Shown here piece after piece: positions 1-44,828 of a stretch of 44,828 nt of DNA (its first letter is position 1; each line of letters opens with the position of its first letter). Made by a program: the position numbers and the translations under genes. The notes below the pieces were generated by a model. That model was given only the letters and a program-made list of their open reading frames with translations. It had not been told where the DNA came from and did not search any database. The DNA comes from Bacteroidota bacterium (GTDB taxonomy: Bacteria > Bacteroidota > Rhodothermia > Rhodothermales > UBA10348), in contig JAJCYP010000048.1 in NCBI GenBank assembly GCA_029262855.1, forward strand, positions 1 to 44,828. The letters are read 5' to 3'.

Positions 1-9
1 CTGGCCGAG

Positions 10-492
10 TCAGAGCGCCTTACGCCGGATGGTCACTTCCGAGACGAAGTACGGCCCCCGCTCCACCAACTCCCAACCTCGCTTGCGAAGCACCGATTCA
101 GGGGTGCCTGAGCCCTCGCCCGTACCTACGTACAGGCAGTCGAATCCAAGCTGGCGTGCCCGATCTTCCACAGCGGCGATCAATTGCTCACCCACCCCGC
201 GACGCCGGAAGGCAGGGGCAACCAGCAAGGCTGCGAGCCAGGGTGTCAGATGCCTATGTGTCGTGACCGATTCGTGCTTCAACGCCGCCGTCCCGCAAAC
301 GGCATCGCCCGCAATCGCGACCCATGCCATGGGCAACTCCTCGCGGTTGCAGCAATGCCGCAGGTCGTGCTCCGCATCACCCGGACCCGTCGGTCCGTAA
401 TAGGGTGCCCACTCCCGCTCGAACCAATCTATGAGGGCCGGAATGGCTTCAGGATGATCAGCCAGCAGTTCGATCTGTGGGCTGTTATCCAT
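10..492 (-). CDS. GNAT family N-acetyltransferase
   Basis: A 160-residue protein predicted to transfer an acetyl group from acetyl-CoA to an unknown amine. The central strand (about residues 85-95, LAALLVAPAFR) leads into the acetyl-CoA pyrophosphate-binding loop RRRGVGEQL, the hallmark of the Gcn5-related fold, followed by an amphipathic helix and a C-terminal beta strand with YFVSE. Length is normal for a single-domain GNAT. It starts at ATG 492 and ends 9 bases from the window edge, so any attC downstream of it is out of view. It probably sits in the cassette array, where GNAT genes are common cargo, but no attC separates it from the genes to its right. Substrate unknown. Confidence 0.85.
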   Translation of the reverse strand: MDNSPQIELLADHPEAIPALIDWFEREWAPYYGPTGPGDAEHDLRHCCNREELPMAWVAIAGDAVCGTAALKHESVTTHRHLTPWLAALLVAPAFRRRGVGEQLIAAVEDRARQLGFDCLYVGTGEGSGTPESVLRKRGWELVERGPYFVSEVTIRRKAL

Positions 493-588
493 GCTGGTCT
501 GGCGCCATTACCGACACTCCATTCTGCCACAATTCCGACTCGGCCAGATCTATCGCGTCTTTCCAGATCACCGCGTATCCGTGTGGGT

Positions 589-651
589 CTTAGCCATAGC
601 CGCGGAGTCGGCGAATCAGGTGGAACCATCCAGATCGCGGGGAATCCTCAC
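589..651 (-). pseudogene. hicA-type toxin remnant, frameshifted and truncated
   Basis: Immediately downstream of the HicB-like gene, with a GTGA overlap between its GTG and the upstream TGA, the minus strand encodes VRIPRDLDGST, the typical HicA N-terminus. A stop follows in that frame. One base away the match resumes as LIRRLRGYG, again followed by a stop. The remaining roughly 50 residues of a HicA toxin, including the catalytic GSH motif, are not recognisable. I read this as a toxin gene destroyed by a frameshift and a deletion, leaving its partner as an orphan. Confidence 0.6.
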
Positions 652-857
652 GCTGCCAGCACTTCCTCTCGAACGAAATGGAGCCGGATCACGTCGGGAC
701 GATCCGATTCTCCAAAATGGCATGCGACCGCATCGCGAACCATGGCTCGCAGTTCCTCAAGTGAATCCGCCTCGGTGAAGATCGATTGTCCCAGAGCCCG
801 GGCCTCGCCCCCCCCCTCGGCAGAGTCCGCGACCACGAAGATAATTTCGTTGTTCAT
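648..857 (-). CDS. HicB-like antitoxin family small protein (orphan)
   Basis: A 69-residue protein of the small family often mislabelled 2-oxoisovalerate dehydrogenase and usually found next to HicA toxins. Visible hallmarks are N-terminal NNEIIFVVADS, the central ALGQSIFTEAD and LEELRAMVRDAV segments, and C-terminal IRLHFVREE. It has the partial RNase H-like HicB fold but no DNA-binding tail. The start is ATG 857; longer upstream extensions run into a transposase relic and have no family match. Its expected hicA partner directly downstream is broken (589-651), so it may persist as an orphan antitoxin protecting against related toxins. Confidence 0.7.
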   Translation of the reverse strand: MNNEIIFVVADSAEGGGEARALGQSIFTEADSLEELRAMVRDAVACHFGESDRPDVIRLHFVREEVLAA

Positions 858-1107
858 GCGGGTATCGTCTTTGAAACTATTTGACGCAGGCGTGGCCGGG
901 TTTGTTGCCTGCGCTTCGCGCTCGGCTGATCTGGTACCGGCTGCAATTCCGCTGTCCATCGCTGGCCCTGACCGGCAATGCACTTCGCCGACGGGACGAC
1001 CCTCGGGCCGAGCCAGCTTCTTGAGAGAACACCGGTGGGGACGGAACCGATTCTCAGGCGCGTCACCAGGACGGCGATCAAGTGGCAGGCACGGCGGAGA
1101 AAACCCG

Positions 1108-1251
1108 CCCGAGGGCGCTGTAACCGCGCCCGTTGGCATCGACATGGGACTCAAGACCTTTACCACCCTCTCTGGCGGCGAGGAGATCACGTCTCCGCAG
1201 CACCTCAAAGAGAGCCTGTCCGAACTCCGCATCAAGTCGAAGCGTGCTTGA
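1108..1251 (+). pseudogene. tnpB (IS200/IS605 OrfB) fragment
   Basis: On the plus strand, opposite to the cassette genes, about 40 codons encode VGIDMGLKTFTTLSGGEEI followed by SPQHLKESLSELR. This is the RuvC-I segment of TnpB/OrfB, with the first catalytic aspartate in GIDMG. The upstream wing/REC region and the downstream RuvC-II, zinc-finger and RuvC-III parts are absent, and the frame ends in TGA at 1249-1251. It is a relic of an IS200/IS605-type insertion. No flanking terminal hairpins could be assigned. The rest of 858-1273 shows no gene. Confidence 0.7.
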
Positions 1252-1273
1252 GGCTCCTCTTCGTTGCCAGTCG

Positions 1274-1321
1274 CGCTAACGGTTGAGCGCGAGCGGAGCG
1301 AGGCCGCTCCAACGTGTCATC
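1274..1321 (-). other. attC-like site A (short)
   Basis: On the minus strand: R'' GATGACA, arm CGTTGGAGCGG, a short loop, arm CCGCTCGCGCTCAACC, then R' GTTAGCG. It lies 9 bases after the mazF-like stop codon, as expected for the recombination site of that cassette. Confidence 0.7.
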
Positions 1322-1330
1322 CCGGCCTCG

Positions 1331-1663
1331 TCATGGGGCGAACAGTTCTTCGAGTCCACGAAGAACGTCCACTCGAGTCGGGCCTTCGAACTTGCCGAGT
1401 CGTTTGACCAGACGCATCTTATCTACCGTTCTGATCTGGTCCAGGACGATCTGACCGGCCCTTCTCTGAAAGGTACAACTGATGCGCGTTGGGTAGTCCG
1501 GTCCCTTGCTGGTTAGCGGGGCGACGATCACCGTGCGAATATGTCGATTCATCTCGTCCGGTGATATGATCAGGCACGGACGGGTCTTCTGGATCTCGCT
1601 TCCAAGGGTCGGATCAAGTGCGACCAGATACACCTCGAATCGCTTGATCGGCCTCAATCCCAT
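1331..1663 (-). CDS. MazF/PemK-type mRNA interferase toxin
   Basis: A 110-residue type II toxin predicted to cleave mRNA at short sequence motifs. It shows the PemK/MazF beta-barrel pattern: RFEVYLVALDPTLGSEIQKTRPCLIIS at the N-terminus (the E-I-x-K-x-R-P motif carries the catalytic arginine), VIVAPLTS in the middle and GQIVLDQIRTVDKMRL near the C-terminus. I chose ATG 1663 because a GGAGG (1671-1675 on plus) lies 7 bases upstream; ATG 1669 is nearly on top of that site. The gene overlaps the end of the mazE-like gene by 10 bases, giving translational coupling, and is closed by attC A. Confidence 0.85.
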   Translation of the reverse strand: MGLRPIKRFEVYLVALDPTLGSEIQKTRPCLIISPDEMNRHIRTVIVAPLTSKGPDYPTRISCTFQRRAGQIVLDQIRTVDKMRLVKRLGKFEGPTRVDVLRGLEELFAP

Positions 1664-1920
1664 CGCCATTCCTCCGAATCCCAATCGGAATCGAGCACTG
1701 GCGGATCCAGAAGCTCATCGTCGCTGTGCTTTGCCATGGCAGCAAACGCCGTTTCCCATCCGTGGCGAGGCCGTTCGACGGCGTGAATGACGATTCTCTT
1801 GTCGCTGACCTCCAGTTCAACATCGCCGGTTAGGCCGCTTTGTTCGAGCATGGGCTTCGGGATACGAATTCCGTGGGAGTTGCCGATTCGAATGATCCGT
1901 GTCTTGACCGCCATCGCCAT
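1654..1920 (-). CDS. MazE-type AbrB-fold antitoxin
   Basis: An 88-residue antitoxin. Residues about 5-50 form the SpoVT/AbrB swapped-hairpin DNA-binding domain (KTRIIRIGNSHGIRIPK, then LTGDVELEVSDKRIVI). The acidic, tryptophan-rich tail (DSDWDSEEWRWD) is the usual toxin-wrapping segment. It is first in a two-gene cassette and overlaps the toxin gene. The perfect inverted repeat 27 bases upstream (1947-1960) is a likely autoregulatory operator. Confidence 0.85.
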   Translation of the reverse strand: MAMAVKTRIIRIGNSHGIRIPKPMLEQSGLTGDVELEVSDKRIVIHAVERPRHGWETAFAAMAKHSDDELLDPPVLDSDWDSEEWRWD

Positions 1921-1946
1921 TTCTTTGGGGAGTGACTACAATGTAT

Positions 1947-1960
1947 GCACGGTCCCGTGC
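1947..1960 (-). promoter_or_regulatory. Inverted repeat upstream of mazE-like gene, probable operator
   Basis: Perfect 6-bp arms GCACGG and CCGTGC around a 2-bp centre, 27 bases upstream of the mazE-like ATG. The position suits autorepression by the AbrB-type antitoxin. The role is inferred from position and symmetry. Confidence 0.45.
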
Positions 1961-1999
1961 GGTCGATGTTCCGTCTGATATACTGATGTGACCGGACCG

Positions 2000-2056
2000 G
2001 GGTAACGGTTGGGCGATGAGCGGTGAACTTGGCGAGTCCGCTCCAACGGCTTATGT
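2000..2056 (-). other. attC-like site B (short)
   Basis: On the minus strand: R''-like ACATAAG, arm CCGTTGGAGCGG, arm CCGCTCATCGCCCAACC, R' GTTACCC. It follows the beta-barrel gene's stop codon (2084) by 27 bases. Confidence 0.7.
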
Positions 2057-2083
2057 GTCCACTCTAACCAGATTTCCGAACTG

Positions 2084-2737
2084 CTAAAAACGTAGGCCGA
2101 TCAGCAGGTCGAAGGCGTTATTGTACGCATCGCGAGGAACGTCGGGGAGTGAGTTCGTGACGTCAAAATTGTACCGAACCTCCCCAAATAGCGTTACCGG
2201 GACGAGGCGAGGGGTCTCCAATCCAGCACCAATCGTACCGCCGAATGCGGTCGTCGAGTACGATGACGCCAACGTCCCCTCCTCGTCCCGGTCTCCAACG
2301 AAAATGTCGATTCGCGGCCCAGCTACCGCATACGGCCTAATAAATCCATTCGGCAAACGCACCTTTGCCTGTACAGCAAATGATACATAGTCGAATCTCG
2401 TCGGCAGACGAACAGTACCAGCAGGATTGTTCTGCGCGTCCCGTGCGTTGGACTCAGTGGCAAATCCGCGCTGAACATATCCAGCTTCAGTCACTATGGA
2501 GAAGGCTGGCAAATCCAACCACTCCAAATATGCCAAGACTACGATGCCGGTCCGACGTTTCGTGTCGAGCGTTAACGCCTCCTCACGCCCAAGATCAAGA
2601 TCAGGACTCCGTACGTCGCTCGATGTGACTCCGGCCTTCAAACCATAGCCGCGAAGAAGTTGCCCAAGTGCCGGGCGCGAACCCGCTACGATGACTAGGA
2701 GCAGGACGACCGCTTTGAGCGGTATAGATGGCTTCAT
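2084..2737 (-). CDS. Outer-membrane beta-barrel protein, PorT-like, cassette-borne
   Basis: A 217-residue exported protein. A signal peptide (about residues 1-25, KAVVLLLVIVAGSRPALG) is followed by alternating amphipathic strands such as LRGYGLKAGVTSSD, FSIVTEAGYVQRGF, FDYVSFAVQAKVRLP, IRPYAVAGPRIDI and TIGAGLETP. It ends in a terminal beta signal with phenylalanine (FDLLIGLRF). This is the small 8-stranded barrel pattern common in Bacteroidota. ATG 2737 is chosen because it precedes the signal peptide; longer frames run through attC C. Function unknown. Confidence 0.75.
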   Translation of the reverse strand: MKPSIPLKAVVLLLVIVAGSRPALGQLLRGYGLKAGVTSSDVRSPDLDLGREEALTLDTKRRTGIVVLAYLEWLDLPAFSIVTEAGYVQRGFATESNARDAQNNPAGTVRLPTRFDYVSFAVQAKVRLPNGFIRPYAVAGPRIDIFVGDRDEEGTLASSYSTTAFGGTIGAGLETPRLVPVTLFGEVRYNFDVTNSLPDVPRDAYNNAFDLLIGLRF

Positions 2738-2750
2738 GGTAGTGTGCGCA

Positions 2751-2811
2751 GTATCACGGTTGGGCGCTGAGCGGTGAGTGAAAGCGAGTCCGCTCGAGCG
2801 TATTGTTCTGC
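2751..2811 (-). other. attC-like site C (short, altered R')
   Basis: On the minus strand: R'' GCAGAAC, arm ATACGCTCGAGCGG, arm CCGCTCAGCGCCCAACC, then GTGATAC where GTTRRRY is expected. The crossover dinucleotide is changed (GTG), which may disable excision. It follows the stop codon of the hybrid antitoxin ORF by 8 bases. Confidence 0.65.
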
Positions 2812-2819
2812 GGAAAACA

Positions 2820-3071
2820 CTAGGCTCTGGCCACACGGCGAATGGTCTGAATCTCCCTTGCCTTGGGCGATCGCATGGCGTGCCAAAGGTCCCAGTTGCG
2901 TTGGCCATTCAACCAGAACTCAGGAGTAGTCCCAAACAGCGCGGAGAGGCGTAGTGGTCGACCGACCGCGAGATAGTCGAGAAGATTCCGAACAGGGACG
3001 CGCGTACCTCGAAAGACAGACATGCCCCCCAGAATTCCCGGGTCGGGGTGAAAGGCCTTGTCGCGTTCCAT
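2820..3071 (-). CDS. Chimeric antitoxin-like ORF: DUF433 N-terminus joined to HigA C-terminus
   Basis: An 83-residue ORF made of two unrelated halves. Residues about 8-37 (PGILGGMSVFRGTRVPVRNL, LDYL) are the DUF433 winged-helix core of VapB/MbcA-like antitoxins. Residues about 40-83 (LRLSALFGTTPEFWLNGQ, WDLWHAM, REIQ) match the C-terminal helices of HigA antitoxins, with the XRE helix-turn-helix missing. No partner toxin lies in the same cassette. It may be an in-frame fusion left by a deletion between two neighbouring TA loci, and whether it is functional is unknown. Start ATG 3071, stop TAG just before attC C. Confidence 0.65.
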   Translation of the reverse strand: MERDKAFHPDPGILGGMSVFRGTRVPVRNLLDYLAVGRPLRLSALFGTTPEFWLNGQRNWDLWHAMRSPKAREIQTIRRVARA

Positions 3072-3144
3072 TGGGTCTGGATTTCTTATTCAGAAAGACG
3101 AATGCCAGAGAACACCGTTCCGATCCATCGCTGACGCAGTTGCG

Positions 3145-3206
3145 ACATAACGGGTAGGCGTTGAGCGGTGAGTGAGCGGAGCGAGGCCCGCTCCAGCGAC
3201 TTGCGC
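3145..3206 (-). other. attC-like site D (short)
   Basis: On the minus strand: R''-like GCGCAAG, arm GTCGCTGGAGCGG, arm CCGCTCAACGCCTACCC, R' GTTATGT. It lies 13 bases after the stop codon of the serine hydrolase gene. Confidence 0.7.
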
Positions 3207-3219
3207 GCGGTCTACGGGA

Positions 3220-4329
3220 CTATGAGCCGAGATCGAGCACCACCTTGGCAATGTTGGCGGAAAGCTGTGTCCGACCTGGTACACCTTCCAAGTTCGTGAA
3301 GATGGCGACGGCGAAGCGGCGATCCGGAAGCATATAGAGCATTCCGCTCACCTGAGGCGTCACGCCACCGTGGAACGCCTCGCGCTCCCCGTACCATTCC
3401 TCACCCGGGAAGAGGCCCCAGCCCAAGCCGTACGCTACCATCTCACCGTCGCGCAGGCGTACAGGCGTAATCATCTGCTCGAACGTTTCCGATACGACTA
3501 ACCGGTGGTCCATCACAGCGATAGCGAAGTGGGCCAGATCCTCTGCGGTGCTGATGAAGCCTCCAGCGGGCAGCTTGCTGCTCATGTCCATGGCGCGCGC
3601 GTTCCGCAACTCTCCCTCTTCAGTCATGAGGTACCCCTCAGCGCGGCGAAGGATAATCGCAGCGGGGTCATCGTCGCGCGTGCTTGCCATGCCCGCAGGC
3701 TCGAACACATGCTCTCGCATGTACGTGCGGAAGTCCTGCCCGGACGCGCCTACCACCACACAGCCAAGTACGTTGTAGCCGAAGCTGGTGTACTGCTGCG
3801 CCGTCCCCGGCTCGAACAGGAGCGAGTCGTCCTTGAAGATGTCGAGCGGCGCGATGACGTCTTCGTAGCGGATCGTATTGAACAACTCGGCCTCCTCGTT
3901 GGGGCCACCGTAGTGCCGAATCCCGCTGGTGTGGCCGAGGAGGTGCCTAGTCGTGACAGGCCAGCGCTTTTCAGGGAACGCCGGGCAATACCGCTGCACC
4001 GGTACATCGAGGTCGATCTGTCCCTGCTCGACGAGTTGCATCACCGCCGTAGCCGTCATGGGTTTCCCAATTGAGGCAACCCGGTAGGCGGTCGTCGCCG
4101 TGGCCGGCACACAATTCTCCAAGTCCGCCGTTCCGTAGCCGTTGGACCAAACCATGTGGCCGTCTACGACGATAGCAGCGGAGAGGCCAGGGATGCGCTC
4201 CTCGGCCATCTTCTCCAACAGCAGGCGTTCCACTGCTTCAACGGTGGCTTCGCCTACCTCGATCTCCTGAGCACGCACATGAGGCGCGAAAACCGATATG
4301 ACCGCAGCGAAGAGTAGGGCAGTTTTCAC
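3220..4329 (-). CDS. Secreted serine hydrolase of the beta-lactamase/LACTB (class C, S12) fold
   Basis: A 369-residue protein with a signal peptide (LLFAAVISVFAPHVRAQ). The catalytic SxxK is in VASIGKPMT (about residue 90), the second-motif tyrosine is in QYTSFGYNVLG, and a third-motif HGG is in AFHGGVTPQ. The invariant HTSGI is also present. Such proteins are peptidases or esterases as often as beta-lactamases, so resistance should not be assumed. I chose GTG 4329 because it opens directly on the signal peptide; upstream extensions cross attC E. It is a single-gene cassette between attC D and attC E. Confidence 0.85.
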   Translation of the reverse strand: MKTALLFAAVISVFAPHVRAQEIEVGEATVEAVERLLLEKMAEERIPGLSAAIVVDGHMVWSNGYGTADLENCVPATATTAYRVASIGKPMTATAVMQLVEQGQIDLDVPVQRYCPAFPEKRWPVTTRHLLGHTSGIRHYGGPNEEAELFNTIRYEDVIAPLDIFKDDSLLFEPGTAQQYTSFGYNVLGCVVVGASGQDFRTYMREHVFEPAGMASTRDDDPAAIILRRAEGYLMTEEGELRNARAMDMSSKLPAGGFISTAEDLAHFAIAVMDHRLVVSETFEQMITPVRLRDGEMVAYGLGWGLFPGEEWYGEREAFHGGVTPQVSGMLYMLPDRRFAVAIFTNLEGVPGRTQLSANIAKVVLDLGS

Positions 4330-4354
4330 GTCAGTGGTGTGTCTGGGTAGGGTC

Positions 4355-4402
4355 GCATGACGGCTGGCGTTGAGCGGCGAGTCCGCTCCAGTGCCGTGTA
4401 TC
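4355..4402 (-). other. attC-like site E (short, altered R')
   Basis: On the minus strand: R''-like GATACAC, arm GGCACTGGAGCGG, arm CCGCTCAACGCCAGCC, then GTCATGC in place of GTTRRRY. It follows the relE-type toxin stop codon by 16 bases. Confidence 0.65.
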
Positions 4403-4418
4403 TGTCCATGCTTCTTGA

Positions 4419-4709
4419 TCAACCATGGGGTGCGCCGGGAATCTGGGCATCGTGCCAAACGTCGACAATCCACACCGTGTCACCGACCACTCGATAGAAG
4501 AAACGATAGGGACGGACAATGACCTCACGGTACGGTAGCGCCGGGAACTCAGGCACACCCCGTCCCGATTCGGGGAAGTCTTCAAGTCGGGATAGTGTTT
4601 CTAGTGCTCGATCGTGGAATGACCACGCCGCCGTCGGACTTTCGTCGAGCAGATAGGCGACCGCATCCAGAAACACAGCCTCCGCGGTCGGAGTGAACCG
4701 AATCCTCAC
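4419..4709 (-). CDS. RelE/ParE superfamily toxin
   Basis: A 96-residue toxin predicted to act on ribosomes (RelE-like) or gyrase (ParE-like); the sequence alone does not decide. Features are IRFTPTAEAVFLDAV at the N-terminus, LEDFPESGRGVPEFP, and YREVIVRPYRFFYRVVGDTVWIVDVWH, the core beta strands of the fold. It begins at GTG 4709, overlapping the antitoxin stop as GTGA. A frameshifted paralogue with the same gene order lies at 5737-6006. Confidence 0.85.
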   Translation of the reverse strand: MRIRFTPTAEAVFLDAVAYLLDESPTAAWSFHDRALETLSRLEDFPESGRGVPEFPALPYREVIVRPYRFFYRVVGDTVWIVDVWHDAQIPGAPHG

Positions 4710-4984
4710 TTCCGCTCGCCCATCAAGCGGCGAGCCTTCTCGAAGACCAATGTCAGATCCGACCCCTGCCCTTCGGCGATTTCCCGTTCTCCGGTAGCGA
4801 GCGAACGCAGAATGTCGACCTCCCGCTGCGACCGCCGGTATTCCTCGGCGCTGACCAAGACGGCTGAGGCCCGACCATGCTGCGTTATAAACACGGGCTC
4901 CCGCGACGCCTTCAGTTTCTTGATGATGCCAGCTGCGTCCTGACGAAGCTCTGAAATCGGAATGATCTCTGGTACGGCACTCAT
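4706..4984 (-). CDS. Phd/YefM-type antitoxin
   Basis: A 92-residue antitoxin: EIIPISELRQDAAGIIKKL, then PVFITQHGRASAVLVSAEEY, the Phd/YefM DNA-binding fold, and a flexible C-terminal toxin-binding tail. It is first gene of a two-gene cassette. A good ribosome-binding site (AAGGAG, 7 bases before ATG 4984) and a near-perfect inverted repeat (5010-5031) upstream suggest an autonomous, self-repressed transcription unit. It is a paralogue of 6003-6281. Confidence 0.88.
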   Translation of the reverse strand: MSAVPEIIPISELRQDAAGIIKKLKASREPVFITQHGRASAVLVSAEEYRRSQREVDILRSLATGEREIAEGQGSDLTLVFEKARRLMGERK

Positions 4985-5009
4985 TTAACGACTCCTTGTG
5001 GTGTCATAG

Positions 5010-5031
5010 TTAGTACAACAACTTGTACCAA
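5010..5031 (-). promoter_or_regulatory. Inverted repeat upstream of phd, probable operator
   Basis: TTAGTACAA and TTGTACCAA flank a 4-base centre, an almost perfect 22-bp palindrome 25 bases upstream of the antitoxin start. This matches the kind of site bound by Phd/YefM-family antitoxins. A -10-like TACTAACT lies within it on the minus strand. Confidence 0.55.
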
Positions 5032-5054
5032 TCTGACCAGTTCCGTGGACAGAC

Positions 5055-5171
5055 AGATGACAGTTGGGCGATTTGCGGCGAGCCGCGCTGCGGCCCTACC
5101 TGCCTGAAGACACGGTACTGGTTCGAACTCGACTGCGCCAGTTGCGAGTCCGCAACTCCGCCTTGTTATCT
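5055..5171 (-). other. attC-like site F (long)
   Basis: On the minus strand: R'' AGATAAC, containing the TAA stop of the upstream frame, arm AAGGCGGAGTTGCGG, a long internal region with its own small hairpins, arm CCGCAAATCGCCCAACT, then GTCATCT. At 117 bp it resembles the long VCR-type attC sites. The arms pair well over GGCG..TTGCGG. Confidence 0.65.
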
Positions 5172-5610
5172 GCCCCTTGACCCAATAGGGAGCAGATACC
5201 GTATTCCCAGGCGCCAATCGCTGTTGGATGCGGGCGGACCCCAGCCCCTTTGCGACAACCTCAGTCCCAGGCGTGGCCCTGCTTCGACAACAAGGTGCTC
5301 ATCGAGTTGCGCTGCTAGCCACGCACCAATCTCCACGTTCGTCACGCCTGCAGAGAATCCAGAATCACCATCTGGTGAAGGATCGCCAGCGGCGTCGGGG
5401 TGGCGTGCAGAAAGTGGTGATTCGCGCCACCATGCAATTGAACCGACAGGCGGCCCGCTCGGACGACACCTCGAACGCGCGCGCCTACTGTAGTCGCACG
5501 GTAGCTGTAGTCAGAGCATCGTTGACTGCACGCATCATGCTGCGAGTCACCTGCAGCCCAGTGCCCAGCCGAAAGGGCGATGGTGGTAACAGTGAGTGAC
5601 AGACGGTGTC
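5166..5610 (-). pseudogene. Outer-membrane beta-barrel protein, frameshifted
   Basis: Two reading frames together resemble the beta-barrel protein at 12220-12828. One frame encodes CSDYSYRATTVGARVRGVV and RLSVQLHGGANHH, paralleling FSYKAATVGARGLVHL and LSFVLGYSHHA there. A second frame, entered near 5390, encodes GVTNVEIGAWLAAQLDE, VVEAGPRLGLRL and DWRLGIRYLLPIG before TAA in the attC R'' box. The shift breaks the protein, and no signal peptide or clear start is visible. It is a decayed cassette paralogue of the 12.2-kb gene. Confidence 0.6.
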
Positions 5611-5665
5611 GTTGGGCGATAGGCTTCTCGCTTGGCTGGCTCGAAGAAGAAGGTAGTCGCTGGAC

Positions 5666-5717
5666 AGATAGCGGTTGAGCGCTGAACGAAGTGAACCCAC
5701 TCCAATGGCTGATTATC
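5666..5717 (-). other. attC-like site G (short)
   Basis: On the minus strand: R''-like GATAATC, arm CCATTGGAGTGGG, arm TTCAGCGCTCAACC, R'-like GCTATCT. It follows the broken relE-type toxin by about 20 bases. A weaker arm-like stretch (ATCGCCCAACGACACC on minus, around 5605-5622) lies just to its left. Confidence 0.5.
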
Positions 5718-5736
5718 CGCCCTTCACAAGCTCGGA

Positions 5737-6006
5737 TCAGTCGGCAATTGTGCACCAGACCGCCAGAATCCAAGTATCGTTGCCCCTCTGCTGGTAGAAA
5801 AACGGTTCGGCGACACGACCACTTCGCGGACTGAACTGCTTGGGTATTGTGGGACCTGGCGACCGGAATTGGGAACGAGGTCAAACGCTTCAGGCGTTGC
5901 CAGACCGCTTTGAGTAGGCAACAGCGGCAGAGGGGCGGTCTCTACTGATATACTCGAGGGCCGAACTCAGTTGAGCCTCAGCCGAGGGGGTAAACCGGAT
6001 TCTCAC
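5737..6006 (-). pseudogene. relE/parE-type toxin, at least two frameshifts
   Basis: It starts with GTG overlapping the antitoxin stop (GTGA) and encodes VRIRFTPSAEAQLSS, then runs out of frame near 5905. A second frame carries LVPNSGRQVPQYP and VREVVVSPNRF. A third carries FYQQRGNDTWILAVW before TGA at 5737-5739. Pieced together it parallels the intact toxin at 4419-4709 (SGRGVPEFP, YREVIVRPYRFFY, DTVWIVDVW). The toxin is therefore dead while its antitoxin remains open. Confidence 0.75.
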
Positions 6007-6281
6007 TCGGACTCGGCCAAGAGCTTGTCAATCTTGTCAAACACGGTATGCAGGTCTTGTCCCGTTCCCGCGGATGCCTCGGCCTCTCCCTTGGCGATTG
6101 CACGAAGAAGTCCCAACTCGTACTGCGTCTTCTCGTAGGACCGAGTGCTCACCAGGACAGCGGTGGCGCGACTCCTCTGTGTAATGAACACGGGCTCCTC
6201 TGACATGCGAGTCTTCTTGATGACTCCGGCCATGTCTCGCCGCAACTTGGAAATGGGGATAATCGAGGGAACAGCAGTCAA
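6003..6281 (-). CDS. Phd/YefM-type antitoxin (partner toxin broken)
   Basis: A 92-residue paralogue of the antitoxin at 4706-4984: SIIPISKLRRDMAGVIKKT, PVFITQRSRATAVLVSTRSY, and a C-terminal toxin-binding tail. I chose the TTG start at 6281 because it aligns with the start of the paralogue; the nearest ATG is followed at once by a stop. The upstream region is only 33 bases before the previous gene, and no operator palindrome like that of its paralogue is seen. It now stands without a working toxin. Confidence 0.8.
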   Translation of the reverse strand: MTAVPSIIPISKLRRDMAGVIKKTRMSEEPVFITQRSRATAVLVSTRSYEKTQYELGLLRAIAKGEAEASAGTGQDLHTVFDKIDKLLAESE

Positions 6282-6282
6282 G

Positions 6283-6307
6283 ACATGACCCCGTTGGCAG
6301 GCTGCGG
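6283..6307 (-). other. Half attC-like site
   Basis: On the minus strand the 3' half of an attC can be read: arm CCGCAGCCTGCCAACGGG, then GTCATGT. The R''/L'' half is missing, and the upstream gene's stop is only 8 bases away. This suggests deletion of half the site and fusion of two cassettes. Confidence 0.4.
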
Positions 6308-6314
6308 AAGACCC

Positions 6315-6600
6315 TTACTTCTTCCAGTAGTCTGGGCGGCGTCGTTGATGACCGACGGCCAATATCAGTAGCTGATTTCCTTCTGGCCGATAAATGAGAA
6401 TGTACGGAAATCGCTGGAGTACGACTCTACGATGACCCGTTCCGATTGGGCGACCAATTTCAGGTCGCTCAACGATGAGATCACACGCTTGAATCAAAAT
6501 CTGCCAAGAAAGCCGCAGCCAGGTCGGCACTCTGCTCGGAATAGTATGCAACGGCAGAACGAATGTCTGACCAAGCCTCTTCGGAAATCTGAAAGCCCAT
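6315..6600 (-). pseudogene. ParE/RelE-type toxin with a single-base frameshift
   Basis: The 5' frame starts at ATG 6600 (MGFQISEEAWSDIRSAVAYY, then SEQSADLAAAFLADFD) and stops early. The 3' frame continues the same protein as QACDLIVERPEIGRPIG, RRVVLQRFPYILIYRP and LLILAVGHQRRRP, ending at TAA 6315-6317. Removing one base near 6491-6496 restores a normal toxin of about 95 residues. It may be a true inactivating mutation or a sequencing error. The start overlaps the antitoxin stop as TAATG. Confidence 0.75.
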
Positions 6601-6821
6601 TACAGGCCGAACTCTTTCCGGATGGCCGCCATCACCTCGTCGACGGGCATCATCTTCGATTCTCCACTTTGGTAAGACCGGAAGCGCCGATCAGCCTCGT
6701 CCGCCCATGCCTGTTCGATTTCGTCGTCCTCATCCAAACTCGAAATGAGGCGCTCTGCGAGCCGTGCTCGTACGCTTCGAGGCAACTTCAGGATTTCGGC
6801 TTCAAGTGCAGCGGTTGTCAT
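6600..6821 (-). CDS. Addiction-module antitoxin (ParD-like, TIGR02574-type)
   Basis: A 73-residue protein of the family annotated as addiction module component. An N-terminal helix (ALEAEILKLPRSVRARLAERL, ISSL) is followed by an acidic linker and the conserved tail PVDEVMAAIRKEF. Members pair with ParE/RelE-like toxins, and the partner directly downstream overlaps its stop by one base but is frameshifted. Start ATG 6821. The 72 bases to the next attC-like site show no clear operator palindrome. Confidence 0.8.
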   Translation of the reverse strand: MTTAALEAEILKLPRSVRARLAERLISSLDEDDEIEQAWADEADRRFRSYQSGESKMMPVDEVMAAIRKEFGL

Positions 6822-6893
6822 GCGTGGTACCGTTTAAGAGGCTTCACGAGTGTAACAAGTGCCGCACTGGATTGCTCCCTGCTGCCAGAAGCA

Positions 6894-7021
6894 GCCCAAC
6901 GGCTGGCGGCTCAGCGGCGCAGGGTCACGCCGGCGGTGGACGGCGATCAAGAGGCACGGGCAGGAAATACTTGCGCGATGGCATCGCACGCCCTCTTGAC
7001 ATTGAGGGCGACCGGTTAGCT
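6894..7021 (-). other. attC-like site H (long)
   Basis: On the minus strand: R'' AGCTAAC, containing the hicB stop codon, arm CGGTCGCCCTCAATG, about 80 bases of internal sequence, arm CCGCTGAGCCGCCAGCC, then a consensus-perfect R' GTTGGGC. At 128 bp it is among the longest and best R-box matches in the array. Confidence 0.65.
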
Positions 7022-7336
7022 GGCCTTCTCCAGCCATTCCGAGATCCACTGATTCAAGCTCTTGCCCTCGTGCTGCGCCCTCACGTAGACTTTTCGGTGC
7101 AACCCCGGAGGAAGCCGGAGCATTAATCTCCCAGAGAATGGCTTGTCCGGCACTTCACCGCGATCAGCACAGAACTCGAGGTAGTCGTCGATGGAGTCGC
7201 GAAACGCCGTCTCAAGATCATCGACGCTTCTACCCTGGAAGGTGACGACGTCACGCAAGTCGAGGACTTCACCATGCAGAAGTCCCGATTCGTCGTCGTA
7301 TTCGGCGCGCCCCGTATATCCCTTGTAATTCAGCAT
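7016..7336 (-). CDS. hicB: HicB-type antitoxin
   Basis: A 106-residue antitoxin. Residues 1-70 form the partial RNase H-like HicB fold (YKGYTGRAEYDDESG, LHGEVLDLRDVVTFQGRSVD, ETAFRDSIDDYL). The C-terminal segment (SGRLMLRLPPGLHRKVYVRA, then SLNQWISEWL) is a ribbon-helix-helix DNA-binding domain. The stop codon lies inside the R'' box of attC H. It follows hicA with a 3-base gap. It should neutralise the toxin and repress the operon at the palindrome 7600-7626. Confidence 0.88.
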   Translation of the reverse strand: MLNYKGYTGRAEYDDESGLLHGEVLDLRDVVTFQGRSVDDLETAFRDSIDDYLEFCADRGEVPDKPFSGRLMLRLPPGLHRKVYVRAQHEGKSLNQWISEWLEKAS

Positions 7337-7339
7337 CGT

Positions 7340-7603
7340 TTAAGTAGGTCTGATTCCAGCCTCGCGTAAGAAGCGGCGCATCGAGCGGAGCGCCCCCTTG
7401 TCAGTATCTGGCTTTGGATGCGGTCGGAGGAACACTGCTCCCACGCCGTTGAGTTGAATTCGAACCCGCGAACCGCACCCCTCGCTAAGGTCGGCACCCA
7501 GAGCCGGAAGCAGTTTCTCAATCTCGCTCCATTTCACATTCGCTCGAACGGGATCGTCGAAGACCGCGGTCAAGGTCTTATGGTGTTTGCTGGAGAGTGC
7601 CAT
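7340..7603 (-). CDS. hicA: HicA-type mRNA interferase toxin
   Basis: An 87-residue toxin resembling the HicA variant with an N-terminal helical extension: KHHKTLTAVFDDPVRANVKW, then IEKLLPALGADLSEGCGSRV, FLRPHPKP and a C-terminal MRRFLREAGI. The usual GSH catalytic site is read here as GSRV, so the histidine is not at its normal place, though a histidine occurs in RPHP, as in this subfamily. The chosen start, ATG 7603, lies inside a perfect inverted repeat. Toxin first, antitoxin second is the normal order for hicAB. Confidence 0.8.
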   Translation of the reverse strand: MALSSKHHKTLTAVFDDPVRANVKWSEIEKLLPALGADLSEGCGSRVRIQLNGVGAVFLRPHPKPDTDKGALRSMRRFLREAGIRPT

Positions 7604-7626
7604 AGTGTCGCGATGTGACACTATGG
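7600..7626 (-). promoter_or_regulatory. Perfect inverted repeat overlapping the hicA start, probable operator
   Basis: CCATAGTGTC, a 7-base centre, then GACACTATGG: 10-bp arms with no mismatch. The left arm includes the hicA start codon and no Shine-Dalgarno precedes it. Binding here would block transcription, and in mRNA the hairpin would hide the start codon. Confidence 0.6.
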
Positions 7627-7652
7627 GAGAACGTTGGTTCCTTACCTTGTCC

Positions 7653-7690
7653 AGCAAACGGCTTGGCAATAAGCGGTGGCGCCCTACTGA
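7653..7690 (-). other. Degenerate attC-like site
   Basis: On the minus strand only the 3' half is clear: CCACCGCTTATTGCCAAGCC followed by GTTTGCT. The R'' side, next to the stop codon of the secreted protein gene, is not recognisable. Probably a decayed or truncated attC. Confidence 0.35.
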
Positions 7691-8556
7691 ACAATCAATG
7701 TTTCGGATTGGCCACCCATTCGCACGAGGTACACCCCTCGCGAAAGAGCCGAAAGATCGATTCTGGTGCGGCCTGCCCTCTGCGCCTGACTCTGCATAAC
7801 TACCCGGCCAAGAATATCGTAGATCGTGACCGCACCCGGGACCTCGGACTCTACTGTTGCCCAGGCATGCGCAGGTCTCGGGAAGATCTGAAGACCGTGC
7901 GGAGCTACCGATTCATGGTATTCCTTTGTCACCACTTGTGCTCCGAATTGCTCGCCACCTAGGTTCGCGAAACGTAGTTCCCAAGTATCCATGTCGGCGA
8001 ACGGGCCGCACGGCTCGCAGCCTCCCGAAACGCGTAGTACGCCGATGCCGTGGACGGCCTGCATGGCCCAGACAAACGTCCCAAACTGCTTCACAGGCAC
8101 GTATATCTCTCCAAAAAGCGGGGTGCTCCGGACGCTATCTCTGCTCACGAACGGCCAACACTCAGGTGGTGAAGGATCAGCAGGTTCGTATGGCGCATTG
8201 AGGCAGGTCAAGAAACGCAGAATGCCGAACAAACGATCGCCCACGAGAGATGAAGCGGCTGAGTCAAATCGTACCAGGACGGTATCTCTTCTGAGGAGAG
8301 CACCAGCTGCGTCCCTCTCGACGAGCTCGATCCCGAAGTCTCCGGTTCCATCACCACCCTCTGCCCCAACGACCGAATACCTTTCAAATCGGATCTCGTC
8401 TCCCGTTGGAAAGCGCTGGAGGTAGTGTTCGTACTCCCAAGAGTTGCCGCTTTCCAACGGGAAGTAGCCACGCGCGTCCAAAGTGTCGGACGTTTGTCCG
8501 GCGACAGATGTCGCTGACGCCAGAAGCAGGGCCGCAAATATGGTCGTCCTAGGCAC
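7684..8556 (-). CDS. Secreted protein with T9SS type A sorting tail, cassette-borne
   Basis: A 290-residue protein with a signal peptide (FAALLLASATSVAGQ), a central region of unknown function with paired cysteines (CLNAPYEP..CWPF and GGCEPCGPF), and an 80-residue C-terminal domain. That domain carries the T9SS sorting pattern: GAVTIYDILGRVVM, then RTRIDLSALSRGVYLVRM and LIVQ. It should be exported through the Sec pathway and then through or onto the outer membrane. GTG 8556 directly precedes the signal peptide. The gene lies between a degenerate attC and attC I, so it appears to be a mobile cassette. Confidence 0.8.
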   Translation of the reverse strand: MPRTTIFAALLLASATSVAGQTSDTLDARGYFPLESGNSWEYEHYLQRFPTGDEIRFERYSVVGAEGGDGTGDFGIELVERDAAGALLRRDTVLVRFDSAASSLVGDRLFGILRFLTCLNAPYEPADPSPPECWPFVSRDSVRSTPLFGEIYVPVKQFGTFVWAMQAVHGIGVLRVSGGCEPCGPFADMDTWELRFANLGGEQFGAQVVTKEYHESVAPHGLQIFPRPAHAWATVESEVPGAVTIYDILGRVVMQSQAQRAGRTRIDLSALSRGVYLVRMGGQSETLIVQ

Positions 8557-8574
8557 TTCTCGCTCGTGTAAGTG

Positions 8575-8634
8575 GGATAACGGTTGGGCGATCAGCGGCG
8601 GCCTGAGGGCGACCGCTGCATTGACGGGTTAGCT
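8575..8634 (-). other. attC-like site I (short, well preserved)
   Basis: On the minus strand: R'' AGCTAAC, holding the brnA stop codon, arm CCGTCAATGCAGCGG, loop with GTCGCC..GGC, arm CCGCTGATCGCCCAACC, R' GTTATCC. It is the clearest short attC in the array, with textbook spacing and stop-codon overlap. Confidence 0.8.
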
Positions 8635-8856
8635 GGTCTTGACCGCCGGTCGCCACTTCATGGAAAGCCGTTTCTGCGTCTGGGCACACTCACGCAGGTA
8701 GAGATTGATCAGGGTCTGGTAGGGAATCCCGTTCTCTGCTGAGAGGCCCTTGAAGTAATCGATGGTGGGTCCATCCAGCCGGATTGTGACCGACCGCTTT
8801 AGCTTCTTGGCATACGGGTTCTTGCGGGCATTTGAGAAGTCGTAGTCGGTTCTCAT
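8629..8856 (-). CDS. brnA: BrnA-type antitoxin
   Basis: A 75-residue antitoxin: DYDFSNARKNPYAKKLK, then SVTIRLDGPTIDYFKGLSAE, GIPYQTLINLYLREC, the BrnA ribbon-helix-helix domain. It overlaps the upstream toxin gene by 4 bases (ATGA), which couples translation. BrnA normally both neutralises BrnT and represses the operon. The stop codon falls in the R'' box of attC I. Confidence 0.88.
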   Translation of the reverse strand: MRTDYDFSNARKNPYAKKLKRSVTIRLDGPTIDYFKGLSAENGIPYQTLINLYLRECAQTQKRLSMKWRPAVKTS

Positions 8857-9140
8857 CGCGTAGTGTATTGTCGACTCTCGGTTCGCGAGGCTTTTCTCGC
8901 CGAGATAATCCGGATGATTTCGTCTTGCTCGCGGTAGCAGTGGATCACAACTAGGAGTCGGAGTTTGGCGCTTAGTCCGAGGAGGATAAATCGGTCCTCT
9001 TCTTCCGAGTTGTCTGGATCGTCAATAACCAGCGCACCTTCGTCTGAAAACGCCGTCGCCGCCTCGTCGAACGAAACTGAGTGTTTTCGCACGTTGGATG
9101 CAGCCTTGTCTGGATCCCACTCAAACCGAAGATGAGACAT
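8853..9140 (-). CDS. brnT: BrnT-type ribonuclease toxin
   Basis: A 95-residue toxin with the BrnT pattern: RFEWDPDKAASNVRKHSVSF at the N-terminus, EAATAFSDE, RFILLGLSAKLRLLVVIHCY, and IIRIISARKAS with its catalytic arginine and lysine near the end. The fold is RelE-like and predicted to cleave RNA. Start ATG 9140, 9 bases downstream of an inverted repeat, with no Shine-Dalgarno, so the message may be nearly leaderless. Toxin first, antitoxin second is the known brnTA order. Confidence 0.88.
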   Translation of the reverse strand: MSHLRFEWDPDKAASNVRKHSVSFDEAATAFSDEGALVIDDPDNSEEEDRFILLGLSAKLRLLVVIHCYREQDEIIRIISARKASRTESRQYTTR

Positions 9141-9148
9141 AGCATTGT

Positions 9149-9167
9149 GTACTTACATCGTAAGTAC
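9149..9167 (-). promoter_or_regulatory. Inverted repeat upstream of brnT, probable operator
   Basis: Perfect 8-bp arms GTACTTAC and GTAAGTAC around ATC, 9 bases upstream of the brnT start. BrnA-family antitoxins are known to autorepress from a palindrome in this position. Confidence 0.6.
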
Positions 9168-9201
9168 GTATGATTCCCTGATTCGTTCCCCTGCTAGACC
9201 C

Positions 9202-9260
9202 AGGTAACGGTGGGCAATCAGCGGCGGCCGGAGGGTGACCGCTGAATTGCCTGGTTCTGC
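9202..9260 (-). other. attC-like site J (short)
   Basis: On the minus strand: R'' GCAGAAC, arm AGGCAATTCAGCGG, loop, arm CCGCTGATTGCCCACC, R' GTTACCT. Closely related to site I. The upstream gene's reading frame continues into the site and stops inside it. Confidence 0.75.
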
Positions 9261-9580
9261 GGCGTGGACTCATTCCCTCGCCGAAAGGAGTCGACCTCTC
9301 GGGCACCGTCAAACAGCGTCACCTTCTTACGAGACCTTTCGACATTGAACAGCGTGAATATAGCGGAAGCACCAATCACCAGGAGCGTACCCAAGCCGCG
9401 ATAGGCCTGGTCTCCCTTGGCGGGGGATCCCACAAGTCCAAACTCAAGCGCCCAACTCCACAAGCCGGTCAGCAACAAGATCCCGCCAACTAGACCGGCA
9501 GTGATTCGGGCCCAACGGATCTGCCGGCGAAGCTTCTCGACATGGTCAAAGACAACCTTTTGGTGCTCACCCTCCTTCAC
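9218..9580 (-). CDS. Small membrane protein of unknown function
   Basis: A 120-residue protein not recognised as a known family. Two hydrophobic segments are visible: about residues 26-46 (ITAGLVGGILLLTGLWSWAL) and about 65-80 (GTLLVIGASAIFTLF). They are flanked by basic stretches (KLRRQIRWAR and ERSRKK), consistent with a two-pass inner-membrane protein. It starts at GTG 9580 with AAAGG 7 bases upstream. The last 13 codons and the stop lie inside attC J, so the natural C-terminus may have been replaced by cassette-site sequence. Nothing is seen in 9581-9687. Confidence 0.6.
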   Translation of the reverse strand: MKEGEHQKVVFDHVEKLRRQIRWARITAGLVGGILLLTGLWSWALEFGLVGSPAKGDQAYRGLGTLLVIGASAIFTLFNVERSRKKVTLFDGAREVDSFRRGNESTPQNQAIQRSPSGRR

Positions 9581-9687
9581 GAGTTGCCTTTCAGATTAGC
9601 TCAACCCGTCGGAAACGTCTGGCTGGCTGGCGAGCCAAGCTGAAACCTGTTCGCTGACGCTCATTTTTTTCTGGTTGAATTGAGTCC

Positions 9688-9802
9688 GTGGAACGATTGG
9701 CGGATTTGCGGCGGGCACCGCGAACCATGACTAGGAAACCGGAGGCGGGACCGCAATAGGCATTTGACACCGAAGTGCCCGTCATCAACATGCGGGTTAT
9801 GC
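9688..9802 (-). other. attC-like site K (long)
   Basis: On the minus strand: R'' GCATAAC, including the higA stop, then about 90 bases, arm GGTTCGCGG..CCGCAAATCCGCCAATC, then GTTCCAC. At 115 bp it shares the right arm with long site F. Confidence 0.5.
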
Positions 9803-10063
9803 CGCCGATTCACGGGCGACATCCCAACCGGGAAACACAAGAACGGCAGGATGAACGCGGAGAGCGCGTGCGACAACCTTGGCCCTCTCGACTCCAAGAT
9901 TCACCCGGTCATTTTCTATGGCTGAGATGGTGGATTGTGGAATGCCGGTAAGTTCGGACAAGGCATTCTGGCTGAGCTCCTGGAGCTCTCGCATGATGCG
10001 CACAGATTCACCGACAGAGACGGTGACGCTTCTCCGAGCGCGGCTAAATTCGCTGGTGTCCAT
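9797..10063 (-). CDS. higA: HigA-type antitoxin, XRE helix-turn-helix
   Basis: An 88-residue protein with an XRE DNA-binding domain at about residues 20-75: ESVRIMRELQELSQNALSEL, then GIPQSTISAIENDRVNLGVE, RAKVVARALRVHPAVLVFP. The turn and recognition helix are TGIPQSTISAIEN. It follows the toxin with a 3-base gap, in the higBA order. It should bind the toxin and the operator near 10358-10378. The stop codon overlaps the R'' box of attC K. Confidence 0.85.
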   Translation of the reverse strand: MDTSEFSRARRSVTVSVGESVRIMRELQELSQNALSELTGIPQSTISAIENDRVNLGVERAKVVARALRVHPAVLVFPGWDVARESAA

Positions 10064-10066
10064 GAT

Positions 10067-10348
10067 TCACTTCCTACGGTAATCGTGGGGGGTGACATCG
10101 AATACGAGGACGAACAACTTGTCCGACTCGACACGGTAAATCACCCGGTATTGCTGATTCAAGCGCGACGACCTGTGGCCCGCCCAGTCCCCGCGCAGGG
10201 CTTCGTCCCTGAACCCCGTTATCAGTCGCAACCCTTGCGGACCCGAAGCCTCGACGACGTCCTTCCACTTCTCGTAGCGTTTCAGGACCTCGTGAGGTAG
10301 TCGCGAGAGACGCTTGGTGACCTTCCGGTGTTCGTAAACCTCCCACAT
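10067..10348 (-). CDS. higB: HigB/RelE-type toxin
   Basis: A 93-residue toxin with RelE-like core features: VYEHRKVTKRLSRLPHEVLK, WKDVVEASGPQGLRLITGF, DEALRGDWAGHRSSRLNQQY, RVIYRVESDKLFVLVFDVTP. The SSRLNQQYRVIYR segment carries the conserved arginines typical of ribosome-dependent mRNA interferases. Start ATG 10348, with no Shine-Dalgarno and an AT-rich leader containing an inverted repeat. First gene of a two-gene cassette. Confidence 0.85.
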   Translation of the reverse strand: MWEVYEHRKVTKRLSRLPHEVLKRYEKWKDVVEASGPQGLRLITGFRDEALRGDWAGHRSSRLNQQYRVIYRVESDKLFVLVFDVTPHDYRRK

Positions 10349-10357
10349 ACCATTAAT

Positions 10358-10378
10358 ATACTATACCGTATTTAGTAT
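10358..10378 (-). promoter_or_regulatory. AT-rich inverted repeat and promoter region of higBA
   Basis: ATACTA and TAGTAT flank a 9-base centre 9 bases upstream of higB, in a strikingly AT-rich patch. A -10-like TATAGTATAT lies inside it on the minus strand. Probable autoregulatory operator. Confidence 0.45.
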
Positions 10379-10394
10379 GTCAATGCACGAGGCG

Positions 10395-10440
10395 GCATAA
10401 CGGTGGGCGGATTTGCGGCCCGGGCCGCGTACTCAGATCC
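10395..10440 (-). other. attC-like half site L
   Basis: On the minus strand: GCGGCCCGGGCCGCAAATC, CGCCCACC, then R' GTTATGC. The right half matches the long class (sites F and K); no convincing R'' was found to its right. Likely degraded. Confidence 0.45.
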
Positions 10441-10737
10441 AACTCCTGCGCGGCGAGGCGTCAATGGCAGTTTCGCACCATTCCCGCTCATCCGGGGACC
10501 GGGGAGGCGGGCCGGATGATCGCAGTGCGACCGTGGCGGGCAAATCCATGCGGCGACGGATAACGCTTTGCGGCGAGCAACGCGACGGCTCGCCTGCCTG
10601 CGGACACTTTACTGATCCGAGGTCGCCCGCGCCGGTCGCGAGCCGAAACATCGTATTGTCATCTGGAGCCCGGTTGGCGCCGGCAGGCCGATGCTGTCCT
10701 AATCGCTTGGTGGATGGTGAAGCCTACCCTCCGTCTT
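10441..10737. other. Intercassette stretch with no gene, possible degraded attC
   Basis: No supported coding sequence. A GGATAAC box (10558-10564), followed by GCGGCGAGC and GCTCGCCTGC (an inverted repeat at about 10570-10595) and a GTTGGCG at 10673-10679, could be a long attC of about 122 bp. The arms match poorly. Probably an empty or eroded cassette. Confidence 0.35.
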
Positions 10738-12153
10738 CTATCTCAAAATCACCACATCGTTCGCCATTCTGTTCTCCGATCGGACAGATACTATGTACGT
10801 CCCCGGTCCGAGCCTGGACAGATCGAGTTCGCGCCCGGCAAGCGTCCGCCGAATCACAACCCGGCCGAGCAGGTCGAGTACCTGCACCTCCAGCGGCTCA
10901 CGGAACTCCGACGGCGGGCGGACGCTCAGAACGCCGGTGCCCGGATTCGGGTACACGGCGAGCCGGGACGGGTTGGGTCTGGCCTCGTAGTCGATCGCCG
11001 TCGTGACCGTAGAGTGATAGGCAACCCACATCCGCCCATCGATTTGGCCGATCGTATACAGACGACCATCCGGCATCACGACCAGATCCTGGATTTCGTC
11101 GTCGACGCCGGGGCGCCCGAGAACGGTGTTTTCAAGCAGTTCGCCCTCGGGGCTGAAGCGGAGGATGAAGCTGTTCTTGTCATGCGAAGAAAATCCGGAT
11201 TCCCACGAGCCGCCGACCATCAGGTCACCGGATGGTGCGACTGCGAGGCTTGTCGCCCAAACCACGGCCTCCGGCCCCAGCAAGTCAGCATACTGTCGAC
11301 TCCAGTTGATGGAGCCGTCGAGGCCCACAGACCAAAGTTCGAGTCGCAGCTGATAGGACGCGGCCGAATCATCGATGCTCCAGAATGCCAGATACAAAGT
11401 CTCGTCGACCAGCTCAATGGACGCGAAATAGCCCGCGTAGTAGCGCAGATTCGGCCAGGTATTCCAGAGAGACCAAAGTTCTGTTCCCTGGGGGTCATAC
11501 AGGGATAGGGTCAGCCATCGGCTTCCGACTAGATCGCCGTGAATGGTCTCGCTGGATCCAGCCAGAATCGCCATGCGGCCCTCGGGTGCGATGGTGACAT
11601 CCGCCGCCCACATACCGTGCGGGTAGGAGATCCCCCAGACCAGATTGCCGAGCGGGTCCAACCTGCCGACGTAGGCGGTCATGCCATCGTATCTGCCGCC
11701 GCTCCAGTGGTCACCCCCCAGGGCGATGCCTCCCGTCGGGTCTCGTGCGACGACGCCGATTCGGGGCTGGTGGGACTCGCCCATCGGTGTGGGCAATTCT
11801 GTAGTCCAGAGGAGCCGTCCGCCCGCGTCCAATCCTGCGGCTACATTGGAATAATCTGCACCGACAATGCCGCCATTCGGCCCCGATGCGACGGCCCGAA
11901 CCGAGGGCGAAGAGATCTCCCAGACTACCTCGCCGCCAGGAGTGAGGTGGACCAGGCAAGACGGAGACCCCGAACCCACAAGTCCTCCGTCGGACGTGGC
12001 GACGAGGTGCCAACCTCGCTCGCAGTCGAACAGCGCCTCCCAGTCCTGGTCCGTCTGGGCTGCGACAGGGCCAGATCCAAGAAGAAGAAGGCCGGCAGAC
12101 AAGCAAGCGGCGATACGCCCGCCAATTGCTCTATCGGATGCAGGTTGTTGCAT
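10738..12153 (-). CDS. Secreted beta-propeller-like protein with T9SS sorting tail
   Basis: A 471-residue exported protein. The signal peptide is about residues 12-33 (AACLSAGLLLLGSGPVAAQ). Residues about 40-380 are repeated blades of the type GGEVVWEIS, GGRLLWTTEL, LGNLVWGISYP, GTELWSLW and DGSINWSRQY, typical of PQQ-like/SBBP propellers. The C-terminal 75 residues form a sorting domain (LAVYPNPGTGVLSV, VQVLDLLGRVVIRR, LDLSRLGPGTYIVSV, VVILR). The YPNPGTG motif and the domain order are classic T9SS cargo. It lies in the cassette region between weak attC candidates; whether it is a true cassette is uncertain. Confidence 0.8.
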   Translation of the reverse strand: MQQPASDRAIGGRIAACLSAGLLLLGSGPVAAQTDQDWEALFDCERGWHLVATSDGGLVGSGSPSCLVHLTPGGEVVWEISSPSVRAVASGPNGGIVGADYSNVAAGLDAGGRLLWTTELPTPMGESHQPRIGVVARDPTGGIALGGDHWSGGRYDGMTAYVGRLDPLGNLVWGISYPHGMWAADVTIAPEGRMAILAGSSETIHGDLVGSRWLTLSLYDPQGTELWSLWNTWPNLRYYAGYFASIELVDETLYLAFWSIDDSAASYQLRLELWSVGLDGSINWSRQYADLLGPEAVVWATSLAVAPSGDLMVGGSWESGFSSHDKNSFILRFSPEGELLENTVLGRPGVDDEIQDLVVMPDGRLYTIGQIDGRMWVAYHSTVTTAIDYEARPNPSRLAVYPNPGTGVLSVRPPSEFREPLEVQVLDLLGRVVIRRTLAGRELDLSRLGPGTYIVSVRSENRMANDVVILR

Positions 12154-12166
12154 ATGCTCAAGGTAG

Positions 12167-12207
12167 CGCCAACGGCCCGAACGGCGCGGATTATAATCTT
12201 GTTATAT
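12167..12207 (-). other. Possible attC-like site O (weak)
   Basis: On the minus strand: ATATAAC just after the beta-barrel stop codon, a GC-rich hairpin (CCGCGCCG..CGG), then GTTGGCG. R-box positions fit, but the arms are weak and unlike the other sites. Confidence 0.3.
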
Positions 12208-12219
12208 GGCCGGCCGGTC

Positions 12220-12828
12220 CTAGTTGAATTGAAACTCAGTTCTCAGGCCAAATCGCCACTGGTGCTGATAGGGTTCGTCAGGATCCGCATTGATTTTGTG
12301 AACACTCAGAGCCTCCGGACCAATTCGTAGGCGATCGATAACTGGGATGAGTACGCGAACCCCCACTTCCGCGAGATTCAATCTGACTGTATGATCGCTC
12401 CCGATATTTCCGATGATGCCTGCGCCTCCTTCATAGGTAGCAAATACCGCGTGGTGCGAGTATCCGAGTACGAAGGACAATGGAATTGGCGCCCTGTCAA
12501 GGTGAACAAGTCCTCTCGCGCCAACGGTAGCAGCCTTGTACGAGAAAACAACGCAATCCGCGCAAAAACTGCTCTCTGATGTACCCTCCTCCCAGTATCC
12601 AAGGTGCGCCGCGCCTGAGACAGAGACGCCCGAACCTCCTTGAGAGAGCTTTCCGATGGCAAATTCAACCTCTACAATGGGCAGATAGTCTCTGTCATCA
12701 ACGCCGTAGTGTACTCGCTGTGTAGCGCCCACAAATACGGATACTCCTGATTGCAAGGACTGAGCCCCCGCGATAGACACGAAAAGAAGACACGAGAGGC
12801 TGATAGAGACGATCCTTCTGAACAACAT
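12220..12828 (-). CDS. Outer-membrane beta-barrel protein
   Basis: A 202-residue protein with a signal peptide (IVSISLSCLLFVSIAGAQ) and alternating strands: GVSVFVGATQRVHYGV, YLPIVEVEFAIGKL, GVSVSGAAHLGYWEE, FSYKAATVGARGLVHL, LSFVLGYSHHAVFATY, RLNLAEVGVRVLIPV. It ends with a beta signal in phenylalanine (WRFGLRTEFQFN, last residue N). It parallels the broken barrel gene at 5166-5610. Base composition is visibly more AT-rich than the core genes, suggesting separate origin. Function unknown. No attI or integrase lies upstream of it. Confidence 0.75.
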   Translation of the reverse strand: MLFRRIVSISLSCLLFVSIAGAQSLQSGVSVFVGATQRVHYGVDDRDYLPIVEVEFAIGKLSQGGSGVSVSGAAHLGYWEEGTSESSFCADCVVFSYKAATVGARGLVHLDRAPIPLSFVLGYSHHAVFATYEGGAGIIGNIGSDHTVRLNLAEVGVRVLIPVIDRLRIGPEALSVHKINADPDEPYQHQWRFGLRTEFQFN

Positions 12829-13159
12829 GGCAACGCTCTTGATTTAGCACACACTTCGGAAGTCTCAGTGCAAGACAGTAGCTGTTCAGGAATGGCAACC
12901 GGAATAGTGTGTCGGAGCGGTAGAATCAAGAACCGTCATCCTACGAACCGAATCCCCGGCCAACAGGTATTTAGCGGCGACGCCACTCGACTCCTCGGAA
13001 TTGCGGCTGCGCGGCGGTCACAACCGAAGTGTAACGATCGCAAGTGCTTGACGCCAATGGCAACTTGCCAAGATCCGGTTGTGCAGGCATGCCCCGGCGG
13101 CATATCACCTTGCGGGACAGTACGAAGAGCCTCTCTTCTCGGACACCGGAGGAAAACGC
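12829..13159. other. Non-coding junction stretch
   Basis: No supported gene on either strand. This is where attI and a divergent integrase would be expected if the array were complete; neither is recognisable. The open frame that crosses it on the plus strand only shows homology from about 13160 onward. Confidence 0.5.
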
Positions 13160-13626
13160 ATGGGACGCGAGCCGTAGATGTGCTTTTCAGGGCCGTGCTG
13201 AAAGACAAACGGCGTGAGATTGCTGGCGATACGGAAAAGCAGAGGAAGGACGTCGAACAGAAGCGCGATGCCGTCAATGAGAAGCTATACCGCTGCGACG
13301 AGATGTGGCTGGAGGGCAGCATCGAGCCCGATGCGCGCGAGCGGCTTCGGTCGCGGCTGATCCCCGAGCTTCAGCGTTACGAGTCCGACCTTCGCCAACT
13401 GGAGGCCGACTCAGTCCTTGACTTCGACGGCTTGGCAGAGGGGCTTGACCTGCTCAGCATCCTCCCGCAGGTCTGGCAGTCCTTGCACGAGCGTGGCGAT
13501 GCCGACGGCATCCACGCGCTCTGGGGTTCGATAATGCCCGAAAAGTCGGTCGTCGAAGATGGCGTTGTTCGAACCCCTTGGGGGGCCGCCATAATCCAAT
13601 TGGGCCAGAAACCAAGAACGCCGCCC
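13160..13626 (+). pseudogene. Large serine recombinase, C-terminal remnant
   Basis: About 150 codons on the plus strand match the C-terminal part of site-specific serine recombinases. A coiled-coil segment (LKDKRREIAGDTEKQRKDVE, then CDEMWLEGSIEPDARERL) is followed by a tail WQSLHERGDADGIHALWGSI, MPEKSVVEDGVVRTPWGAA. That tail is the conserved end often seen as SIFPEK..FDG..RT in Bacteroidota elements. The catalytic resolvase domain and the zinc ribbon are absent, so it is dead. It ends about 25 bases from the 3' end of tRNA-Glu, marking a likely island boundary. Confidence 0.65.
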
Positions 13627-13645
13627 CATCAACTGAGGCGGCGTC
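13605..13645 (-). terminator. Hairpin downstream of tRNA-Glu
   Basis: On the minus strand, ACGCCGCC, an 11-base loop, then GGCGGCGT, followed by TCTTGGTTT. A strong stem with a modest U-rich tail, just after the tRNA-Glu CCA end. Confidence 0.6.
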
Positions 13646-13650
13646 CCGGA

Positions 13651-13726
13651 TGGTACCGCGTACGGGATTTGAACCCGTGTTACCGCCGTGAAAGGGCGGC
13701 GTCCTAGACCCCTAGACGAACGCGGC
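13651..13726 (-). tRNA. tRNA-Glu (anticodon TTC)
   Basis: Cloverleaf on the minus strand: acceptor GCCGCGT pairs with ACGCGGT (one G-U pair), anticodon stem CCGCC/GGCGG around a CTTTCAC loop giving TTC, and T-arm CGGGTTCAAATCCCG. CCA is encoded. The accessory island lies directly against its 3' end. Confidence 0.93.
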
Positions 13727-13729
13727 AAG

Positions 13730-13764
13730 AAAAAAGAGCTGCTCCGTGAGGGCGGCAGCTCTTT
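13730..13764 (-). terminator. Rho-independent terminator after tRNA-His
   Basis: On the minus strand, AAAGAGCTGC, loop, GCAGCTCTTT then TTTC: a 10-bp stem followed by a U-run, between tRNA-His and tRNA-Glu. Some transcripts must read through or tRNA-Glu must have its own weak promoter. Confidence 0.75.
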
Positions 13765-13841
13765 GGGGTGATCGAGGGGAATTGAACCCCCGACCTCCAG
13801 GGCCACAACCTGGCGCTCTAACCGACTGAGCTACGACCACC
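13764..13841 (-). tRNA. tRNA-His (anticodon GTG)
   Basis: Cloverleaf on the minus strand: acceptor GTGGTCG pairs with CGATCAC, D-arm AGCTCAGTCGGTTAGAGC, anticodon stem CCAGG/CCTGG around TTGTGGC giving GTG, T-arm GGGGGTTCAATTCCCC. CCA is encoded and a G at position -1 (13841) is present opposite C73, the histidine-specific identity element. Confidence 0.95.
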
Positions 13842-13861
13842 GTGAAAGCAAACAGACCAGC

Positions 13862-13891
13862 AATATACCTCCCCCTTGAGCGGTCCGACAA
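13862..13891 (-). promoter_or_regulatory. Putative promoter of the tRNA-His/tRNA-Glu unit
   Basis: On the minus strand, TTGTCG (-35) and TATATT (-10) with an 18-base spacer, ending 20 bases before the tRNA-His 5' end. It also partly fits the Bacteroidota-style TAnnTTTG element. Confidence 0.5.
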
Positions 13892-13967
13892 TACGCAGAG
13901 GGCCTCGGCGGGTTGAGGAATCTTGAAATCGACGTGGTTCTGACCTTTTTGTTGACTGGCTCTTCGC

Positions 13968-16334
13968 TCAGCGGATGACGGCGACCTTTCCGTACGAGGT
14001 TCCCTGCCCGTCATCGCCCACCGCAATGACCAGATAAACGCCGCTCGGCACCCGGTCGCCGTTCCGATCGCGTCCGTCCCAGCGGATCCGACCTCCGCGC
14101 GAGGAGAAGGCTGCGACCACCGAACCACCGGGTGTGACGATTCTGACCTGGGCGGACTCGACCAGGCCCTCGATGACGACTTCCTCGTCGCCTCGTACCG
14201 GGTTGGGATAGACGAAGAGGTCTCCGGCATCGGCTACGGGAGCGATGGCGTCGCCCTGGTAGCTCAACATCCCCTTGTCTGTGGCGAAATACACCCGTCC
14301 TGTCTCTGGGTCCACGGCAATAGAGAGCACCTCGTCTGAGAAAAGGGGCGAGTTGTCCTCCGAGAACTGAACGACGAGATCATAGCCGCCCTCGACGGCC
14401 TCGATGAGCCAGGCGCCTTGGGACGTCGCCACCCATAGCCGGTTTGCGGGGTCGACGGCCAGGTCATTGATCTGGAGGCCGAACAGGACGAACACGCCGC
14501 GGGCGCGGTCTGCCCACTGCGGCCAGATGGCGCGCGCGCTGGGGTCGCGGGCCACGATGCCGGTGTTGATGAAGTAGGCCAGGCCGGACTCGGTCCCAAT
14601 CCAGACCAGTCCGTCGCGGTCTTCGACAACCGAGAACACCTTCGGAGACGGGAGTCCGAGTCCGGCGGCTCCTGCCTGGTCAAAGAACCGGAAGGCATCA
14701 TCAGACTGGACTTCAGGCGTGCTTCCGGTCTCCAGAACCATGAGCCCACGGAAATCGGTCAGGTCATCCTCGTTTCTGACGATGATCCACTTCTGACCGA
14801 ACGAGTCCACAAAGATCTTCCCGTAGGCGGTCGCGCTTACCGTGAGTCCGTCGCCGACGTAGGGATCGTATCCAGTCCAACTGCCATCGGCCAGCCTGAC
14901 ATGCAGGGGCTGTGGCGTGGCCCGGGTGGTCACCCACAGGTTGTTGTCGGAGTCCGTCTCCACCCCGCTTGTGATGACGAAGTCCTCCGTTCCGGGAGCG
15001 GGGCGCAAGGATGAATTAGCTGGCGAATACCGCACGACTTCGCCTTCTGGGGTCACCTGAACCACACCGCTCCCTTCAGATCCGGCCCAGCCGTTCCCGA
15101 GAAGATCCACGGCAATGCGCGTGAAGAAGCCCCTGCCTTCGAGCACCGCCTCCGTGTTTCGGCTGTACGCGGTCCACCGACCGTCGCTTCCCAGCCTGTG
15201 GAATCCACCACCCACGTCGGGCGCACCGGCCGCCCACACGACGCCTCCGGGCCCTATCTCGAGCTCGGAGAACTGCGATTCAACTGGACCTTCCGGCGTC
15301 ACCGTATCGGTGACCGTGACTACGCCCGACCCGAGGTCCGCCAGGGAAACGCTGAGCAGACCGCCCTTGGCATCACCCACCCATGCGTTCGTGGTGCTCA
15401 CCCCGACAACTCCCGTAGGATCCTGGTAGCCCGGCAGCCCTAGCGCCACGCCCTGGAGTCCGGCATCAACCACGAACATGTTGAACCGCTCTGTCCCGAA
15501 CAGCCGCCCGCTTGAGACATCCATGGAGAAGACTCCCGACGACGAGACAAACTTCCGCTGGAAGTCACCGGCTCCGCGTCTGGCGAAGAGGTCAATGGTG
15601 GTCCCTACGTAAATCTGGGAGTCAAACCACGCGAGGCTCATCGCATCGTCGGCCGAGGACACAAGTCCCGATGACTCATTGCTCCACTGGGAGGGATCCT
15701 GCAGGTTGCCCCCTCCCATCCTTGCGTGGGCAAGGCCCTCGTCGGTCGCGACCCATATTCGGCTTTCGCCGGAGGCGCCCGGCGCGATCAGAACGTCGTT
15801 CGCCACAATCGCCGCCGAAAACGACCCGAGTCGCGTGTACGAATCGCGCACCTCCGTCTTGACGGGATCGAAGATCACTACACCGAACTCGGTGGCGATC
15901 AGCAGGGAATCGCCCCGAACGACAATTCTGTTGATCCCGCGCGAAGCAAACTGATCGGCGCGTTCAATATCCCGAAACGATGTGATGACGCCCGAAAGAG
16001 GATCAAGCCGATCCAGCACGCCGTTCGCGTAGCCTACCCACACAACCCCTCGTGCGGGATCCGTGGCAAGCGTCCGTGTCTGTACGCTGCTCAGCCCGTC
16101 GATTACCGAGAAGCGGCGTATTTCTCCCGTCGTGGTGTTGTATCCGAACACGCCGCCCTCGGTGGCAGCCCAGAGTTCATCGCCGCCGGACGCCAGAGCG
16201 AGAACCGACCGAAATGAGGTGTGTGCCTGCCAACCCTGAGGACCAGTCTGCGCGACGGCCTCCACCGACCCCGCGGCCAGGCCGAATAATGCCGCCAACA
16301 GGAGCGAGACCAATTGCAAGGGTGAGGCTCGCAT
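13968..16334 (-). CDS. porZ: PorZ-like type IX secretion propeller protein
   Basis: A 788-residue exported protein with signal peptide (LVSLLLAALFGLAAGSVEAVA). Two seven-bladed-propeller regions follow: about residues 33-330 (GWQAHTSFRSVLALASG, ELWAATEGGVFGYN, VVWVGYANGVLDRLDP, LIATEFGVVIFDP) and about 340-700 (IWIGTESGLAYF, LWVATSQGAWLI, VYFATDKGMLSY). A C-terminal domain of the FlgD-Ig/T9SS sorting type ends it (VYPNPVRGDEEVVIEG, IRWDGRDRNGDRVPSGVYLV, KVAVIR). Order and N-terminus match PorZ, the surface protein of the T9SS attachment complex. Start ATG 16334 overlaps the ribH stop (TGATG), so the two are likely co-translated. Confidence 0.75.
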   Translation of the reverse strand: MRASPLQLVSLLLAALFGLAAGSVEAVAQTGPQGWQAHTSFRSVLALASGGDELWAATEGGVFGYNTTTGEIRRFSVIDGLSSVQTRTLATDPARGVVWVGYANGVLDRLDPLSGVITSFRDIERADQFASRGINRIVVRGDSLLIATEFGVVIFDPVKTEVRDSYTRLGSFSAAIVANDVLIAPGASGESRIWVATDEGLAHARMGGGNLQDPSQWSNESSGLVSSADDAMSLAWFDSQIYVGTTIDLFARRGAGDFQRKFVSSSGVFSMDVSSGRLFGTERFNMFVVDAGLQGVALGLPGYQDPTGVVGVSTTNAWVGDAKGGLLSVSLADLGSGVVTVTDTVTPEGPVESQFSELEIGPGGVVWAAGAPDVGGGFHRLGSDGRWTAYSRNTEAVLEGRGFFTRIAVDLLGNGWAGSEGSGVVQVTPEGEVVRYSPANSSLRPAPGTEDFVITSGVETDSDNNLWVTTRATPQPLHVRLADGSWTGYDPYVGDGLTVSATAYGKIFVDSFGQKWIIVRNEDDLTDFRGLMVLETGSTPEVQSDDAFRFFDQAGAAGLGLPSPKVFSVVEDRDGLVWIGTESGLAYFINTGIVARDPSARAIWPQWADRARGVFVLFGLQINDLAVDPANRLWVATSQGAWLIEAVEGGYDLVVQFSEDNSPLFSDEVLSIAVDPETGRVYFATDKGMLSYQGDAIAPVADAGDLFVYPNPVRGDEEVVIEGLVESAQVRIVTPGGSVVAAFSSRGGRIRWDGRDRNGDRVPSGVYLVIAVGDDGQGTSYGKVAVIR

Positions 16335-16801
16335 CAGGCGTCCAGCTGTTTCAGTAGATCAATCATCTCGATGGCCCCGACGGCCGCCTCTGCTCCCTTG
16401 TTGCCGGCCTTGGATCCGGCACGCTCAATGGCCTGCTCAATGGTGTCGGTGGTGATCACACCGAATATCACCGGAACGTCCGTGACGCCGGCAGCCTGAG
16501 CAATGCCCTTGGCAGCCTCTCCGGCCACAAGGTCATAGTGCGAAGTCGCTCCACGAATCACCGCACCGAGAGCGATGACGGCGTCGAATCTCCCTGTGGC
16601 CGCCACGCGGCGTGCGACAAATGGAATCTCGAAGGCACCCGGGCATCGGACGACAGTGACTGCATCCATATCAGCGCCGTGTCTGCGCAGAGCGTCAAGA
16701 GCGCCTTCCAATAGGCGCTCGGTGATGAACTCGTTGAAGCGGCTCACGACGATCCCGAATCGGGCCTTCCCGGGCGTCAACTTCCCCTCTATCTCCTGCA
16801 T
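16334..16801 (-). CDS. ribH: 6,7-dimethyl-8-ribityllumazine synthase
   Basis: A 155-residue cytosolic enzyme condensing 5-amino-6-ribitylaminouracil with 3,4-dihydroxy-2-butanone 4-phosphate in riboflavin synthesis. Family signatures: [50 protein letters not shown] (catalytic histidine in the HYD segment), [11 protein letters not shown], and [15 protein letters not shown] 16801 is preferred; the longer frame adds 11 unlikely residues. It is first gene of a unit with porZ. No FMN riboswitch is visible in the short leader. Confidence 0.95.
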
Positions 16802-16863
16802 GCGTAGGTGCCGTATTGAACAGGCCCCCCACACGCGATTTTGGCCGGGGATGTTCCAGCAAA

Positions 16864-16896
16864 ACGGCCCGCCCTGCCGAAGCAGGACGGGCCGTC
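16864..16896 (-). terminator. Rho-independent terminator
   Basis: On the minus strand a long GC stem (CGGCCCGTCCTGC and GCAGGGCGGGCCG around TTCG) is followed by TTTTGC. It ends transcription from the choice-of-anchor-B gene and separates it from ribH. Confidence 0.85.
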
Positions 16897-16939
16897 CAAC
16901 AAGCCAGTGGGAATCACAGGCCCGCAGGGGCTTCGAGTA

Positions 16940-19246
16940 CTAGGTATCGATTTCCTTCTTCTTCAGAACGAAGAGGCCGTTGGAGCCGCCTGTGACGACA
17001 ATCGTCCCGCTCTTGAAGTAGGGATAATTGCTCCATGAGCCGCCGCCACCACCCTTGGGCGAGGTATCGAAGTAGGCAGTCTCAACTGGGGCAGTCCGGT
17101 TCGAGATGTCCAGCACCCGAAATCCGGCCCCGTAGTTAGACTGATACATCACGTCCCCCTTGATGTAGAGGTTGTGATCGGTCTCGGTGGTTGTGGCGAT
17201 GTGCTCGCCGGCCAGCTGGGGCTCGTCGAGATCCGTCAGATCCCAGATCAACGTGCGGGTGCCCTCGACCAGACCTTGCGGCTCGTCACCCTCGTCGTTC
17301 ATGTAGAAGAAACGGTGGTCATCGGTCAGCCAACCCTGATGGGCATAGGCCACATTCGGGTAAGAAGCGATCGAGATCGACTTCGGGTTCTGCTTGTTGG
17401 TAACGTCCGAGATTGAGAGCGCGGTCTCATTGGATCCCAGACAGATCTCGTGACCGGAGTAGTCGGAGTCGGGGCCGTTGTAGACCACGCACTGGGCATC
17501 ATGCGAGTAGCCCGTTCCGCGGCGACCGGAATTGCCATCGGCAAAGCAACCGGCAAACTTGGGACTGGCCGGCTCGCGAATGTCAATCATGTGGAGGCCT
17601 CCGCCGCAGGTTTCCCCGCCAGAGCTGCTTCCAACCGAGTAGGCGTAACCCGTCTCTTCGTTGATGACGATGTTGTGCGCACTGGCAATCTGGTCGTAGT
17701 ACGCCGTCATCTCATACTCCTGCGGGGTACCATCGAAGTCACGCAGCTGGCGAAGATCAAAGACCTGCATGCCGTGCTGATTGGCGCCATCGGCGACGAT
17801 GTACGCATGGTCCTTGTACACCTTCATGTCACGCCAGACCGCCGGTCGGGCGGTATCAGTGAGCATCAGACGACCCAGGTAGGTGGGGTTCTCAGCGTTG
17901 GTCACATCGACAAACGAGGTCTGGTTCGAAAGACCCACCAGTGCGTACTCGTGTCCGGTTTCCGGGTCCTCCCATCCCCAGATATCGTTGGTTCGGATCC
18001 CGCGGTCGGCACCAAGGGCTTCCATGTTCAGGAACGAAAGCATGTTGACGTCCTTGCAGGGGAAATCTCCGGCCTCGTCCGCTTCACACTCGACCATGCC
18101 GCCGGTCACCGAGGCATAGCCCTTGGGATCCTGATGGACCGCATTGCCCTGAACCCATTCGCGTCCCGCGACCGAGAAAGGGACCGCGACACCAGATCGA
18201 TTCTCCTGGCCGGTCGCGCCAATCACGGCCACCTGACCACCGACGGCAATCGTCGCGCCGAAGGAGGCGTTTTCGTCCAGTCCTTCGGCCTGGATAACGG
18301 CCGTCGACTCAACGCCATACTGACCGACATGGAAGGCGTACACGCTCCCGCCATTTCCGGGCGCCCCGACGTAGGCCGTGCCGCCATCGAAGGCCAGAGA
18401 AGACCCAAACCTGGCACCGGCGCTGGAAACGAACGGCGAGATGCGCTGGTCAAATTGCCATCCGCCGTCGTCGTTCTGGATGAACACGGCTACTGAACCC
18501 ATGCGATTATCGTGACCGGGCATGCCGACCGCGAGGTGGGTTCCGTCGACGATCATGAGGGCCGTGCCGACCCCAGAGTTGGGGGCTGCAAAGGGAACAT
18601 CGGCCGTGCCGTTGGGCATCCAGGCTCCGTCCCCGAACTTGAACGTCCAGACCGCACCGGCCCGCTCGTTTGCGAAGGAAGAGCTCACGGCAGCGTGGGT
18701 TCCGGACAGGGCAATCGCCGAGGGAAAGCCGCGCATGGGCTCGTCTCCCTCTTGCTCGGGTGCCAGCATGCCGGCCTTGGACCACCCGCTCTCCGACCAC
18801 GTGTAGGCGTGGACGCTTCCGGCGGAGCGGAATCCGCCGCTCACGCCGACGAGAAGATGATCATTCTCCATCGCGACCATGCCGCCGAATCCATCGATAT
18901 TCTCGGTCAGCGTGCCCGTCTCGGTCCAGGACCCGTCGTCTCCGCGTTCGAAGAAATGGACCGAGTTGGCGCCAGGTGCGCCGACGGCCATCCAGTTGCC
19001 GCTGATCGAGGCGGACCGGCCAAACCGGTCGCCGTCCGTGCCCTCGCTGGCCATCAGTGAGCCGGTTTCGGCCCACATGCCGTCGCTGCCCATCTCGTAG
19101 ACGTACAACGCGCCGGGCGTAATATCATTGCTGCTGCCGCCGGCGATCAACTGATCGCCGGACACAGCCACGGTTGCGCCGAACTGGCCCATGGCCGGTG
19201 TGACCATCAGGGTCACGACGGCCACTGTAGTAAGGAACCTCTTCAT
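16940..19246 (-). CDS. Choice-of-anchor-B family secreted protein with FG-GAP repeats
   Basis: A 768-residue surface protein. Signal peptide LTTVAVVTLMVTPAMGQ, then about residues 20-380 of FG-GAP/integrin-like blades (FGATVAVSGDQLIAGG, RFGRSASISGNWMAVGAPG, GFGGMVAMENDHLLVG, RFGSSLAFDGGTAYVGAPG, FGATIAVGGQVAVIG). The C-terminal half is the choice-of-anchor-B domain with LVIVD-like units (TSFVDVTNAENPTYLGRL, TALSISDVTNKQNPKSI, GFRVLDISNRTAPVE). ATG 19246 is chosen as it opens on the signal peptide. No T9SS tail is obvious at the very end. Ligand unknown. Confidence 0.85.
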   Translation of the reverse strand: MKRFLTTVAVVTLMVTPAMGQFGATVAVSGDQLIAGGSSNDITPGALYVYEMGSDGMWAETGSLMASEGTDGDRFGRSASISGNWMAVGAPGANSVHFFERGDDGSWTETGTLTENIDGFGGMVAMENDHLLVGVSGGFRSAGSVHAYTWSESGWSKAGMLAPEQEGDEPMRGFPSAIALSGTHAAVSSSFANERAGAVWTFKFGDGAWMPNGTADVPFAAPNSGVGTALMIVDGTHLAVGMPGHDNRMGSVAVFIQNDDGGWQFDQRISPFVSSAGARFGSSLAFDGGTAYVGAPGNGGSVYAFHVGQYGVESTAVIQAEGLDENASFGATIAVGGQVAVIGATGQENRSGVAVPFSVAGREWVQGNAVHQDPKGYASVTGGMVECEADEAGDFPCKDVNMLSFLNMEALGADRGIRTNDIWGWEDPETGHEYALVGLSNQTSFVDVTNAENPTYLGRLMLTDTARPAVWRDMKVYKDHAYIVADGANQHGMQVFDLRQLRDFDGTPQEYEMTAYYDQIASAHNIVINEETGYAYSVGSSSGGETCGGGLHMIDIREPASPKFAGCFADGNSGRRGTGYSHDAQCVVYNGPDSDYSGHEICLGSNETALSISDVTNKQNPKSISIASYPNVAYAHQGWLTDDHRFFYMNDEGDEPQGLVEGTRTLIWDLTDLDEPQLAGEHIATTTETDHNLYIKGDVMYQSNYGAGFRVLDISNRTAPVETAYFDTSPKGGGGGSWSNYPYFKSGTIVVTGGSNGLFVLKKKEIDT

Positions 19247-19328
19247 CTTGGTGGGTGCTGATTGGAGTTTGATTAGCAAAGCAATGTAGCATGCCCCCCA
19301 GTCAGGCGCAGGGCTATCTGAAATCCCC

Positions 19329-20159
19329 CTACGCTGTCCAGCGGGCCCTTATCTGATCCCACCGATCCCGCGTCGGCCCGAACTCCCCCAACCGCTCACT
19401 CTCCGCCTCGAATCGCCCGTGAAAGTCCGAGCCTCCGGAAGTCAGCAGGCCGAAGCGATCGGCGAGATTGCGATAGTACTCGACCAGGGTGTCGTCGTGG
19501 GACGGGTGCCAGACCTCGAAACCGTCGAGTCCGGCGTCCACGAGATGGGTTACCGTGCGATGGGCGGTCGAGTCCCCGGGATGCGCGAGAAAGGCCAGAC
19601 CACCGGCATTCCGAATCGCTGCGATCCAGTCGACGGCCGAGATCACCCTCAACGGCACATGCGCCGGTGCTCCGCGGGCCAGAAACCGGTCGAAAGCCTC
19701 TCGGATATCCGTCACATGGCCGGCCTCCACGAGGGCTCCGGCGACATGGGGCCGAGTCACAACGGCTCCGGCCCGCCGCTCCACGGCACTCCACGATAAA
19801 TCCAGTCCCAGTCCTTGCAGTTTTTCAACGATGGCTCGCGCCCGATCGATGCGGGCCGTACCCAGCCGCTCGGTTAGTTGAAGCAGCCCCTCTGCAACCG
19901 GGTCGATACCGAGCCCCAGCAGGTGAACGTCGTCATGGGGAGTCCGGGCGGATGCCTCGACACCGCCGATCAACTCAACGCCCAGCGTCTCTGCCTCCTC
20001 GTACAGAGCATCCGAATACGCAGCGGTCGTGTCGTGATCCGTGATCGCCAGGACCTCGACGCCGCGAGCGGCGGCCAGCGCCACCAACTCCGACGGACCG
20101 AGCATTCCGTCGGAAACCGTCGTGTGCGCATGCAGCTCGGTCCGGACTCTGGGATTCAT
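19329..20159 (-). CDS. PHP domain phosphoesterase (RNase AM / 3',5'-bisphosphate nucleotidase type)
   Basis: A 276-residue metal-dependent phosphoesterase of the PHP superfamily. Metal-binding motifs in order: TELHAHTTVSDGML (residues 7-20), AITDHDTTAAY (about 37-47), GGVEAS, FLAHPGDST, and GGSDFHG near the C-terminus. The insert ARIDRARAIVEKLQGLGL is typical of the YciV/TrpH group, which hydrolyses 3',5'-bisphosphate nucleotides and trims RNA 5' ends. It is transcribed divergently from the HIT gene with an 83-base intergenic gap. Confidence 0.85.
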   Translation of the reverse strand: MNPRVRTELHAHTTVSDGMLGPSELVALAAARGVEVLAITDHDTTAAYSDALYEEAETLGVELIGGVEASARTPHDDVHLLGLGIDPVAEGLLQLTERLGTARIDRARAIVEKLQGLGLDLSWSAVERRAGAVVTRPHVAGALVEAGHVTDIREAFDRFLARGAPAHVPLRVISAVDWIAAIRNAGGLAFLAHPGDSTAHRTVTHLVDAGLDGFEVWHPSHDDTLVEYYRNLADRFGLLTSGGSDFHGRFEAESERLGEFGPTRDRWDQIRARWTA

Positions 20160-20242
20160 GAATTGGAGGGTTTGGGTGCGCTACATTAACCCTGTCTGTC
20201 GGCCGTTCCTAGCCGTTTTTCGCAACCAGCCCACATTGCAGG

Positions 20243-20758
20243 ATGGATCATCTCTGGAGCCCCTGGAGAACGGCTCACGTTGCATCCTGGGCCGGAAAGT
20301 CAGCAGCTGACAAGGGCTCGGTCTTCGAAGCCATCGCGGCATCCTTGGACGATGAGACCAATCTGGTTGTTTGGCGCGGCGAGACCTGCTTCGTCGTGCT
20401 CAACCTGTTCCCCTACAACAACGGGCACTGCCTGATCGTGCCCTTCCGACGTGTCCCTGACTACACGGATCTGGAGCCGGCCGAGCAGGCCGAGCTCGCG
20501 TCCACGATCGACCGCGTCATGCGCTGGACTCGGCACGCTCTCGCTCCCGACGGATTCAACGTGGGCATCAATCAGGGCGAGGCGGCGGGTGCGGGAATAC
20601 CGGACCACCTCCATGTTCATGTGGTCCCGCGGTGGGCATCGGACACGAACTTCATGCCGGTCACGGCCGGCGCCAGGGTCATCCCCGAGGCGCTGCAGTC
20701 CACGTGGGCGAAGATCCGCGCCGCAGCCGTCTCCGAGGCGGAGCAGGACACCCCGTGA
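20243..20758 (+). CDS. HIT domain protein, AP4A phosphorylase/adenylyltransferase type
   Basis: A 171-residue histidine-triad protein. LWSPWRTAHVASWAG is the N-terminal signature of the AP4A-phosphorylase-like branch. The core is NLFPYNNGHCLIVPFRRVPD, and the triad HLHVHVVPRW carries the catalytic histidines. Predicted to cleave dinucleoside polyphosphates such as AP4A. The stop overlaps the next gene's GTG start by 4 bases. Confidence 0.88.
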   Translation: MDHLWSPWRTAHVASWAGKSAADKGSVFEAIAASLDDETNLVVWRGETCFVVLNLFPYNNGHCLIVPFRRVPDYTDLEPAEQAELASTIDRVMRWTRHALAPDGFNVGINQGEAAGAGIPDHLHVHVVPRWASDTNFMPVTAGARVIPEALQSTWAKIRAAAVSEAEQDTP

Positions 20759-21837
20759 GCACGAATTCGGTGGAGGAACGCCTCAAGCGGGTCGAGGCTT
20801 ACGACTTCCGGGCCCTGACGCCGTTTGTCCGCTTCGGAACGGCGAGCGATCGCTACTCGGGCTGGATCGGTCAGATCTACCCAGAATCCTATCGGGAGCG
20901 AATCCGCGGGCGTTCCCGAAAACTGGGCGGCAGGACGTTTCGGGAAGAAACGCTGCCCGTCGATTCCGTCGCGCACTACTTCGAGCATTTCGACATTCTC
21001 GAGTTGGACTTCACGTTCTACCGCCCTCTGCTGGAGCCGGACGGGCGGCCGGGCAGCAACATCAACACGCTCCGGACCTACGCGGAGCATGCCCCACCAT
21101 CCGCGCGATTCCTGCTCAAGGCGCCGCAGACCTACTTCCTGCGTAAACTGCGCCGGGGCTCTCCCCCGGTGGATGAGACCAACCCGGACTATCTGAACGC
21201 GAAGGCCTGCCACAATCATTTTGTGGACCCCGCCATTCGGGTGCTGGGAGACCGCCTCAAGGGATTTGTTTTCGAGCAGTCGTATTCCCGGCAGTCCGAG
21301 GGCCCGAGTCCGGAAGACAACGTCGAAGAACTCCGGCGCTTCTTCGGCGAACTGAACAGCACCATCCAGCCGCATCTTGAGCTGCGGTCCCCTCATCTAC
21401 TGGTGGACAGGTACTTCCAATGGCTGGAGACTTCGGGCCTGGGGTTCGTCTTCAGTCACTGGTCCTGGCTGCCCCCGATTCGGGAGCAGTGGAAGATGGC
21501 TGGCGAGCAGTTCTCGGCGGCCGACAAGTCAGTGGTTTGCCGGTTGCTGACGCCACTTCGCATGAGCTATGCAGATGCCTATGCGCTGTCCCATCCCTTC
21601 AATGAGCCGCGGCCTGAGATTACGGACTCGCAGGGCGGCAAGCGAATGGTTCTGGATGCAACCGCCCTCGCTTTTCAGGGGCTGCTGAAGGATCACAGTG
21701 TGAACCTGATCCTGAACAATCGGGCCTGGGGGAATTCGCCGGCCCTGGGTCAGGCCATCGCCAGCCGGATCCTCGAGGAAGAGGTCCGGCGATTCAATGC
21801 GGGCCGGGCCGGTCCCGATCGGCCAGCCCAGTCCTAG
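20755..21837 (+). CDS. DUF72 family protein (YecE-like TIM barrel)
   Basis: A 360-residue protein of the DUF72 family: FVRFGTASDRYSGWIGQIYP at the start, YFEHFDILELDFTFYRPL, RFLLKAPQTYF and LKGFVFEQSYSR. It also has a non-standard extended C-terminal part (FSHWSWLPPIREQWKMAG, VNLILNNRAWGNSPALG) that keeps the family's final NNR.G.SP motif. A TIM-barrel fold is predicted; biochemical role unknown. GTG 20755 is chosen because it overlaps the HIT stop (GTGA) and matches the family's N-terminus. Cotranscribed with the HIT gene. Confidence 0.85.
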   Translation: MSTNSVEERLKRVEAYDFRALTPFVRFGTASDRYSGWIGQIYPESYRERIRGRSRKLGGRTFREETLPVDSVAHYFEHFDILELDFTFYRPLLEPDGRPGSNINTLRTYAEHAPPSARFLLKAPQTYFLRKLRRGSPPVDETNPDYLNAKACHNHFVDPAIRVLGDRLKGFVFEQSYSRQSEGPSPEDNVEELRRFFGELNSTIQPHLELRSPHLLVDRYFQWLETSGLGFVFSHWSWLPPIREQWKMAGEQFSAADKSVVCRLLTPLRMSYADAYALSHPFNEPRPEITDSQGGKRMVLDATALAFQGLLKDHSVNLILNNRAWGNSPALGQAIASRILEEEVRRFNAGRAGPDRPAQS

Positions 21838-21851
21838 CCAAAGCCCAGCCG

Positions 21852-22208
21852 CTACTTCCGACCGTAGTCGTCTTCCAGGCGGATGATGTCGTCCTCATCG
21901 CAGACTCCCAGTTGGGTCTCGATGATGATCAGATCTTCTGATCCCTTGTTCTCGATTCGGTGGACGCCACCCACCGGGATAAACAGCGCGTCGCCCGTCG
22001 AAACTCCGGTTACCGAATCGTCCAGCGTGAACATGCCATTGCCTTGGGCGATGGCCCAGTGCTCGCTGCGGAGCCGGTGCTTCTGGAGCGACAGCCGCTG
22101 TCCCGGATGCACGATGATTCGTTTTACCCGGTATCCCGGCTCGTTCAGATACTCTTCCCATCGGCCCCAGGGCCGGTCATCGGCGTCGAGCCAGGTCGGT
22201 GAACTCAT
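21852..22208 (-). CDS. Cupin protein, type II mannose-6-phosphate isomerase-like
   Basis: A 118-residue single-domain cupin. RPWGRWEEYLNEPGYRVKRI, HPGQRLSLQKHRLRSEHWAI, FIPVGGVHRIENKG and IIIETQLG are the features of the C-terminal cupin of mannose-1-phosphate guanylyltransferase/mannose-6-phosphate isomerase proteins, here alone. The histidines in QKHRLRSEHW and VHRIEN form the metal site. ATG 22208 overlaps the NhaC stop (TGATG), so the two are probably translated together. Stand-alone cupins of this kind may isomerise sugar phosphates. Confidence 0.8.
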   Translation of the reverse strand: MSSPTWLDADDRPWGRWEEYLNEPGYRVKRIIVHPGQRLSLQKHRLRSEHWAIAQGNGMFTLDDSVTGVSTGDALFIPVGGVHRIENKGSEDLIIIETQLGVCDEDDIIRLEDDYGRK

Positions 22209-24112
22209 CAGGCAGTTGGTTTGGGTACAGGTTTTCCAATGAATCGCATCATCAACACGAGCACGCCGGCACCCAGAAGGAGTCCAATCCACCAGGGCAT
22301 GCCGTAGCCGGCAGGCACCGTCCCGAACGCCATCGCCACGCCGCCAACAGCCATCGCATAGGGCAACTGCGTCCGCACGTGGTCGATGTGATCACAGCCG
22401 GAGGCCATCGAGGACAGAATCGTAGTGTCGGAAATCGGAGAGCAGTGGTCTCCCCAAACCGAGCCTGCCAGGATGCTGGCGATGGTCGAATAGAGAATGT
22501 GGTAGTCGTGGGCAGCGACCATGCCGTTGATGGTCATCACCGCCCAGGCCAGTGGCACCACCAGTGGCAGCAGGATCCCCATCGCTCCCCAGGAGGAGCC
22601 TGTGGCGAACGCCGTTGCCGCGGCCAACAGGAATACGATGATCGGAACGATCTCCGGACTCAGCGAATCGCCCAAGACCGAAACCAGATACTCGGCCGTG
22701 AAGAGCGTCTGCGTCACTTCCGACAGAGACCAGGCCAGCACCAGAATGATCATGGCGAACATCATGGACTTGAGACCGGCATACCAGGCCTCAATGGTCT
22801 CGGCCAGCGTGAGAATCCGCTGACCGACCGACAGTATCGCGGCCACCATCACGCTGAGTAGCGAAGCCCACAGCAGAGAGGTGTAGGAATCCGACGACCC
22901 AATGATGTCCCGAAGATTGTCGCCTTCGCCCGTGACATAGAGCCCGGCCATCACCCCGAACACCAGCACGGCAACCGGAAGCACGGCGTTGATCATGCGC
23001 ATCGGCTTGTCGGGATTGGGCTGTACCTCCTTCCCCTCCACAGCCTCGGAGTCGATCTGGGCGTCAGGAGCCAGAACCTGACCGGTTGTGCGGGCCCTGA
23101 CCTCGGCCGCATGCATGGGCCCGAAATCGCGCTTGCTGAAGGCCACCACGAACACGAAGAAAATGGCCAGGATCGGATAGAAACTGAACGGAATCGAAGC
23201 CAGAAAGAGACCGTACGGCGACGCATCGATCTCCGGAATGGTCTGGAGCACGTCGCCGATCAACCCGACCTCATACCCGATCCAGGTGGTCACGAACGCC
23301 AAACAGGCCACCGGCGCCGCGGTCGAGTCCACGATGTAGGCCAGCTTCTCGCGGGAAATGCGGAGCCGATCCGTCACCGGACGCATCGTGTTTCCGACCA
23401 CCAGCGTGTTGGCATAGTCGTCGAAAAAAATGGCGAGGCCCAATGAGGCCGCAGCTGCCTGGCCACGGACAGGCGTGTTTGCCCACGTGATGATCCGGTT
23501 CACGATGCCCTGCATGCCACCGTTGCGGGACACAATACCGACCATGCCGCCAATCATGAACGAGAACAGGATGATCGACGCCCTGTCCGGGTCCGTCATG
23601 GCCCCGAGCACGTAGACCTGGAGGGTTTCCAAGAGGCCGTTCCAGAAGCCCATCGGCGTGAGGGCAACGGCAAACGCAGCCCCGCACCAGATTCCGACGA
23701 AGAGGGCCGGTATCACCCGCTTGAACACGAGTGCAATCCCGATGGCGATTATCGGGGGCAGAATGGACAACCAGCCTGGGATAGCTCGAAAGGGGGCCGA
23801 GGCCACCTCTCGTCCCTGGCGGAGAACCTGGACGTTCCCGGTCTCCTCGGCCTTCACGGAGGCCGTCCAGACCCCGTCGACTATGCTTAGCGGGAACTGG
23901 GCCGAGCCCACCGCCAGTACATAGGAATCCGCACCGAGCGTGTCGGACACCACCAGACCCACCTCAAACGGAATATCCTTGAGGACCGTACCCGGGACCG
24001 ACAGCTCCACAACCTGCGCTGAGGCGGCCGGAGCAAGTCCCGCGACCAGGGCGAACATGGCCATGAGCAGAGGCCCGCGAAGAACGCCGGCCGACGGAAA
24101 TCGAGGGGTCAT
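22208..24112 (-). CDS. NhaC family Na+/H+ antiporter with N-terminal exported domain
   Basis: A 634-residue membrane transporter. Unusually, a signal-like segment (LLMAMFALVAGLAPAASAQ) and about 80 exported residues of beta-rich sequence (VVELSVPGTVLKDIPFEVGL) come first, then about 12 membrane helices starting near residue 113 (WLSILPPIIAIGIALVF). Core motifs: IVSRNGGMQGIVN, LAIFFDDYANTLVVGNTMRP, IVDSTAAPVACLAF, ATAFATGSSWGAMGI, GDHCSPISDTTI. Ion specificity is inferred from family. It is upstream of, and overlaps, the cupin gene. Confidence 0.85.
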   Translation of the reverse strand: MTPRFPSAGVLRGPLLMAMFALVAGLAPAASAQVVELSVPGTVLKDIPFEVGLVVSDTLGADSYVLAVGSAQFPLSIVDGVWTASVKAEETGNVQVLRQGREVASAPFRAIPGWLSILPPIIAIGIALVFKRVIPALFVGIWCGAAFAVALTPMGFWNGLLETLQVYVLGAMTDPDRASIILFSFMIGGMVGIVSRNGGMQGIVNRIITWANTPVRGQAAAASLGLAIFFDDYANTLVVGNTMRPVTDRLRISREKLAYIVDSTAAPVACLAFVTTWIGYEVGLIGDVLQTIPEIDASPYGLFLASIPFSFYPILAIFFVFVVAFSKRDFGPMHAAEVRARTTGQVLAPDAQIDSEAVEGKEVQPNPDKPMRMINAVLPVAVLVFGVMAGLYVTGEGDNLRDIIGSSDSYTSLLWASLLSVMVAAILSVGQRILTLAETIEAWYAGLKSMMFAMIILVLAWSLSEVTQTLFTAEYLVSVLGDSLSPEIVPIIVFLLAAATAFATGSSWGAMGILLPLVVPLAWAVMTINGMVAAHDYHILYSTIASILAGSVWGDHCSPISDTTILSSMASGCDHIDHVRTQLPYAMAVGGVAMAFGTVPAGYGMPWWIGLLLGAGVLVLMMRFIGKPVPKPTA

Positions 24113-24118
24113 TGGGGC

Positions 24119-24754
24119 TCAGTCTTGGGTTCCAAAAATGCGATCTCCGGCGTCACCGAGGCCCGGTCTGATATAGGCATTCGAGTCCAGCTCCCGATCC
24201 AGCGCAGCCGTTACGATCGCGACATCGGGATGCGCCTTGTTCAGACGCAGCACGCCCTCAGGCGCCGCCACGAGACACATGAATTGGATGTCCCTGGCGC
24301 CCCGCTTCTTCAGGATCGAAATCGCTCCCTCGGCAGAGCCACCGGTGGCCAGCATTGGATCCACCACCAGCACCCGGGCCGATTCGATGAATCGTGGCGT
24401 GCGCTCATAGTAGGACACCGGCTCGAACGTTTCCTCGTCCCGATACATGCCGAGATGGCCCACGCGGGCATCCGGAATGAGCCGCAGCACCCCGTCGACC
24501 AGTCCCAGTCCAGCCCGGAGAATCGGGATCACGATCACGGACCCCCGCAGGTTGTGCCCAACCGTCTGCTCAAGCGGCGTCTCAATCGTGACCTCGCTGA
24601 CCGGCAGGTCGCGAAGGCACTCGTACGCCAGATGCATCGACAGATCAGACAGCGTGGACCGAAAGGTCCCGTGATCCGTGCCCTGCCGCCGGAGGACCGT
24701 CAGGTCTCTCCGGACGATGGGGTGGTCAACAATGGTGAGTCGGGGAGTTGCCAC
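24119..24754 (-). CDS. upp: Uracil phosphoribosyltransferase
   Basis: A 211-residue cytosolic enzyme making UMP from uracil and PRPP in pyrimidine salvage. Signatures: VIPILRAGLGLVDGVL, HLGMYRDEETFEPVSYY, VLVVDPMLATGGSAEGAIS (the PRPP loop), and the C-terminal uracil-binding SNAYIRPGLGDAGDRIFG. GTG 24754 has AGAGG 6 bases upstream. It follows the symporter gene by 9 bases and precedes the NhaC gene by 6, suggesting one operon of transport and salvage functions. Confidence 0.95.
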   Translation of the reverse strand: MATPRLTIVDHPIVRRDLTVLRRQGTDHGTFRSTLSDLSMHLAYECLRDLPVSEVTIETPLEQTVGHNLRGSVIVIPILRAGLGLVDGVLRLIPDARVGHLGMYRDEETFEPVSYYERTPRFIESARVLVVDPMLATGGSAEGAISILKKRGARDIQFMCLVAAPEGVLRLNKAHPDVAIVTAALDRELDSNAYIRPGLGDAGDRIFGTQD

Positions 24755-24763
24755 GACCAGCCT

Positions 24764-26449
24764 CTAGTTATGGGGCTGGTTGAGCCACGGCTTCCGCTCG
24801 AAGTACGAGTCGGTCACTCTCTTCAGGAGACCAGACAGCAGGATCAGGGTCAGGATGTTGGGCAGTGTCACGAGCGACAACGCCACATCGCCCAAATCCC
24901 AGATGGTGGTGACCGCCAGCGTGGCACCCACAAAGTGGAATACCAGGAAGACCAGCTTGTAGGGCAGGATGGCCTTTCGACCCATCAGGTAGTTCGCACA
25001 GCGGTCTCCGTAGTAGCTCCACGAGATGGCTGTCGAGATGGCGAACAGGAAGACACAGAGCAGCACGAGATACTTGCCGAGCCACCCGAGCCCCAGCGGC
25101 TCCAGCCCGCGTTCGAAGCCCAGCGCTGTCAGCGGCGAGCTGTTCCGGACGCCATTGCCGTAGAGCACCTCGAATTCCTGTCCTGACTCGCTGACCGCAA
25201 TGCCCCGGGACGGATAGACGGTGCCCGAGAAGGCGGTTGTCTGATCCGCGTCACTGAACAGGCGGGGGACCGCCACGTCGTAGTAGGCCAACACCCCGGC
25301 GTCCGCCGCGACGGCGGCGCCTTCTGAATACGCGATGGCATTGGGGGCGGAGACATCGTTGTTGGAACCGAACTCGTCGACCACCACGTAGGTGACGTTT
25401 CCATCGGTGATGTCAAGATCGGTCGGGATCTGCGCGTTGTAGGCGCCGGTCGAGATGATAACCAGACCGGTCATCGTACAGATGACGATGGTGTCGATGA
25501 AGGGCTCCAGTAGAGCGACCACACCCTCGGACACCGGCTCATCGGTCTTCGCCGCAGAGTGGGCAATGGGCGCCGATCCCTGACCGGCCTCATTCGAGAA
25601 GAGACCCCGCTGCACCCCGTAGCGCAGCGTGAAAATGAAGATCCCGACTCCGGTACCCGCAACGCCGGCGGTCGGATTGAAGGCTTCCTGGAAAATGACC
25701 CCGAACGCCGGGAATATTTCGCCTGGATTCGAAAGCAGAATGACCAGGGCGCCGAGTACGTAGACACTGGCCATGACCGGTGCGAGAATCCCGGTGACGG
25801 CTCCGATTCGCCTGATGCCGCCAATGATCACGAGGCCGACCACGGACGCCGAGACGAGGCCGGTGATCCACGTGGCGATACCGAAGTTGTCGGCTACCTG
25901 CGTGGCGATGGTGTTGGCCTGGATCGCGTTCCCCGTCATGAACGACGTCAGCATGAGCATGATGGCGAAAAACACAGCCACCGGCTTCCAATTCCAGCCG
26001 TACACGTCCTTGATGCCGCGCTCGATGTAGTACATCGGGCCGCCGGCAACCGAACCTTCCATGGCGCTCGCTCCGTCCATCGTCACCCGATAGTGCTGCG
26101 CCAGCGTGACCTCGCTGAACTTGGTGGCCATACCCAAAAGGGCCGTCATCCACATCCAAAACAGGGCACCAGGGCCGCCCCAGTGAATGGCCAGCGCCAC
26201 ACCGGCGATGTTTCCGATTCCGACCGTGGCCGATAGCGCCGTGGTAAGGGCCTGAAAGTGAGAAACATCACCCGGCTCATTCGGATCGTCGTATTTCCCC
26301 GAGGTGACCGCGAAACCGTGGCCCAATCGCCGAAACTGGACGAAGCCCAGACGCAGGGTCAGAAAGGCGCCGGCGCCAAGCAGGCCGATGACCAGTACGG
26401 GCGAAAGCAGCCCGTTGGCAAAGGAAATAAAATGTTCGAGGGCTTCCAT
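24764..26449 (-). CDS. AGCS family amino acid:cation symporter with large insert
   Basis: A 561-residue inner-membrane transporter of the alanine/glycine:cation symporter (AgcS/AlsT) family. Motifs: FQALTTALSATVGIGNIAGV, PGALFWMWMTALLGMATKFSE (in two pieces), GPMYYIERG, RGLFSNEAGQGSAPIAHSAA, and STAISWSYYGDRC. Usual length is about 450-480; the excess is an insert at about residues 337-437 (after VIISTGAYN, before LTALGFERGL). It is acidic, non-hydrophobic and probably extracytoplasmic. Substrate presumably alanine, glycine or glutamine with Na+ or H+. Confidence 0.88.
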   Translation of the reverse strand: MEALEHFISFANGLLSPVLVIGLLGAGAFLTLRLGFVQFRRLGHGFAVTSGKYDDPNEPGDVSHFQALTTALSATVGIGNIAGVALAIHWGGPGALFWMWMTALLGMATKFSEVTLAQHYRVTMDGASAMEGSVAGGPMYYIERGIKDVYGWNWKPVAVFFAIMLMLTSFMTGNAIQANTIATQVADNFGIATWITGLVSASVVGLVIIGGIRRIGAVTGILAPVMASVYVLGALVILLSNPGEIFPAFGVIFQEAFNPTAGVAGTGVGIFIFTLRYGVQRGLFSNEAGQGSAPIAHSAAKTDEPVSEGVVALLEPFIDTIVICTMTGLVIISTGAYNAQIPTDLDITDGNVTYVVVDEFGSNNDVSAPNAIAYSEGAAVAADAGVLAYYDVAVPRLFSDADQTTAFSGTVYPSRGIAVSESGQEFEVLYGNGVRNSSPLTALGFERGLEPLGLGWLGKYLVLLCVFLFAISTAISWSYYGDRCANYLMGRKAILPYKLVFLVFHFVGATLAVTTIWDLGDVALSLVTLPNILTLILLSGLLKRVTDSYFERKPWLNQPHN

Positions 26450-26590
26450 CCGAGGGTGGGGTCTGGTGTAACGGGCTCAATTGGTGGGACTCGCCCACCG
26501 GCCTGACGGGAATCACCCCGTCAAAAGGCCGAAAATGGCAGCCGCGAATATAACCCTGCCTTCAGGGGTCGACAAACGAAGCCCCGGGGA

Positions 26591-27280
26591 TCAGCCCGCC
26601 AATGAGGCCGGATCGACCTCGCTCACCGTCCCATCGGCCACGGCAAGCGTCCGCGCGGGATATTTTTGGACCAGCCGATAATCGTGCGTGGCCATGAGAA
26701 TCGTCATGCCCTGGCTGTGCAGGTTCAGGAACAGACGTTGGATGTCGTCCGCCACGGCCGGATCCAGATTCCCGGTGGGCTCGTCCGCGAGAATCACCCA
26801 CGGCTCGTTTACGATGGCCCGCGCGATCACCACCCGCTGCTGCTCGCCACCGGACAGCTCATGCGGGAAGCGCCGACGCTTGTGGCTCAGTCCAACCCAG
26901 GAAAGGACGTGGAGAACCCGATTGCGCACTACCCTGCCCGACTTGCCGGTGACGTAGAGGGCGAAGGCCACGTTCTCGTAGACGTCCCGATCCGGCAGGA
27001 GCTGGAAGTCCTGAAACACGATGCCGAGCGAGCGGCGCAGGAAGGGCAGCTCTGCCGGCTTCATCCGGTCACTGCGGAAGTCCGCCACCCGGACCCGACC
27101 GGAGATGGGCGGCGAGTCCATGTACAGGAGCCGGAGCAGGGTGGTCTTCCCCGACCCGGTCGGCCCGATCAGGTAGACCATCTCCCCACGTTCAATGGTC
27201 AGGTTCAGCCCGGAGAACACCTCGCGTTTCTCTCCACCGGGGAGCGGATAGGAAGCAGAAACGTTTTCGAGTTCAATCAA
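26591..27280 (-). CDS. FtsE-like ABC transporter ATPase
   Basis: A 229-residue ATPase. Walker [11 protein letters not shown]-loop FQDFQLL, signature [15 protein letters not shown], Walker [14 protein letters not shown], and H-loop ATHDYRLV. FtsE-like features are the short length, [10 protein letters not shown], and similarity to the cell-division FtsE/LolD branch. In most genomes ftsX follows directly; here no permease is adjacent, so the partner must be elsewhere. The 141 bases between this gene and the symporter hold a hairpin (26504-26524) with no U-tract. Confidence 0.75.
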
Positions 27281-27353
27281 GGCGGGTGGAGGCGATTCGG
27301 GATGGGTCGGCCGGGGAATCTAGCACTTTTCGGGGTCGCCCTTCGGCAGTTCC

Positions 27354-28103
27354 TCAGGAAAGGGGCTTCCGGAGGACCCAGTGAACCCGCTCGGAAGCCT
27401 CGGTTGCTTCTTCCATACCAAACTCTTCGAACCGGCCCGCGATCTCGAAACCGGCGGCAGTTGCCGAAGCGGCAACCTCGGCAAGACTGTATGCACGCTG
27501 CCGGTGCTCCTCCCTGAAATTTTTTCCCAGCACCTCGATCTCGAAGACGGTGGTGTGGATGCGAGACTTGGGATCGTATTGCGAGTGCCGCACATACTCA
27601 AACCCTTCGGCCTCGCCCCGATCCTCCATGAGCGCCTCGTTGTTCACCGAGTTGGCGGGGGTGCTCTGATCGAACACGAACACGCCGCCCGGCTTCAAGG
27701 CACGAAGGGCACAGCCAAACAGCAAACCGAGCCGCTCCTCGGTCAGGAGATAGTTCATGCCATCGTACAAGAGGAGAACGGCATCCACGAGCTGGTCCAC
27801 GCGAAAATCCGTGAAGTCGGCCTCGGCGAACTGAATCTCCGCGCCCTCCATTTCCGCCTTGGCGCGTGCCACTCTGACCATGCGGCCAGAGGCATCCGTC
27901 GCCAGATAGGTGTACGGGTGCAGGTACCGCATCGCCAGTGCGAAAGACCCCGTCCCGCACCCCAATTCCAGAATCTTCTCGGCATCAGGAGCAAACTCCT
28001 CGAGGAGCGCCTGCACGTGAGCCGCCCACAGGTCATAGTCTACGTGCTCCATCACGACGTCGTACCCGGCGGCCAGCACCGAGTAGGCTGACACCTCCTT
28101 CAT
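27354..28103 (-). CDS. Class I SAM-dependent methyltransferase
   Basis: A 249-residue methyltransferase. SAM-binding motif I ILELGCGTGSFALAM (about residues 43-57), motif II TYLATDASGRMV, motif III AEIQFAEADFTDF, and motif IV DAVLLLYDGMNYLLTEE, followed by ALKPGGVFVFDQSTP. The C-terminal half (HTTVFEIEVLGKNFREEH, QRAYSLAEVAASATAAGFEI) looks like a substrate-binding beta region of small-molecule methyltransferases. Substrate unknown. Its ATG overlaps the pdxA stop by 4 bases (ATGA). Confidence 0.85.
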   Translation of the reverse strand: MKEVSAYSVLAAGYDVVMEHVDYDLWAAHVQALLEEFAPDAEKILELGCGTGSFALAMRYLHPYTYLATDASGRMVRVARAKAEMEGAEIQFAEADFTDFRVDQLVDAVLLLYDGMNYLLTEERLGLLFGCALRALKPGGVFVFDQSTPANSVNNEALMEDRGEAEGFEYVRHSQYDPKSRIHTTVFEIEVLGKNFREEHRQRAYSLAEVAASATAAGFEIAGRFEEFGMEEATEASERVHWVLRKPLS

Positions 28104-29068
28104 GAGTCGGCCGGTTCGAGGGCCAGACGCTGCCTCGCGACGTCGAGCGCTACCTCGATGGCATTCCGCATCGATTCCGCCCGGGCGATGCCCTTCCCGG
28201 CGATGCCGAAGGCCGTCCCGTGATCGGGAGACGTACGGATGATGGGCAGGCCGGCGGTAAAGTTGACGCCGGTGTCGAAGGCGAGGGTCTTGAAGGGAAT
28301 CAGGCCCTGATCATGGTACATGGCCAGGACCGCATCGTACTCCTCCCACTGTCGCTCGGCGAAGAAGCCGTCAGCGGGAAAAGGGCCGAAGCCCTGACTG
28401 CCGAGGGTCTCGCGCATCGCAGGTTCGATGATCTCGATTTCCTCGGAGCCCAGCACGCCGCCGTCGCCAGCATGGGGGTTCAGTCCCAGCACGGCAATTC
28501 GCGGCTCGGCGATTCCGAAATCGCGCTGCAGCGACTCGGAGAGCCGAACCAGACAGCGAGCCACGGCCACCCTTGTGATGCGGCTGGCCACGTCCTTCAG
28601 CGGCATGTGGCCCGTGACAACCCCCACCCGGAGCGGTCCGGCCACCATCGTCATCAGATAGTCTGAGGTGCCGGTGAGCCTGGCCAGGTACTCGGTATGG
28701 CCAGGCTCATCGTAGCCGGCCAGACCAATCGCTTCCTTGGAGATCGGCGCGGTCGCCATGGCGTCCACCTCACCGGACAGACAAAGCTCCACGGCCCTGG
28801 CGATGGAGCGCATCGACAGCGCACCGGCCTGTGCCGAGACCTCCCCGAAGCGGACCGCATAGCCCTCGTCGGCGGCCACCTGATGGAGCGGCACCGGCAG
28901 GGCATCCAGACCCAGCCGGTGGGCGTGCAACTCCAATACCGCCCGGTCTCCGACGAGGACGGCATCGCATTGGGCCTGGACCGATGGTTCGGCCAGACAC
29001 TTGAGCGCCACCTCGGGGCCGATCCCGTTGGGATCACCCAGAGTTACGGCGATTCGGGGACGACGCAT
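28100..29068 (-). CDS. pdxA: 4-hydroxythreonine-4-phosphate dehydrogenase
   Basis: A 322-residue NAD-dependent, metal-binding enzyme of pyridoxal 5'-phosphate synthesis (DXP-dependent route). Motifs: VTLGDPNGIGPEVALK, APISKEAIGLAGY, GHTEYLARLTGT, VTGHMPLKDV (metal histidine), LNPHAGDGGVLG, YHDQGLIPFKTL, and IRTSPDHGTAFGIAGKG. All expected histidines are present and length is normal. Coupled to the methyltransferase downstream; pdxH is also in this window, at 33009-33662. Confidence 0.95.
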   Translation of the reverse strand: MRRPRIAVTLGDPNGIGPEVALKCLAEPSVQAQCDAVLVGDRAVLELHAHRLGLDALPVPLHQVAADEGYAVRFGEVSAQAGALSMRSIARAVELCLSGEVDAMATAPISKEAIGLAGYDEPGHTEYLARLTGTSDYLMTMVAGPLRVGVVTGHMPLKDVASRITRVAVARCLVRLSESLQRDFGIAEPRIAVLGLNPHAGDGGVLGSEEIEIIEPAMRETLGSQGFGPFPADGFFAERQWEEYDAVLAMYHDQGLIPFKTLAFDTGVNFTAGLPIIRTSPDHGTAFGIAGKGIARAESMRNAIEVALDVARQRLALEPADS

Positions 29069-29089
29069 GGATGCAGGAGTTGGGTTCGA

Positions 29090-30589
29090 TCAGCCGCGCT
29101 TTCTGTCCGCATAGTCGCGGAGGTACTCCACCAGCAGGCGGACACCGTAGCCCGTTCCGCCGACAGGCTTGTACGGCTTGGCTTCTTTCAGGTAAGACGG
29201 GCCTGCGATATCGATGTGTATCCAGGGGTACGAGACGAAGTGTTCCAGGAACTTGCCGGCGGTGATGGACCCGGCAGCACGCCCACCGACATTCTTGATG
29301 TCGGCCACATTGCTCTTGATCTGCGCGCCGTACTCCTCGAACATCGGGAGCTGGTGCACCCGCTCGCCGCTGCGTTCTCCGGCAGACATGAGGGGCGCCA
29401 GAAGCTCGTCGGCGTCCGGGCCTTCGGACGTCATGACCGCCGCGGCATGCTGCCCCAGCGCAATCACAGCCGCGCCCGTCAACGTCGCGAGATCGATGCA
29501 GACCTCCGGGTTGTATGTCTTCGCATAGGAAAGCGCATCGGCCAGGATCATGCGACCCTCGGCGTCGGTGTTCAGCACCTCGACGGTCTTGCCCGAGTGC
29601 ATCTTGATCACATCGCCGGGGACGTAGGCATTCTCGCCGGGACGGTTGTCGGTGGCCGGAATCAGCCCAATGACATACAGCGGAAGTTCAAGCCGGGCCA
29701 CGGCCTCAACCGCGCCGATGACGGCCGCGGCACCTGCCATGTCCGACTTCATGCAATCCATGGAGTCTTTCGTGGGCTTGAGCGAGAGGCCGCCGGTGTC
29801 GAAGACCACGCCCTTGCCGACCAGTACCACCGGGCGTTCGTTGCGCCTGTTGTCAGGCATCCACTCCAGCACCGTGAAGGTCGGCGGATCCTGGGAGCCC
29901 AGATTGACGGCCAGAAGGCCTCCCATCTGCTCCTCTTCGATGAGCGCCTTGTCCCAGACCGAGGCCAGGTACCCGTATTTCTTGGCTGACTTCTCCATGG
30001 CCTTGGCCAGGAGAGTGGGCGTCTTGTCGTTCGGCGACGTGTTGACGAGATCACGCGCCGTGCATACGGCCTCTGAGATCACGCGTCCGCGCTCGGCTCC
30101 GCGGCGGACGGCCTTGTCGTTCTCGCTCGTCTGGAGCACGAGACGCGCGACCGGGGCCGGGGCGTCCGATTCGGTCATATACCTGTCGAACCGGTAGGCA
30201 CCGAGGAGGAAACCTTCCACCACAGACTGCGCGGCGTACTCCACTTCGAGTGCCTCCCAGTTGCCAAGTGCGACGCCAACGGTCTCGACTTTGGCTTTTG
30301 CCGCCAGGCGGGCGCCCTCGGCAGCAGCCTTGCGAAGCGCCTCGCCGGAGAGTTTGTCACCCGCGCCCAGCCCAAGCAGCGCAACGCGGCGCGCCGAACC
30401 TGTCTCGGGATAGAGCAGCACGGAAGAGTCGGCCTCACCGCTGAAGTCAGGGGCAGCACGGCGAACAGAGCCGCCGAAGCCGTCGGCCAGGTCTGCCAGC
30501 GTTCCATCGGCCTGCTCTTCCAGCATGGGAATGAGCAGAAGGTCGACGTCCAGTTCGGAAATGGAAATGGTTGTTACGGATACTTTCAT
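29090..30589 (-). CDS. pepA: Leucyl aminopeptidase (M17)
   Basis: A 499-residue cytosolic zinc aminopeptidase. N-terminal domain to about residue 160, then the catalytic domain with VLVGKGVVFDTGGLSLKP (catalytic lysine and metal aspartate), MDCMKSDMAGAAAVIGA, and the family signature NTDAEGRMILADAL. IHIDIAGPSYLK and GTGYGVRLLVEYL close the protein. Removes N-terminal residues from peptides. It lies 17 bases downstream of the DHH phosphoesterase gene and 21 bases upstream of pdxA, so the four genes 31716-27354 may form one transcript. Confidence 0.95.
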   Translation of the reverse strand: MKVSVTTISISELDVDLLLIPMLEEQADGTLADLADGFGGSVRRAAPDFSGEADSSVLLYPETGSARRVALLGLGAGDKLSGEALRKAAAEGARLAAKAKVETVGVALGNWEALEVEYAAQSVVEGFLLGAYRFDRYMTESDAPAPVARLVLQTSENDKAVRRGAERGRVISEAVCTARDLVNTSPNDKTPTLLAKAMEKSAKKYGYLASVWDKALIEEEQMGGLLAVNLGSQDPPTFTVLEWMPDNRRNERPVVLVGKGVVFDTGGLSLKPTKDSMDCMKSDMAGAAAVIGAVEAVARLELPLYVIGLIPATDNRPGENAYVPGDVIKMHSGKTVEVLNTDAEGRMILADALSYAKTYNPEVCIDLATLTGAAVIALGQHAAAVMTSEGPDADELLAPLMSAGERSGERVHQLPMFEEYGAQIKSNVADIKNVGGRAAGSITAGKFLEHFVSYPWIHIDIAGPSYLKEAKPYKPVGGTGYGVRLLVEYLRDYADRKRG

Positions 30590-30606
30590 CTTCGTTGGTT
30601 CGGCCC

Positions 30607-31716
30607 TCAGCCGCGCTTGCGCGGTACGGCCTGAAGCATGGTTAGATACTCTTGGTCTTCTTCGGAGAGGGTATCCTCTCCAGGGGTCTCAGCCTGTAGA
30701 TCCAGATAGCGCGTCGCCTGCTCGACCACCAGTTTGATGGTCTTGTCGAGAGGCTTCCTGACAAAGGCGCCGGAGGCATTGGGATGTCCTCCGCCTCCAA
30801 GGCTCTGTGCCCATTTGTGGACGTGATCCGTCCCCTGGGAGCGGAAGCTGACCTTGGTGCCGCGCTCCGTCTCAGTAAACAGCAGCGTGGCGCGGACTCC
30901 ATCGATCGAGAGCCCCCAGTTTATGTAGCCCTCGGTGTCCTCGATGGAGGCGCCCGTTTCCTGAAGCATGGCCCGGGAGATGACCATGTACGATATGGTA
31001 TCGTCGTGGGCCATCTGGAGGGAATTCAGCATCCGGCTGAGAAGCCGAAGCGAAGAGGGCGACTTGCGGTCGAAGATCTGACTGTGCACGTCCGAGGTGT
31101 TCAGTCCTCCGCGTTCAATCATGTCTGCGACCAGCCGGTGCAGGTCAGGGGAGACATTGGAAAACCGGAAAGAACCGGTGTCGGTCACGATCGCCGTGTA
31201 GAGCGCGGACGCTATGGCGTGGTTCACCAGCGACGGGTCGTCGGCGTCAATGAGTTCGTAGACCAACTGTCCGGTTGACGATGCGCTCTCCCGGGCGTAT
31301 TCCAGATCGAACCACCGCTCAGGATTGGTGTGGTGGTCAATTAACAGCTTCGTGGCTGGGGAGTCCATCACGCCCTTGCCGACGGGTCCAAGCCGGTTGG
31401 CCGCGTTCGCGTCCATAATGGCGATGACGTCCGCTTCCGCTATGGCCCGAATCTGGTCCAGGCTTCCGTCGAACACCTGGATCTCTTCGGCTCCAGGCAG
31501 CCACTCCAGATTGAACGGTGTGGAGTCACAGTTGATGATGGTCGCCTGCTTCCCTTTGCGCCGGAGGTAGTGCGCAAAGCCCAGCACCGACCCAATGGCA
31601 TCACCATCGGGACGCGCGTGCGTCGTCAGTACGAAACTTTGGGCACTCTCAATGAGTGCGCAGACTTCCTGAAGCATGGACCGGAACCGGTCTGGAGGTG
31701 TGATCGGAAAGAGCAC
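30607..31716 (-). CDS. nrnA: DHH family phosphoesterase, NrnA-type oligoribonuclease/pAp phosphatase
   Basis: A 369-residue enzyme predicted to degrade nanoRNA and dephosphorylate 3'-phosphoadenosine 5'-phosphate. DHH motif I HARPDGDAIGSVLGF, motif II IAIMDANAANRLG, motif III LLIDHHTNPERWF, motif IV AIVTDTGSFRFSN, and the C-terminal DHHA1 motif SLGGGGHPNASGAFV. All metal ligands are in place. The start at ATG 31716 is uncertain: the in-frame ATG 13 codons later (MLQEV) fits the family's N-terminus about as well. Confidence 0.9.
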   Translation of the reverse strand: MLFPITPPDRFRSMLQEVCALIESAQSFVLTTHARPDGDAIGSVLGFAHYLRRKGKQATIINCDSTPFNLEWLPGAEEIQVFDGSLDQIRAIAEADVIAIMDANAANRLGPVGKGVMDSPATKLLIDHHTNPERWFDLEYARESASSTGQLVYELIDADDPSLVNHAIASALYTAIVTDTGSFRFSNVSPDLHRLVADMIERGGLNTSDVHSQIFDRKSPSSLRLLSRMLNSLQMAHDDTISYMVISRAMLQETGASIEDTEGYINWGLSIDGVRATLLFTETERGTKVSFRSQGTDHVHKWAQSLGGGGHPNASGAFVRKPLDKTIKLVVEQATRYLDLQAETPGEDTLSEEDQEYLTMLQAVPRKRG

Positions 31717-31816
31717 AAAATCAGCCTCCTTTTAACGGCTTCACGTCAGCAATTGTTCGGGGCTGGCGGGGCACGCCTGTGAAGATCCCGCACGAGATGC
31801 GTGCATCCTGAGCGGA

Positions 31817-32635
31817 CTATTTGGAGCCCGCAGACATCACCAGACTGGTCAGAATACCGGATCCCTGGAGATTCATCCCCCCGTCCACCACCAGCCGGGT
31901 CCCGGTGATGTAGGTGGCCAGCGGAGAGGCCAGGAAGACGGCGGCCTGACCGATGTCGTCGGGCGTGCCGTAGCGTCCCATGGGGATGCTGCGCCGGAAT
32001 CGCTTGTGGAACTCCTCGTCGCCGGGTGCCAGGCGGGCCATCCCTTCGGTCCCCTCAATGGGGCCGGGAGCCACGCTGTTTGATCGGATCCCGAATCGGC
32101 CCCACTCAAGGGCCAGATTCTGCATCAGGTTGTCAACGCCTGCCTTGGCTGCACCCGCGTGCGCCTGGGCGAAGTAGGGCACGAAGGCCTGCCCGGCAGA
32201 GATGAACGTGATGCTTCCTCCTCCGTCGCTGAGCTGCTCGAATGCGGCGCGCGCCGCGTTGAACGAGCCCAGCAAGTCGATGTCAACCACCGACTTGAAC
32301 CCGCTGGGGGAGAGGTTCTCGGCGGTGGCCAGAAAATTGCCGGCCGCTCCGCAGACCAGGTGGCTGACGCGCCCCAGTTTTTCCCCGGCGCCGGCAATGG
32401 CGCCCCACAGGGCATCGTAGTCACGAACGTCAGCAGCACCGCACCACACGCTGGCTCCGAGCGCTTCCAGCTTCTGCGTGGCGGCCTCGAGTTTCTCAAG
32501 GGTCCGTCCGCAGATGGCCACATTGGCGCCGTGACGCGCAAAGGCCTCTGCCACGCCGAAATTGATCCCGCTACCGCCTCCGGTAATGAACACCGTTTGC
32601 CCGGCGAACAGGTCTTTGGGGAGCAGATCTTCCAT
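31817..32635 (-). CDS. SDR oxidoreductase, 2,4-dienoyl-CoA reductase-like
   Basis: A 272-residue short-chain dehydrogenase. Cofactor loop FITGGGSGINFGVAEAFARH (NADP-type), then CGAAGNFLATAENLSP, and SNSVAPGPIEGTEGMARL, IPMGRYGTPDDIGQAAVFLA and ATYITGTRLVVDGGM. The usual YxxxK tyrosine is replaced: the segment is AQAHAGAAKAGVD. That is the pattern of peroxisomal-type dienoyl-CoA reductases, which keep the lysine but not the tyrosine. Probably acts in unsaturated fatty acid oxidation. ATG 32635 is preferred; it lies 13 bases after the SCP2 gene. Confidence 0.85.
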   Translation of the reverse strand: MEDLLPKDLFAGQTVFITGGGSGINFGVAEAFARHGANVAICGRTLEKLEAATQKLEALGASVWCGAADVRDYDALWGAIAGAGEKLGRVSHLVCGAAGNFLATAENLSPSGFKSVVDIDLLGSFNAARAAFEQLSDGGGSITFISAGQAFVPYFAQAHAGAAKAGVDNLMQNLALEWGRFGIRSNSVAPGPIEGTEGMARLAPGDEEFHKRFRRSIPMGRYGTPDDIGQAAVFLASPLATYITGTRLVVDGGMNLQGSGILTSLVMSAGSK

Positions 32636-32648
32636 GTCTGGGCCTTGG

Positions 32649-32975
32649 CTACGCGCGAAAGAGGCTCTGGAACTTGGTGGCCAGGGCAATGGACCCTTTC
32701 ACCTTCAGCTTCCCGCTCATCATCAGCATCATGGGGTTGGCATTCCCCAGACTCATTTTGATCCAGTCCTTGGCATCGGCAGTGACCTCGACCGTCGGGC
32801 TGTCCATCACCCCCTCCTCCGACTTGTAGGTGCCCTCGTGAAAGGTCAGGATGTAGTCGCCGCCACCATCTCCGGTCAGCCGCAATTGGACCGTGCCGTT
32901 GACCCCGGCGGCGCGTTCGGGTGCGAAGTTCCGGCTGTAGGCAGCCAGCAGGTCAGGAATGCTCTCGATGGGCAT
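32649..32975 (-). CDS. SCP2 sterol-binding domain protein
   Basis: A 108-residue single-domain lipid-binding protein. TVQLRLTGDGGGDYILTFHE, DSPTVEVTADAKDWIKMSLG, PMMLMMSGKLKVKGSIALAT and KFQSLFRA are the strands and helices of the SCP2 fold. In eukaryotes this fold accompanies peroxisomal beta-oxidation enzymes; its place next to a dienoyl-CoA reductase-like gene here suggests it presents acyl-CoA or other lipids to that enzyme. Confidence 0.88.
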   Translation of the reverse strand: MPIESIPDLLAAYSRNFAPERAAGVNGTVQLRLTGDGGGDYILTFHEGTYKSEEGVMDSPTVEVTADAKDWIKMSLGNANPMMLMMSGKLKVKGSIALATKFQSLFRA

Positions 32976-33008
32976 GATGTCTGGACTTTGGATGCCCCTA
33001 TCTGGACA

Positions 33009-33662
33009 TCAGGGATACAATCTGTGCGTCTTCCAACCGTCGTCATCCGGTTCGAATATCAATCGCTCGTGTAATCTACTGGATCGACCCTGCCAGAACT
33101 CCATACGGGACGGGCGGATTCGAAATCCACCCCAAAAATCCGGTAGAGGGATCTCCTGATCCTTGAATTTCTCCGTGAAGTGAGCCACGCGCTCCTCCAA
33201 CGAGGTCCGCGACTCCAGCTCCCGGCTCTGCCGGGACGCCCAGGCACCAATCTGGCTCCCGCGCGGCCGGCTCTGGTAGTATGCGGCCGATTGCTCTCGG
33301 GAAACCCGCTCGACGGTGCCCTCGATGCGTACCTGACGCTCCAGGACCGCCCAGTGAAAGGCCACCGAGGCCTTCGGATTCGCCGCCAACTCCTCGCCTT
33401 TTCGGGACTCATAGTTGGTGTAGAAGACGAAACCCCCGGCGTCCACCTCCTTGAGCAGAACAATCCGCGTGGAGGGTCTGCCGTCCGGTGTGGACGTGGC
33501 CAGCGCCATCGCCTCCGGATGAATCAGGCCCGACTCCTCGGCATCCTGATACCACGCCGCGAAGAGCGTATACGGGTCGCCGGATTCAGCGGCCGGATCG
33601 ATACCGCGGATGACGCCCTGTCCCAACGTCGTGATGGTCTTGGCAATGGTCTTGAGTTTCAT
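33009..33662 (-). CDS. pdxH: Pyridoxamine/pyridoxine 5'-phosphate oxidase
   Basis: A 217-residue FMN enzyme forming pyridoxal 5'-phosphate from the pyridoxine or pyridoxamine forms. [89 protein letters not shown], and the C-terminal [24 protein letters not shown] give every conserved FMN- and substrate-binding element. Its start overlaps the LolD-like stop by 4 bases. Confidence 0.96.
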
Positions 33663-34348
33663 GTCGCCAGCCGATGCGGAACCAGAACACCGCCTTCCAG
33701 CGCGAGCACGCGGTCTGCGCGGGAAGCCAGATCCGGATTGTGGGTCACGATGACGAACGTCTGCCCCATCTCCCGACTCAGGTTCGCCAACTCCTCGTGC
33801 AGCCGGGCGCTGGTCTTCGCGTCCAGGTTGCCCGTGGGCTCGTCGGCCAGAACCATCTTGGGACTGTTCATCAGGGCACGGGCCACCGCCACCCGCTGCT
33901 GCTCACCTCCCGACAATTCGGACGGGACGTGCTGGGCCCTGTCCGCGAGGCCCATGAGTGCCAGGAGTTCACCGGCCCGCTTCAGCGCCTGCGACATGGG
34001 TGTCCGGCCAATCAGGGCGGGCATGGCCACGTTCTCCGCCGCGGTGAACTCCGGCAGCAGATGGTGGAACTGGAAGACGAACCCGATCGAGTCATTTCGA
34101 AACTTGGCCAGGTCCGCGTCAGACCGGCCAAACACCTCCCGACCCTCGAACAGGACCTTGCCCTGGTCGGGACGATCCAGGGCGCCGATGAGATGCAGAA
34201 GCGTCGACTTCCCGGTCCCGCTTTCGCCAACTATGGCCAGGATCTCCCCCTGTTCAATCTCCAGATCGACGCCGCCCAGTACGGTCAGCTTGCCTCCCCC
34301 GGCAGTGGGATAGGACTTGTGCAGGTTCTGTACCGAAACGAGTGACAC
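33659..34348 (-). CDS. LolD-like ABC transporter ATPase
   Basis: A 229-residue ATPase of the LolD/MacB group, expected to energise lipoprotein release from the inner membrane or a similar mechanotransmission machine. Walker [14 protein letters not shown]-loop [20 protein letters not shown] (LolD-typical), signature [15 protein letters not shown], Walker [14 protein letters not shown]-loop [12 protein letters not shown] 34348 directly follows the TAG of the response regulator gene. No LolC/E permease lies next to it; a MacB/FtsX-type permease occurs at 43422 but is 9 kb away. Confidence 0.85.
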
Positions 34349-35737
34349 CTAGTCGTCGCTGCGCTGAATGTCGTACTTGTTCATCTTGTTATAGAGATGA
34401 GACCGCTGGATGCCGATGGCCTCGGCGGTCTTGCTGATGTTCCACTCGAACTGGGACAGCTTGCTCTCGATGAACAGCTTTTCGGCCTGATCGCGGAAGT
34501 CGCTGAACTGGTCATAGCGATCGAGCAGGCCGGCGATCGGGTTGTTGCCCGCGGCTCCAGGACGCACGTACCGCTCCACATCCGAGGAGCCTATTTCATC
34601 TCCATCGGCAAGAATGGTCAGGCGCTCCACCACGTTGTAGAGTTCGCGCACGTTACCGCGCCAATCAAAGCGCGACAGGGTCTCCAAAGCGGCCGATGTG
34701 AAGGGCCGGGGCTCCAGGCCATTGCGCCGGGCGATGCGCTCGGCAATGTGCTCCGTAATGATCGGCACGTCACTCCGTCGCTCCCTCAGCGGCGGGACGT
34801 GGATCAGGATGACGCTGAGCCGGTGGTACAGGTCCTCCCGGAAATGGTGCGAGTCAATCTGCGTCAGGAGGTCCTTGTTCGTGGCCGCAACCACCCGGAC
34901 ATCAACGGGAAGACTCCGGTCGCCTCCTACGCGGGAAATCCGGCTTTCCTGCAGCGCGCGAAGCACCTTGGCCTGCGCCGAGAGGCTCATGTCGCCGATC
35001 TCATCGAGAAAGAGCGTCCCGCCGTGGGCCTGCTCGAATTTCCCGATCCGCTGCTTGGTGGCTCCTGTGAAGGCTCCCTTTTCGTGGCCAAAGAGCTCGC
35101 TCTCGATCAGCTCACTCGGAATCGCCGCGCAGTTGACCTCCACCAGGGGCCCATCCTTGCGGGAGGACAGGCGGTGGATCCAGTTCGCGACCAGTTCCTT
35201 GCCGGTTCCGGCCTCCCCGGTAATCAGGACCCGCGCTTCCGTGGGTGCGACACGCTCGAGCGTCTCCTTGATGCGACCAATGGCCGCAGAGTCCCCCAGG
35301 ATGGGTGTGATCCCCGTCTCGTGCCGCTCGACAATCGCCTGCCGCATGCGGCGATTCTCGTTCTCCAGCTGCCCACGATCGAGTCCGTTCCGGATGGTGA
35401 GCAGCAGTCGATTCAGATCCGGCGGCTTCTCAATAAAGTCGTAGGCACCCAGCTTGGTCGCCTCGACCGCTGTTTCGACGGTCCCGTGCCCCGAAATCAT
35501 GATGACGGGGACCTCTGGCTGGTCATTGGAGAGGCTTGAGAGGACCTCCAGACCATCCATCTTGGGCATCTTTACATCCAGAAGGATGAGGTCGTACCGG
35601 GACGCCTTTGCCTTTTCCAGGGCCTCCTTGCCGTCGACGGCCTCGTCTACCGCGAAATCCTCGTACTCGAGAATCTCCCGAAGCGTGCGACGAATCGCGG
35701 CCTCGTCATCGACGACCAGGATGGATGGTACGGCCAT
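34349..35737 (-). CDS. Sigma-54-dependent response regulator (NtrC family)
   Basis: A 462-residue transcription activator. Receiver domain 1-120 (ILVVDDEAAIRRTLREIL, phospho-aspartate in LILLDVKMPKMDG, then VPVIMISGHGTVETAVEA, DFIEKP). AAA+ domain about 143-380 with GEAGTGKELVANWIH, GAFTGA (sigma-54 contact loop) in HEKGAFTGATKQ, LFLDEIGDMS and RGNVRELYNVVERL. A Fis-type HTH at the C-terminus (NISKTAEAIGIQRSHLYNKM, NKYDI). It activates sigma-54 promoters after phosphorylation; no partner kinase is adjacent, so the cognate histidine kinase must lie elsewhere. Confidence 0.93.
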   Translation of the reverse strand: MAVPSILVVDDEAAIRRTLREILEYEDFAVDEAVDGKEALEKAKASRYDLILLDVKMPKMDGLEVLSSLSNDQPEVPVIMISGHGTVETAVEATKLGAYDFIEKPPDLNRLLLTIRNGLDRGQLENENRRMRQAIVERHETGITPILGDSAAIGRIKETLERVAPTEARVLITGEAGTGKELVANWIHRLSSRKDGPLVEVNCAAIPSELIESELFGHEKGAFTGATKQRIGKFEQAHGGTLFLDEIGDMSLSAQAKVLRALQESRISRVGGDRSLPVDVRVVAATNKDLLTQIDSHHFREDLYHRLSVILIHVPPLRERRSDVPIITEHIAERIARRNGLEPRPFTSAALETLSRFDWRGNVRELYNVVERLTILADGDEIGSSDVERYVRPGAAGNNPIAGLLDRYDQFSDFRDQAEKLFIESKLSQFEWNISKTAEAIGIQRSHLYNKMNKYDIQRSDD

Positions 35738-35744
35738 GGGCCGC

Positions 35745-36437
35745 CTACTGGCTCACGCGGGCCAGATAGAACTCGATGTCCCTGGCCTCCTGAGAATTGG
35801 GATACTCGTCGCGGACCCGCTCGTAGACACGGCGGGCAGACGCCGTCTCACCGGCGGCCTCGAAGGCACGGCCTGCAGCCATAAAGTAGCCGGGCGACGT
35901 AGCGTCACTCGAATACATGGTCGCAGCCCGGGAATACAGAGCCGCCGCATCCTCGTTCTCGCCCTGGCTTTCCAGGATCGCGGCTTCGCCGGCCGTCGCG
36001 GACGCCCCGATGATATTGCCGTCACGATTGTAGGAACGGAAGAGCGGGAGCGCCTCCTCGTAGTTCCCCATGCGGAAGTAGGCGTCAGCCGCATAGAACC
36101 GGGCCAGGTTGCCGGCATCGGTGCCGCCATACTCATCCACGATGTCGAGCAGGCCGAGGCTGTTTCCGGTCCCGTCGAGGGCGGTCTGCCAGGAGCCCGC
36201 CTCGTAGGCTGCAACGGCACCCGTCATGGCATCCAACGCTTCCTGCTGCCTGGCAGACTGCATGAACGACCAGGCAATTGATGCCAGAATGATGACGACG
36301 ACGGCTGCAATGGCCCCGTAGAAGTAGGTGCGGTAGCGATCCGTCAGGTCGAGAATCCGGGCGTAAAAGGTGACGACCTTGTCCTCACGGAGCTCGTGGC
36401 GGCGGGAAATCTTGCGGGTCGGGTTCAGGGTCGACAT
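35745..36437 (-). CDS. TPR repeat membrane-anchored protein
   Basis: A 230-residue protein. A basic cytosolic N-terminus with RKISRRHELREDK is followed by one membrane helix at about 39-58 (YFYGAIAAVVVIILASIAWS). Then come tetratricopeptide-like helical pairs: ALDAMTGAVAAYEAGSWQTA, ARFYAADAYFRMGNYEEALP, AAILESQGENEDAAALYSRA, AGRAFEAAGETASARRVYER. This is a YfgM-like layout (short N-tail, helix, periplasmic TPR). Probably a scaffold for envelope proteins. First gene of the leftward operon; 7 bases before the response regulator gene. Confidence 0.8.
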   Translation of the reverse strand: MSTLNPTRKISRRHELREDKVVTFYARILDLTDRYRTYFYGAIAAVVVIILASIAWSFMQSARQQEALDAMTGAVAAYEAGSWQTALDGTGNSLGLLDIVDEYGGTDAGNLARFYAADAYFRMGNYEEALPLFRSYNRDGNIIGASATAGEAAILESQGENEDAAALYSRAATMYSSDATSPGYFMAAGRAFEAAGETASARRVYERVRDEYPNSQEARDIEFYLARVSQ

Positions 36438-36506
36438 GGGGAACGGTTCAGGTTACCGGGGTTCGGTGCGCGATTCTTCGCAAAGACCATCAAACTAGGA
36501 CGGTGA

Positions 36507-37780
<1,274 letters not shown>

Positions 37781-37781
<1 letters not shown>

Positions 37782-38962
37782 TGGAAAAACTCCGCCTGAA
37801 GGATCTGGAGGTCGCCGGCAAGAAGGTGCTTGTCCGCGTTGATTTCAACGTGCCGCTGGACGGACACCGGGTGACGGACGACACACGCATCCGCGCGGCC
37901 CTCCCCACGATCAACGCCATCCTGGACCGCGGCGGATCTGCCATTCTCTGCGCCCACCTGGGCCGCCCCAAGGGGCAGCCCAACCCGAAGTACACCCTCG
38001 CCCCGGTCGCCCGCCATCTGGCGGGCGTCCTGGGCCGAGCGGTGCAGTTCGTGCCAAGCCTCACCGGCCCCGATGCTGTGGCCTTCGCAGAGGACCTCGC
38101 CCCTGGCGAGGTCCTTCTGCTGGAGAACACGCGCTACGACGCTCGGGAGGAGGCAAACGACGAAAGCCTGGCCCGCGAACTCGCGGGGCTGGCTGATCTG
38201 TACGTGAACGACGCGTTTGGCGCCGCGCATCGCGCCCACGCCAGCACCCACGGCGTAGCCATCCTGATGAAGCAGTCCGCCATGGGCCTGCTCATGGAGA
38301 AGGAGGTCGACTACCTCGGCAAGCTCCTCGGCACCCCGGACTCGCCCTTCGTGGCGGTGATCGGCGGCGCCAAGGTTTCGGACAAGATCGGGGTCATCGA
38401 GCAGCTCTTGACCAGGGTCGATTCGCTGATGATTGGTGGCGCGATGAGCTACACTTTCCTGAAGGCTCAGGGACACAGCGTCGGCACCTCGCTCGTCGAG
38501 GATGACAAACTGGATCTGGCGCTGGATGTCCTCAAGCGCGCCGGTGATCGGCTCATGCTACCGACCGACCACGTGATTGCCGACCGTTTCGCCGAGGATG
38601 CCCAGACCCGGATCTGCCAGACCGACATCCCCGAGGGATGGATGGGCCTGGACATTGGACCGGACACCATCGCCCGGTATACCGCCCACGTGGGACGCGC
38701 CAGGACCGTGGTCTGGAACGGCCCCATGGGCGTCTTCGAAATGAAGGCCTTCGCGGCCGGGACCAACGCGGTCGCCGATGCGCTTGCCGATGCCACCGAT
38801 GCAGGCTGCCTCTCCGTGGTAGGCGGCGGTGATTCTGTCGCCGCGGTCACGCAGGCGGGGTACGAGGACCGCATTTCGCACGTGTCCACCGGCGGCGGCG
38901 CGATGCTCGAGTTTCTCGAGGGAAAGGAGCTGCCCGGCGTCCAGGCGCTGACCGACGCCTGA
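37781..38962 (+). CDS. pgk: Phosphoglycerate kinase
   Basis: A 393-residue enzyme transferring phosphate from 1,3-bisphosphoglycerate to ADP. KVLVRVDFNVPLDG, ILCAHLGRPKGQPNPKYTLA, ENTRYDAREEANDESLARELA, FGAAHRAHASTHGV, VIGGAKVSDKIGVIEQLL, WNGPMGVFEM, and the nucleotide-binding VVGGGDSVAAV plus STGGGAMLEFLEGKELPG are all present. It overlaps gapA by one base, so the two glycolytic steps are translationally coupled. Confidence 0.97.
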
Positions 38963-39034
38963 GCACGGACTCCCCGGTGACGCAACCCCGCGATCAGGGT
39001 GCCGTACCGCCCGGTCATCCCTCCCCCACAACCG

Positions 39035-39973
39035 ATGCATGACCCGGTCGTCCAGGCCACCAGCCTGGGCAAACAGTACAGCGGCGGCTTTCGTGCCAAA
39101 CCCATCCAGGCGCTGTCTGATTTTTCGCTGACCGTACATCGGGGTGAAGTATTTGGACTGCTCGGGCCCAACGGCGCTGGAAAAACCACCTTCATCAAGG
39201 CGCTGCTGGGCGTTATCCGCCCGACCAGCGGATCGGCCACTCTGCTGGGTCAGCCTATCGGTACGCCCGCGTCGCGATTCCGCGTCGGGTACCTGCCCGA
39301 ACAGCATCGATTCCCGGGGTATTTGACCGCGGTCCAGGCGCTGGACCTCTATGCCCGGCTCTCGGGACACGACGCGCCCTCGCGAAAGTCCGAATCGGTC
39401 CGGCTTCTGGGCCGCGTGGGTCTGGCCGAGTGGGCCGACACGAAGGTCAAGAAATTCTCCAAGGGCATGATGCAGCGCCTTGGCCTGGCCCAGGCACTCA
39501 TGGGCGACCCCGAACTGGTGATTCTGGACGAGCCCACCGACGGCGTGGACCCCATCGGACGTCGCGAAATCCGGGATCTCGTGACCTGGCTGAGCCAGAG
39601 TGGTACCACGGTATTCCTGAATTCCCACCTGCTCTCCGAGGTGGAGATGGTCTGCACCCGCGCCGCGATCCTGAACGACGGCAAGCTGGTCGGCCAGGGT
39701 TCGATTGCCGAGCTGACGACCGCTCCGGCCGCCTACGAAGCCCAGGGCACGCCGGTTGATGCCGGTCTGCCGGGTCTGCCGGATGGCGTCACCCATGACG
39801 GCGAGCTGCCCTGGGCCACCTACCGGATTCACGCGGACTCTCCCGAAGAACTGACGGCGATGCTGGGGCAGTTGATCAAGGCCGGCGTGACGCTTCGCCA
39901 GGTCACCTCCGGCAAGCGGACCCTTGAGCAGGCCTTTGTCGAAATCGTTGCCGATGCGGAGGCCGCCAATTGA
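39035..39973 (+). CDS. ABC transporter ATPase
   Basis: A 312-residue ATPase of the export/ABC-2 type. Walker A GPNGAGKTTFIKA, signature FSKGMMQRLGLAQAL, Walker B LVILDEPTDGVDPIGR, H-loop NSHLLSEVEM. A C-terminal extension of about 90 residues (AAYEAQGTPVDAGLPG, TYRIHADSPEELTAMLGQ) is typical of ATPases paired with membrane-embedded permeases. ATG 39035 (MHDPVVQATSL) is preferred to the GTG at 38999, which adds 12 proline-rich residues with no family match. The next gene starts at an overlapping TTGA. Confidence 0.88.
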   Translation: MHDPVVQATSLGKQYSGGFRAKPIQALSDFSLTVHRGEVFGLLGPNGAGKTTFIKALLGVIRPTSGSATLLGQPIGTPASRFRVGYLPEQHRFPGYLTAVQALDLYARLSGHDAPSRKSESVRLLGRVGLAEWADTKVKKFSKGMMQRLGLAQALMGDPELVILDEPTDGVDPIGRREIRDLVTWLSQSGTTVFLNSHLLSEVEMVCTRAAILNDGKLVGQGSIAELTTAPAAYEAQGTPVDAGLPGLPDGVTHDGELPWATYRIHADSPEELTAMLGQLIKAGVTLRQVTSGKRTLEQAFVEIVADAEAAN

Positions 39974-40854
39974 TCGCCTCCCGCCCCGCCATTCAATTCT
40001 CCGGCTCCCTGCAGCTCACGTTCCGTGAGCTCTGGTCCACCTATGTCACCCTTGGGCTGTTCGTGGTCAGCACCATCTGCTGGCTCTTCCTGACCTTTGC
40101 CATGAATCTGGATGTGGTCGAGGGCTCGGTGGCCGCGCTGCGCATTTTCGGCTTCGAGTCGACGCCGACCGACCACATCCGGGATCCGGAAACGGGCGAG
40201 TGGATGTCCCAGAGCATGGGGCTGGACAAGCTTGTGGTGGGCATCCAGTCTTTTGTGTTCGGTGCTTCCTATTTCCTCGGCACGCTCCTGGGCATCTTCG
40301 CCGCAGCGCCGCTCACCGCCAGTCTCGTCACCGAGTCCCGCATCGGGCTCCTGCTCTCCAAGCCGCTCTCCCGCCATCGCTTCCTGGCGGGGCATGTGCT
40401 GGGCGTGTTTGCCACCGTGCTGCTGCTGTCCACCTACCTCGTCCTCTCCGTCTGGCTGGTCCTCTCGCTCAAGACCGGCATCTGGGTCCCTTCCTTCCTG
40501 CTGGCCATCCCCATCATCACACTGATGTTCGGCGTGATGTACAGCGTCGTCCTGCTGGTGGTCGTCATCACGGGCAGTTCCGGCTTTGCCCTAGTGACCT
40601 CGTACGGACTCATTTTCATCAGCTTCATTCTTGCGGCGCAGGAGCAGATCCTGACGCAACTGATCACCCCCGGCAAGGAAATCTTCCTGGGGCTTTATTA
40701 CCTGTTGCCCAACTTCATCGAGGCCGTCCCCTTCGCCGTGCAACTCGTCGAGGGAGATCCCGTTCAGAATTGGGTTCCTATTACCTCATCGATCGTCTTT
40801 GGTGCGGTCGCATTTTTCGGTGCATTTCAATGGTTCTCAAGAAAGGACTTCTGA
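39970..40854 (+). CDS. ABC transporter permease (ABC-2 type)
   Basis: A 294-residue membrane protein partner of the ATPase upstream. Six or so hydrophobic segments, e.g. YVTLGLFVVSTICWLFLTFA, VFGASYFLGTLLGIFAAAPL, VLGVFATVLLLSTYLVLSVW, FLLAIPIITLMFGVMYSVVL and IVFGAVAFFGAFQWF. An inter-helix segment ESRIGLLLSKPLSRHRFL resembles the ABC-2 coupling helix. Start TTG 39970 overlaps the ATPase stop (TTGA). Substrate unknown. Confidence 0.82.
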   Translation: MIASRPAIQFSGSLQLTFRELWSTYVTLGLFVVSTICWLFLTFAMNLDVVEGSVAALRIFGFESTPTDHIRDPETGEWMSQSMGLDKLVVGIQSFVFGASYFLGTLLGIFAAAPLTASLVTESRIGLLLSKPLSRHRFLAGHVLGVFATVLLLSTYLVLSVWLVLSLKTGIWVPSFLLAIPIITLMFGVMYSVVLLVVVITGSSGFALVTSYGLIFISFILAAQEQILTQLITPGKEIFLGLYYLLPNFIEAVPFAVQLVEGDPVQNWVPITSSIVFGAVAFFGAFQWFSRKDF

Positions 40855-41741
40855 CGCTCGGACTCGCCGTCGCCCTCACGGGTTGCGTGCTGGAGGCCAA
40901 TTCGCCCATCACATCCCGGGCCTCCGAGGCGCAGGATCTCGTCCCGGAGACGGCAATTGCGGTGGCTTTTGCGGATGCCCGCGCCGTCATGGAGAACATG
41001 AACAGCGTCGTGGCGCTGGATGACTCCGGCGATGCGGCCGCGGCCTGGGATCAGGTGCGCGCGGCACTCGGGGCCATCAACATGGACATCGAACGTGACC
41101 TGGATTTTGTGGTGGCGTATGCGGAAAAGGACCGCTCCCCCGTCGTCTCGGCGGTCGGCTCATTCGACCTGCAGGCGATTGGCTCCTACCTGGCTGAGAA
41201 GATGCCAGAAGCCAAACGGACGGATCTGGACGGGCTGACTGTGTGGACCATGACCGAAGGCTTCGACCACGGCGCGCTCGGCATAACCGAGAATGGGTCA
41301 CGGATCATCGCGGCTCAGGACGCGGAGGCCATCCGACGGGCCCTGGACGTCCGCGGAGGCATCAATCTCGCCGAGATCGCTGGTCCCGCCATGAACAACG
41401 ACACCTGGGCTGTCGCGCTGGATGTGGATGCTTTCCTCGACAAGACCGGATACAGCGGCTCGGAAAATGAGCTCATCATGCGCTCGGTGGCCCATGTCGC
41501 CGCGGGAGGCTCACTGACCGCAGAGCAGGCGGCCGGCACAGTTGTGATGCATCCCACGGATGGCGTCGATGAAGACGATCTCGCCGCACTCGTGCGCGGG
41601 CTCATCGGTGCCATGCGTCTTCAAGAACTCCCTGCAGAAGTACGCGCTGAAGTAGAAAAGATTGACGTAGAATCAGTGGACGGTACTGTCGTGGTGACGG
41701 GCGCCGTCAATCGCGACCTTATTGAGTCACTGATTCGCTGA
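40830..41741 (+). CDS. Outer- or inner-membrane lipoprotein of unknown function
   Basis: A 303-residue protein with a lipoprotein signal: KKGLLTLGLAVALTGCVLEA, lipobox LTGC. The mature part alternates helix and strand (LVPETAIAVAFADARAVMEN, MDIERDLDFVVAYAEKDRSP, VTGAVNRDLIESLIR). No family is recognised with confidence; DUF3352-like adhesin-type proteins look similar. It starts 25 bases inside the permease gene and its stop overlaps the next start (TGATG), so it is tightly coupled on both sides. Confidence 0.7.
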   Translation: MVLKKGLLTLGLAVALTGCVLEANSPITSRASEAQDLVPETAIAVAFADARAVMENMNSVVALDDSGDAAAAWDQVRAALGAINMDIERDLDFVVAYAEKDRSPVVSAVGSFDLQAIGSYLAEKMPEAKRTDLDGLTVWTMTEGFDHGALGITENGSRIIAAQDAEAIRRALDVRGGINLAEIAGPAMNNDTWAVALDVDAFLDKTGYSGSENELIMRSVAHVAAGGSLTAEQAAGTVVMHPTDGVDEDDLAALVRGLIGAMRLQELPAEVRAEVEKIDVESVDGTVVVTGAVNRDLIESLIR

Positions 41742-42631
41742 TGATCTACAAGAGTGCGTCTGACATCGACTTCTCGGTGTCGGACCTTCCCGCTGTTGCG
41801 GGGCCCCGTCGGGTGCTGATGACCGCCCCGACCCATTTTCAGGTTGAGTACGTGATCAACCCGCATATGGCGGGACACATCGGTTCTGTTGACACGGCAG
41901 TGGCACACGACCAGTGGGCGACGCTCAAGAGCACCTACGACGGGATTGGCCTCGAGACCCACGTGCTCCAGGGCGCCGAGGGCCTGCCGGACATGGTGTT
42001 CTGCGCCAACCAGACCCTGCCCGTTCCGCCGGCTTCGGGCTTGCCCCCCCGGGTCATCCTGAGCCGGATGCAATCCAGGCACCGGAAGCCGGAGGTGCCG
42101 GCGTTCCAGCAATTTTTTGGCTCCCAGGGCTACGATGTCCACACGCTGCAGGAAGGCAAGGGCTCTTTCGAGGGCATGGGCGATGCCATTTGGCATCCGG
42201 GCCGACTCCTCCTCTGGGGCGGGTTCGGATTCCGGACCGACCCTGAGGTCTACATCAGACTCAGCGGGGCGCTCGAACTTCGAATCGTGCGGCTTCTGCT
42301 GGACGATCCGGACTTCTATCACTTGGACACCTGCTTTTCCGTACTGGACGAAGAGACCGTTCTCATCTATCCCGGCGCATTCGGCGAGGACGGACGCGGC
42401 ATGATCCGGAAGCTTTTCCCGCGTGTCCTCGAGGCACCGGAAGACGAATCGCGAAAGCTCTTCGCCTGCAATGCCCACTGTCCGGACCAGAAGCACGTCA
42501 TCATTCAGCAGGGCTGCCAGCGGACGGTCGCCCTCCTGCTGGAGGCCGGATTCGAGCCCATCGAAGTGGATACCAGCGAATTCCTGAAGGCCGGCGGGTC
42601 TGTGTTCTGCATGAAGCAGATGTTCTGGTAG
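41741..42631 (+). CDS. Dimethylargininase/arginine deiminase-related hydrolase (amidinotransferase family)
   Basis: A 296-residue guanidino-group-modifying enzyme. RRVLMTAPTHFQVEYVINPH at the start, PDMVFCANQTLPV (substrate-binding aspartate), KGSFEGMGDAIWHPGRLL, the catalytic histidine in FYHLDTCFSVLDEETVLIYP, and the nucleophilic cysteine in AGGSVFCMKQMFW at the C-terminus. Predicted to hydrolyse methylated arginine, arginine or related guanidines, giving citrulline. Overlaps the lipoprotein stop by one base. Why it is coupled to an ABC exporter is unclear. Confidence 0.87.
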   Translation: MIYKSASDIDFSVSDLPAVAGPRRVLMTAPTHFQVEYVINPHMAGHIGSVDTAVAHDQWATLKSTYDGIGLETHVLQGAEGLPDMVFCANQTLPVPPASGLPPRVILSRMQSRHRKPEVPAFQQFFGSQGYDVHTLQEGKGSFEGMGDAIWHPGRLLLWGGFGFRTDPEVYIRLSGALELRIVRLLLDDPDFYHLDTCFSVLDEETVLIYPGAFGEDGRGMIRKLFPRVLEAPEDESRKLFACNAHCPDQKHVIIQQGCQRTVALLLEAGFEPIEVDTSEFLKAGGSVFCMKQMFW

Positions 42632-42642
42632 AGCGGGTCCCG

Positions 42643-43130
42643 TCAGCGAAAAGCGACACTACGATGGACGCCACGCCCATCCTCGCGAGCCAGACTCCCG
42701 TCGCCGGACTCTCGAATCGCCCGCGAGCATGGCCCGTCTGCGCGGCGCCTGGAGACGGGGAGACGAGACCGGTAGTTCTCGAACCGGGGGAAGCATGGCG
42801 AGCCGCCAGGTTTCGCGTAGTCATCGGCGATGAGCAGATAGCCACCGTCGTTCGCGTACCGCCGGAGGATCCCGACAGTCTGCTCGAGAGATCCCAGCAC
42901 ATCGCCCAGTGCCGCGAACACCACCACATCGGCGGGTACCTGGGTTGGGTACCGCTCGGCGGCAGTCAAGATGTCTCCCTCGCCGAATGAACAGAGTCGT
43001 TCGACTCCCAGCCTTGCAGCCGCGCCCACACAATGCCGTATGAAGGGCTCGAAGAGATCGATACCGAAGACCGGCAGGTCGAGCTGCTTTGCGATGGCCA
43101 AAGAGACCGCACGACCGAGTCTTCGCGACC
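42643..43130 (-). pseudogene. Class I SAM methyltransferase, truncated at both ends
   Basis: About 150 codons on the minus strand. AVSLAIAKQLDLPVFGIDLF continues the SAM-binding motif, then RHCVGAAARLGVERLCSFGE, DVVVFAALGDVLGSLEQT, GGYLLIADDYAKPGG and CFPRFENY. The N-terminal strand of motif I is missing where the frame meets the SRPBCC fragment at a 16-bp repeat. After FENY the sequence loses resemblance to the family's C-terminal helices. A residual ORF opens at a TTG near 43101 but is unlikely to be functional. Confidence 0.65.
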
Positions 43131-43304
43131 TTGCATCACCCGGGTCTCCCGAAATTTGGTACCGACTCCCGACTGCTGATCGGTCAGGAACTCAACCTGC
43201 TTGATGTGGGGAACCGCAGCCTGAAAATTCCGCGGATCGGAAATCGTCTGGAATACCAGATCAATGGGCGCGGCAATCGTGCGGGAAACAACAACTGGTT
43301 TCAT
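43115..43304 (-). pseudogene. SRPBCC (START-like) domain protein, 5' fragment
   Basis: About 59 codons from ATG 43304: VVVSRTIAAPIDLVFQTISD, PRNFQAAVPHIKQVEFLTDQ and GVGTKFRETRVMQGRE. This is the first third of a polyketide-cyclase/ligand-binding START fold. It ends where the methyltransferase remnant begins, exactly in a 16-bp sequence repeated at 43375-43390. The frame runs out of the methyltransferase frame after the junction. Confidence 0.7.
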
Positions 43305-43390
43305 GGTCCGGGGCGGTCATGTGGCCTGGTCACGCGAACATTGATAGGGTAAGCATCCAAGGGGGCTCGGAACCCCGAGTCTTCGCGACC
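43115..43390. repeat. 16-bp direct repeat pair bracketing the SRPBCC fragment
   Basis: CCGAGTCTTCGCGACC lies at 43115-43130 and again at 43375-43390. The left copy coincides with the SRPBCC/methyltransferase junction, the right copy lies between the SRPBCC start and the permease gene. They look like the traces of a recombination or insertion event. Confidence 0.55.
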
Positions 43391-43421
43391 GCCTTTACCG
43401 AGCAGCCTGTCGGTCCGCAAG

Positions 43422-44828
43422 CTACTCAGATCTGAGCGTCGCCACCGGATCCATTAGCGCACATCGAATGGATTGATAGCTGACGGTCGCCCACGCAATC
43501 AGCAGGGTCACGATACCCGCGGCCAACAGGACACCCACGCCCAAGTCCACCCGGTAGGCAAAGTCTGCCAGCCAATCGTTCATGACCACATAGGCGATGG
43601 GTGCTGCGATCAAGAATGCAGCACCGACCAGGAGCAAGAACTCGCGGGACAGTAGCAGCGCCATCTGGGGCACCGAGGCACCGAGCACCTTTCGGATTCC
43701 GATTTCCTTGCCGCGCTGCTCGGCCGTGTACGAAGCCAGCCCGAATAGCCCGAGACAGGCAATGAACACGGCGACAAGCGCGAAGATATTGGACAGTGCG
43801 CCCAGCACGGTCTCATTGCGGTAGGACTCGTCGAACTCGTCGTCCATGAAGCGCAGGTTCAGCAGGTACTCCGGGTTGAACTGCGCGTACAGCCGCTCAA
43901 GCCCTGCCACCGCTTCCCGGGTCTTGCCCGCTTCCACCCTCACGTACATCGAGCCCCCGGTGTCGGGACGATGTCGGAAGATCACCGGGCGGATCGGGAA
44001 ATACATCGACCCCATGTGGAAGTCCTCCATCACGCCCACAATAGTGCCCGGCACATCCCAGAAAGTGATCTGCTGGCCCAGCGGATCCTCCATACCCATC
44101 GCCTCGGCCGCCTTCCAGTTGATGACGTAGTTCGTTGTGTCGGTGGCGAACTCCGGCGAAAAGTCGCGCCCCTGAGTCAACTGGATGCCCATCGTCTCCG
44201 TGAAGTCATACCCCACGGCGCCATTCCAGAACAGCGTGTTGTTCGATGGGTCTTTGCCCTCCCACTCAACCCCGATCGTGTCGTTGCCAATCTGCAGCGG
44301 ATTGATACTCGATGTGGAGACCGCTGCAATCCCTTCCACCCGCAGAAGCTCGCGCTTGAACGTCTCGTACTGGTCCCGAATCCCCCCTTCCAGCCGAACG
44401 ATCGCCACGTTGTCACGCTCGATCCCAAGGTCCTTGGTCTGGATGTAGTCCAGCTGCCGGTAGACGGTGAGCGTGCCTACGATCAAGACGATAGACATGG
44501 CGAATTGGATCACCACCAGCGCCTTCCGAAGCCCCGATCCGCGGCCCGACGCGGCCGTTTGCTTGCGAAATACGCCGGTCACCGAGAACGCCGACAGGTA
44601 CACGGCCGGGTAAGTGCCCGCCAAGAGACCGGTCCCAGCCGCGATCGCCAGAAAGAGGGCCAGGCTCGCGCCAAGGCTCGCCATGGAGACAGCCTTCCCG
44701 GTGAGTTCGTTGAAGCTCCCCAGCAATGCGGCCACCATCACCGCAGCAATCACGAAGGCCAGTGCGGCCTTCAGCAGCGACTCTCCCATGAACTGGGCCG
44801 CGAGGGACTCTCTGGTGGCCCCGATCGT
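43422..44828 (-). CDS. MacB/FtsX-type ABC transporter permease, partial at 5' end
   Basis: At least 469 codons, entering from the right window edge; the frame is open to 44828 (TIGATRESLAAQFMGESLL), so the true start is outside. Features: two FtsX-type membrane blocks with helices such as ALAFVIAAVMVAALLGSF and LALFLAIAAGTGLLAGTYPA, the LRKALVVIQFAMSIVLIVGT motif, and a large MacB periplasmic core (KDLGIERDNVAIVRLEGG, VGYDFTETMGIQLTQGRDFS). The C-terminal FtsX block is FALVAVFIACLGLFGLASYT, RGKEIGIRKVLGASVPQMAL. It probably moves lipids, lipoproteins or antibiotics with a LolD/MacB-type ATPase located elsewhere. Confidence 0.88.
   Translation of the reverse strand, partial: TIGATRESLAAQFMGESLLKAALAFVIAAVMVAALLGSFNELTGKAVSMASLGASLALFLAIAAGTGLLAGTYPAVYLSAFSVTGVFRKQTAASGRGSGLRKALVVIQFAMSIVLIVGTLTVYRQLDYIQTKDLGIERDNVAIVRLEGGIRDQYETFKRELLRVEGIAAVSTSSINPLQIGNDTIGVEWEGKDPSNNTLFWNGAVGYDFTETMGIQLTQGRDFSPEFATDTTNYVINWKAAEAMGMEDPLGQQITFWDVPGTIVGVMEDFHMGSMYFPIRPVIFRHRPDTGGSMYVRVEAGKTREAVAGLERLYAQFNPEYLLNLRFMDDEFDESYRNETVLGALSNIFALVAVFIACLGLFGLASYTAEQRGKEIGIRKVLGASVPQMALLLSREFLLLVGAAFLIAAPIAYVVMNDWLADFAYRVDLGVGVLLAAGIVTLLIAWATVSYQSIRCALMDPVATLRSE

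Follow-up and report, generated by a model that had tools for sequence, protein, structure and literature searches.

An integron cassette array without intI beside a tRNA-Glu gene and a large serine recombinase remnant in a Rhodothermales genome

Cassette arrays of the CALIN type are characterized by several attC sites on the same strand, with their cassettes and no intI nearby. In Xanthomonas, CALINs have been located at repeated chromosomal positions other than the intI locus, and CALINs are described as mobilisable in trans (PMC12444791, available text), while a Shewanella prophage was shown to carry a CALIN with its own attI (PMC9892861, available text). Term counts show no mention of tRNA in the main text of either paper. 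A second related system is the genomic island at a tRNA 3' end, in which synteny stops at that end, a variable interval lies beyond and an integrase remnant can stand at the edge. For M. abscessus, the available text of PMC10654092 reports overlap with tRNA or tmRNA genes at 16 of 23 tyrosine-integrase sites and names no tRNA for six serine-integrase sites. The third system comprises the large serine recombinases (LSRs), built of Resolvase, Recombinase and zinc ribbon domains.

The window analysed here is the whole of one contig (C48, 44,828 bp) of a Rhodothermales MAG of 4.74 Mb in 146 contigs, with a completeness of 98.95% and a contamination of 4.29%. Its left part resembles a CALIN, and differs from the Xanthomonas and Shewanella cases in the tRNA-Glu 3' end, the serine recombinase remnant and the Rhodothermales MAG in which it lies. 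The locus shares with tRNA-borne islands the end of synteny at the tRNA, the variable interval and the integrase remnant at the edge, but the recombinase is of the serine type. Full-length relatives of this remnant match the three LSR domains, whereas of the window copy only the C-terminal third is left, and the family is found mostly at tRNA ends, where its stop codon often falls within the tRNA. Arrangements of this kind, a CALIN at a tRNA hot spot, are already known; the tRNA-linked LSR family is the notable part. We read the left part of the window, with a probability of about 0.7, as a CALIN occupying an insertion hot spot at tRNA-Glu, where an LSR element integrated later and then decayed. 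The placement in a hot spot is argued from the end of homology with 18 relatives at the tRNA 3' end, together with an array lacking intI in the congener SS_bin_36. The features are collected in Table 1.

Table 1. Features of the array, the junction region and the conserved flank in the window
Feature	Position	Strand	Remarks
Integron cassette array (CALIN)	1..12828	-	nine attC and toxin-antitoxin/cargo genes; leftward; runs off the contig's left end
attC, outside training set	1276..1319	-	R1 23.1 bits
Cassette genes, PemK/MazF-type toxin and antitoxin	1331..1920	-	PemK_toxin 3e-28; antitoxin match weak, below cut-off
attC, training sequence	2002..2052	-	R1 60.3 bits
attC, training sequence	2753..2808	-	R1 68.1 bits
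attC, training sequence	3147..3206	-	R1 60.4 bits
attC, outside training set	4357..4400	-	R1 31.8 bits
Long attC, outside training set	5057..5168	-	R1 24.6 bits; absent from the whole-genome R1 run
attC, weakest, outside training set	5668..5715	-	R1 17.1 bits, E 0.0036
Cassette genes HicB, HicA	7016..7669	-	Pfam HicB 1e-19, HicA 1.8e-11
attC, training sequence	8577..8631	-	R1 69.1 bits
Cassette genes BrnA, BrnT	8629..9140	-	Pfam BrnT 6.8e-29, BrnA 1.2e-6
attC, training sequence	9204..9257	-	R1 63.3 bits
Array gene with type IX secretion sorting domain	10738..12153	-	Por_Secre_tail 7.8e-9
Array ORF nearest the attI side (first)	12220..12828	-	matches no family
Core-site-like motif (attI or attC 3' end)	12959..12980	-	array's attI-proximal edge
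LSR C-terminal remnant (aligned part)	13108..13611	+	tblastn with full-length relatives
tRNA-Glu (UUC), complete	13651..13726	-	3' end is the edge of conserved synteny
tRNA-His (GUG), conserved flank	13764..13840	-	beside tRNA-Glu
Conserved 788-aa protein, core flank marker	13968..16334	-	E<=1e-3 in 58 of 60 genomes, E<1e-90 in 52

The conserved side of the junction is marked by the 788-aa protein, whose nearest named relative belongs to the Rhodothermales MAG SS_bin_36 (80% identity in the best segment). Next to this protein, tRNA-His followed by tRNA-Glu is found in 18 of 19 relatives' regions, the remaining one (L097) being cut by a contig end. A preliminary description of this DNA, made from the letters alone, had placed the 3' end of tRNA-Glu here; the tRNA is present, as a complete gene beside tRNA-His rather than merely a 3' end. 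BLASTN homology to the window stops at 13642–13653 in all 18 relatives, and the first 13.64 kb have no BLASTN match in the tRNA-Glu regions of the 19. On this ground, positions 1–13 kb were rejected as ordinary core, and the comparison of the tRNA-Glu flank with relatives that had been recommended shows DNA that is not shared core. Synteny broken at the tRNA 3' end, as seen against 18 relatives, is what characterizes a tRNA-borne island. Three of these 19 regions extend no more than 111 bp beyond the tRNA (103 bp in L099 and 111 bp in L101).

Beyond tRNA-Glu, at least 11 relatives carry an Lnb-family gene at a distance of 0.15–10.8 kb, assigned by Pfam for L089 and by tblastn to the L089 protein for the others, and iPGM is nearby in at least nine. 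The Lnb/iPGM pair is inverted in L103, and in G001 iPGM lies about 37 kb from tRNA-Glu. In the assembly studied here, C143 carries iPGM, within a stretch that is syntenic with G001. A neighbour shared with G001 was rejected, the best match here to the G001 epimerase having just 32% identity.

A duplicated tRNA 3' end, recommended as something to look for on the far left, was not found there: within the sensitivity of the search, neither the left of the window nor the rest of the assembly holds a far copy of the tRNA-Glu 3' end, except on C103, and C48 ends inside the array. The island is therefore undefined on its left. Extra 3'-end copies in G047 and on C103 indicate that tRNA-Glu 3' ends are used repeatedly. 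In G047, 50 bp of the tRNA-Glu 3' end recur (96%) at a distance of 1.9 kb, and the stretch reads as a minimal or decayed element. Between the tRNA-Glu and this copy (L090 11101–13000) small ORFs are seen, one of them HicA-like by eye, and no integrase was recognised by eye. On C103, the 3' end of tRNA-Glu (CUC) recurs 7.2 kb on over 21 bp and 7.4 kb on over 18 bp, and a tyrosine recombinase lies in the interval (C103:35685-43198; L148 2686-10199). From the first C103 copy onward, 174 bp share 79% identity with the G001 tRNA-Glu (UUC) end and the DNA after it, so that element ends may be common to both tRNA-Glu sites.

All of the recognised genes across 1–12.8 kb are on the minus strand, as are the nine attC sites, in agreement with the leftward reading of the cassettes that had been described; attI and intI are accordingly expected to the right of the array. 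Since the array runs off the contig, its far end is unseen, and this unseen side is the attI-distal one. Besides the toxin–antitoxin pairs in Table 1, the array holds Phd/YefM-type and further toxin–antitoxin genes, as well as a protein with a serine-hydrolase/beta-lactamase-type fold for which every NCBIfam match is far below the cut-off. Type IX secretion C-terminal sorting domains are seen on two array proteins (genes 7684–8556 and 10738–12153).

The attC sites were searched with a home-made covariance model (R1), not with IntegronFinder, built on a hand-drawn attC structure and six training sites, five from the window and one from C101. At the window threshold of E<0.01, R1 finds nine sites in the 44.8 kb, all on the minus strand between 1276 and 9257 and four of them outside the training set, where two or more close attC characterize a CALIN. 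Two other window matches, at 15059 on the plus strand (E 0.3) and 44295 on the minus strand (E 0.61), were taken as chance. In the R1 structure 87.8% of cells pair, versus 26–50% with the partner slid by 1–3 columns, a control that leans towards the structure because it was drawn from the same sequences; of the five measures of covariation, two (pairs changed on both sides and further pair types) do not rise above shuffles. Single-site RNA folding gives a more stable plus (bottom) strand in eight of the nine attC, with a margin of only 0.1–0.4 kcal/mol in two, and the opposite preference in the long attC at 5057. Run on the whole assembly, R1 has 20 matches (E<=1), distributed over eight contigs (C48, C101, C17, C140, C73, C118, C78 and C131). 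Rfam, run on 1–16000 at E<=1, returns four matches with no attC family among them. In Roseithermus, an R1 match (20 bits, E 0.0014) lies about 1 kb from the tRNA-Glu pair (L098 2047-2099).

No intI can be detected beside the attI-proximal end of the array: tblastn with nine IntI proteins from relatives against 1–16000 gives two matches only, with E 0.20 and 0.95, which upholds the earlier claim that intI is missing to the right of the cassettes. The absence of an integrase beside the array is characteristic of a CALIN, and the window lacks the intact intI at attI at the proximal end that a complete (sedentary) integron carries. The genome-wide search for intI that had been proposed leads to the same result, with 17 TIGR02249 matches at E<=1e-3 on the 4.74-Mb assembly and none of the 17 over the cut-off. 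The best is a decayed gene on C101 (4,154 bp), present as two pieces in different frames (model positions 114–183 and 244–314) and missing the N-terminal part and a middle piece. The nine IntI queries match these pieces at 33–75% identity; the alignment of one query (L029) over residues 24–191 at 33.5% identity was taken as a spurious tblastn extension. The same queries reach an ordinary tyrosine recombinase on C103 with E 5e-10 to 2e-5. A region on C73 (8070-8740) was rejected as a second intI, being frame-shifted and far below the cut-off; the large ORF directly after it is presumably an IS91-type transposase.

The C101 remnant adjoins an amino-acid permease/TrkA gene. On its other side there are a PIN-domain gene and an attC reading away, with HicA/HicB-like ORFs on the opposite strand. 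C101 carries the best-scoring attC of the R1 set, of the same type as those of the window, and C101 and the other attC contigs are tied to the array by attC similarity alone, in an assembly with 4.3% contamination. Collinear continuation of the array from C101 was rejected: both contigs end at their attI-distal sides, and they could therefore join only tail to tail. Since the sole intI seen is decayed and on another contig, the array could now change only with IntI supplied in trans. Among the 60 relatives' genomes, 25 have intI over the cut-off; the family has it in 13 of its 27 genomes (interrupted by an in-frame stop in G006 and G018) and the genus in none of its three.

The DNA between the array and the recombinase had been described as empty. 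It is indeed free of intI, but not wholly empty, since a junction-like motif stands at the array's proximal edge. This motif differs from the junction site of SS_bin_36 at five of 22 positions (five of 20 in the short form), at the expected spot and on the expected strand, and one in 5000 shuffles of the gap matches that site equally well. With up to two mismatches, the junction motif occurs at three places in two of 27 family genomes, including C101 beside the intI remnant and C20; this number is not above chance, as the reversed-pattern control also finds three places (in three genomes), and only the positions speak. The sequence suggests a putative attC end, given a 5' partner box in SS_bin_36 and on C78 (TAACTGCCATTGCG-like) and partial pairing in SS_bin_36, while the position suggests attI. 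The array's first junction site may be retained at 12959, in a degenerate form.

In SS_bin_36 (G002), an array at the same tRNA-Glu starts about 0.4 kb away and reads away from the tRNA. In this region (L088), tRNA-Glu ends at 7810, 15 bp of the tRNA 3' core recur exactly at 7952–7966 and the junction site lies at 8205–8224. Beyond it are two ORFs pointing away from the tRNA, and behind each of them stands a 137-bp repeat with attC-like ends (8660–8796 and 9281–9417, 86% alike). Of these repeats, R1 recognises just the second, with a weak score (15.9 bits, E 0.035). The cassette start at 8219–8342 recurs at 9413–9536 (124 bp, 100% identity), which suggests a recent cassette duplication. Because the same cassette start follows the 8205 site once and a 137-bp repeat once, 8205–8224 is recognised as a recombination junction. 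The contig ends 1.3 kb into the array. Neither intI over the cut-off nor an LSR match is found in this genome, which is 88% complete, and no cassette is common to it and the window, BLASTN sharing short attC-like pieces only.

The LSR remnant lies in a frame (ORF 12751–13707) that stays open to 13707, inside tRNA-Glu. Four of five full-length LSR queries align within the remnant by tblastn, with E 1.6e-5 to 1.3e-15; the fifth (L119) has no window match at E<=0.01 in tblastn and matches the remnant in another search (2.4e-7). The preliminary description had recognised the C-terminal third of a serine recombinase, and the alignments bear this out, beginning at residues 352–356 in three relatives and at 318 in one, of 519–541. 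The window counterpart thus runs from residues 318–356 onward, without the N-terminal resolvase catalytic domain of a functional LSR. Descent from an LSR is indicated by 31–37% identity of the 157-aa remnant to the C-terminal part of four loci (E<1e-6). Resolvase, Recombinase and zinc ribbon Pfam matches are present in four full-length relatives, three of them from these four loci and one more, with the zinc ribbon of L117 below the cut-off. The remnant itself is too short for Pfam, which gives no family; PHROGs returns a weak match to integrase phrog_95 (E 7e-4), and a plasmid search with the remnant found none.

Among the other 59 genomes, five contain matches to the remnant, at six loci in total, and at each of these a tRNA 3' end faces the LSR 3' end. 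A search with a Roseithermus LSR across 114 genomes of the order at E<=1e-20, a threshold at which the window's own remnant is missed, gives 11 matches in nine genomes, including those six (L168-L178; G032, G034, G033, G056, G086, G047, G055, G077 and G031). A convergent tRNA lies within 220 bp in nine of the 11 (Asn three times, Gln and Leu twice each, Lys and Arg). The first in-frame stop falls inside the tRNA in seven of these nine, and three of the nine are C-terminal-side fragments like that of the window. The two matches without a tRNA are L174, which is full length and a real exception, and L175, an N-terminal part whose contig ends 223 bp on. As a control, a tRNA was found at one of 20 intI loci of the same order, mostly from other genomes than the LSR loci; the one counted, L020 (G047:C8), has an intI over the cut-off at 1501–2439, with its 3' end about 75 bp from tRNA-Arg (1350–1426). 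We infer that the LSR family may target tRNA genes. Far att repeats at six LSR loci, sought over 40 kb, do not exceed exact matches of 12 bp, close to chance, a result that the short cores of serine recombinases would allow (PMC10654092, available text).

In a limited search of open papers, no tRNA-directed serine recombinase family is reported in the available text of PMC10083194, PMC10654092, PMC12884075, PMC4701971, PMC8637289, PMC9892861 or PMC12444791, although one may exist; the term tRNA is absent from the available text of PMC10083194. Within the same limits, no literature joining the integron with Rhodothermales was found. The family members are candidate tRNA-directed serine recombinases and look unusual against the open literature in the portions examined.

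In the proposed sequence of events, IntI acting on attC sites would have strung the cassettes together; intI would then have decayed, leaving the cassettes, many of them toxin–antitoxin genes, as a passive store movable in trans. The tRNA-Glu 3' end would have acted as an attachment site for integrative elements, one of which, with a tRNA-directed LSR, would have integrated between tRNA-Glu and the array. The 5' part of the LSR gene would later have been lost in a deletion that extended to the edge of the array and left the C-terminal fragment against the tRNA as a scar. We infer this order of events and which element moved what. Integration of an element at a tRNA 3' end should displace older DNA away from the tRNA, so that the latest arrival is the DNA closest to it. 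As entering DNA should land beside the tRNA, and SS_bin_36 has an array with no LSR match, the array would have come first and the LSR later.

The reverse, in which an LSR island integrated at tRNA-Glu carried the array inside it and its recombinase then decayed, is unlikely. The remnant does stand where an integrase gene at an element's edge would be expected, with the tRNA on one side and the proximal end of the array on the other, and most of its relatives likewise converge on a tRNA 3' end. However, the congener has its array at the same tRNA-Glu without an LSR match, no far repeat was found and the expected layering makes the DNA nearest the tRNA the latest arrival. We think that the array preceding the LSR is favoured by about three to one over carriage within an LSR island, on the evidence of one congener. 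It had been proposed from the start that intI was lost or that the array was carried here in a mobile element; this was the right pair of options, but delivery by the LSR has been weakened by the congener array.

Somewhat more doubtful is a complete integron once situated here, its intI between tRNA-Glu and the array's first site having been deleted, a history compatible with a CALIN today. The core-site-like motif at the proximal edge in both species would fit it, but neither species has a trace of intI beyond chance between tRNA-Glu and the array, and the genome's decayed intI is on C101, beside the permease/TrkA gene. Moreover, 21 of the 25 genomes with intI over the cut-off clearly match the tRNA-Glu flank protein, and in none of the 21, many of them fragmented, does a contig carry such an intI less than 0.77 Mb from that protein. 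A misjoin of an array contig to the tRNA-Glu core contig is very improbable: assemblies do break at repeated attC sites, and eight contigs have attC matches here, but the separately assembled congener MAG has the same kind of tRNA-Glu/array junction with unrelated DNA between.

A wider and rather improbable proposal is that Rhodothermales hold an LSR family dedicated to tRNA 3' ends, with its frame ending in the tRNA, and that it makes these tRNAs docking sites at which arrays without an integrase are both delivered and kept; if true, serine-recombinase islands, and not an integron, would carry cassettes from genome to genome. Under the preferred reading, a CALIN in a tRNA-Glu hot spot followed by an LSR element, two congeneric species carry arrays at the same tRNA hot spot, lacking an integrase and without common cassettes by BLASTN, and offer a natural case for studying how cassette arrays persist and move after the decay of intI.
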